Positions 1-33,384 of a stretch of DNA of 33,384 nt are shown piece by piece. How positions within the stretch are numbered: position 1 is the first letter of the stretch; each line of letters opens with the position of its first letter. The DNA is from Pseudomonadota bacterium (lineage in GTDB: Bacteria; Pseudomonadota; Alphaproteobacteria; CACIAM-22H2), in contig JACQDQ010000066.1 in assembly GCA_016201015.1 (NCBI GenBank), positions 1 through 33,384 on the forward strand. The letters run 5' to 3'. The notes beneath the pieces are model-generated. The model worked only from the letters and a program-made list of their open reading frames with translations, had not been told where the DNA came from and made no database searches. The translations under genes were made by a program, and so were the position numbers.

Positions 1-70
1 CCGAGCGCGCGACGATGCGCGCCTCGCGTGGCCCTTCCTGAACTCGATCCTGAGGCATTTCCTGGTTCAC
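1..70 (-). CDS. N-terminal fragment of an unidentified protein, cut by the left window edge
   Basis: Reading leftward, an open frame begins 12 bases after the stop of the permease gene and runs off the window. It can start at GTG (base 70, reading MNQEMPQDRVQEG) or at ATG (base 58, reading MPQDRVQEG). Neither start has a well-placed ribosome binding site; AGGAA lies too close to the ATG. About 20 residues are visible, with no recognisable domain. The tight spacing suggests it is the next gene of the same minus-strand transport operon, perhaps an enzyme acting on the imported compound. The function cannot be assigned. Confidence 0.45.
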   Translation of the reverse strand, partial: MNQEMPQDRVQEGPREARIVARS

Positions 71-82
71 TCTTTGGCCGAA

Positions 83-916
83 CTAGACTACCGCCGGCGC
101 GTGCCAGCGCACGACCAAACGCTCGATCACCGTGATTGCGAAGAAGAACGCCACCGAGAAGCACGAGCCGACGATCACGGTGGCGTAGAGCAGCGCCGAA
201 TCGAAGGCGTACATGGCCTGGATGATCAAGGCGCCGATACCGTAGCTCGAGCCGATCCATTCGCCGACGATGGCGCCGATCACCGCGGTGGACGCGGCTA
301 TCTTCAGTGCCGAGAACAGATAGGGCAGCGAGTTCTGCAGTCGCAGCTTGAAGAAGATTTCGGTCTTACTGGCCGACAGCACGCGCATCAGCTCCATGGC
401 CTGCGGGTTCACGGCTTCGAGGCCGCGCACCATGTTGACCAGGGTCGGGAAGAAGCAGATCAGCGCGGCGATGGCGACCTTTGGCTCCATGCCGTTGCCG
501 AGCAGCAGGACGAGGATCGGCGCCTTCGCCACGACCGGGATGGTGTTGATCAGCACAACGATCGGGAAGAAGGCTTCCTCCATCGTCTTTTTGTGCACGA
601 ACACCGTGGCGATCACGATCGCCGTGAAATTGCCGATCAGGAAGCCGAGCATGGCTTCCGTCGCGGTCGGCACGAGGTTGGTCACCAGCATGCCGAATTT
701 TGCGTAGAGGGTCTGCGCGACGGCCAGCGGCGACGGGGCGATGAACGGCGGCACTTCGAGCACGTAGACCAGCGTTGCCCAGACGGCGAGCAAGATGCCC
801 CCTCCGACCATCGGCATCAGGCGGCGCCGCATCGCGACGCGCCGCTTGGCGGCGTGGAAGCGGGCTTCCGCCGCATCCATCGTTGTCGCACCCATCGCGA
901 CGGCGATCTGTGCCAT
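83..916 (-). CDS. ABC transporter permease, SsuC/TauC/nitrate type
   Basis: Inner-membrane permease of a nitrate/sulfonate/taurine-type importer, about 277 residues, normal for the family. A first membrane helix (GGGILLAVWATLVYVLEV, about residue 38) is followed by the family's PPFIAPSPLAVAQTL segment. The cytoplasmic EAA-like loop reads ELMRVLSASKTEIFFKLRLQNSLPYLFSALKIA, and VIGAIVGEWIGSSYGIGALI near residue 220 is typical of the family. The ORF track starts at a TTG (base 919), but the ATG at 916 forms a TGATG junction with the ATPase stop, which argues for translational coupling and for the ATG start. It stops with TAG. It should partner with the ATPase and binding protein directly upstream. 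Substrate is not readable from sequence; organic sulfonates, thiamin precursors or aromatic acids are all carried by this family. Confidence 0.9.
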   Translation of the reverse strand: MAQIAVAMGATTMDAAEARFHAAKRRVAMRRRLMPMVGGGILLAVWATLVYVLEVPPFIAPSPLAVAQTLYAKFGMLVTNLVPTATEAMLGFLIGNFTAIVIATVFVHKKTMEEAFFPIVVLINTIPVVAKAPILVLLLGNGMEPKVAIAALICFFPTLVNMVRGLEAVNPQAMELMRVLSASKTEIFFKLRLQNSLPYLFSALKIAASTAVIGAIVGEWIGSSYGIGALIIQAMYAFDSALLYATVIVGSCFSVAFFFAITVIERLVVRWHAPAVV

Positions 917-1758
917 CAATGCGCTCCCAACAATTCTCGCATATGCGCTGCGATTTTCATGAACGTCTCGGTCTCGCGCATCGTCAGCTGCCGCTGTCGC
1001 GGCAGGTCGATGGCGACAATGTCGCGAACCCGCCCGGGATTGGCCGCCATCACCATCACCTTCTGGCCGAGAAACACCGCCTCGTAGATCGAATGTGTGA
1101 CGAATAGGATCGTCGTGCTCGTTTCCTGCCAGATGCGCAGCAACTCTTCGTTAAGACGATCGCGCGTGATCTCGTCGAGCGCGCCGAACGGCTCGTCCAT
1201 CAACAGAATCTTCGGGCCGCTGACCAGGGCGCGGGCGATCGACACGCGTTGGCGCATGCCGCCCGACAGCTCGTGCGGATAGGTGTTCTCCCATCCATCC
1301 AGCCCGACCAGCTTCAAGAGCTCGCGCGGCGTCGGCGCCCCCTGCGGCAACGTGCGCCGACCGCCGACCTCGAGTGGCAGCGTGACGTTTTCCAGCGCCG
1401 TGCGCCAGGGCAGCAATGCGGGGTCCTGGAAGACGAAGCCGAGCTTGCGGTTGATGCGCGCCTGCTCGGCGGTGCCGCCGAGCACCGACACGCTGCCGGC
1501 ACTCGGCGGGATAAGGTCCGCAACAACCCGCAACAGCGTCGACTTGCCGCAGCCGGAAGGTCCGAGCAGAGAGAGGAACGATCCTTGCTCCAGCTTCAGC
1601 GAAACGTCTTCGAGCGCCGTGGTCGATCGCCGCTCGCTGACGAAGCGCACCGATATCTTGTTACAGGAAACCGCGGAGGAATCCGCCACAGGAATCCGCC
1701 CGGTGCCTTGCGCCGCCTCGGCCGTTAGTGCCGCGGCAGACGCGACCACGCCTGTCAT
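916..1758 (-). CDS. ABC transporter ATP-binding protein, SsuB/TauB type
   Basis: Cytoplasmic ATPase of 280 residues that powers the adjacent permease. Walker A is GPSGCGKST (about residue 69), the Q-loop lies in [19 protein letters not shown], the ABC signature is [15 protein letters not shown], Walker B is [13 protein letters not shown], and the switch histidine is in [12 protein letters not shown]. The ALLPW and MRQRV wording is characteristic of the nitrate/sulfonate/taurine ATPase group. The first 30 or so residues (alanine-rich, ending before KISVRFV) are longer than usual, so translation may begin further in. It lies 15 bases downstream of the binding-protein gene and overlaps the permease start by one base. 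Confidence 0.92.
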
Positions 1759-1773
1759 CGTCTCCGGCCCAAT

Positions 1774-2811
1774 TCAGCCGATGCGCGGACGCGCGTTGCC
1801 GGTCTGGTTCAGGATGTCGAGGGTCATGACCTCCTCGACCTTCGGCGTGCGGCGGCTGAATTGGCCAAGCTGCGCGTAAAGATCGATCTGCTCGCCCCAC
1901 ACCTGCGGATCCATCGCGCCCCAGCCATTCGCCTTCGTGTTGGCGTTGAAGGCGTATTCGAGCATCATGTCGGCGGCCTCGCGCTCGTCCGCGCGATTGA
2001 GATTGGGATACTCCTTCACGAGAATATCCACCGCCTTGTCGCGGTTGGCGTGGGCATATTCCCAGCCCTTGGCCGTCGCACGGATGAAGCGGACGAGCGC
2101 ATCGCCCTTCTGCTGGATGGTGCGGACCGTCGCATAATACGGCAGCGCATAAAGGCGGACGCCGGTGTCCCACAGGCGCAAGTCGACTCGCTGGTCGGCA
2201 AACACGCGCAAAGCGGACGTGTTGGTTAGCCAGCCGGTGACGACATCGACTTGCCCGGTCATCACCGGCGACATGTCGGCGCCGATGGTGATGATCTGCA
2301 CCTGGTTTTCCGGGATGTTGTTCTTGGCCAGCAGCGCCCGGAGGAGGATGACCCCGGTCGCCTGAATGCCGACCTTCTTGCCGACGAGGTCGCGGGCATT
2401 GCGGACGGGATTCTTCTTGAGCGAGAAGAAGCAATAGGGGTGCTGCTGCGCGCCGACGGCGATGCAGCGGATCGGGATGTCTTGCGACACCGCCAGCATC
2501 AGCGACGGGCTCGACGATACCTGGCCGAGCTCGAACCGTCCCGATGCGACCACGGCGACGCCGTCGATGTTGGGTCCGCCGGGCTGGATCGCCAGTGCCA
2601 GGCCCTCCTGGTCGTAATAACCGAGCTGCTTGGCGCAGACTTCGCCGAGTTGGTTGCCACCAGTGATCCAGCCAAGCTGCAGATTGACCGTGGTCTTGCC
2701 CTGTGCCCCAGCCGACACCGAAAGCAGGGAGGTGCCGGCAGCAAGCGCCGCCCCGGCCCCCAGCCTCAAGACGTCCCGGCGACCGACATGCGCTGTGCTT
2801 TGCATCGACAT
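1774..2811 (-). CDS. Periplasmic substrate-binding protein, NMT1/THI5-like
   Basis: Solute receptor of the importer encoded by the two following genes, 345 residues. The N-terminus MSMQSTAHVGRRDVLRLGAGAALAAGTSLL has the twin arginine, short hydrophobic core and Ala-rich cleavage region of a Tat signal. The mature part begins TTVNLQLGWITGGNQLGEVCAKQLGYYDQEGLALAIQPGGPNIDG, the classic NMT1/SsuA opening, and later has DLVGKKVGIQATG. The start at 2811 is supported by AAGGGGAG upstream. The leader and folding class are clear; the ligand is not. The gene follows livF by 244 bases, so it may have its own promoter rather than share the Liv transcript. Confidence 0.9.
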   Translation of the reverse strand: MSMQSTAHVGRRDVLRLGAGAALAAGTSLLSVSAGAQGKTTVNLQLGWITGGNQLGEVCAKQLGYYDQEGLALAIQPGGPNIDGVAVVASGRFELGQVSSSPSLMLAVSQDIPIRCIAVGAQQHPYCFFSLKKNPVRNARDLVGKKVGIQATGVILLRALLAKNNIPENQVQIITIGADMSPVMTGQVDVVTGWLTNTSALRVFADQRVDLRLWDTGVRLYALPYYATVRTIQQKGDALVRFIRATAKGWEYAHANRDKAVDILVKEYPNLNRADEREAADMMLEYAFNANTKANGWGAMDPQVWGEQIDLYAQLGQFSRRTPKVEEVMTLDILNQTGNARPRIG

Positions 2812-2938
2812 GTGTGTGCTCCCCTTCTTTTGATTTGCGCCGCGACGAACGGCGATACGGCAGTGTGATTGTCAGATGCCGTCACCGCTTGCGCGACGCG
2901 TGCCTCTATCGTCCAGTCTGGGCAGCGAGGGTGCTCTA

Positions 2939-2960
2939 AGGAAGAACATTTTTTCTTCCT
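2939..2960. promoter_or_regulatory. Inverted repeat AGGAAGAA-N6-TTCTTCCT in the livF to binding-protein gap
   Basis: The 244-base gap 2812-3055 holds no ORF of note. In it lies a perfect 8-base inverted repeat with a 6-base spacer (CATTTT on plus). It sits about 128 bases upstream of the binding-protein start and about 96 bases downstream of livF. On the transcribed (minus) strand no T-run follows, so a standard intrinsic terminator is not supported. An operator for the NMT1-type importer or an RNA hairpin is possible. Confidence 0.35.
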
Positions 2961-3055
2961 ACCCGTTGCCGAATCGGCAGCACGGTGCAAGGCGCAATTT
3001 TTGCTCATGGGCGCCGCTTCTGGCTGCTGCACAGACGATGGCCGACGGCGCCGCG

Positions 3056-3760
3056 TCAGCCGCCGAGATAGGCCTGCTTGACATGCGGATTGTCGATCAT
3101 CTCACGACCGGTGCCGCTTTGCGTCATCCGCCCGGATTCGAGCAGATAGGACCGGTCGCACATCCGCAGCGCGGCAAGCGCATTCTGCTCCACCATCAGC
3201 ACCGTCGTGCCCTCGCCGCGGATCTCCGAGATGATGGCGAAGGTCTGTTCGACGATGGTCGGCGCCAAGCCCAGCGACGGCTCGTCGAACAGCATCAGCT
3301 TGGGGCGCGAGATGAGGGCGCGACCGATGGCCAGCATTTGCTGCTCGCCGCCCGATAGCGTGCCGGCGATCTGTTTTCGGCGCTCCGCCAGTTTCGGGAA
3401 GCGCGCAAACAGCCGATCGAGGTCGCGCACAATTGCCGCCTTGTCGCTGCGCAGATAACATCCCATGTCGAGATTCTCCTGCACGGTCATGTCGGCAAAC
3501 ACGCGCCGTCCCTCGGGGCAGTGGGCGATGCCGAGGGCGAGGATGCGGCGAGCCGAGGCGCGCGTGATCTCCTCGCCGGCGAACACGACGCGCCCCTCGG
3601 CCGGCGGCAACAGGCCGGAGATAGCCTTGAGCGTGGTCGTCTTGCCGGCGCCGTTGGCGCCGATCAAGGTGACGAGTTCGCCCTCCCGCACTTCGAGCGA
3701 AATGTCGCGTATGGCGGTGACCTTGCCGTAGCGGCAGGTGACGCCTTCGATCTTAAGCAC
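3056..3760 (-). CDS. livF: Branched-chain-amino-acid-type ABC ATPase LivF
   Basis: Second ATPase of a Liv-type importer, 234 residues, standard length. Walker A GANGAGKTT (about residue 33), then GIAHCPEGRRVFADMTVQENLDMG, signature LSGGEQQMLAIGRAL, Walker B LMLFDEPSLGLAP, and H-loop region replaced by VLMVEQN as is normal in LivF. It starts at GTG (3760), inside the last codons of livG (8-base overlap), which indicates coupled translation. Cytoplasmic, dimerising with LivG on the LivHM membrane pair. Such importers carry amino acids but also amides, urea, aromatic acids and other small organics, so the substrate is open. Confidence 0.93.
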   Translation of the reverse strand: MLKIEGVTCRYGKVTAIRDISLEVREGELVTLIGANGAGKTTTLKAISGLLPPAEGRVVFAGEEITRASARRILALGIAHCPEGRRVFADMTVQENLDMGCYLRSDKAAIVRDLDRLFARFPKLAERRKQIAGTLSGGEQQMLAIGRALISRPKLMLFDEPSLGLAPTIVEQTFAIISEIRGEGTTVLMVEQNALAALRMCDRSYLLESGRMTQSGTGREMIDNPHVKQAYLGG

Positions 3761-4529
3761 GGGCCGCTCCGCGGCCGAGATAGGCTTCGATCACCTCCGG
3801 GTTGCGCTGGATTTCCGCCGGCGTGCCCTCGGCGATGATGCGGCCGTGATTGAGCACGACGACGCGATAGGACACGCCCATCACCATGCGCATGTCGTGC
3901 TCGACCAGCAGGATGGTGATGCCGCGCTGGCGGATGCGCTTCACCAGTTCCATGAAGCTCGCCGTCTCCGACGGGTTCATCCCCGCCACCGGCTCGTCGA
4001 GCAGCAGCAGGCTTGGCTCGGCGGCAAGCGCGATGGCCACCTCGAGGAGCCGCTGCTCGCCATAGGGCAGGGTCGACGCCAGCTCGCTGCGGCGCGCCGA
4101 CAGGCCGATGAAATCGAGCACGTCCGCGGCGAGAACGCGAAGACGCGCCTCCTCGGCGCGCACGCGCGGGAGATCGAGTAGAATCTCCCACGCATTGCGC
4201 GCGCCGCAGCGATGGAGGCCGATCAAGATGTTGTCGAAGACGCTACAGGCCCCGAATAGGCTCGTCTTTTGAAACGTGCGCACGACACCCAGCCCGGCGA
4301 TCTGATTCGAGCGCAGCCCGGCAAGGTCCCGGCCGCGGTAGACGATGCTGCCGGCCGTTGGCGATAGATATCCGGTGATGACGTTGAATGCCGTGGTCTT
4401 GCCGGCACCGTTGGGGCCGATCAGGCCGACGATCTCGCCCTCGTGAACGCTGAAATTCATATCGACAATGGCGATGAGACCGCCGAAACGGACGGCGATG
4501 TTGCGCGCCTCGAGCACCACCTTCGTCAT
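3753..4529 (-). CDS. livG: Branched-chain-amino-acid-type ABC ATPase LivG
   Basis: First ATPase of the Liv importer, 258 residues from the ATG at 4529 (MTKVVLEARNIAVRFGG). The longer ORF in the track is only an upstream open frame inside livM. Walker A GPNGAGKTT, GLGVVRTFQKTSLF around the Q-loop, a signature region LPYGEQRLLEVAIAL, and Walker B LLLLDEPVAGMNP. The lengthened linker between Q-loop and signature is typical of LivG. It begins 14 bases after the livM stop and overlaps livF by 8 bases. Confidence 0.93.
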   Translation of the reverse strand: MTKVVLEARNIAVRFGGLIAIVDMNFSVHEGEIVGLIGPNGAGKTTAFNVITGYLSPTAGSIVYRGRDLAGLRSNQIAGLGVVRTFQKTSLFGACSVFDNILIGLHRCGARNAWEILLDLPRVRAEEARLRVLAADVLDFIGLSARRSELASTLPYGEQRLLEVAIALAAEPSLLLLDEPVAGMNPSETASFMELVKRIRQRGITILLVEHDMRMVMGVSYRVVVLNHGRIIAEGTPAEIQRNPEVIEAYLGRGAARA

Positions 4530-4543
4530 GTCCGACGCGGCGC

Positions 4544-5605
4544 TCAAGGCGCGGCGCCCGGCGCTGTGTGCAAGCCTGCCATCGTCTTGGATTCCGGATC
4601 GGAGCGGTCCGGCGAGCGTCCGGACCGCCGCCGCCAAAGCGCGGAAATCGCCGGGACGATACCTTGCGGCAGAAACAGCACGATCACCATCATCGCCACG
4701 CCGTAGATGATCCACTGCGCCTCGGGCCTGGCGAACTCGCGCAGCACCTGGGGCAGCATGCCGAAGATGAGGCCGCCGACGATGGGTCCGGCGAGCGTGC
4801 CTTTGCCGCCGGAAATGACCATGATCACCATGGTGACCGTGTAGATGAACAGGAAGATGTCGGGATCGACGATGCGGACGTAATGCGTGTAGAGCCCGCC
4901 GGCCGCACCCGCCATGCCGGCCGACACTGCTGTTGCCAGGACCAGATACCTGGTTACGTCGATGCCGACCGAGGCGGCAAGCGGTTCGTTCTCGCGCAGC
5001 GCGATGAAGGCGCGGCCGGCGCGTGAATGCACCAGGCGATGGATGACGATATAGGAGAGCACCGCGACGCAGAGAATGAGGTAGTAATTCGGGAGCTTGC
5101 GGAGGAACGTCAGCTCCCAGATGCCGGGAATGCCGAGCGTGATCGGCGGAATGTTGTTGAGCGCCATCGGCCCCTCGGTGAGATCGACCCAGTTGAGCGC
5201 GACGAGGCGCATCACCTGCGCGAAGCTAATGGTGACGATGACAAAATAGGCGCCGCGCACCTTGAACGACAACCGGCCGATCGCCCAACCGCACAGCCCG
5301 GCGACGGCGATGCCGCAGACGAAGGCGAACCACACGGGCTTGCGCTCGAAGACGAACACGTAGCTATCGTTGAAGTGCAGGTCGAATCCGAGCGAGACAA
5401 GCGCGCTGGTATAGGCGCCGATGCCGAAGAAGGCGACGTGGCCGAGACTAAGCTGCCCGGTGAAGCCGAGCAGCAGGTTCAGGCTCATCGCCGCTATGGT
5501 GAAAATTCCCGTGTTGATGAGGACATGGAGGAAGTACTGGTCGTGCATCCATTGCGGGACCGAGGCGAGGAAGACGACGAAGAGCCAGGGGAGGAGACGC
5601 CTCAT
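4544..5605 (-). CDS. livM: Branched-chain-amino-acid-type ABC permease LivM
   Basis: Inner-membrane permease, 353 residues from the ATG at 5605 (MRRLLPWLFVVFLASVPQW), normal for LivM. The 541-residue ORF in the track is this gene plus an open frame antisense to nothing and overlapping livH, so the inner start is correct. Hallmarks are NLLLGFTGQLSLGHVAFFGIGAYTSA near residue 50, the cytoplasmic loop GRAFIALRENEPLAASVGIDVTRYLV, and GGKGTLAGPIVGGLIFGMLPQ late in the protein. Multiple hydrophobic helices are evident. The start overlaps the livH stop by four bases (ATGA). Confidence 0.93.
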   Translation of the reverse strand: MRRLLPWLFVVFLASVPQWMHDQYFLHVLINTGIFTIAAMSLNLLLGFTGQLSLGHVAFFGIGAYTSALVSLGFDLHFNDSYVFVFERKPVWFAFVCGIAVAGLCGWAIGRLSFKVRGAYFVIVTISFAQVMRLVALNWVDLTEGPMALNNIPPITLGIPGIWELTFLRKLPNYYLILCVAVLSYIVIHRLVHSRAGRAFIALRENEPLAASVGIDVTRYLVLATAVSAGMAGAAGGLYTHYVRIVDPDIFLFIYTVTMVIMVISGGKGTLAGPIVGGLIFGMLPQVLREFARPEAQWIIYGVAMMVIVLFLPQGIVPAISALWRRRSGRSPDRSDPESKTMAGLHTAPGAAP

Positions 5606-6474
5606 CCGACCCGTTCCTTGCGCGCGAATAGGCCGGTCGGCTTGAAGAACAGCACGACGATGATGAGCAGGAAGCCCATGGCGTCGCGATAACCGGAGGA
5701 GACGTAGCAGGCGCCGAACTCCTCGACCAAGCCGAGGATGAATCCGCCGAGCGTCGCGCCGACGATGTTGCCGAGCCCGCCGAGGATGACGATGGCGAAA
5801 GCCTTGAGCGCGACGAGATCGCCCATCGTCGGATTGACGACGAAGACTGGGCCGAGCAGCGCGCCGGCTGCCGCGGCCAGGCCTGAGCCGAGCGCGAAGG
5901 TGGCCGTGTGGATGGCGTCGATATTGACGCCCATCAGCGACGCGGTCTCGCGATCCTGGAATGTCGCGCGCATCGCCTTGCCGAGCTTGGTCTTGTGGAT
6001 GAGCAGATAGACGCCAACCAGCAGCGCAAGCGCAACCAGGATGACAAAGAGCCGAAGCTCCGCGACCGAGACCGGCCCAATCACCAGCGGCTCGGCTGGA
6101 AATGGATGGCTGACCGACTTGGCCACGCCGCCCCAGAGCAGTTGCTCGCCATTCTGCAGCGCAATCCAAGCGCCGATCATCACGAGCATCGTCGTGTCGA
6201 TGTCGGCGCCGCGCAGCGGCCGCAACAGGATCAGCTCGACCAGCGCACCGAGGACGACGCCGAGAATCACCGCCGCCGCCAGGGATACGTAAAAGTCGAC
6301 TTCGAGCACGGTCGCGAAGCAGAACACCATGTAGGCGCCGAAGGTGTAGAGCTCGCCGTGCGTGAAATTGACGACGCGCATGATGCCGAAGATGAGCGTC
6401 AGGCCGATGCCGAGCAGGGCATAGGTCCCGCCCAATATGAGCCCATTCGCGGCGTGTTGCAGGAACTGATCCAA
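5602..6474 (-). CDS. livH: Branched-chain-amino-acid-type ABC permease LivH
   Basis: Inner-membrane permease, 290 residues. It shows NGLILGGTYALLGIGLTLIFGIMRVVNFTHGELYTFGAYM at the N-terminus, the coupling loop TKLGKAMRATFQDRETASLMGVNID, and AFAIVILGGLGNIVGATLGGFILG, all diagnostic. The start is a TTG at 6474, backed by GAGGAA about ten bases upstream. The 222-base gap to the upstream binding-protein gene (6475-6696) contains no gene. It holds the 8-base element CACAGCGT (6588) and its reverse complement ACGCTGTG (6679), too far apart to mean much on its own. Confidence 0.92.
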   Translation of the reverse strand: MDQFLQHAANGLILGGTYALLGIGLTLIFGIMRVVNFTHGELYTFGAYMVFCFATVLEVDFYVSLAAAVILGVVLGALVELILLRPLRGADIDTTMLVMIGAWIALQNGEQLLWGGVAKSVSHPFPAEPLVIGPVSVAELRLFVILVALALLVGVYLLIHKTKLGKAMRATFQDRETASLMGVNIDAIHTATFALGSGLAAAAGALLGPVFVVNPTMGDLVALKAFAIVILGGLGNIVGATLGGFILGLVEEFGACYVSSGYRDAMGFLLIIVVLFFKPTGLFARKERVG

Positions 6475-6696
6475 GGGGTGTGTTCCTCAGTCTTTCTCAC
6501 ACGGCGCCGCGCCGTCGCGACTGCCGGGCCTGGTGCCGACGCGAAGGCCCCTATCGCGCCGAACGCGCGGCCCGGGCCATCGCCGCACACAGCGTGCCCG
6601 CATCTCGACGTTCTCCGCGAGGGTCCGAATGACGGCCTGAACGGATTTCGCTGGAGAGCCGAGACGCGGGCGCGTGCGACGCTGTGCGGTCCCGCT

Positions 6697-7863
6697 CTAG
6701 GGCAGCGCGACCTTGCCGTTCTTCACCGTCACGATATAGACGTTCGGCACGTTCTGGCCGCTTTCCTGGCCGGCCGGGCCCTGCTTGATGAAGGCGATGT
6801 CGCCGTTGACGCCTTTGACCTTGACGTCCCACAGCGCCTTCTGGATGGCGGCGGGTTCAGCCTTGCCGGCCCCCTTGATCGCGGCCGCGATGGTCATGAT
6901 GCCGTCATAGCCGCGGAAGCCTTCGGTCAGCCCGGCGAAGTCAAAATTGCGCTTCTTCCACTCGGCGACGAATTTCGTCGCCACGTCCGGATTGGGCGCT
7001 GCTTCGGGATACCACGGCGCAAAGAACAGCAGGTGATAGCTTCCATCCGCCGCGGCGCCGGCCTGCTGGATGAGCTGGTCGGGCGACGATGAACCGCCGG
7101 TGGTGATGATGCGTGCCGTGAGGCGCTGTTCCTTGGCCTGCTTCAGGATCAGCGTGATCTGTTCGACGCCAGTCGTGACAAATAGCGTGTCGCCGCCAGA
7201 CGCTTTGATCTTCGCGATCTGGGCGCTGAGGTCGGTCGCTTCGGGTGCCATCACCTCGCCGACGCCAATCTGGACGCCCTGCTGTGCTAAGGCCTTTTTG
7301 AACTCATTGGCGGCACCGAGGCCGAAATCGTTATTGGTCGACAGGAAATCGGCCTTCTTGATCGGCGGATTGAAGGTGCCGAGCTTCTTCGAGAAGGCCA
7401 GCGCCTCCATTTCCGAAGTCGGGCTGATGCGAAAAATCTAGGGATTGCCAGACACCGTGATCTTGCCCGATGAGGACGTCTCTACCAGCATCGGCACGCC
7501 GTATTCGATCAGCTTCGGCATGATTGCCAGCGTGTAGGTGGAACTCCAGGCGCCCATCATGACGGGTACCTTGTCGCGGACGATCAGCTTTTCCGCGGTG
7601 GCAACGGCCTCCGTCGGATTGCTCTTGTTGTCCTCGATGACCAACTCGACCTTCTTGCCGAGCAGACCGCCTTGCTCGTTGAGCACGGCTTCGGCGATGC
7701 GCGCGCCGTTGGTGACGTAGTTTCCGGATGCGGCGACGGCGCCCGTGAGCGGCTGCGTTACGCCGATCTTGACCGTCTGCTGCGCGTCGGCCGTTCCGGC
7801 CAAAGCGACAGCGGCAAAGCCGGCCGCCGTGAGATTTGTTATGAGTTTTGTCCTTATTGTCAT
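6697..7863 (-). pseudogene. Liv-type periplasmic binding protein interrupted by an in-frame TAG
   Basis: A receptor for the Liv importer, 388 codons if read through, a normal length. The first ORF (7863-7438) has a Sec signal peptide ending GTADAQQ, followed by TVKIGVTQPLTGAVAASGNY of periplasmic-binding-protein family 6. It ends at SGNP followed by TAG (7440-7438). The same frame resumes at once with IFRISPTSEMEALAFSKKLGTF and continues to a TAG stop at 6697 after NGKVALP. The sequence on both sides is collinear with the family, so a point change of one codon (TGG, CAG or similar) to TAG explains it. A strong AGAAGGAGG site precedes the start. If real, only a 141-residue fragment is made and the importer lacks its cognate receptor. 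If a base-call error, the gene is intact. The C-terminal part has no obvious independent start site. Confidence 0.85.
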
Positions 7864-7963
7864 CTGAGCCTCCTTCTGGGTGGACGCACAACACTACAGG
7901 CAACGGTAGAATATTCGTAGTCGCTGAGGGCAGCTGGCCGCACATCGCCGCGACTCTCCACCA

Positions 7964-10303
7964 TCATCGTCCGGCGTTCGCAGCAGCAATTGCCGCCAAA
8001 ATGCGCCGCGGCGTAATCGGCGTATCGGTGAGTTCGGCGCCGAGCAGGCGCAGGGCGTCGTTGACGGCGTTGACAATGGCCGCTGGTGGCGCGATGGCGC
8101 CGCCTTCGCCCAATCCCTTGACGCCGAATTCCGTGTACGGCGATGGCGTCTCCATGTGCAGCACGCGCAGCGGCGGCACTTCGGTCGGGCCCGGCAGCAG
8201 ATAGTCGGCGAGCGTCGAGGCGAGCGGCTGGCCCTGCTCGTCGAACGGCATCTCCTCGTAGAGCGCGGTGCCGATGCCCTGGGCAGCGCCGCCGTAGATC
8301 TGGCCCTCGACCACCATCGGATTGACCAGCCGTCCGCCGTCCTCGACCACCACATAGTCGAGGATATCGATCGCGCCGAGCTCAGGATCGACGGCAACGA
8401 CCGCGGCATGCGTCGCATAGGAGAACGTGCCGGAATCGACCTTCGGCTTGTACCCGGCCGTCGCCTCGAGGCCGCCTTGATCGACGTCGAGCGGGAGGTG
8501 TTGCGGCTGCAGATACCAAACGCGCGCGATTTCGCTGAGGCTGACGCTGCCCTTCGCCGCGACGACGCGGCCATCAACCAGGCTGACTTCATGGAGAGGC
8601 GCTTGCAGCAGATGGGCGCCGATCTTTTTGGCACGCTCGGCCAGAGTCTTGGACACCGCAGCGACAGCGCCGCCCGCCATCACCATGCCGCGCGAGCCCC
8701 AGGTGCCGGTGGAGTACGGCGTGAGCGCCGTATCGCCGTGCACCACCTTGATCTTCTCGGGATCGATGCCGAGGATTTCGTTGGCGACCTGTGCCAGCGT
8801 CGTTTCCATGCTCTGGCCATGCGACTGCACGCCGACGCGCAACTCGAGGCCACCGTCGGGCGTCAGCCGGCCCTGCGCCTGCTCGTGGCCAGGTACCATC
8901 GGAATGCCCCAGCCGTGATAGACCGCTGTGCCATGCGCCGCCTGCTCGCAATAGACGGCGAGGCCGATGCCGATCAGGCGGCCGTCGGGCTCGCCCCGAC
9001 GCTGGCGTGCCCGCGCCGCAGGGAGATCGACCGCAGCCACGGCGCGGCGCAGGCATTCAGGGTAGTCGCCGCTGTCGAAGTGCTTGCCGGTGATGTTGTT
9101 GTACGGCATGGCCGAAGGCGGCACGAGATTCTCCAGCCGCACCTCATGGGGTTCGCGGCCGGCCGCGCGGGCAACGGCATCGATCATCTGCTCCATCGCG
9201 AAGCAGACGCCGGCGCGCGCGACGCCGCGATAGGGAACGATCGGCGGCTTGTTGGTGCACACCGAGAATGTGCGGCAACGATAGGCCGGCATCACATACG
9301 GCCCCGTCAGGTTGCTGCCGATCTGCGCCGCCTCGAGGCAAGCCGAGAACGGGTACACGGAGTAGGCGCCGGCATCGACGGAGGCCTCTGCCTCGAGGCC
9401 GAGCAGCTTGCCGCGCGTGTCGGCATAGGCGGTGATCTCGTAGTAGTGCTCGCGGGCATTGGCGGCGGCGATCAGGTGCTCGCGCCGGTCCTCGGTCCAG
9501 CGCACCGGATGGCCGCGGCGCAGCGCCAGCCAGCCGGCGCAGACCTCCTCGGGCTGCAGCAATCCCTTCCAGCCGAAGCCGCCGCCGACATCGGGCGCCA
9601 CGATGCGCACCAAGCCTTGGTCGAGGCCGAGGCATTCGGCGAGGCCCGTGCGTACGATATGCGGCATCTGGGTTGCGGTGTAGAGCACGAGCTGCTCGAC
9701 ATGCTTGTCCCAATAGGCGACGACGCCTTTGCCTTCGAGCGGCGCCATGCACTGGCGCGCCATGCGGATCTTGCGCGATACCTTGATCGGTGCCGTGTGG
9801 CGGATGTCGCCCAGATCGCGGCCGACATTGGTCTCGAGAAAGACATTGTCGGTCCATTGCTCGTGGACGAGCGGCGCGCCGGGCAAGCGCGCCTTCAGCA
9901 TGTCGTGGTTGACTGGCAGCTCTTCGAAGTCGACGACGATCGCCGCGGCGATGTCCTCCGCCTCGGCGCGGGTGTCGGCCACGCACATGGCGATCGGCTC
10001 GCCGACAAATCTGACCTTTCCGTCGGCGAGCGGGGGTTGCTCGGAGACCTTGAACCCGGGCAGTCCGGAGACGGCGCGGATTGGCTTTGCCCCGACCATG
10101 TCGCGGACGGTGAAGACGCGGTCGCGGTAGTCGGGCGGAATTCCAATTGTCTTGATGCGTGCGTGCGCGACCGGGCTGCGCAGGAATGCGAGATCCTTCA
10201 TCCCGACCAGGGCGATGTCGGCGACGAAACGACCCCTGCCGCGCAGCAGGCGGTCGTCCTCCTTGCGCAGCAGACGCGCGCCGACGCCCATGGACTTATG
10301 CAT
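7964..10303 (-). CDS. Xanthine-dehydrogenase/CoxL-family molybdopterin-binding large subunit
   Basis: Large catalytic subunit of a molybdenum hydroxylase, about 779 residues from ATG 10303 (MHKSMGVGARLLRKEDDRLLRGRGRFVADI). ATG 10291 is a possible alternative; neither has a strong binding site, and the extra upstream frame in the track is not protein-like. The N-terminal hammerhead domain (residues 15-130 or so) is followed by cofactor-binding segments: APDVGGGFGWKG, VPYRGVARAGVCFAMEQMID, and GLGEGGAIAPPAAIVNAVNDAL, whose Glu matches the catalytic one of the family. The AYRCSFR loop of true CO dehydrogenase is absent, so it is a form-II-like hydroxylase of unknown substrate. The usual iron-sulfur and FAD subunits are not beside it. 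It stops 100 bases before the livK-like gene and could be co-transcribed with it. Confidence 0.9.
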   Translation of the reverse strand: MHKSMGVGARLLRKEDDRLLRGRGRFVADIALVGMKDLAFLRSPVAHARIKTIGIPPDYRDRVFTVRDMVGAKPIRAVSGLPGFKVSEQPPLADGKVRFVGEPIAMCVADTRAEAEDIAAAIVVDFEELPVNHDMLKARLPGAPLVHEQWTDNVFLETNVGRDLGDIRHTAPIKVSRKIRMARQCMAPLEGKGVVAYWDKHVEQLVLYTATQMPHIVRTGLAECLGLDQGLVRIVAPDVGGGFGWKGLLQPEEVCAGWLALRRGHPVRWTEDRREHLIAAANAREHYYEITAYADTRGKLLGLEAEASVDAGAYSVYPFSACLEAAQIGSNLTGPYVMPAYRCRTFSVCTNKPPIVPYRGVARAGVCFAMEQMIDAVARAAGREPHEVRLENLVPPSAMPYNNITGKHFDSGDYPECLRRAVAAVDLPAARARQRRGEPDGRLIGIGLAVYCEQAAHGTAVYHGWGIPMVPGHEQAQGRLTPDGGLELRVGVQSHGQSMETTLAQVANEILGIDPEKIKVVHGDTALTPYSTGTWGSRGMVMAGGAVAAVSKTLAERAKKIGAHLLQAPLHEVSLVDGRVVAAKGSVSLSEIARVWYLQPQHLPLDVDQGGLEATAGYKPKVDSGTFSYATHAAVVAVDPELGAIDILDYVVVEDGGRLVNPMVVEGQIYGGAAQGIGTALYEEMPFDEQGQPLASTLADYLLPGPTEVPPLRVLHMETPSPYTEFGVKGLGEGGAIAPPAAIVNAVNDALRLLGAELTDTPITPRRILAAIAAANAGR

Positions 10304-10826
10304 GTCGGCGAGACTGCGCGCGGCACCGACGGCAGCGTGGCCGCAGAGCCAACGAGGAAACGAGGGGGGAACGCGCCGGACAACTATCAGACGACCTGGG
10401 AGCGAAGGCACTGCCTCCACTCCAGGTCGTGCGCACCGACAGTGGAACTGACGTGACAGCTGCCGACACTGCGCGTTCCCCCAAACCTGCATCCCGACAG
10501 GCGGCAACGGCAGTCAAGATCGAACCCCGGCGACCGCCGTTCGTGCGCCCACAGCTACGGGGACGTAACAATGTCGCCTCACTGTCCGAGCAAAATCAAG
10601 GTATTCTTTTTCCAAATTTTTCTTGCGGTCGCTGCATATCATACATAAGGTTCTAACCTTAGCATCACATGGCGATTTTGGAAGTGATTCGTGCGGGGAC
10701 GGGGCATCGTGTCAGGATGAAACTGGACATCGCCGCCGACGAGACCGGTCCGCGTCGCGGCGGCGTTGCCATGCCGTGCGCGACGGTTGGTGTCGGCGAA
10801 GCGATACTGGGCTCCGTCTGATTCCT
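10304..10826. promoter_or_regulatory. Divergent intergenic control region between the Mo-hydroxylase and PLP-enzyme genes
   Basis: This 523-base stretch separates genes reading away from each other and holds no convincing gene. Most of it is GC-rich, but 10596-10665 is distinctly AT-rich (for example GGTATTCTTTTTCCAAATTTTTCTTGC), as expected of promoters in such a genome. On plus, TTGCGG at 10623 is 17 bases from TAAGGT at 10646, a weak -35/-10 pair. No clear pair stands out on minus. The ORF that starts at 10623 upstream of the PLP gene is Arg/Ser/His-rich and not protein-like. Confidence 0.5.
10646..10661. promoter_or_regulatory. Inverted repeat TAAGGTT-CT-AACCTTA, probable operator
   Basis: A perfect 7-base inverted repeat with a 2-base centre sits in the AT-rich part of the divergent region, 165 bases before the PLP-enzyme start and 342 bases before the hydroxylase start. 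It overlaps the only candidate -10 on plus. The shape suits a dimeric helix-turn-helix regulator. No regulator gene lies nearby, so its binder is unknown. Confidence 0.5.
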
Positions 10827-12332
10827 ATGGAACAGTCTATGGCATTTGCGGGGCTGGCGGATCGCATCATCGACCGCAAGGTGCGTGGCCGCGCTGTCGC
10901 CCATCTCCGACAGGCCGGCGTGCGATTGCCGACCTTCGCCGAGCTTGCCGACCCCGCGGCGAGCGCCGTGCGCGTGCCGGCCGCCGTCGATCCCGATGCG
11001 CCGGCCGCAGCCAACCTGTTCCGCGTGCACTGGTACAACGACGCGGCGCGTCGCGGCCGCGATGCGGTGCCGGGCTATGTCGAGCTGCCGTCGGAATTGA
11101 CCGGCATCAAGGCGCGGATCGTCGTCGCGCTCGGTGAGCGCTTCCCGATGATCGCGGCGCACAAGGTGCTGCCGGCCTATGCCTGCTTGGTGACGCGGCT
11201 CATCACCGGGGGCTTCGATCCGACGCGGCATCGCGCGATCTGGCCGTCGACCGGGAATTACTGCCGCGGCGGTGTCGCCATCTCGCGCATTCTCGGCTGC
11301 CGTGGCGTTGCCGTGTTGCCCGAAGGCATGAGTACAGAGCGCTTCGCCTGGCTGGGGCGCTGGGTCGCCGATGCCGCCGATATCGTTCGCACGCCGGGCA
11401 CCGAGAGCAATGTCAAGGAGATCTACGACAAATGCGACGAGCTGTCGCGCGATGAGACGAACGTCATCCTCAATCAGTTCTGCGAATTCGCCAACTATCT
11501 CAGCCATTACGTGTGCACCGGCCGCGCGCTCGAGCGCGTGTTCGAGGATCTAGGTGCGCCCGGATCTCGCCGTCGCCTGGCGGCCTTCGTGGCGACGACC
11601 GGCTCGGCCGGCACGCTTGGCGCCGGCGACTATCTCAAGTCGCGGCATGGCACCAAGATCGTCGCCGTCGAGCCGGTGGAATGTCCGACATTGCTTGCCA
11701 ACGGCTACGGTGCCCACAACATCCAGGGCATCGGCGACAAGCACGTGCCATTGATCCACAACGTGATGAATACGGATCTCGTGGTCGGCGTGTCCGACAC
11801 CAGCACGGACAGTCTCAACGCCCTGTTCAATACGGAGGAGGGGCGCCGCTACCTCGTCGAACGCAAGCAGATCGACGCGAGTATCGTCGCGCAGATGAGT
11901 CGTATTGGTCTCTCCGGCCTCGCCAATGTGCTCGCGGCGATCAAGACGGCGCGCCATCTCGAGCTGTCCGAGGATGACGTGATGGTGACGGTCGCCACCG
12001 ACAGTGCGGCGCTCTATGCGAGCGAGCGCGACAAGACCATCGCGGCGCGCTTCGCCGGCGCGTTCGACCGCGTGGCGGCGGCCGAGGTGTTCGGCCAACA
12101 TCTGGCCGGAATCGGCAGCGATCACGTCCTCGAGCTCGGTCATCATGAGCGCCGCCGCATCTTCAATCTCGGCTACTTCACCTGGGTCGAGCAGCAGGGC
12201 GTGCCGTTGCCCGATTTCGATCGTCGTAAGGACCAGGGTTTTTGGCAGGGCCTGCAGGCGCTGGTGCCGGCGTGGGACGCGCTGATCGCGGAATTCAATG
12301 CCGAAAGCGGAGTGAATTCAGTTGGCTCATAG
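10827..12332 (+). CDS. PLP-dependent fold-type-II enzyme, cysteine-synthase-like
   Basis: About 501 residues from ATG 10827 ([15 protein letters not shown]); ATG 10839 is also possible. The first 65 residues are an extension not found in ordinary cysteine synthase. The PLP lysine is expected in [20 protein letters not shown] (Lys113), followed by the phosphate or substrate loop [19 protein letters not shown] and [31 protein letters not shown], a typical fold-type-II core. The enzyme probably catalyses a beta- or gamma-elimination, replacement or deamination on an amino acid. At 500 residues it is much longer than CysK/CysM (about 310), so it is a separate subfamily of unknown substrate. It is the first gene of the plus-strand run, 33 bases before the CoA-transferase genes. 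It stops with TAG. Confidence 0.82.
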
Positions 12333-12365
12333 CGCGACGGGGCGGTCACCGAATGGAGGGCGATC

Positions 12366-13319
12366 GTGATCAAGAGCTACGCCCAACTGCGAGCGGAGAC
12401 GGCAGCCCGCGACCGCAGCCTGCGCGAAAAGGTCATGTCGCTCGAGGACGCAGCGGCGCTGGTCCAGGACGGCGACCATGTGGCGATCGGCGGCTGCACG
12501 GTCTCGCGCACGCCGATCGCCATGCTGTGGGCGCTGATCCGCGCGCGCAAGCAAGACCTCGAGATTTCGCGCAGCATCACATCCACCGAAGGCGATCTGC
12601 TGTTCGCCTCGGGCGCCAGCCGGCACATCCAGACGAGCTGGTTCAGCCAAGGCATCGTCTGGGGCGTCTCCAAGGTCATGCGCCACTACACCGAGTCGAA
12701 ACAGGCGCGGTTCGAGGAGTGGAGCCACATGTCGATGGGCCTGCGCTATCGCGCCGGCGCCATGGGCATTCCCTTCATGCCGATGCGGTCGATGATGGGA
12801 TCGGACGTGGCGGGCCAGCTTGCCGATATCAAGCCGTTCGACTGCCCGTTCACCGGCGAGAAGCTGCTGCTGGTGCCGGCGCTCAACCCCGATGTCGCAT
12901 TGATCCACGTGCAGCGCTGCGATGCCTATGGCAATGCGCAGATCGATGGGCTGCAATTCATGGATGGCGATATCGCCATGGCGGCCAAGCGGGTGATCCT
13001 GACCACCGAGCGTATCGTCTCGAACGATCAGATTCGCCGTGCGCCGGACCACACCAAGATTCCGTTCATCGCTGTCGATGCCGTGGTCGAGGTGCCCTAT
13101 GGCTGCGCGCCGCACGAATGCTATGGCTTGTATGAGCCGTTTTTCACGCATTTGGACTACTACGCCGAGATCACGACGCGCGATGCGGCCGGCGGCGTGC
13201 GCGAGTATCTCGACCGCTACTACTACGCGCCCAAGAATTGGGCGGCGTATCTCGAACTCCTCGGCCTCGACAACATCCTCTCGGCGGCCCGGCGCGGGAG
13301 GAGCATCTACGATGTCTAG
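12366..13319 (+). CDS. Glutaconate-type CoA-transferase, alpha subunit
   Basis: Class-I CoA-transferase alpha subunit, 317 residues. The start is GTG with GGAGGG just upstream. SLEDAAALVQDGDHVAIGGCTVSRTPIAM is the CoA-binding GxGG-like opening. Mid-protein RAGAMGIPFMPMRSMMGSDV and NPDVALIHVQRCDAYGNAQIDG are family hallmarks. With the next gene it should form a heterodimer or heterotetramer moving CoA between carboxylic acids, or act as a ring-opening hydrolase as in the related IpdAB. The last eight bases overlap the beta-subunit start (ATGTCTAG), so the two are coupled. Confidence 0.9.
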   Translation: MIKSYAQLRAETAARDRSLREKVMSLEDAAALVQDGDHVAIGGCTVSRTPIAMLWALIRARKQDLEISRSITSTEGDLLFASGASRHIQTSWFSQGIVWGVSKVMRHYTESKQARFEEWSHMSMGLRYRAGAMGIPFMPMRSMMGSDVAGQLADIKPFDCPFTGEKLLLVPALNPDVALIHVQRCDAYGNAQIDGLQFMDGDIAMAAKRVILTTERIVSNDQIRRAPDHTKIPFIAVDAVVEVPYGCAPHECYGLYEPFFTHLDYYAEITTRDAAGGVREYLDRYYYAPKNWAAYLELLGLDNILSAARRGRSIYDV

Positions 13320-14082
13320 GAACGGCTCCTACACCGCCTCCGAATTGCTGGCGGTGATGAGCTGCCGGCTGCTCAAGGATGGGCAAACGGTGTTCGCCGG
13401 CGTCGGCATTCCGCTGCTGGCGGCGACGCTGGCGCAGCGTCTGCACGCCCCCGGCCTCACCATCCTGTTCGAGGGGGGCGTGCTCGGGCCGTTCGTCGTG
13501 GCGGGGGAACTGCCGCCCTCGACCAACGAGCAGCGCTGTACGCGCCGGGCCAACATGTTGCTCACCATCACCGACGTGCTGCTGCTGCTGCAGCGCGGCT
13601 ATGTCGATGTCGGCTTCATGGGCGGCGCGCAGATCGACTGCCACGGCAACCTCAACAGCTCGTTCATCGGCGATCCGGCCAAGCCCAAGATTCGTCTGCC
13701 GGGAACTGGCGGCGGCAACGACATCGCCAGTCTGGCGCAGATGATCGTCGCCATGAAGCACGAGAAGCGGCGCTTCGTGGAGAAGGTGGACTTCATCACC
13801 AGCCCGGGCTTCCTAGATGGCGATACCAGCCGCCGCGATTCCGGCCTTGTCGCCGGCGGCATGTATCGCGTGGTGACCGACCTCGCCGTGCTGGGGTTCG
13901 ACGACAAGAGCAAGCGGATGAAGGTGTTGGCGTTGCACCCCGGCGTCGTTGGGCGCAGCGTGCAGGACAATACCGGCTTCGACCTCGGCATCGGTAGCGA
14001 TGTGCCGGCCACCGAGCCGCCGAGCGAGCGCGAGCTCAGGGCATTGCGCGAGCTCGATCCCGATCGGCTCTACATCGCCTGA
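13312..14082 (+). CDS. Glutaconate-type CoA-transferase, beta subunit
   Basis: Beta subunit of 256 residues starting at ATG 13312 with GGGAGGAG upstream; the longer ORF in the track runs through the alpha gene and is not real. The segment LTILFEGGVLGP places a Glu at residue 54, equivalent to the catalytic Glu54 that forms the acyl-enzyme and CoA thioester in Acidaminococcus glutaconate CoA-transferase. Downstream, DVGFMGGAQIDCHGNLNSSFIGDPAKPKIRLPGTGGGNDIA is the usual CoA-site region. The retained Glu points to a true transferase rather than an IpdB-type hydrolase. The natural acid substrate is not evident. Confidence 0.9.
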   Translation: MSRNGSYTASELLAVMSCRLLKDGQTVFAGVGIPLLAATLAQRLHAPGLTILFEGGVLGPFVVAGELPPSTNEQRCTRRANMLLTITDVLLLLQRGYVDVGFMGGAQIDCHGNLNSSFIGDPAKPKIRLPGTGGGNDIASLAQMIVAMKHEKRRFVEKVDFITSPGFLDGDTSRRDSGLVAGGMYRVVTDLAVLGFDDKSKRMKVLALHPGVVGRSVQDNTGFDLGIGSDVPATEPPSERELRALRELDPDRLYIA

Positions 14083-14134
14083 AGCGCGGCCGGCGACCCT
14101 CGCCGCGCGGTCCAATCGTCAGAGAGGGAAGGAC

Positions 14135-15088
14135 ATGGCAGCGAAGGCAACGACGTTCGGCATCGCGATGCGCAACTTCACCCGCTATCCGGAGCTGCCG
14201 GATGCCGGGCGGCTCATCGACTACGGCATGCGCATGGAGCAGCTCGGCTTCGAATCGCTGTGGGTGTGGGACCATGTCCTGCTCGGCACCGATCCGCATT
14301 TTCCGATCATCGACTCGCTCTCGCTGCTCACGGCGGTTGCCGCGCGCACGACGAAGATCAAGCTCGGTACGGGCGTGCTGGTGCTGCCGCTGCGCAATCC
14401 GCTCGCCCTTGCCAAGCAGCTTTCGAGCATCGACCTCATCTCGAACGGCCGTCTGATCCTCGGCATGGCGTCCGGCTGGTACAAGCGCGAATTCGACGCG
14501 CTCGGCGTTCCGTTCAATCGCCGCGGCAAGATCATGGACGAGAACATCGAGATCATGACGCGCCTGTGGCGCGAGGATTCCGTCACCGCCGAGATTCCGC
14601 CTTACAACATGCGCCAGGCGGTGATGTTTCCCAAGCCGGCGCAGCGCCCGCGCCCGACCATCCTGATCGGCGGCTATGTCGACGCGGTGCTGAAGCGCGC
14701 CGGGGTCGCCGGCGATGGCTGGTTGACGTATTTCTACACGCCCGAGGGCTTCACGCGGTCGTGGACCAAGGTCCGCGGCTTCGCCGCCGAGGCCGGCAAG
14801 GATCCCGACGCGCTGCTCAACGGCAATCAGCTGCCGATCATGGTCGGCAAGTCGCGGGCCGCCGTCGAGGAGAGGATGAACGAGTGGCTGCGCACCGAGT
14901 GGGATTTCGCCTCATGGAGCGAGTCGACACCGCAAAGCGCGGTGATGGGCACTGTCGATGAGTGCGTGGCGCAGCTCAAGGAGCACATCAACGTCGGCGT
15001 GCAGCGCCTCATCTTCGTTCCGTACCGCTATGAAGCAGAGCAGATCGAGATCATCGCCAAGGAAATCGTGCCCCGGCTCCAGCGCTGA
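14135..15088 (+). CDS. LLM-class oxidoreductase (luciferase-like TIM barrel), probably F420-dependent
   Basis: 317 residues from ATG 14135, preceded by AGAGAGGGAAGG. The fold shows as [28 protein letters not shown], then [54 protein letters not shown], and [24 protein letters not shown]. The SxGRLxLGxGxGWxxxEF pattern is that of the bacterial luciferase/LLM superfamily. Members use either FMNH2 or F420H2. The cofactor is not decided by the motifs alone, but the F420 operon about 4-12 kb away makes F420 the better guess. It lies between the CoA-transferase and the dipeptide ATPases in one plus-strand run, implying a role in the same catabolic route. Confidence 0.85.
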
Positions 15089-15148
15089 GGCGGCGCTATT
15101 CCTGTCCGAACACCGTCCGGCTGCACGGTCGCGCCGGGGAGCTGATCG

Positions 15149-16138
15149 ATGATAACGCCATCGCGAGCAGAAATCGTGCCGCTGCTTTCGGTTCGCGGAC
15201 TCACCGTCGACCTGATCAAGCGAAGCGGCAAGACACGGCTGATCAGCGGGATCGAATTCGACGTATCGGCCGGCGAAATGCTCGGCATCGTCGGCGAAAG
15301 CGGGAGCGGCAAGAGCCTGACGGCATTGTCGCTCCTGCGGCTGCTCGGACCGGGTCTTCGCATCGCCGCGGGCGAAATCCTCTTCAATGGCCGCGATCTC
15401 GCGACTCTGCCGGAGCGGGACCTGCTTGGCGTCCGCGGCGGCGAGATCGGGATGATCTTCCAAGAGCCGATGACCTCGCTCAATCCGCTGATGCGGATCG
15501 GCGATCAGATCGTCGAATCGCTGGTGGCCCATCGCGGCGCCGATCGGACGACGGCGCTGGCCGAGGCGCGGCGGCTGCTGGATCGCGTGGGCATTGCCGA
15601 TTCGGCCGCGCGGGTTCTTGCCTATCCCCACGAGCTATCGGGCGGCATGCGCCAGCGCACCATGATCGCGATGGCGCTGATTTGTCGCCCCAGGCTGCTG
15701 ATCGCCGACGAGCCGACCACGGCGCTCGACGTGACGATCCAGGCCCAGATCCTGGCGCTGCTCGACGAGTTGCGGCGGGAGCTCGGCATGGCGGTAATCC
15801 TGATTACCCACGATCTCGGCGTGATCGCCGAATATGCCGACCGCGTCGCCGTCATGTATGCCGGCCGCGTGGTCGAGACCGCCGCGGCGCCGGAGCTGTT
15901 CGCGCGACCGCGCCATCCCTATACGCGCGCGCTGATTCGTTCCATGCCCGACATCGGCGCCAGCGTCGAACGGCTGGAGTCCATACCCGGAACCGTGCCG
16001 CATCCGGGCGACATGCCGACAGGCTGCCGGTTCCACCCGCGCTGCACCGATGCCGTTCCCGCCTGCGCGGCGCGCGATCCGATGCCGATCGTGGTTGGGC
16101 CGCAGGCACAAGTCTCCTGCATTCTTTATACGTCGTGA
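15149..16138 (+). CDS. Dipeptide/oligopeptide ABC ATPase, DppD/OppD type
   Basis: 329 residues, ATG 15149 with GGGGAG about nine bases upstream. Walker [10 protein letters not shown]-loop [19 protein letters not shown], signature [15 protein letters not shown], Walker [15 protein letters not shown] and H-loop [26 protein letters not shown]. The C-terminal tail [18 protein letters not shown] is the cysteine motif specific to the peptide/nickel ATPases. Its stop and the next start form TGATG. Partner permeases and binding protein are on the opposite strand, reading toward it. Confidence 0.93.
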
Positions 16139-17130
16139 TGTTACCGCTCGTTTCCGTCAACGGCCTGGTCAAGCACTTTCCGCCGCGGCGCGGATTGTTC
16201 ACCGGCGGTACGGCGCATGCGGTGCGGGCGGTGGACGGCATCAGCATCGACATACTGCCGGGGGAAACGCTGGGCCTTGTCGGCGAGAGCGGCTGCGGCA
16301 AGTCGACGGTTGGCCGGCTGCTGGTGCGACTGCTCGATCCGACGGCGGGGCGCGTGATGTTCGACGGCATCGACCTTGCGGTGCTGCAGGGACGCCGCCT
16401 GCGCACCATGCGAAGGCAATTCCAGATGGTCTTCCAGGATCCGGTCGGCTCATTCAATCCGCGCATGACCGTTCGGGCGATCGTGACCGAGCCGATGCGT
16501 CATCTGGGCGCCCACCGCGCGGAGCGACGACAGCGGGCGGCCGAAGTGCTGGAGCTGGTGGGGCTGAGCGCGGACCACGGCGAGCGCTACCCGCACCAGT
16601 TTTCCGGTGGACAGCGCCAACGCATCGGGATCGCCCGTGCGCTGGCGGTCAATCCGCGATTCTTGGTCTGCGACGAGCCCGTATCGGCGCTGGACGTTTC
16701 GATCCAGGCGCAGATCGTAAACCTGCTCAAAGATCTGCAGAAGAAATTCAAGCTGACCTATCTCTTCGTATCGCACGATCTGCGCGTGGTCAGGCATATC
16801 TCGGATCGGATCGCCGTGATGTATCTCGGCGAAATCGTCGAACTTGCCGACACGCGGGCCCTGTTCGCCGCGCCGCAGCACCCCTACACGCGCGCATTGA
16901 TCGCGGCGGTGCCAAAACTCCGCGCCGATGGCGACAGGCGAGTGCCGCCGATCACGGGGGAAGTGCCAAACCCGGCCGATGCTCCGGCGGGGTGCCGGTT
17001 TCACACCCGCTGCCCGCACGCCACCGACCATTGCCGCGCGGTAGCGCCGGTGTTGCGCAACCTGGGCGGCGGACATCTTGCCGCCTGCCACTTCGCGGTG
17101 GAGTCGCAACGACCCGCCGCGGTCAGTTGA
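16138..17130 (+). CDS. Dipeptide/oligopeptide ABC ATPase, DppF/OppF type
   Basis: 330 residues from the ATG at 16138, one base overlapping the DppD stop. It opens [34 protein letters not shown], as DppF proteins do, with Walker [11 protein letters not shown]-loop [16 protein letters not shown], signature [15 protein letters not shown], Walker [15 protein letters not shown] and tail [14 protein letters not shown]. It pairs with the preceding ATPase on the DppBC permeases. Its final eight bases overlap the end of dppC on the other strand, a tail-to-tail arrangement. Confidence 0.93.
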
Positions 17131-17968
17131 CCGGGCGGGACCGGGGATCGAGACGGTCGCGCAGACCGTTGCCGAACATATTGATGCCCCACACCAGCAG
17201 GATGATCGCCAGGCCGGCAAGATTGGCGATCCACGGCGCTATCAGCAGCCGGTCGCGGCCTTCGGCCAGAATGTTGCCCCAAGTCGGCGCCGGCGGCGGC
17301 ACGCCGAGCCCGAGGAAGCTGAGCGCCGTCTCCTGCAGGATGACGCGCGCCACCTGCAGGGTCGACAGCACGGTCAGCACCGGCACGAGCTGCGGCAGGA
17401 TGTGCAGCCAGATAATCGACAGTCCGGTGGCGCCGAACGAGCGGGCCGCTTCGACATAGGGCCGTTCGCGCAGCGATCGGGTCTGCGAATAGCTGATCCG
17501 GGCATAGACCATCCAGCCCGAGATGCCGAGCACCAGAACCAGGTTGAGTACGCTGCCGCCGACTGCCGCTACCACCAGCACTGCAAGCAGCACCTCGGGC
17601 AAGGCGAGATGCGCGTCGGCGAGGCGCATGACGACCTGTTCCACGCGTCCACTGCGCAATCCGGCGCTCATGCCGAGAAATGAGCCGATGATGCAGGAGA
17701 GGAGCATCGCCGCCAGGCCGACCAGGATCGAGATGCGCGAGCCGAAGATCAGCCGCGACAGAAGATCGCGGCCGTAATTGTCGGTGCCGAGCAGATGCGC
17801 CGTGCTGCCGCCGTCGTCCCATGCCGGCGGCTTCAACCGCAGCATCAGGTTCTGCTGCATCGGATCATACGGGGCGAGGTAGGGCGCGAAGATCGCGACG
17901 GCGACGATCGCCGCGATCACCGCGCCCCCGCACCACAGCTTGAGATCGGCGCCGATACCCGGCCGCAT
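17123..17968 (-). CDS. Dipeptide ABC permease, DppC type
   Basis: 281-residue inner-membrane permease, last gene of the long minus-strand run. An N-terminal helix is followed by [27 protein letters not shown], the DppC hallmark, then a loop [23 protein letters not shown] that docks the ATPase, and [27 protein letters not shown] near the C-terminus. It starts four bases after the dppB stop. It ends overlapping the dppF-like gene of the plus strand by eight bases. Confidence 0.93.
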
Positions 17969-17972
17969 GATG

Positions 17973-18902
17973 TCAATTCATCCTGATACGTGGGTCGATG
18001 ACCGACAGGGCGACGTCGACGGCAAGATTGCACAACATGATCGCCGCGCTCATGACGAAGACGCCCGCCATCACGACCGGAATATCGCGCTGGAAGATGC
18101 TGCTGATGATCAGCCGACCGACGCCCGGCCACGCGAACACGGTCTCGGTGATGATCGAGCCGCCGATCAGCACGCCGAGCTGGAGGCCGAGCAAAGTCAG
18201 GATCGGCGCGATGGCGTTGGGCACCACATGGCGAAACAGCACGAGACGCTCGCGAATGCCCTTCGATCGCGCCGTGGTGACGAACTGCTCGCCCAAGACA
18301 TCCAAGATGCTTGTACGGGTGACGAGGACGAAATTGGGAAACTGGAAGGCGGCCAGAGTCAGCGCCGGGAGAACCAGGTTGGCCCATTCTCCGTAGCCGG
18401 ACGTCGGCAGCCAGCCGAGATAGAGCGCGAAAAGCTGTATCAGGAGAATGCCGAGCCAGAAGCTCGGCATCGATTGGCCGACGATAGCCAGACTCGAGAC
18501 AACGAAGTCGGCGACGCCGTCGCGCCGCGCGGCGCAATAGAGTCCGAGCATGAAGCCAATCCCCACAGCGACGAGCATGGATGCGGCGACCAGTTCGAGT
18601 GTGGGGACGACCCGCTGCAGCACCAGCGGCAGCGCCGGCTCGGAAAACACCATCGACCGGCCGAAATCGCCGTTGATGATATCGACAAGGAACAGCGCGA
18701 ACTGCACCGGCAGCGGCCGGTCCAGGTTCATCGTGCGGCGCAGTTCGGCCGCTTGTTCCGGCGTGCCGTTGATATCGAGGAACAGGCTGACCGGATCGGC
18801 GGTCAGCCGAAGGGTCAGGAAGACGACCAGCGCGAGAAACGCGAAGGTGACGGGCAGCAGCGCGATGCGGCGGACGATGTAGCGCAGCATCGCGCCGGGC
18901 AT
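17973..18902 (-). CDS. Dipeptide ABC permease, DppB type
   Basis: 309 residues if started at ATG 18902 (MPGAMLRYIVRR); ATG 18890 (MLRYIVRR) fits family N-termini equally well. The 631-residue ORF in the track is an upstream open frame through the peptidase gene. It shows the first helix ALLPVTFAFLALVVFLTLRLT, LDRPLPVQFALFLVDIINGDFGRSMVF, the EAA-type loop EQFVTTARSKGIRERLVLFRHVVPNA, and ETVFAWPGVGRLIISSIFQRDIPVV, all typical of DppB. It sits five bases after the peptidase stop, so they are translated together. Confidence 0.92.
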   Translation of the reverse strand: MPGAMLRYIVRRIALLPVTFAFLALVVFLTLRLTADPVSLFLDINGTPEQAAELRRTMNLDRPLPVQFALFLVDIINGDFGRSMVFSEPALPLVLQRVVPTLELVAASMLVAVGIGFMLGLYCAARRDGVADFVVSSLAIVGQSMPSFWLGILLIQLFALYLGWLPTSGYGEWANLVLPALTLAAFQFPNFVLVTRTSILDVLGEQFVTTARSKGIRERLVLFRHVVPNAIAPILTLLGLQLGVLIGGSIITETVFAWPGVGRLIISSIFQRDIPVVMAGVFVMSAAIMLCNLAVDVALSVIDPRIRMN

Positions 18903-18907
18903 CCGGA

Positions 18908-20038
18908 TCAGATGACGAAGAGTTCCTCGTTTTGGAAATACTTGGCGTGCCAGATCGGACCGCTTTCCGTAATTTCGATGATGTCCTCCATGTGATAGCC
19001 GAGCTCGCCGACCCAGCGCGCGAGTGTTTCCACCGCCGTAATCATGCCCGGTTCGTAGACCAGATCCTCGTGCGGTCCGACGATCGGCCGTTCGTGCACA
19101 TTGAGGCCGATCGAGTGCCCATTGTGCGAGTAGGCGAAGGCGAGGCCGGCCTTCTCCTGCATCCGCTTCGCCGTTTCGAACAATTCGCGACCGGTCTTGC
19201 CGGGACGGCACATCTCGATGATGGCGTGATGAACGTCGCGGAGCTTCTTCCAGTATGAAAGGTCGTCGGGGGTCGGCTTGCCCACCTTCGCGGTCCGGCC
19301 GACATTGGAATAGTACTCCTTGAAGAAGCCGCCCGAATCCGCCTTGACGATGTCGCCCTTCTGCACGCGATACTCGGATGGCGACATGTGCGGGAAGCCG
19401 GTATTGGCGCCGGCGTTGAGATGGTTGAACGCGACCATGTCGGCGCCCTGGATCAGGATGTTCTCGGCCAGGCGGTTGGCGAGCGTCTTCTCGGTCTCGC
19501 CGATGCACACCGACGAGTAGGTGGCAAGAAACGCCCGTTCCGTGCCGTGGAAGGCGCCGATGATGATTTCGCGCTCGCGCGGCGTCTTCATCATGCGGAC
19601 GCGGGCAAGCAGCGGCTCGGCCGGGCTGATCTTCAGCTTGGGCAGTTGCCGGGTAAGATCGTTGTAGTACTTGGCGGCAAGGTATTCCGTCTCCAACGCG
19701 ACGTGGCCATTCTCCAGCTTGAGCTCGCGCAGAATGCCGGCCAGCGCCGTGATCGGGTCGAGCGTGAATTCCTGGTAAGTGCGGACGTCCTGGACCCACG
19801 TGTTCTTCTTCACATAGGCGGCCTCGATCAGACAGACGAGAAAGATCGGATCGCGCCCTTTGGGCCAAACGATGAATGCCAGCCGGTCGCGGATGCTCAC
19901 CTGGGTCGAGATGCTTACGTCGCCGGCGTAGCGCACGTTCTCCGGCGACACGGCGATCACGGCGTCGAAGGCGCTCTTGGCGATGGCGCGCTCAAGGCCC
20001 TTCATGTCGCCGATGGCATCTTCCTGGCGCTTGGTCAT
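18908..20038 (-). CDS. M24-family (Xaa-Pro aminopeptidase/creatinase-like) protein
   Basis: 376 residues from ATG 20038, preceded by GAGGAGAGCAGAGA; the track's 19-residue extension is not needed. The N-terminal creatinase-like domain spans residues 1-140 and the pita-bread domain 145-365. The usual metal ligands Asp-Asp-His-Glu-Glu read as Asp234 (IVKADSGG), Asn245 (YYSNVGRT), His308 (NGHSIGL), Glu337 (TAVETLA) and Glu351 (MEDIIEIT). The second aspartate, normally in an SDxxRT motif, is Asn here. This could weaken the second metal site, as in creatinase, which works without metals. So it may be a C-N hydrolase rather than a standard peptidase. The gene is embedded between the binding protein and permeases of the dipeptide importer, pointing to action on the imported molecule. 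Confidence 0.88.
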   Translation of the reverse strand: MTKRQEDAIGDMKGLERAIAKSAFDAVIAVSPENVRYAGDVSISTQVSIRDRLAFIVWPKGRDPIFLVCLIEAAYVKKNTWVQDVRTYQEFTLDPITALAGILRELKLENGHVALETEYLAAKYYNDLTRQLPKLKISPAEPLLARVRMMKTPREREIIIGAFHGTERAFLATYSSVCIGETEKTLANRLAENILIQGADMVAFNHLNAGANTGFPHMSPSEYRVQKGDIVKADSGGFFKEYYSNVGRTAKVGKPTPDDLSYWKKLRDVHHAIIEMCRPGKTGRELFETAKRMQEKAGLAFAYSHNGHSIGLNVHERPIVGPHEDLVYEPGMITAVETLARWVGELGYHMEDIIEITESGPIWHAKYFQNEELFVI

Positions 20039-20069
20039 TCTCTGCTCTCCTCGGATTGCGGATGGGGGG

Positions 20070-21593
20070 TCAGCGGAGCTCGGCCTTGTCGACATGGATA
20101 AGGCGGTCCTGCGGGGCCACCCAGCCGGTCAGTCGCTTCGACTTGCCGTAGACCGAGGGTAGGCCGAACAAGAAAACGGACGGATTTTCTGCGTGCATGA
20201 TCTCCATCATCCGTTGATAGCCCTTCAGGCGCTCGTCGCGGTTCACGGTCGAGCGCGCAGCGAGAAACAGCTTCTCGTACTCGTCGTTGACCCAGAAATT
20301 TCGTTGTGTCGCCTCGGTGAACCAGACGGCGTTGAAATCGGCATCGCCGAGGCTGTACCAGCCGACCAGGTGCATTGGGCCGAGATCGCGCGCGGTCGCC
20401 ATCTTGGAATACACGCCACCTTCGACGACGTTGATCGAGGTCTTGATCCCGACCGCTTCCAGCATCCCTGCGATCGCGTTGCAAATCTCGACGTCGGAGA
20501 CATAGCGGCCGGACCGGGTCGTGATCGTCGTCGTCAGACCGTTTGGATAGCCGGCTTCGGCGATCAGTCTCTTGGCCCGTCCCGGATCGAAGGGTCGCGC
20601 CTTGATGTTCGGGTTGTGGCCGAAGGTCGCCTTGGTGACCAGTTGGCCGTCGAGCACGCTGCCGACGCCGCCGAGGATTTGCCGGTTGATGAGATCCTTG
20701 TCGATGGCGAGATCGACCGCGAGACGCAGTCGCGGATCGTTGAATGGCGGCTTTCTGGTTTCAAATGTGAGGACCAGGCTGCCGCTGGTCTCGACTGGAC
20801 TTACCTCGGCATTGCTACTCTTCCGCACCCGGTCGATCAGATCGGTGGGGATTTCCTCGATGATCTGCACTTCGCCGGCGAGGAGCGCCGAGATGCGGGT
20901 CGCGCTTTCCGGAATCTGACGAAAAATCAGGCGGTCGATCTTCGGCTTGCCGCCCCAGTACTCGGGATTGAGTCTCAGCTCGTAGCGGTCCGCCGGCACC
21001 CAACGCAGGAAGACGAACGGGCCGGTGCCGATGGGATGCTTTGTCATCGCATCGTGGCCGGATTGCACGTGGTAGTGCTTCGGCTCGATGACGATGTTGG
21101 TCAGGCCGACCAGAAGCGTCGGGAAGGGCTGTTTGGTGACGAATTCGACCGTTAACGGGTCGATGACATCGACCTTGGCGATCAGATTGATGCGGCTTGC
21201 CGTGCCGTAGACCGTCTTGGGATCGAGGACGTAGTCGATGGTGTATTTCACGTCATCGGCGGTGAGCGGATGGCCGTCATGGAACTTGACGCCGGGACGA
21301 AGATGAAACCGCCATGTGGTGGCGTTGACCGCCTCCCACTTCGTGGCCAGCGCCGGCATCACCTGGCCTTGATTGTTGAGCGTGACGAGAGGATCGTTGG
21401 TCTGGATCGAAAGTGTCAGAGCGGTGAAGCTGCTCCACCCGGTCTTGAGCGAATCCGGAAAACCCGCGACGCCGACGGTCAGCGTCTTCTGCGCATGCGC
21501 CGGGCTGGCAGCAATCGCGAAGAAGACCAGCGCCCCGACGACATAACCCAGCCAACCCCGCAGCCCGACTCCCTGATTCGGCCGAATGCGCAT
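20070..21593 (-). CDS. Dipeptide-type periplasmic binding protein, SBP family 5
   Basis: 507 residues, typical of DppA/OppA. A Sec signal peptide (YVVGALVFFAIAASPAHAQ) is followed by KTLTVGVAGFPDSLKTGW. Family-5 marks are WRFHLRPGVKFHDGHPLTADDVKYTIDYVLDP, PIGTGPFVFLRWVPADRYELRLNPEYWGGKPKIDRLIFR and RLAVDLAIDKDLINRQILGG. The start at 21593 has GGAG eight bases ahead. It is the receptor for the DppBC-like permeases downstream and the DppDF-like ATPases on the opposite strand. It begins 60 bases after the cofGH stop, close enough for one transcript with the F420 genes. Confidence 0.93.
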   Translation of the reverse strand: MRIRPNQGVGLRGWLGYVVGALVFFAIAASPAHAQKTLTVGVAGFPDSLKTGWSSFTALTLSIQTNDPLVTLNNQGQVMPALATKWEAVNATTWRFHLRPGVKFHDGHPLTADDVKYTIDYVLDPKTVYGTASRINLIAKVDVIDPLTVEFVTKQPFPTLLVGLTNIVIEPKHYHVQSGHDAMTKHPIGTGPFVFLRWVPADRYELRLNPEYWGGKPKIDRLIFRQIPESATRISALLAGEVQIIEEIPTDLIDRVRKSSNAEVSPVETSGSLVLTFETRKPPFNDPRLRLAVDLAIDKDLINRQILGGVGSVLDGQLVTKATFGHNPNIKARPFDPGRAKRLIAEAGYPNGLTTTITTRSGRYVSDVEICNAIAGMLEAVGIKTSINVVEGGVYSKMATARDLGPMHLVGWYSLGDADFNAVWFTEATQRNFWVNDEYEKLFLAARSTVNRDERLKGYQRMMEIMHAENPSVFLFGLPSVYGKSKRLTGWVAPQDRLIHVDKAELR

Positions 21594-21653
21594 GCCGGTC
21601 TCCGTTCACCCGTGACAAATGTCCGATCATTTCCGCATAGTCGTGAACAAGCG

Positions 21654-24131
21654 TCAATGCCGCGCCGAGTCCGACCCTATGTGCGCGCATTCGCCGTTCG
21701 CTGCGTCCCGGATGTAGCGCCGTGCCAAAGCATTGATCGGCGGCGAGAGAGCGGCGGCGTCGTAGGATGCTCGCCGTTGCGCTTCGATCGGCTCGCCGTA
21801 GAGCGTCGTGCGCTGCCGCGGCGTACGGCCGATCGCGCGGATCAGTGCGTCCATCTCCGCCGGCATCATCTCCTGGCCATGGCTGGCGCCCGCGGCGCGC
21901 GTGATCGTCTCGTTCATCAGAGTGCCGCCGAGGTCGTTGGCACCGGCCTGGAGGCAAATCTTGACGCCCAGCGGCCCCATTTTCACCCATGACGTCTGGA
22001 TGTTGGTGATGTGCGGATGCAGGGCGAGCCGAGCTACGGCGTGCATCAGCACCGCCTCGCGAAACGTGGGTCCGCGGCGCGCACGGCCCTTGAGGTAGAT
22101 CGGTGCCTCCATATGCACGAAGGGGAGAGGCACGAGCTCCGTGAAGCCATGCGTGCGTTCCTGGAGCGTGCGCAGGCGCAACAGGTGGCGTGCCCAATGC
22201 ACGGCATGATCGACGTGTCCGAACATGATCGTCGTCGTGCTGCGCAAGCCGAGGCCGTGCGCCATCTCCATCACGTCGAGCCATTGCTGCGTCGTGATCT
22301 TGTCCGGACAGATGACGGCCCGCACCTCGTCATCGAGGATTTCGGCGGCGGTGCCCGGCAGCGAGCCGAGCCCGGCGGCCTTGAGCTCGGCGATGTATCC
22401 TGGCAGCGACAGGCCGAGCGTCTTCGCGCCTTGCCACACTTCGAGCGGCGTGAAGGCATGGACATGCATATCCGGTGTCGCCGTTTTCACGGCGCGACAG
22501 ATGTCGAGATAGGTGGCGCCTGTGTACTCCGGGTGAATGCCGCCCTGCATGCACACCTCGGTCGCGCCGCGCGCCCACGCCTCGCGCGCGCGCCGGGCGA
22601 TTTCGTGCTGGCCGAGGTCGTAGGGGCGGCCGCGCAGGTTCTCGGAGAGCTTGCCCTTGGAGAAGGCGCAGAACTGGCAGCGGAAGTAGCAGACATTGGT
22701 ATAGTTGATGTTGCGGTTGACGACATAGGTGACGACGTCGCCGTTGACCGTCCGGCGCAGACCGTCGGCGGCCGCGCAGACGGCGGCAAAGTCGTCGCCG
22801 CGCGCGGCAAACAACGCGACGATGTCGTCTTCGGTCAGCGTCGTGCCGTCCAGCGCCTTGCTCAGCGCGCGTGCGACGCCGGGCCGGGCGGCCATCGAAC
22901 CGGATTGCGCCGTGATCGCCATTGCCTCGCCGGGCAAAGATGTCTCGGCACCCGGCGACCAGTCATCCACTCTGGCGAATCCCTCGGCGTCGGTGGCGCG
23001 CAGCACGGCGCCGCGCAATCCGGCATCGAGCCAGCGTGCCGGTTCGCGCGCGTAGGCGGGGTAGATCGCCAGCCGTTCGACCAGCGTCTTGCCCGCGGCC
23101 TCGGTCGTGCGGGCGAGAGCATCGAGATGCGGCCAGGGCGACTCCGGGTTGACGTGATCCGGCGTCACCGGCGAGACGCCGCCCCAGTCGTTGATGCCGG
23201 CCGCGACCAGGCGCGGCAGCGCGTCAGGGTTCAGATTTGGCGGCGCCTGAATGTTCATCGCCGGTCCGAAAATCAGGCGTGCGACGGCGATCGTCCACAG
23301 ATGCTCGTCGAGCGGCGCGTCGGGCGCAGCTGCCATGCGCGTGTCCGGCTTGGCGCGGAAATTCTGGACGATGATCTCCTGCAGATGGCCATGGCGATCG
23401 TGGAGATCGCGCAGTACCAGCAGCGATTCGACGCGCTCGCGCCGCGTTTCGCCGATGCCGATCAGGAGACCGCTGGTCAACGGGATCGCGGCCTCGCCGG
23501 CCAGTCGAATGGTCTCGAGCCGCACCGCCGGCCGCTTGTCGGGCGACCCGAAATGCGGCCCACCGCGTCCGCATAGCCGCTCCGACGCGCTCTCCAGCAT
23601 GATGCCCTGCGAGACGGAGACGGCGCGCAGCGTCGCAAGATCCGTGGCCGTCATGATCCCGGGATTGAGATGCGGCAGCAGGCCGGTTTCCTCGAGCACG
23701 AGGCGAGCCATCGCGGCGAGGTACGATAGGGTCGTCGCGTGCCCAAGGGCGGCCAGTTCCTACTTGGCGATCGCGTAGCGCAGCTCGGGCTTGTCGCCGA
23801 GCGTAAACAGTGCCTCCTTGCAACCGGCGGCGGCGCCGGCGCGGGCGATCGCCAGAACCTGCTCCGGAGCGAGGAAGGCACGCTCGCCACGCCGCGGCGG
23901 ATGCGCAAACGTGCAGTAGTGGCAGACATCGCGGCAGAGCTGCGTCAGCGGAATGAATACTTTGCGCGAGTATGAAATGATCTGGCCATGGCCGCGGTCG
24001 CGCAGCTCCGCGGCGGCTCGCATCAGACCGTCGATATCCGTCGCGTCGGCGAGCGCCTGGATATGCGCACGCGCCGGTCTTTGGCCGTCCGTGATCGCGC
24101 GCAAGATCGCTCGCGTCTCTGCGGCGGTCAT
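21654..24131 (-). pseudogene. fbiC: Fused FO synthase (CofG-CofH, FbiC-like) interrupted by an in-frame TAG at codon 124
   Basis: FO synthase joins 5-amino-6-ribitylamino-uracil and tyrosine to make the deazaflavin core of F420, using two radical-SAM halves. Read through, the frame gives 825 residues, like actinobacterial FbiC. The CofG half carries CRDVCHYC (Cys66, 70, 73); the CofH half carries CYFRCQFC (Cys481, 485, 488 of the full frame). The frame is broken at TAG 23762-23760 between KPELRYAIAK and ELAALGHATTLSYLAAMARLVLEETGLLPHLNPG. Homology continues without shift, so one codon (GAG or CAG most simply) has become TAG. The fragments are 123 residues, and an open frame with its first ATG at 23711. 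The CofG fragment lacks most of its barrel. The start overlaps the cofC stop by four bases. Either the pathway is blocked at its first dedicated step or this is a base-call error. Confidence 0.9.
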
Positions 24132-24850
24132 CGCGAGCCTCGTGCGCGGGCGGTCGCTGCGCCGGGACGGAGGTCGCGATCGGGCGGCGCCCCGCGTAGC
24201 CGTGCTTCGATGCGACTCTCGATCAGCAGACGCTGGGTTTGCGTCGTCGCGCGCTGGGCGAGCAGGGCGGCGATGTCGCTCGGCCGGTCGATGTCGAGGC
24301 CGAGGCCGGGCAGATCGACGACCGCCGGCACGATGCCGCCGGCGCGTGCGGCGGCAGCGTGACGCCGGAAGCTGTCGTCGCCGAACTGGAAAGCGATAGC
24401 GTCGGGCGGCGAGCAGGCAATCGCGCAGGTGCCACCGTCGGTGTAGGCGGGAACGAGACTTACCGCCGGCGCCGAACCGTGCCGCGCGAGCAACGCGTCG
24501 ATCTCGGCGGCTGTCACCAGCGGCACGTCGGCGACGACAACCAGCACGCCGCTGGCGCCTTCCGCCGCCAGCGCCGCGGCCGCTGCCGTCACCGCGCGCG
24601 TGAGACCTGGCCTGACCGGTTCGGACAGCACGCGGGCGCGGGCCGTCTCGGCGAGAGATGCCGCTTCGGCGTCAGCGGTCACCACTACGACGCCACTGAG
24701 GCCGCGTGACGACCGCAGCGCGTCGAGAACGTCGGCGAGCATCGCACGCGCCAGCGCGTAGCGCTGGTCCGGCGTCAGAATGGTGGCAAGCCGGCGCTTG
24801 GCGCCGCGCAGCCTGCCCACCGGAACGATGGCCCATATCGGCGACATCAT
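24128..24850 (-). CDS. cofC: CofC/FbiD: phosphoenolpyruvate or phospholactate guanylyltransferase of F420 synthesis
   Basis: Couples GTP to 2-phospholactate, phosphoenolpyruvate or a related acid to give the activated side-chain donor used by CofD. I start it at the MMSPIWAIVPV methionine (24850), giving 240 residues and a 4-base gap to cofD; ATG 24871 gives 247 residues but overlaps cofD by 17 bases. The sequence opens WAIVPVGRLRGAKRRLA, has the acidic VVADVPLV, then DGGTCAI (the family usually has DGGTNAL), FGDDSFRRHAAAA and LGLDIDRPSDIA. Its end overlaps cofGH (ATGA). Which acid it uses cannot be told by eye. Confidence 0.88.
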   Translation of the reverse strand: MMSPIWAIVPVGRLRGAKRRLATILTPDQRYALARAMLADVLDALRSSRGLSGVVVVTADAEAASLAETARARVLSEPVRPGLTRAVTAAAAALAAEGASGVLVVVADVPLVTAAEIDALLARHGSAPAVSLVPAYTDGGTCAIACSPPDAIAFQFGDDSFRRHAAAARAGGIVPAVVDLPGLGLDIDRPSDIAALLAQRATTQTQRLLIESRIEARLRGAPPDRDLRPGAATARARGSR

Positions 24851-24854
24851 GGCG

Positions 24855-25838
24855 TCAGGCGGCTTGATCATGCCGCCGCAGCCGGTCGGCGAAGCGTAGA
24901 ACCTCGCGGGCCAACACCTCGCGATCGGCCAGGCTCGTCATGACCGTCGGCGCAGCTTGGCATGGCACAGGCGGGCGGCCGATCATGTCGGCGTCGATGC
25001 GATCGAGGACAAAGCCGTCGAGCAGGGCGCGGTAATGTTCGGCCACCCAGGCCGGCGTCGGCGTCACGCCGAGCTCGGCCATCATCTTCGCCGCCGGGCC
25101 TTTGATCGCCCTGCCGCCGACGATCGGCGACACGGCGATGATCGGCGCCGCGCTTGCGTCGAGTGCTTCGAAGATGCCGGGAACCGCCAGCATCGGGTCG
25201 ACGCTGACATATGGGTTGGACGGGCAGATGACGATGGCCCGTAGCCGCGGATCGGCGATTGCGTCGTGGAGGACCGGATTGGGGCGAGCGGTCGCCGCGC
25301 CGTCGAACTCGAAGCCGGTCACGGCCGGGGCGCAGGCGAGCTTGACGAAATAGTGCTGGAAGGGGAGCGGCCCCTGAGCGCTATGCACGACGGTGCGCAC
25401 TGGATCGTCGCTCATCGGCAGGAGTCGGGCGCGGATGCCGAGGCGCCGGCGAAATTCGTCGGTGATCGCGGTGAGCGAATCGCCGGCCGCGAGGCGGCGG
25501 GTCCGCTCCACATGCGTCGCGAGGTCGCGGTCGCCGAGGCGGAACCAGGTTTCGCCGCCGAGCGCCGCGAGCGCCTGCATGAACGACCAGGTCTCGTCCG
25601 TGCGGCCCCAGCCGGTCTCGGGATTGGCGATGCCGGCAAGGGTGTACATCACGGTGTCGAGGTCGGGGGAAACGTGCAGGCCGAGAGGTTCGAAGTCGTC
25701 GCCGGTGTTGACGATCACGGTGAGTCGATCGGGAGCCAGCACACGGTAGAGGCCGAGCGCGAGCTTGGCGCCGCCGACGCCGCCACACAGCGCAACGACA
25801 TTGCCGGTTTCCTCGCCGCTTGGCTGGTGGCTGGTCAT
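24855..25838 (-). CDS. cofD: CofD: 2-phospho-L-lactate (or PEP) transferase of F420 synthesis
   Basis: Transfers the activated phospho-acid onto FO to give F420-0 or dehydro-F420-0. 327 residues from ATG 25838 ([30 protein letters not shown]), the standard length; the longer N-terminus in the track overlaps cofE and is dropped. The [10 protein letters not shown] loop binds phosphate, [26 protein letters not shown] binds FO, and [20 protein letters not shown] and [18 protein letters not shown] complete the family signature. It lies between cofE (17-base gap) and cofC. Confidence 0.94.
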
Positions 25839-25855
25839 GGTGCTTCTTACGCCGC

Positions 25856-26626
25856 TCAGCGGAACAAGTCTTGATTCTTCGGCCGCAGGAGCGCGGCGGC
25901 CGGCAGCGGCGGGGCTGTCCACTCGAGGCCGCGCACCAGCACCGCTGGCCGGCCCTCGTCGGCCTGCCCCATGACGAGCGACGCGGCGGCGGCGATCTCG
26001 TCGGCGAAGCCGACCTGCGTCACCTGCAGCCGGCGGCCGAAGAGGTCGGGTCGCCCGCGCAGATCGGCGAGCGCCGGCAGTCCCGCCGCACCGAGCGCGA
26101 CGCCGACCGTGCCGTTGCGCCAGGCACGGCCGAAGCTATCGTTGATGATGACGGCGATCGTCATGCCGAATCGCTGTTCCAGCCGCGCCTTGAGCCGCGC
26201 GCAGCTCGCGTCGGGATCGGCCGGGAGGAGCAGCACGCGCTCCGCCGGTCCATCCGGTTCGACGTTCGATTGGTCGACGCCGGCATTGGCCATGACGAAG
26301 CCGAGCCGGTGCGCGACGATCAGCACGTCCTTGGCGTGGCGCACCACCTCGGCCGATTCCGACAGGATGAGCTCGACCAAACGCGGGTCCTTGGACGTCG
26401 CGCGTGCAATCTCTTCCGCCCGCGGCTTGGGTGTGACGCCGCGGAGATCGACGTAGCGGTTCTCGGCCTTCGACACGATCTTCTGGGCGACGACCAGGAC
26501 GTCCATGTCGCGAGGCGTCAGGCTGGAGGCAGCGAGGGCGTCGCCCAGGATCTGCGCCAGGTCGTCGCCGGGGCGAATCAGCGGAATGTCGGGAATCGGC
26601 GCCAGTCTCAAACTGTCCGCGGCCAT
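25856..26626 (-). CDS. cofE: CofE: F420-0:gamma-glutamyl ligase
   Basis: Adds glutamates to F420-0 using GTP. 256 residues, the single-domain form; the extra C-terminal FMN domain of actinobacterial FbiB is absent. It opens LRLAPIPDIPLIRPGDDLAQIL and has DVLVVAQKIVSKAENR, LILSESAEVVR, GVDQSNVEP and DSFGRAWRNGTVGVALGAAGLPAL, the family core. It begins 15 bases after the reductase stop. So the fused FO synthase is of the actinobacterial arrangement while the ligase is of the simple arrangement. Confidence 0.94.
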   Translation of the reverse strand: MAADSLRLAPIPDIPLIRPGDDLAQILGDALAASSLTPRDMDVLVVAQKIVSKAENRYVDLRGVTPKPRAEEIARATSKDPRLVELILSESAEVVRHAKDVLIVAHRLGFVMANAGVDQSNVEPDGPAERVLLLPADPDASCARLKARLEQRFGMTIAVIINDSFGRAWRNGTVGVALGAAGLPALADLRGRPDLFGRRLQVTQVGFADEIAAAASLVMGQADEGRPAVLVRGLEWTAPPLPAAALLRPKNQDLFR

Positions 26627-26641
26627 CTACCGGCACCGAGT

Positions 26642-27322
26642 CTAAGTAACCGTCGTGCCGCCGAGTTCTCCGGTCACGCGGAGGCCGGCGCCATCGACCT
26701 TGTAGATACGGTTGATGGTGATGAGGATCGAGGTGAGCGCCTCCGCCGCCGCCGAGTTGGCGAGCGGGCCGCCATGCAGGCCGCGCAGACCAAGCGCGCG
26801 GGCGAGGCCGATCACTGTCTCGCGCGCTTCCTTCTTGTCGCCGAACACGAGCACGTCGCAATCGATTGCTTCGTCGCGCTGCAGCTTGTGCGCCGCGACG
26901 TTGTGGAACGCGGAGACGACAATGGCGCCGTCGCCGAGCAGACGCTGCGCAATCATCGCCGCCGATCCTTCGGGCGGCAGCTGCACGGTGCCGACCTTGG
27001 GCGGTACGAGCGGCACGGTCGTGTCGATGACGATCTTGCCGGCTGCGCCATCGCGGATGTCGGACAGCGTCTGGCGCTGGCTGGCGAAGGGCACGGCGAC
27101 GACGATGATGCCGGCCGCCGCCGCCGCCGCCGCGTTGACAAGGCCGCGCGCCGGCACTGTTCCGTTGGCGACGGCGAGGCCGGCGGCCGCGGCAGCGGCC
27201 TTTTCGGCCGAACGCGAGCCGACGATCACCGGATATCCGGCCCTCGCCCAGCGTCGCGCCAAGCCGGAGCCCAGAGCGCCGGTGCCGCCGATGATCGCCA
27301 GGGTGGGAAGCGAAGGACTCAT
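26642..27322 (-). CDS. npdG: F420-dependent NADP oxidoreductase (FNO/NpdG type)
   Basis: Transfers hydride between NADPH and F420, here most likely making F420H2. 226 residues. The Rossmann start LAIIGGTGALGSGLARRWARAGYPVIVGSR fits NADP preference (Ser-Arg after the second strand). It continues VVAVPFASQRQTL, IVIDTTVPLVPP and VSAFHNVAAHKLQ, with C-terminal HGGPLANSAAAEALTSILITINRIYKV, all family marks. It stops with TAG. Two alanine runs fall at residues 43-48 and 64-70. It sits between pxpA copy 1 and cofE in the operon, giving the cell a way to reduce the cofactor for the LLM enzyme. Confidence 0.93.
   Translation of the reverse strand: MSPSLPTLAIIGGTGALGSGLARRWARAGYPVIVGSRSAEKAAAAAAGLAVANGTVPARGLVNAAAAAAAGIIVVAVPFASQRQTLSDIRDGAAGKIVIDTTVPLVPPKVGTVQLPPEGSAAMIAQRLLGDGAIVVSAFHNVAAHKLQRDEAIDCDVLVFGDKKEARETVIGLARALGLRGLHGGPLANSAAAEALTSILITINRIYKVDGAGLRVTGELGGTTVT
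27114..27131. repeat. (GCC)6 trinucleotide tract inside npdG
   Basis: Six consecutive GCC units followed by GCG encode, on minus, most of an Ala7 run between the second and third Rossmann strands. Such tracts can slip by whole codons without breaking the frame. Confidence 0.7.
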
Positions 27323-27362
27323 CGGGAGAAACGCGATTGCGGCCGTGCCAACCGCCGCCGCT

Positions 27363-28072
27363 CTAGGCGATGCCCATTTCGGTCAGCGGCACGACCTGAA
27401 CGCCGGCCTTCTCGAGTGCGGCGCGCGCCGCCTTGGCGACGGTGACCGCCGTCGGCTCATCGCCGTGGACGCAGAGCGACTCCACCTGCCGCTTGATCCG
27501 CTTGCCGCTCATCGTGACGATTTCGCCGTCCAATACCATGCGCACGACACGCTCGCTCGCCACTGCCGGATCGTGGATTACGGTTCCTGGGATCTTGCGC
27601 GAGGCAAGATTGCCATCGTCGTCGTAGAGGCGGTCGACGAAGCCCTCGCGCGCCAGCGGCAGCCCGAGCTTCTCGGCGGCGCGCTCCATCTCGGATCCGG
27701 CGAGGGCAACGAAGATGAGCTTCGGGTCAACCGCCTTCATCGCGCGGCCGATAGCCAGGGCGAGGTCGACATTCTCCGCGGCCATGTTGTTGAGCGAGCA
27801 TAGGCGACGGCATATTCGAGATCGCGCGGCGACATATCGATGCGCCGCCGGCCGAAGCCCCACAAATCATTGAAGCCGGGATGGGCGCCGATGCTGACGC
27901 CTTCCTGCTTTGCGCGCAGGATGACGTGGTGCATGACATTGGGATCGCCGGCATGGAAGCCGCAGGCGATATTGGCCGAGCGGATGATCTTCAGCAGCGC
28001 GTCGTCGTCGCCCATTTTGAAGGCGCCGAAGCTCTCGCCCATGTCGGCGTTGAGGTTGATTTTGGTCGCCAT
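27363..28072 (-). pseudogene. pxpA: PxpA (LamB/YcsF family) copy 1, broken by an internal deletion and frameshift
   Basis: PxpA is a subunit of ATP-dependent 5-oxoprolinase and related amidolyases. The first part (28072 to about 27800) reads ATKINLNADMGESFGAFKMGDDDALLKIIRSANIACGFHAGD and on to DMSPRDLEYAVAY. The last part, in another frame, reads SLNNMAAENVDLALAIGRAMKAVDP to the TAG at 27363. Compared with the intact copy at 31665-32441, the 23-codon block QIGALQAMARYAGLKPTHAKAHG is missing except for two bases, an apparent 67-base loss at about 27798. It removes the conserved Lys-x-His-Gly region and shifts the frame, so copy 1 should be inactive. GGGGAG precedes the start. It is first in the long F420/dipeptide run and divergent from pxpB, the position expected for the original pxpA. 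Confidence 0.9.
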
Positions 28073-28133
28073 CGCGCGCTCCCCGGGGCTGAATTGCTGC
28101 GGCCGGCTGCTCTCCGGCGATCCGGCAGGGCAT

Positions 28134-28169
28134 ACGCTACTTGTCTCAGTAGCTGTTATCAAGTATAGA
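28134..28169. promoter_or_regulatory. Divergent promoter pair with shared inverted repeat TACTTG-N16-CAAGTA
   Basis: Within the gap 28073-28254, unusually AT-rich for this genome, plus has TTGTCT (28141) 17 bases from TATAGA (28164), directed at pxpB. Minus has TTGATA (28162 to 28157) 17 bases from TAGCGT (28139 to 28134), directed at pxpA and the F420 run. An exact inverted repeat, TACTTG at 28138 and CAAGTA at 28160, overlaps -35 and -10 of the plus promoter and parts of the minus one. This fits a repressor site covering both promoters. The GntR protein encoded 2 kb downstream is the natural candidate. Confidence 0.5.
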
Positions 28170-28254
28170 AACATAATACCTTATAGCCTTGGGCAAGAGC
28201 GAGTTAGATCAATGAGTTCGGGAAAGACTCGCAGTATCGGGACCGTGCGTTCTC

Positions 28255-28992
28255 GTGACTAGCCCAGCGCCGAAGGCGGGCTTCCTGCCGTGCGGCGACA
28301 CCGCCCTGGTGGTCGAATTCGGCGACCGCGTCGATCGCGCGGTGAGCGATCGCGTCTTGCGCCTCCAGGCGCGCGTGGCGAAGGCCAAGCTGCCCGGCGT
28401 GGTCGAGATGGTGCCGACCTGCCGCTCGCTCATGGTGCACTACGATCCGCTGCGCACCGGGGCAGCGAAGCTTGAGCACGAAATCGTGCCGCTGCTTGCG
28501 GACGGCGAGGCGGTGGCCAGCATCGGCAAGTCGTGGCGCGTCCCGGTGTGCTATGAAGGCGATCTCGCGCCGGACCTCGATGCCGTCGCCAAGCGCGTCG
28601 GTCGGACGACGGACGAAGTGATCCGTCTCCACTCCTCCGTCACCTACCACGTCTACATGATCGGCTTTCTGCCCGGATTTCCCTACATGGGCGACCTCGT
28701 GCCCGAACTTGCGCTGCCACGGCTCGAAAATCCGCGGCTGCGGGTGCCGCCGGGCTCCGTCGCGATGGCCATGCGGATGACCGGCGCCTATCCGGTGGCC
28801 AGTCCGGGCGGTTGGTGGCTGATCGGTACGACGCCGATCCGCCTCTTCGAGGCCGGTCGTGCGCGTCCGTCGCTATTTGTTCCGGGAGATCGCGCAAAAT
28901 TCGAGCCGGTGGCCGCGCGCGAATTTGCAGCGATCAAGCGGGCGAGCGACGCCGGCGACTATGAAGTGCGGTCGGAAGAACTGACGTCGTGA
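28255..28992 (+). CDS. pxpB: PxpB: 5-oxoprolinase/allophanate-hydrolase subunit 1-like
   Basis: 245 residues from a GTG start at 28255 with only a weak binding site. PCGDTALVVEFGDRVDRAV at the N-terminus, FLPGFPYMGDLVPELALPRLENPRLRVPPGSVAMA and SPGGWWLIGTTPIRLF are the family core. With PxpA and PxpC it forms an ATP-dependent enzyme that opens 5-oxoproline (pyroglutamate) to glutamate or acts on a similar lactam or urea-type amide. Its end overlaps pxpC by four bases (GTGA). A 16-codon open frame (28212-28262) precedes and overlaps the start; I give it no weight. Confidence 0.92.
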   Translation: MTSPAPKAGFLPCGDTALVVEFGDRVDRAVSDRVLRLQARVAKAKLPGVVEMVPTCRSLMVHYDPLRTGAAKLEHEIVPLLADGEAVASIGKSWRVPVCYEGDLAPDLDAVAKRVGRTTDEVIRLHSSVTYHVYMIGFLPGFPYMGDLVPELALPRLENPRLRVPPGSVAMAMRMTGAYPVASPGGWWLIGTTPIRLFEAGRARPSLFVPGDRAKFEPVAAREFAAIKRASDAGDYEVRSEELTS

Positions 28993-30032
28993 AGCCACAT
29001 CTCAAAGTCATGCAGCCGGGCCTGCATACGACAATCCAGGACGTTGGCCGCTTCGGCTTTCAGTCGGTCGGCGTGCCGGTCTCGGGGGCGCTCGAACTGG
29101 AGTGGCTGCGACTCGCCAACGCCCTGGTTGGCAATCCGCAAGAGACTGCGGGGTTCGAGATTCTTCTCGCCGGACCCAATTTCGAGGTCTGCGCCGATTC
29201 GGTTGTCGTCGCTGTCGCCGGCAGTGGTGCCGAGCTTGACATCCGGGGCGATCAGCCGCGGCGTGTTCCCGCGTGGCAGAGCGTCCGGCTGCGCCGCGGC
29301 CAGATCATTGGCGTGCGGGTGCCGCAGTCCGCTGCCTGCTGCTATCTGGCGGTGTCGGGGGGCTTCGCGATTGTGCCGTGTCTTGGCAGCCTGTCGACCT
29401 ATGTCCGCGGTGGGCTCGGTGGCTTCCAGGGGCGCGAGTTGCGGGCGGGCGATGAGGTTCCGTTGGCATTTGAGCGTGCGCCCGATCGGCCTGCGGCGCG
29501 GGCCGACGGCGCTGCGCTCGACCTGCCGCCGGGTCCTATTCGCGTGATCCTCGGTCCGCAGCGCGACTGTTTCACGGCGGCAGCGATCGATGCCTTTCTA
29601 GGCTCTGAGTACATCATCTCCGACAACGCCGATCGCATGGGTATGCGACTTGTCGGACCAACGCTGGCGCATCGCGACGGCTATGACATCGTCTCCGACG
29701 GCATCGCCACCGGTGCGATCCAAGTCCCGGGCAGCCGTCAACCCATCGTCCTTCTGGCCGACCATCAGACGACCGGCGGTTACCCCAAGGTGGCGACGGT
29801 CATCTCGGCCGACCTGCCGGCCGTCGGACGGCGTCGTCCTGGCGACCGCCTGCGCTTCACCGCCGTCGACGTCGCTACGGCCGAGCGGCTGCGGCGTGAG
29901 CGGGAGACATTGTTGCGCAAGGTGATCGAGCGGATCGAAGTCGTGCGTGACGACGGCGGCTTGGACTTGGACCGGCTCTACAAGGAAAATATCATCAGCG
30001 GAGTCGTCAGTGGATTCGACGGCACACCATAA
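28989..30032 (+). CDS. pxpC: PxpC: biotin-dependent-carboxyltransferase/allophanate-hydrolase subunit 2-like
   Basis: 347 residues from GTG 28989, coupled to pxpB. The N-terminus KVMQPGLHTTIQDVGRFGFQSVGVPVSGALE, then GVRVPQSAACCYLAVSGGF and RMGMRLVGPTLAH, and IQVPGSRQPIVLLADHQTTGGYPKVATV are diagnostic. It is the partner subunit of PxpB. Substrate of the complex could be 5-oxoproline itself or a larger cyclic amide delivered by the importer. Confidence 0.92.
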   Translation: MKPHLKVMQPGLHTTIQDVGRFGFQSVGVPVSGALELEWLRLANALVGNPQETAGFEILLAGPNFEVCADSVVVAVAGSGAELDIRGDQPRRVPAWQSVRLRRGQIIGVRVPQSAACCYLAVSGGFAIVPCLGSLSTYVRGGLGGFQGRELRAGDEVPLAFERAPDRPAARADGAALDLPPGPIRVILGPQRDCFTAAAIDAFLGSEYIISDNADRMGMRLVGPTLAHRDGYDIVSDGIATGAIQVPGSRQPIVLLADHQTTGGYPKVATVISADLPAVGRRRPGDRLRFTAVDVATAERLRRERETLLRKVIERIEVVRDDGGLDLDRLYKENIISGVVSGFDGTP

Positions 30033-30069
30033 GCGTCGGGCGAGGCCGCTCCGACAGGCGCGACGCGAA

Positions 30070-30093
30070 GGCGCCGTGGCTGTGCCACGCGCC
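30070..30093 (+). other. GC-rich hairpin between pxpC and gntR
   Basis: GGCG-c-CGTGGC, loop TGT, GCCACG-CGCC forms a 10-base-pair stem with one bulged base. It lies 37 bases after the pxpC stop and 37 before gntR. No T-run follows, so full termination is not supported. It may protect the upstream mRNA or damp transcription into the regulator gene. Confidence 0.4.
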
Positions 30094-30130
30094 GGCGGCA
30101 AGCAAGATCGCCTAGACTGCGAGGGCTGGC

Positions 30131-30879
30131 ATGGATCATCTCGAGCAGACCTATAAACGCAGCCGCATCCCGCTCTATCTCCAGGTCGCCGCCACGCTGC
30201 GGCGACGGATCGAGGATGGCCAATGGGAGGCCGGCCACAAGATTCCGACGCTCGAGGAGTTGGAGGAGGAGTTCCAGGTCGCGCGTGTCACGGTGCGCCA
30301 AGCCATCGATCTTCTGCAGAAGGAAGGCTTGGTCTGGCGCCAGCAAGGCAAGGGCACATTCGTCTCGCGCGAGCTCATCGACAAGCGCTGGCTGCGTCTG
30401 CGGCAGGACCTGTCCCGCTGGTCGCCTCGATCGAAGGCAATGTGCCGCGCTTCATTCCGGTCAAGGATCCGCCGGCATTGCCGCGCCTCGATCCCGGCGA
30501 CGGCACGCTGGCCGCGAACTATCACTATCTGCGCAGCGTGCAGTACCGCGACGGCGAGCCGTTCGGCATCGTCAGCATCCATCTCGAACGCAGCATCTAC
30601 GAACGGCACCGCGAGGCCTTCCACGCGCAGGCAGCGCTGCCTATTCTCTCGCGGCTCGACGGCGAACTCATCGGACGAGCGCATCAGACGATGGTGATCG
30701 GCAGCGCCGACACGGAGGCGGCGCATCTCTTGCGCGTTGCCCTCAACGCGCCGACCGCGGAGTGCCACTGCGTGGTGACGGACAAGCAGGACGTGGCGAT
30801 CTACGTGGCCGAGATCGTCTATCGCGGAGACTGCGTGCGCCTCGACGTCGATCTGCTGCGCAACGACCGGCACGAGTAG
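30131..30879 (+). pseudogene. GntR-family (HutC/UTRA) regulator with a frameshift near 30416
   Basis: The first frame from ATG 30131 gives a complete winged helix: IPLYLQVAATLRRRIEDGQWEAGHKIPTLEELEEEFQVARVTVRQAIDLLQKEGLVWRQQGKGTFV. After RLRQDLS the family sequence jumps to another frame as LVASIEGNVPRFIPVKDPPALPRLDP, a UTRA ligand-binding domain ending at TAG 30879 (LLRNDRHE). Adding one base in TCCCGCTGG (30413-30420) restores 249 residues, the usual size. As written, the protein keeps its DNA-binding domain but has a scrambled tail of about 90 residues. Either a sequencing error in a short C run, or a real loss of effector sensing that could leave a constitutive DNA binder. Its position in the pxp run makes it the likely local regulator. 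Confidence 0.85.
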
Positions 30880-30901
30880 AGACCCGAGAAATAGTAAACG
30901 C

Positions 30902-31675
30902 ATGAGAATCTTGGTCGTCAATGCGAACACGTCCCAGTTCGTCACCGACATCGTCGCGGCAGAGGCGCGGCGCTCGGCGGCGCCGGGAACGGAGATCGTC
31001 GCGGTCACCGGCACCTTCGGGGCGCGCGTCATCGGCACGCGCAGCGAGAACGTGATCGCCGCACATGCGACGATGGCGTTGATGGCGGAGCATGCGCTGG
31101 GTTGCGATGCCGCGGTGATCGCCGTGTCCTACGATACCGGGCTCGATGGCGCGCGCGAGCTTTTGCCGATCCCGGTCGTCGGCATGACCGAGGCTGCGCT
31201 GCTGACCGGCTGCATGCTGGCCGGCAAGATCGGCGTGGTAACCTTCGGTCGTCGCGGCCTGCCGATGTATCAGGAGCTGGTCGAACGTCATCGCCTGGGT
31301 AGGCGCATCGCCGGTTGGCGTGCGCTCGAAGCGGCGGCAGCCTTCTCGCCGGGCGGCCAGCGCAAGGTGGACGCCGCGGTCATCGCCGCCGTGCTGTCGC
31401 TGATCGAGGCGGACGGCGCGGAGGCGGTCGTCATCGCCGGCGCGGTGATGGCTGGTGCGCCGCGGCGCCTGCAGCCGAAGGCGCCGGTGCCGTTGCTCGA
31501 TGGCGTGTCCTGCGGCGTGCGCCAGGCGGAGCTGTTGGCCCGTCTCGGCCTACCAAAGCCGACTGCCGGAAGCTACGCGCGGCTGCCGCGCCGCGAACTG
31601 ACGGCCGTGTCGCCCGCGTTGGTGGCGGCGTTTGGCGGCGCAGGGACCGCGCGCGCGAGACGGGCTAAGCGTTAA
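30902..31675 (+). CDS. Asp/Glu/hydantoin racemase-family protein lacking the usual cysteines
   Basis: 257 residues, ATG 30902. MRILVVNANTSQFVTDIV is the standard opening, followed by AVIAVSYDTGLDGARELLPIPVVGMTEAAL, which matches the first half-site of the family. Active racemases have a cysteine in each half (CFxDPGLxAARE and LGCAGM); here the positions read VSYDTGLDGARE (about residue 75) and VIAGAVMAGA (about residue 180), so neither catalytic Cys is present. It may be a non-racemising isomerase or a maleate-isomerase or decarboxylase-type relative, or be inactive. It sits 22 bases after gntR and overlaps the end of pxpA copy 2 by 11 bases on opposite strands. Confidence 0.8.
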   Translation: MRILVVNANTSQFVTDIVAAEARRSAAPGTEIVAVTGTFGARVIGTRSENVIAAHATMALMAEHALGCDAAVIAVSYDTGLDGARELLPIPVVGMTEAALLTGCMLAGKIGVVTFGRRGLPMYQELVERHRLGRRIAGWRALEAAAAFSPGGQRKVDAAVIAAVLSLIEADGAEAVVIAGAVMAGAPRRLQPKAPVPLLDGVSCGVRQAELLARLGLPKPTAGSYARLPRRELTAVSPALVAAFGGAGTARARRAKR

Positions 31676-32441
31676 CAAGCTCCGGCAGCGTCACGACGGC
31701 GACTCCTGCCGCCTCGAGCGCGCGGCGCGCGGCGGTGGCGACGGCAATGGCGGCCGGTTCGTCGCCGTGGACGCACAGCGTTTCGACCCGGCGCTTGAGG
31801 CGTTTGCCGCTCGCCGCGACGATCTCGCCGTCGAGCGCCATGCGCACCGCGCGCTCCGCCGCGACCTGCGGGTCGCCGATGACGGCACCGGGCATCTTCC
31901 GCGAGACGAGATTGCCGTTATCGTTGTACATGCGGTCGATGAAGCCCTCGCGCGCCAGTTTGAGGCCGAGCCGCTCGGCCGCGCGCTCCATCTCGGAGTC
32001 GGGCAGCACGACATAGATCAGGTCGGGGTCGACGGTCTTGATGGCGCGGCCGATGGCCAGGGCGAGTTCGAGGTCCTCCGCCGCCATCGTGTAGAGCATG
32101 CCGTGCGCCTTGGCGTGCGTGGGCTTGAGGCCGGCATACCGCGCCATCGCCTGCAGGGCGCCGATCTGATAGACCACCGCGTACTCGGCGTCGCGCGGCG
32201 CCATGTCGATGCGCCGCCGGCCGAAGCCCCACAGATCGTTGAAGCCCGGGTGGGCGCCGATGCTGACGCCTTCCTGCTTCGCGCGGACGACGACCTGATG
32301 CATGACGTTGGCATCGCCGGCGTGGAAGCCGCAGGCGATGTTCGCCGAGCGCACGATCTTGAGCAGTCCTTCGTCGTCGCCCATCTTGAAGGCGCCGTAG
32401 CTTTCGCCCATGTCCGCGTTCAGATTGATCTTGTTGGCCAT
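31665..32441 (-). CDS. pxpA: PxpA (LamB/YcsF family) copy 2, intact
   Basis: 258 residues from ATG 32441 with GGGAAGG upstream. KINLNADMGESYGAFKMGDDEGLLKIVRSANIACGFHAGDANVMHQVVVRAKQEGVSIGAHPGFNDLWGFGRR contains the conserved Asp, Asn and His residues of the barrel. The block GLKPTHAKAHGMLYTMAAED, missing from copy 1, is present. Roughly 85-90 percent of residues match copy 1 over the first 90 positions by eye. It follows the acyl-CoA dehydrogenase by 38 bases in the same direction. It can supply PxpA to the PxpBC pair even though copy 1 is broken. It stops with TAG, and overlaps the racemase-like gene tail to tail. Confidence 0.93.
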   Translation of the reverse strand: MANKINLNADMGESYGAFKMGDDEGLLKIVRSANIACGFHAGDANVMHQVVVRAKQEGVSIGAHPGFNDLWGFGRRRIDMAPRDAEYAVVYQIGALQAMARYAGLKPTHAKAHGMLYTMAAEDLELALAIGRAIKTVDPDLIYVVLPDSEMERAAERLGLKLAREGFIDRMYNDNGNLVSRKMPGAVIGDPQVAAERAVRMALDGEIVAASGKRLKRRVETLCVHGDEPAAIAVATAARRALEAAGVAVVTLPELVNA

Positions 32442-32479
32442 GCGACACCTTCCCTTGGCCGCCGGATTGGCGGACCGAT

Positions 32480-33384
32480 TCAGTACGAGCGCGGCATCCG
32501 CAGGATATGCTCGCCGATATAGCTGAGGATCAGATTGGTCGAGATCGGGGCAATCTGATAGAGGCGCGTCTCGCGCCATTTCCGTTCGACATCGTATTCG
32601 CGGGCGAAACCGAAACCGCCATGCGCCTGCAGACACGCCTCGGCGGCGTGCCAGGATGCCTCGGAGGCGAGCAGTTTGGCGATGTTGGCCTGCGCGCCGC
32701 ACGGCTGTCCGGCGGCGAATAGCGCGGTGGCGGAACGGTTCATGAGGTCGGCTGCCTCGGTTTCGGCATAGGCGCGGGCGATCGGAAACTGGACGCCCTG
32801 ATTTTGGCCGATCGGCCGGTCGAAGACGACGCGGCTCGCCGCGTAGTCGGCGGCCTTGCGAATGAAGAAGCGCGCGTCGCCGATGCATTCGGCGGCGATC
32901 AGCATGCGTTCTGCGTTCATTCCGTCGAGGATGTAGTGAAAGCCCTTGCCTTCCTCGCCGATGAGATTGTCCGCGGGCACCGTAGCGCCGTCGAAGAACA
33001 CTTCGGTGGTCTGGTGGTTGATCATGGCGTCGATCGGGCGGATGTCGAGGCCTTTGCCCAGGTTGTCACGGATGTCGAGCAACAGCACCGACAACCCGTC
33101 GCTCTTCTTGCGCACCTGGTCGGCCGGCGTGGTGCGCGCGAGCACCAGCATGAGGTCGGAGTTGAGCGCGCGCGAAGTCCACACCTTCTGGCCATAGAGG
33201 CGGTAGGCGTCGCCTTCGCGGACCGCGCGGGTCTTGAGCTTGGTCGTGTCCGACCCGGTGGTCGGCTCGGTCACGCCGAAGGCCTGCAGGCGCAAGCTGC
33301 CCTCGGCGATTTTCGGCAGGTACTCGCGCTTCTGCCGTTCGCTGCCATGCTTGAGGATCGATGCCATCGTATACATCTGAGCAT
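32480..33384 (-). CDS. Acyl-CoA dehydrogenase family protein, N-terminus beyond the right edge
   Basis: The frame is open to the window edge (AQMYTMASILKHGS), so about 301 C-terminal residues are seen and perhaps 80 are missing. FGVTEPTTGSDTTKLKTRAVREGDAYRLYGQKVWTSRA is the FAD-binding middle domain, INHQTTEVFFDGATVPADNLIGEEGKGFHYILDGMNAERMLIAAECIGDARF the start of the helical domain, and CLQAHGGFGFAREYDVERKWRETRLYQIAPIST the C-terminal region. The usual catalytic Glu, in YEGT of medium-chain enzymes, aligns with Pro in YQIAPIST. The family may use a base elsewhere, as some dehydrogenases do, or have another reaction. It is the upstream neighbour of pxpA copy 2. Confidence 0.9.
   Translation of the reverse strand, partial: AQMYTMASILKHGSERQKREYLPKIAEGSLRLQAFGVTEPTTGSDTTKLKTRAVREGDAYRLYGQKVWTSRALNSDLMLVLARTTPADQVRKKSDGLSVLLLDIRDNLGKGLDIRPIDAMINHQTTEVFFDGATVPADNLIGEEGKGFHYILDGMNAERMLIAAECIGDARFFIRKAADYAASRVVFDRPIGQNQGVQFPIARAYAETEAADLMNRSATALFAAGQPCGAQANIAKLLASEASWHAAEACLQAHGGFGFAREYDVERKWRETRLYQIAPISTNLILSYIGEHILRMPRSY

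Follow-up and report, generated by a model that had tools for sequence, protein, structure and literature searches.

Gene content and organization of the locus

The window analyzed here, i.e., the whole 33,384-nucleotide stretch of contig JACQDQ010000066.1 from an alphaproteobacterium of the CACIAM-22H2 lineage, codes for representatives of all the F420 biosynthesis families (CofC, CofD, CofE, and CofG and CofH as FbiC), in the midst of transport, regulatory and predicted catabolic genes:

3056–6474, minus: livF, livG, livM and livH, LIV-type ABC importer genes (Pfam for livF and livH; livKHMGF, 57–77% identical, adjoin the core operon in several of the 80 loci discussed below)
6697–7863, minus: livK, binding protein, with an in-frame TAG at 7438–7440
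7964–10306, minus: xdhA, molybdenum-hydroxylase large subunit
10651–10664, no strand assigned: degenerate putative operator TTCTAACCTTAGCA, two mismatches, upstream of plp (motif search)
10827–12332, plus: plp, fold-type II PLP enzyme with a cysteine-synthase-like core, member of the conserved operon
12366–13319, plus: coaTA, glutaconate-CoA-transferase-like subunit A (80 loci)
13312–14082, plus: coaTB, subunit B of the CoA-transferase
14135–15088, plus: llm, predicted F420-dependent LLM oxidoreductase of the TIGR03619 family (NCBIfam score, AlphaFold model, genome co-occurrence)
15149–17130, plus: dppD and dppF, which code for the ATPases of the inserted cassette and run toward dppC, an arrangement shared with locus L255
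17123–18902, minus: dppC (17123–17968) and dppB (17973–18902), permeases of the inserted cassette
18908–20038, minus: M24 pita-bread hydrolase, carried by 6 of 385 genomes of the class
20070–21593, minus: sbp5, SBP family 5 binding protein of the cassette
21654–24131, minus: fbiC (cofGH), sole FbiC copy of the genome, with a premature TAG at 23760–23762
24128–24871, minus: cofC
24855–25838, minus: cofD, sole copy of the genome
25856–26626, minus: cofE, F420 gamma-glutamyl ligase
26642–27322, minus: npdG, NADPH:F420 oxidoreductase (TIGR01915 above cut-off)
27363–28072, minus: pxpA1, first pxpA copy, a pseudogene with a 67-bp frameshifting deletion
28138–28151, no strand assigned: degenerate putative operator TACTTGTCTCAGTA, three mismatches, between pxpA1 and pxpB (motif search)
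28255–30032, plus: pxpB and pxpC, 5-oxoprolinase subunits
30131–30879, plus: gntR/UTRA regulator, frameshifted past the DNA-binding domain
30902–31675, plus: Asp/Glu/hydantoin racemase family protein
31665–32441, minus: pxpA2, second pxpA copy, intact
32480–33376, minus: acyl-CoA dehydrogenase, truncated by the contig end

The initial annotation had read the ten minus-strand genes from pxpA1 to dppC as one tight run. Upon rechecking the gene calls, their order and packing proved real, with every gap at 60 bases or less and overlaps at cofD/cofC and cofC/fbiC, and the plus-strand partners that it named, DppD, DppF and the LLM oxidoreductase, do lie at 14135–17130.

The LLM protein scores 201.6 bits against TIGR03619, above the curated NCBIfam cut-off of 166.9; its AlphaFold model matches FMN and F420 enzymes alike, and we predict that it uses F420. 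CoaTA and CoaTB align over nearly their full length with glutaconate CoA-transferase (1POI), a distant relative with which they share, in subunit B, the aligned glutamate of GctB; the subunit A orthologues of the window type form a group of their own (61–79% identity to the window across the bacterial loci). An IpdAB-type ring hydrolase was considered for this pair and rejected because, among solved structures, GctAB is the closer relative, and its glutamate is retained. Foldseek searches with the PLP enzyme returned the cysteine-synthase fold only. All three subunits of the 5-oxoprolinase PxpABC were recognized by Pfam, with pxpA2, pxpB and pxpC intact. Beside xdhA, the window has no genes for the FAD and 2Fe-2S subunits of the molybdenum hydroxylase, which are present in other loci (L144 and the Sinorhizobium L259), and the 80 core loci contain no match of at least 50% identity to the acyl-CoA dehydrogenase.

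A conserved operon linked to F420 biosynthesis

A search of genome contigs seeded with the window's coaTA, and not with F420 genes, recovered 80 loci, many of them related (15 from Ancylobacter) and many from MAGs, so that the counts below are not independent. A conserved operon, plp–coaTA–coaTB–llm, emerged from these, with llm present at 60% identity or more in 77 of the 80. F420 genes lie within 10 kb of this core in 38 loci, 31 of which also carry PxpABC genes, as against 1 of 58 FbiC loci of the class (Fisher p=2 × 10–17, calculated on related genomes). In some cases (L102, L119 and L123), the whole set is read in one direction as pxpA-npdG-cofEDC-fbiC-plp-coaTAB-llm-livKHMGF, and a LIV-type system (livKHMGF) is the usual importer of the core loci. 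PxpABC and a deacylase are mutually exclusive (36 vs 21 loci, one shared; p=7 × 10–6).

The association extends to entire genomes: F420 synthesis genes are found in 74 of the 77 llm-bearing genomes (65 with FbiC and nine Nitrospinota with a split CofG above cut-off) vs 60 of 385 genomes of the class, and two core loci without llm are also devoid of FbiC, CofG and CofE. In the even draw of 385 class genomes, all five with coaTA fall among the 60 with FbiC (p=8 × 10–5). The llm–F420 link recurs across families and phyla; the operon is nonetheless present in only those 5 of 60 F420-making genomes of the class, and thus explains one use of F420 rather than all.

Upstream of both the plp and the pxp/F420 operons we detected a palindrome, TACTAANNTTAGTA, which recurs on Sinorhizobium plasmids. 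Allowing at most one mismatch, 27 sites lie upstream of core genes (regions that make up 5.2% of the bases) vs 3 elsewhere, and 59 permuted half-sites used as controls reach at most 2 loci vs 24 for the real motif, which was derived from the same loci on which it was first scored. In a later test on four Sinorhizobium plasmids, it yielded, in each stretch of 37 kb, one site with up to two mismatches, located upstream of npdG. At three mismatches there is no overall enrichment (134 sites vs about 150 in shuffles), and information can be drawn only from the strict sites and from where they lie. The window has only two matches with up to three mismatches, both in the two expected gaps and both degenerate (two and three mismatches). 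We interpret the palindrome as a putative operator, to which the GntR regulator may bind.

Were the F420 genes and plp/coaTAB/llm to co-travel on mobile DNA without a functional connection, with the LLM enzyme using FMN, one would have an explanation for their patchy distribution, for FbiC occurring in no other sampled genome of the window's family, and for the conjugative Sinorhizobium plasmids that bear the cluster. We regard this as quite improbable: the co-occurrence persists in the absence of linkage between the genes and with a different type of F420 synthesis (the split CofG of Nitrospinota), the two loci lacking llm lack F420 genes too, the palindrome is common to both operons, and the LLM protein passes the TIGR03619 cut-off. 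The proposal of the initial annotation that F420 is made here for one inducible purpose is largely supported as regards a regulated catabolic unit with the LLM oxidoreductase, PxpABC and CoA chemistry; its inclusion of the Dpp importer and the M24 protein as partners is not supported.

The Dpp–SBP5–M24 genes form a separate cassette

Not one of the 80 core loci carries an M24 or SBP5 gene at 45% identity or more, nor do any of the 58 FbiC loci of the class. Of the neighborhood conservation to be looked for according to the initial annotation, the pairing of F420 genes with pxpABC was recovered (the 31 of 38 loci above) and that with M24 and SBP5 was not. The sbp5-m24-dppB-dppC set is free-standing in three other loci (L248–L250), and the cassette occurs without FbiC in two genomes (G066 and G078). 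In 27 loci llm and fbiC are convergent, with a gap of –23 to 1,839 bp, as against 6,565 bp in the window. By these genomic comparisons, the ten-gene run is not a single conserved unit but two, an old one comprising npdG-cofE-cofD-cofC-fbiC and pxpA, and a separate cassette, inserted between llm and fbiC, with the genes for the Dpp importer and M24.

The importer set is complete (SBP5, two permeases and two ATPases), and its SBP5 scores far below the cut-off against each of the DppA, NikA and GsiB models. M24 metallopeptidases have five metal ligands, D, D, H, E and E; in alignments with 4ege and 1pv9, the ligands of the window's protein are incomplete, the second canonical aspartate being replaced by asparagine (YYSNVGRT).

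The initial annotation envisaged one unbroken unit, with DppABCDF importing a peptide-like or lactam compound to be reduced with F420 and opened by M24 and PxpABC. The gap between fbiC and sbp5 is just 60 bases, which makes read-through from the F420 operon plausible, and L255 has a molybdenum hydroxylase and a weakly CapA-like hydantoinase/oxoprolinase protein encoded close to the cassette, which makes a lactam-like cargo conceivable. Set against these are the absence of M24 and SBP5 from the core and class FbiC loci, the occurrence of the cassette without FbiC, and the breaks in fbiC and pxpA1, which together render an intact single unit improbable.

Lesions in the window's copy

Four genes of the window are interrupted. 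A TAG at codon 124 splits fbiC within its CofG part, where 36 aligned orthologues have a sense codon, mostly for Glu; no second FbiC was found in the genome, and the F420 operon, although all its families are represented, does not have all frames open. Comparison with the intact copy at 31665–32441 shows pxpA1 to be broken by the 67-bp deletion and a frameshift. The gntR frameshift lies near 30420 and leaves the GntR/UTRA regulator broken, and the TAG of livK takes the place of Tyr or Trp in 14 orthologues. The gntR and livK lesions had escaped the initial annotation. Taken together, the four suggest that this copy is probably non-functional or in decay; as sequenced, the unit of this genome is probably not working. 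A homology scan, which returned few cases, found in-frame TAGs in two further genes, htpG (at the C-terminus) and an LtrA-like gene, and none of the 70-odd listed ABC domains of the genome has an interior stop.

We also considered whether these lesions might stem from errors in the consensus of a draft assembly, the island being intact and working in the living organism. The genome is in 551 contigs, other genes (the htpG C-terminus and the LtrA-like gene) have in-frame TAGs as well, three of the four lesions fit single-base changes, and the interrupted genes are otherwise well conserved. However, the 67-bp deletion in pxpA1 is atypical of base-call errors, the listed ABC domains are free of interior stops, and xdhA likewise lacks neighboring genes for the small molybdenum-hydroxylase subunits; on balance, we judge such errors an unlikely, albeit still serious, explanation. 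Translation of TAG as an amino acid would likewise make fbiC and livK whole and would accommodate the in-frame TAGs in four genes of one genome (fbiC, livK, the LtrA-like gene and htpG). It is highly implausible in that no CUA-anticodon tRNA is present among the 37 tRNA loci, coaTA, npdG and pxpA2 end at the usual place with TAG, the replaced residues are unlike (Glu in fbiC vs Tyr/Trp in livK), and the listed ABC domains have no interior stops. We consider it likely that the window represents a composite island of catabolic genes, decayed in part and built around one copy of a widespread inducible regulon with F420 as the dedicated cofactor of one pathway.

A predicted reductive pathway and its relationship to known systems

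In the regulon as we picture it, a UTRA-type GntR repressor would sit on operators of the TACTAANNTTAGTA type at two places: ahead of plp in the plp-coaTA-coaTB-llm operon, and between pxpA and pxpB, where transcription of pxpA-npdG-cofE-cofD-cofC-fbiC would start. Arrival of the substrate, normally via the LIV-type ABC importer, would open both operons; FbiC and CofCDE would then make F420, and NpdG (with PntAB in Sinorhizobium) would reduce it. The molybdenum hydroxylase is predicted to oxidize the substrate and the F420H2-dependent LLM enzyme to hydrogenate it, following which PxpABC, or an ArgE/DapE-type deacylase in other lineages, would hydrolyze an amide bond, the fold-II PLP lyase would eliminate the amino group, and the GctAB-like CoA-transferase would pass the acid into CoA metabolism. 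In the window organism, the free-standing DppBCDF-SBP5-M24 cassette intervenes between llm and fbiC. Judging from the enzyme classes, we favor an N-heterocycle or a cyclic amide that is broken down reductively; this order of steps and substrate class, taken as chemistry alone, is possible rather than probable. A nicotinate-like or pyrimidine-like substrate was considered as a possible candidate.

The logic is similar to that of reductive pyrimidine catabolism as generally known, in which the ring is reduced, the cyclic amide hydrolyzed and the nitrogen then removed; the present pathway differs in its F420-type LLM reductase, the PxpABC or deacylase amide step and the subsequent CoA-transferase. 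In comparison to other 5-oxoprolinases, the window's PxpABC is tied to F420 and LLM under a common palindrome, and its substrate may be another lactam. NpdG supplies F420H2 in the npd picrate/dinitrophenol clusters of Rhodococcus and Nocardioides, and an NpdG is present in the window. These clusters likewise tie F420 to a catabolic cluster, with LLM-fold enzymes transferring hydride, as reviewed for picrate reduction (PMC8498797). The type described here is set apart from them by gene content, its partners being a GctAB-like CoA-transferase, a fold-II PLP enzyme, PxpABC or a deacylase, a molybdenum hydroxylase and a LIV importer, by its occurrence in Proteobacteria and Nitrospinota, and by F420 synthesis genes under a shared palindrome. 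Literature searches gave no described cluster of this kind, except for a GWAS gene list that names its genes (PMC8407117).

That list, for nodule competitiveness in Sinorhizobium meliloti GR4, KH35c and KH46, includes FbiA, FbiC, LivF, GctAB, an F420 LLM, a PLP ammonia-lyase and GntR regulators (PMC8407117). The pSymA plasmids of all three strains carry the same F420-linked cluster as the window, with a deacylase, PntAB and a DpaL-like lyase in place of PxpABC and the window's plp, and its genes match the types listed. The available part of the paper discusses an fbi operon and not one catabolic cluster. Tentatively, and with less than even confidence, we propose that F420 serves certain Alphaproteobacteria and a number of other bacteria as an inducible cofactor of catabolism, its synthesis being controlled by an operator and dedicated to a single undescribed reductive pathway that degrades a plant- or soil-derived N-heterocycle or cyclic amide; that the amide-opening enzyme is interchangeable (PxpABC or deacylase); and that the pathway helps Sinorhizobium to compete for nodules.

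The gene set, widespread and undescribed, appears to couple F420 synthesis to the breakdown of a nitrogen compound, giving a testable reason for the presence of F420 in a number of Proteobacteria, some legume-nodule bacteria among them. Induction of an F420 operon by such a substrate could account for low F420 in uninduced cells, and the question is addressable in culturable strains of Ancylobacter, Rhodoplanes, Azospirillum canadense and S. meliloti. In the last of these, the cluster is a concrete candidate for what may lie behind the published nodule-competitiveness association (PMC8407117).

Gene content of the window and state of its copy

The ten closely spaced minus-strand genes of the initial annotation were present, as were its plus-strand LLM oxidoreductase and DppDF genes (llm, dppD and dppF), in a source genome of 5.3 Mb in 551 contigs with an estimated completeness of 96%. 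The window spans one entire contig (33,384 bases), and its class is most likely Alphaproteobacteria, judging by which organisms carry related loci.

17123-28072, minus strand: pxpA1 (27363-28072), npdG, cofE, cofD, cofC, fbiC (cofGH), sbp5, m24, dppB, dppC
Around this run, plus strand: plp (fold-type II PLP enzyme), coaTA and coaTB (glutaconate-CoA-transferase-like subunits), llm (TIGR03619), dppD, dppF, pxpB, pxpC, gntR, a racemase gene
Left of the run: xdhA and livKHMGF
Right of the run: pxpA2 (31665-32441) and an acyl-CoA dehydrogenase gene

The left end of the window (83-2811) encodes a TauABC-type (NMT1-like) importer.

Several of these genes carry lesions. Codon 124 of fbiC, within CofG, is an in-frame TAG where 36 aligned orthologues have a sense codon, mostly Glu; the genome has no second FbiC and a single CofD copy. 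Comparison with pxpA2 shows a 67-bp deletion and a frameshift in pxpA1. In gntR the reading frame shifts downstream of the part encoding the DNA-binding domain, and livK, coding for an otherwise well-conserved binding protein, has an in-frame TAG (7438-7440) at a Tyr/Trp position. In Azospirillum and Sinorhizobium, xdhA is adjoined by genes for the FAD and 2Fe-2S subunits; the window lacks these between livK and xdhA (7864-7963), and two related loci (L144 and L150) have genes at the matching position. The window's xdhA may be an orphan. No tRNA with a CUA anticodon was found among 37 tRNA loci. Since in-frame TAGs also interrupt an LtrA-like gene (L180:7448) and htpG near its C-terminus (L242:364) of the same genome, assembly error could account for the window lesions, and this copy is either in decay or misassembled in part. 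The same genome also has one in-frame TGA, in an oxidoreductase gene (L237:5133).

F420 synthesis is linked to a conserved, predicted catabolic operon

FbiC is encoded by 60 of 385 sampled genomes of the class and by 0 of 22 other sampled genomes of the window's family, and most FbiC loci show npdG-cofEDC-fbiC or near variants without pxp genes or the llm operon. Among the first five neighbors inspected, L011 has the window's llm, coaTB, coaTA, plp and pxpBC adjoining F420 genes; it is the only one of 58 class FbiC loci with pxp genes. Scanning a coaTA alignment, a query that leaves the resulting loci unseeded by F420 genes, against 84,980 species genomes recovered 80 loci with named organisms. 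At set identity thresholds, these contain llm (77), plp (55), gntR (36), pxpA (35), fbiC (36) and any F420 gene (38); pxp genes also occur in 31 of the last 38, bearing out the suggested tie between the two in the neighborhood search that had been proposed. In three Hyphomicrobiales loci (L102, L119, L123), pxpA, the F420 genes, plp, coaTAB, llm and the LIV importer are all codirectional.

The association extends genome-wide: 74 of 77 llm genomes encode an F420 marker (FbiC in 65, split CofG in nine Nitrospinota), the other three being draft MAGs, and for the two llm-negative loci neither FbiC, CofG nor CofE was found. When 385 genomes were drawn evenly across the class, the five that carry coaTA all fell within the 60 that carry FbiC (p=8 × 10–5); as the operon occurs in only five of these 60, other uses of F420 exist too. 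Nine loci from MAGs of Nitrospinota and similar MAGs (L095, L106, L109, L111, L114, L116, L118, L120, L161) combine coaTAB, a deacylase and llm, usually with two cystathionine-beta-synthase-like genes and a LIV importer, and have split CofG/CofH located elsewhere in the genome.

The Dpp/M24 block is predicted to be a separate cassette

The further proposal that the dipeptide importer and M24 protein belong to the F420 unit was not supported, with M24 or SBP5 (at least 45% identity) in 0 of the 80 coaTA-seeded loci. M24 orthologues occur in six of 385 class genomes, and sbp5-m24-dppB-dppC is kept in G245, an FbiC genome, as well as in G066 and G078, both without FbiC; at L255, as in the window, the next genes are dppF and dppD in convergent orientation. 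Further, 27 loci have llm and fbiC as convergent neighbors that lie -23 to 1,839 bp apart, against 6,565 bp in the window, and L112, L113, L151 and L098 have the window's gene order minus the block. Its absence from the 80 loci, its conservation elsewhere and the enlarged gap argue for a separate cassette that was inserted between llm and fbiC. One metal-ligand Asp of the M24 protein is replaced by Asn, and the protein may therefore be something other than a classical peptidase. At L255 (14002-19661), in a genome without FbiC, the cassette adjoins a molybdenum hydroxylase, a TPP enzyme-like gene, a weakly CapA-like hydantoinase/oxoprolinase and a TauA homologue (52%).

A possible reductive route

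PxpABC (36 loci) and a deacylase (21 loci) share only one of the 80 loci, and this mutual exclusion suggests that they are interchangeable amide hydrolases. Judging from enzyme classes, the molybdenum hydroxylase would oxidize the substrate and the LLM protein would reduce it with F420H2, with hydrolysis of an amide bond, elimination by the PLP enzyme and activation with CoA as further predicted steps. Together these would fit a reductive pathway that breaks down an N-heterocycle or cyclic amide, a tentative proposal, which we consider rather less than probable. Two loci (L101:15115-17237, L107:3744-5806) additionally encode, beside the molybdenum hydroxylase, a flavoprotein and a small ferredoxin-like partner for it.

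F420-dependent catabolic clusters are already known for nitroaromatics; the present type differs in its enzymes, its taxa and its operator-linked F420 synthesis. Our search of open-license literature found no published description of it, and the role of F420 in Proteobacteria was listed as unanswered in a 2021 review (PMC8498797).

Occurrence on Sinorhizobium plasmids

Some S. meliloti and S. fredii also carry the cluster, on conjugative pSymA-type plasmids (L259-L262) with npdG, cofEDC, cofGH, coaTAB, llm, gntR, livHMGF, livK, an ArgE/DapE deacylase, pntAB (transhydrogenase), a complete molybdenum hydroxylase and a diaminopropionate-ammonia-lyase-like gene. A pyrC-type dihydroorotase gene precedes the cluster. 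A GWAS involving the S. meliloti strains KH35c, KH46 and GR4 associated nodule competitiveness with FbiA, FbiC, LivF, GctAB, F420 LLM and GntR genes, and the authors' discussion, in the excerpts consulted, covers an fbi operon only (PMC8407117). In GR4 the cluster was recognized by its coaTA and llm genes.

A shared palindrome points to one regulon

With at most one mismatch, the palindrome TACTAANNTTAGTA has 27 sites upstream of core genes versus three elsewhere (14 sites remain after excluding Ancylobacter), and it reaches 24 loci versus at most two for each of 59 permuted half-sites. The four Sinorhizobium plasmids, checked once the motif was already fixed, have a single site each within 37 kb at up to two mismatches, upstream of npdG. 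The window at up to three mismatches has only two matches, one ahead of plp and the other between pxpA1 and pxpB. The predicted binding partner of these sites is the linked GntR/UTRA protein. That F420 synthesis and the catabolic pathway constitute one regulon is much better supported than the chemistry proposed for it.
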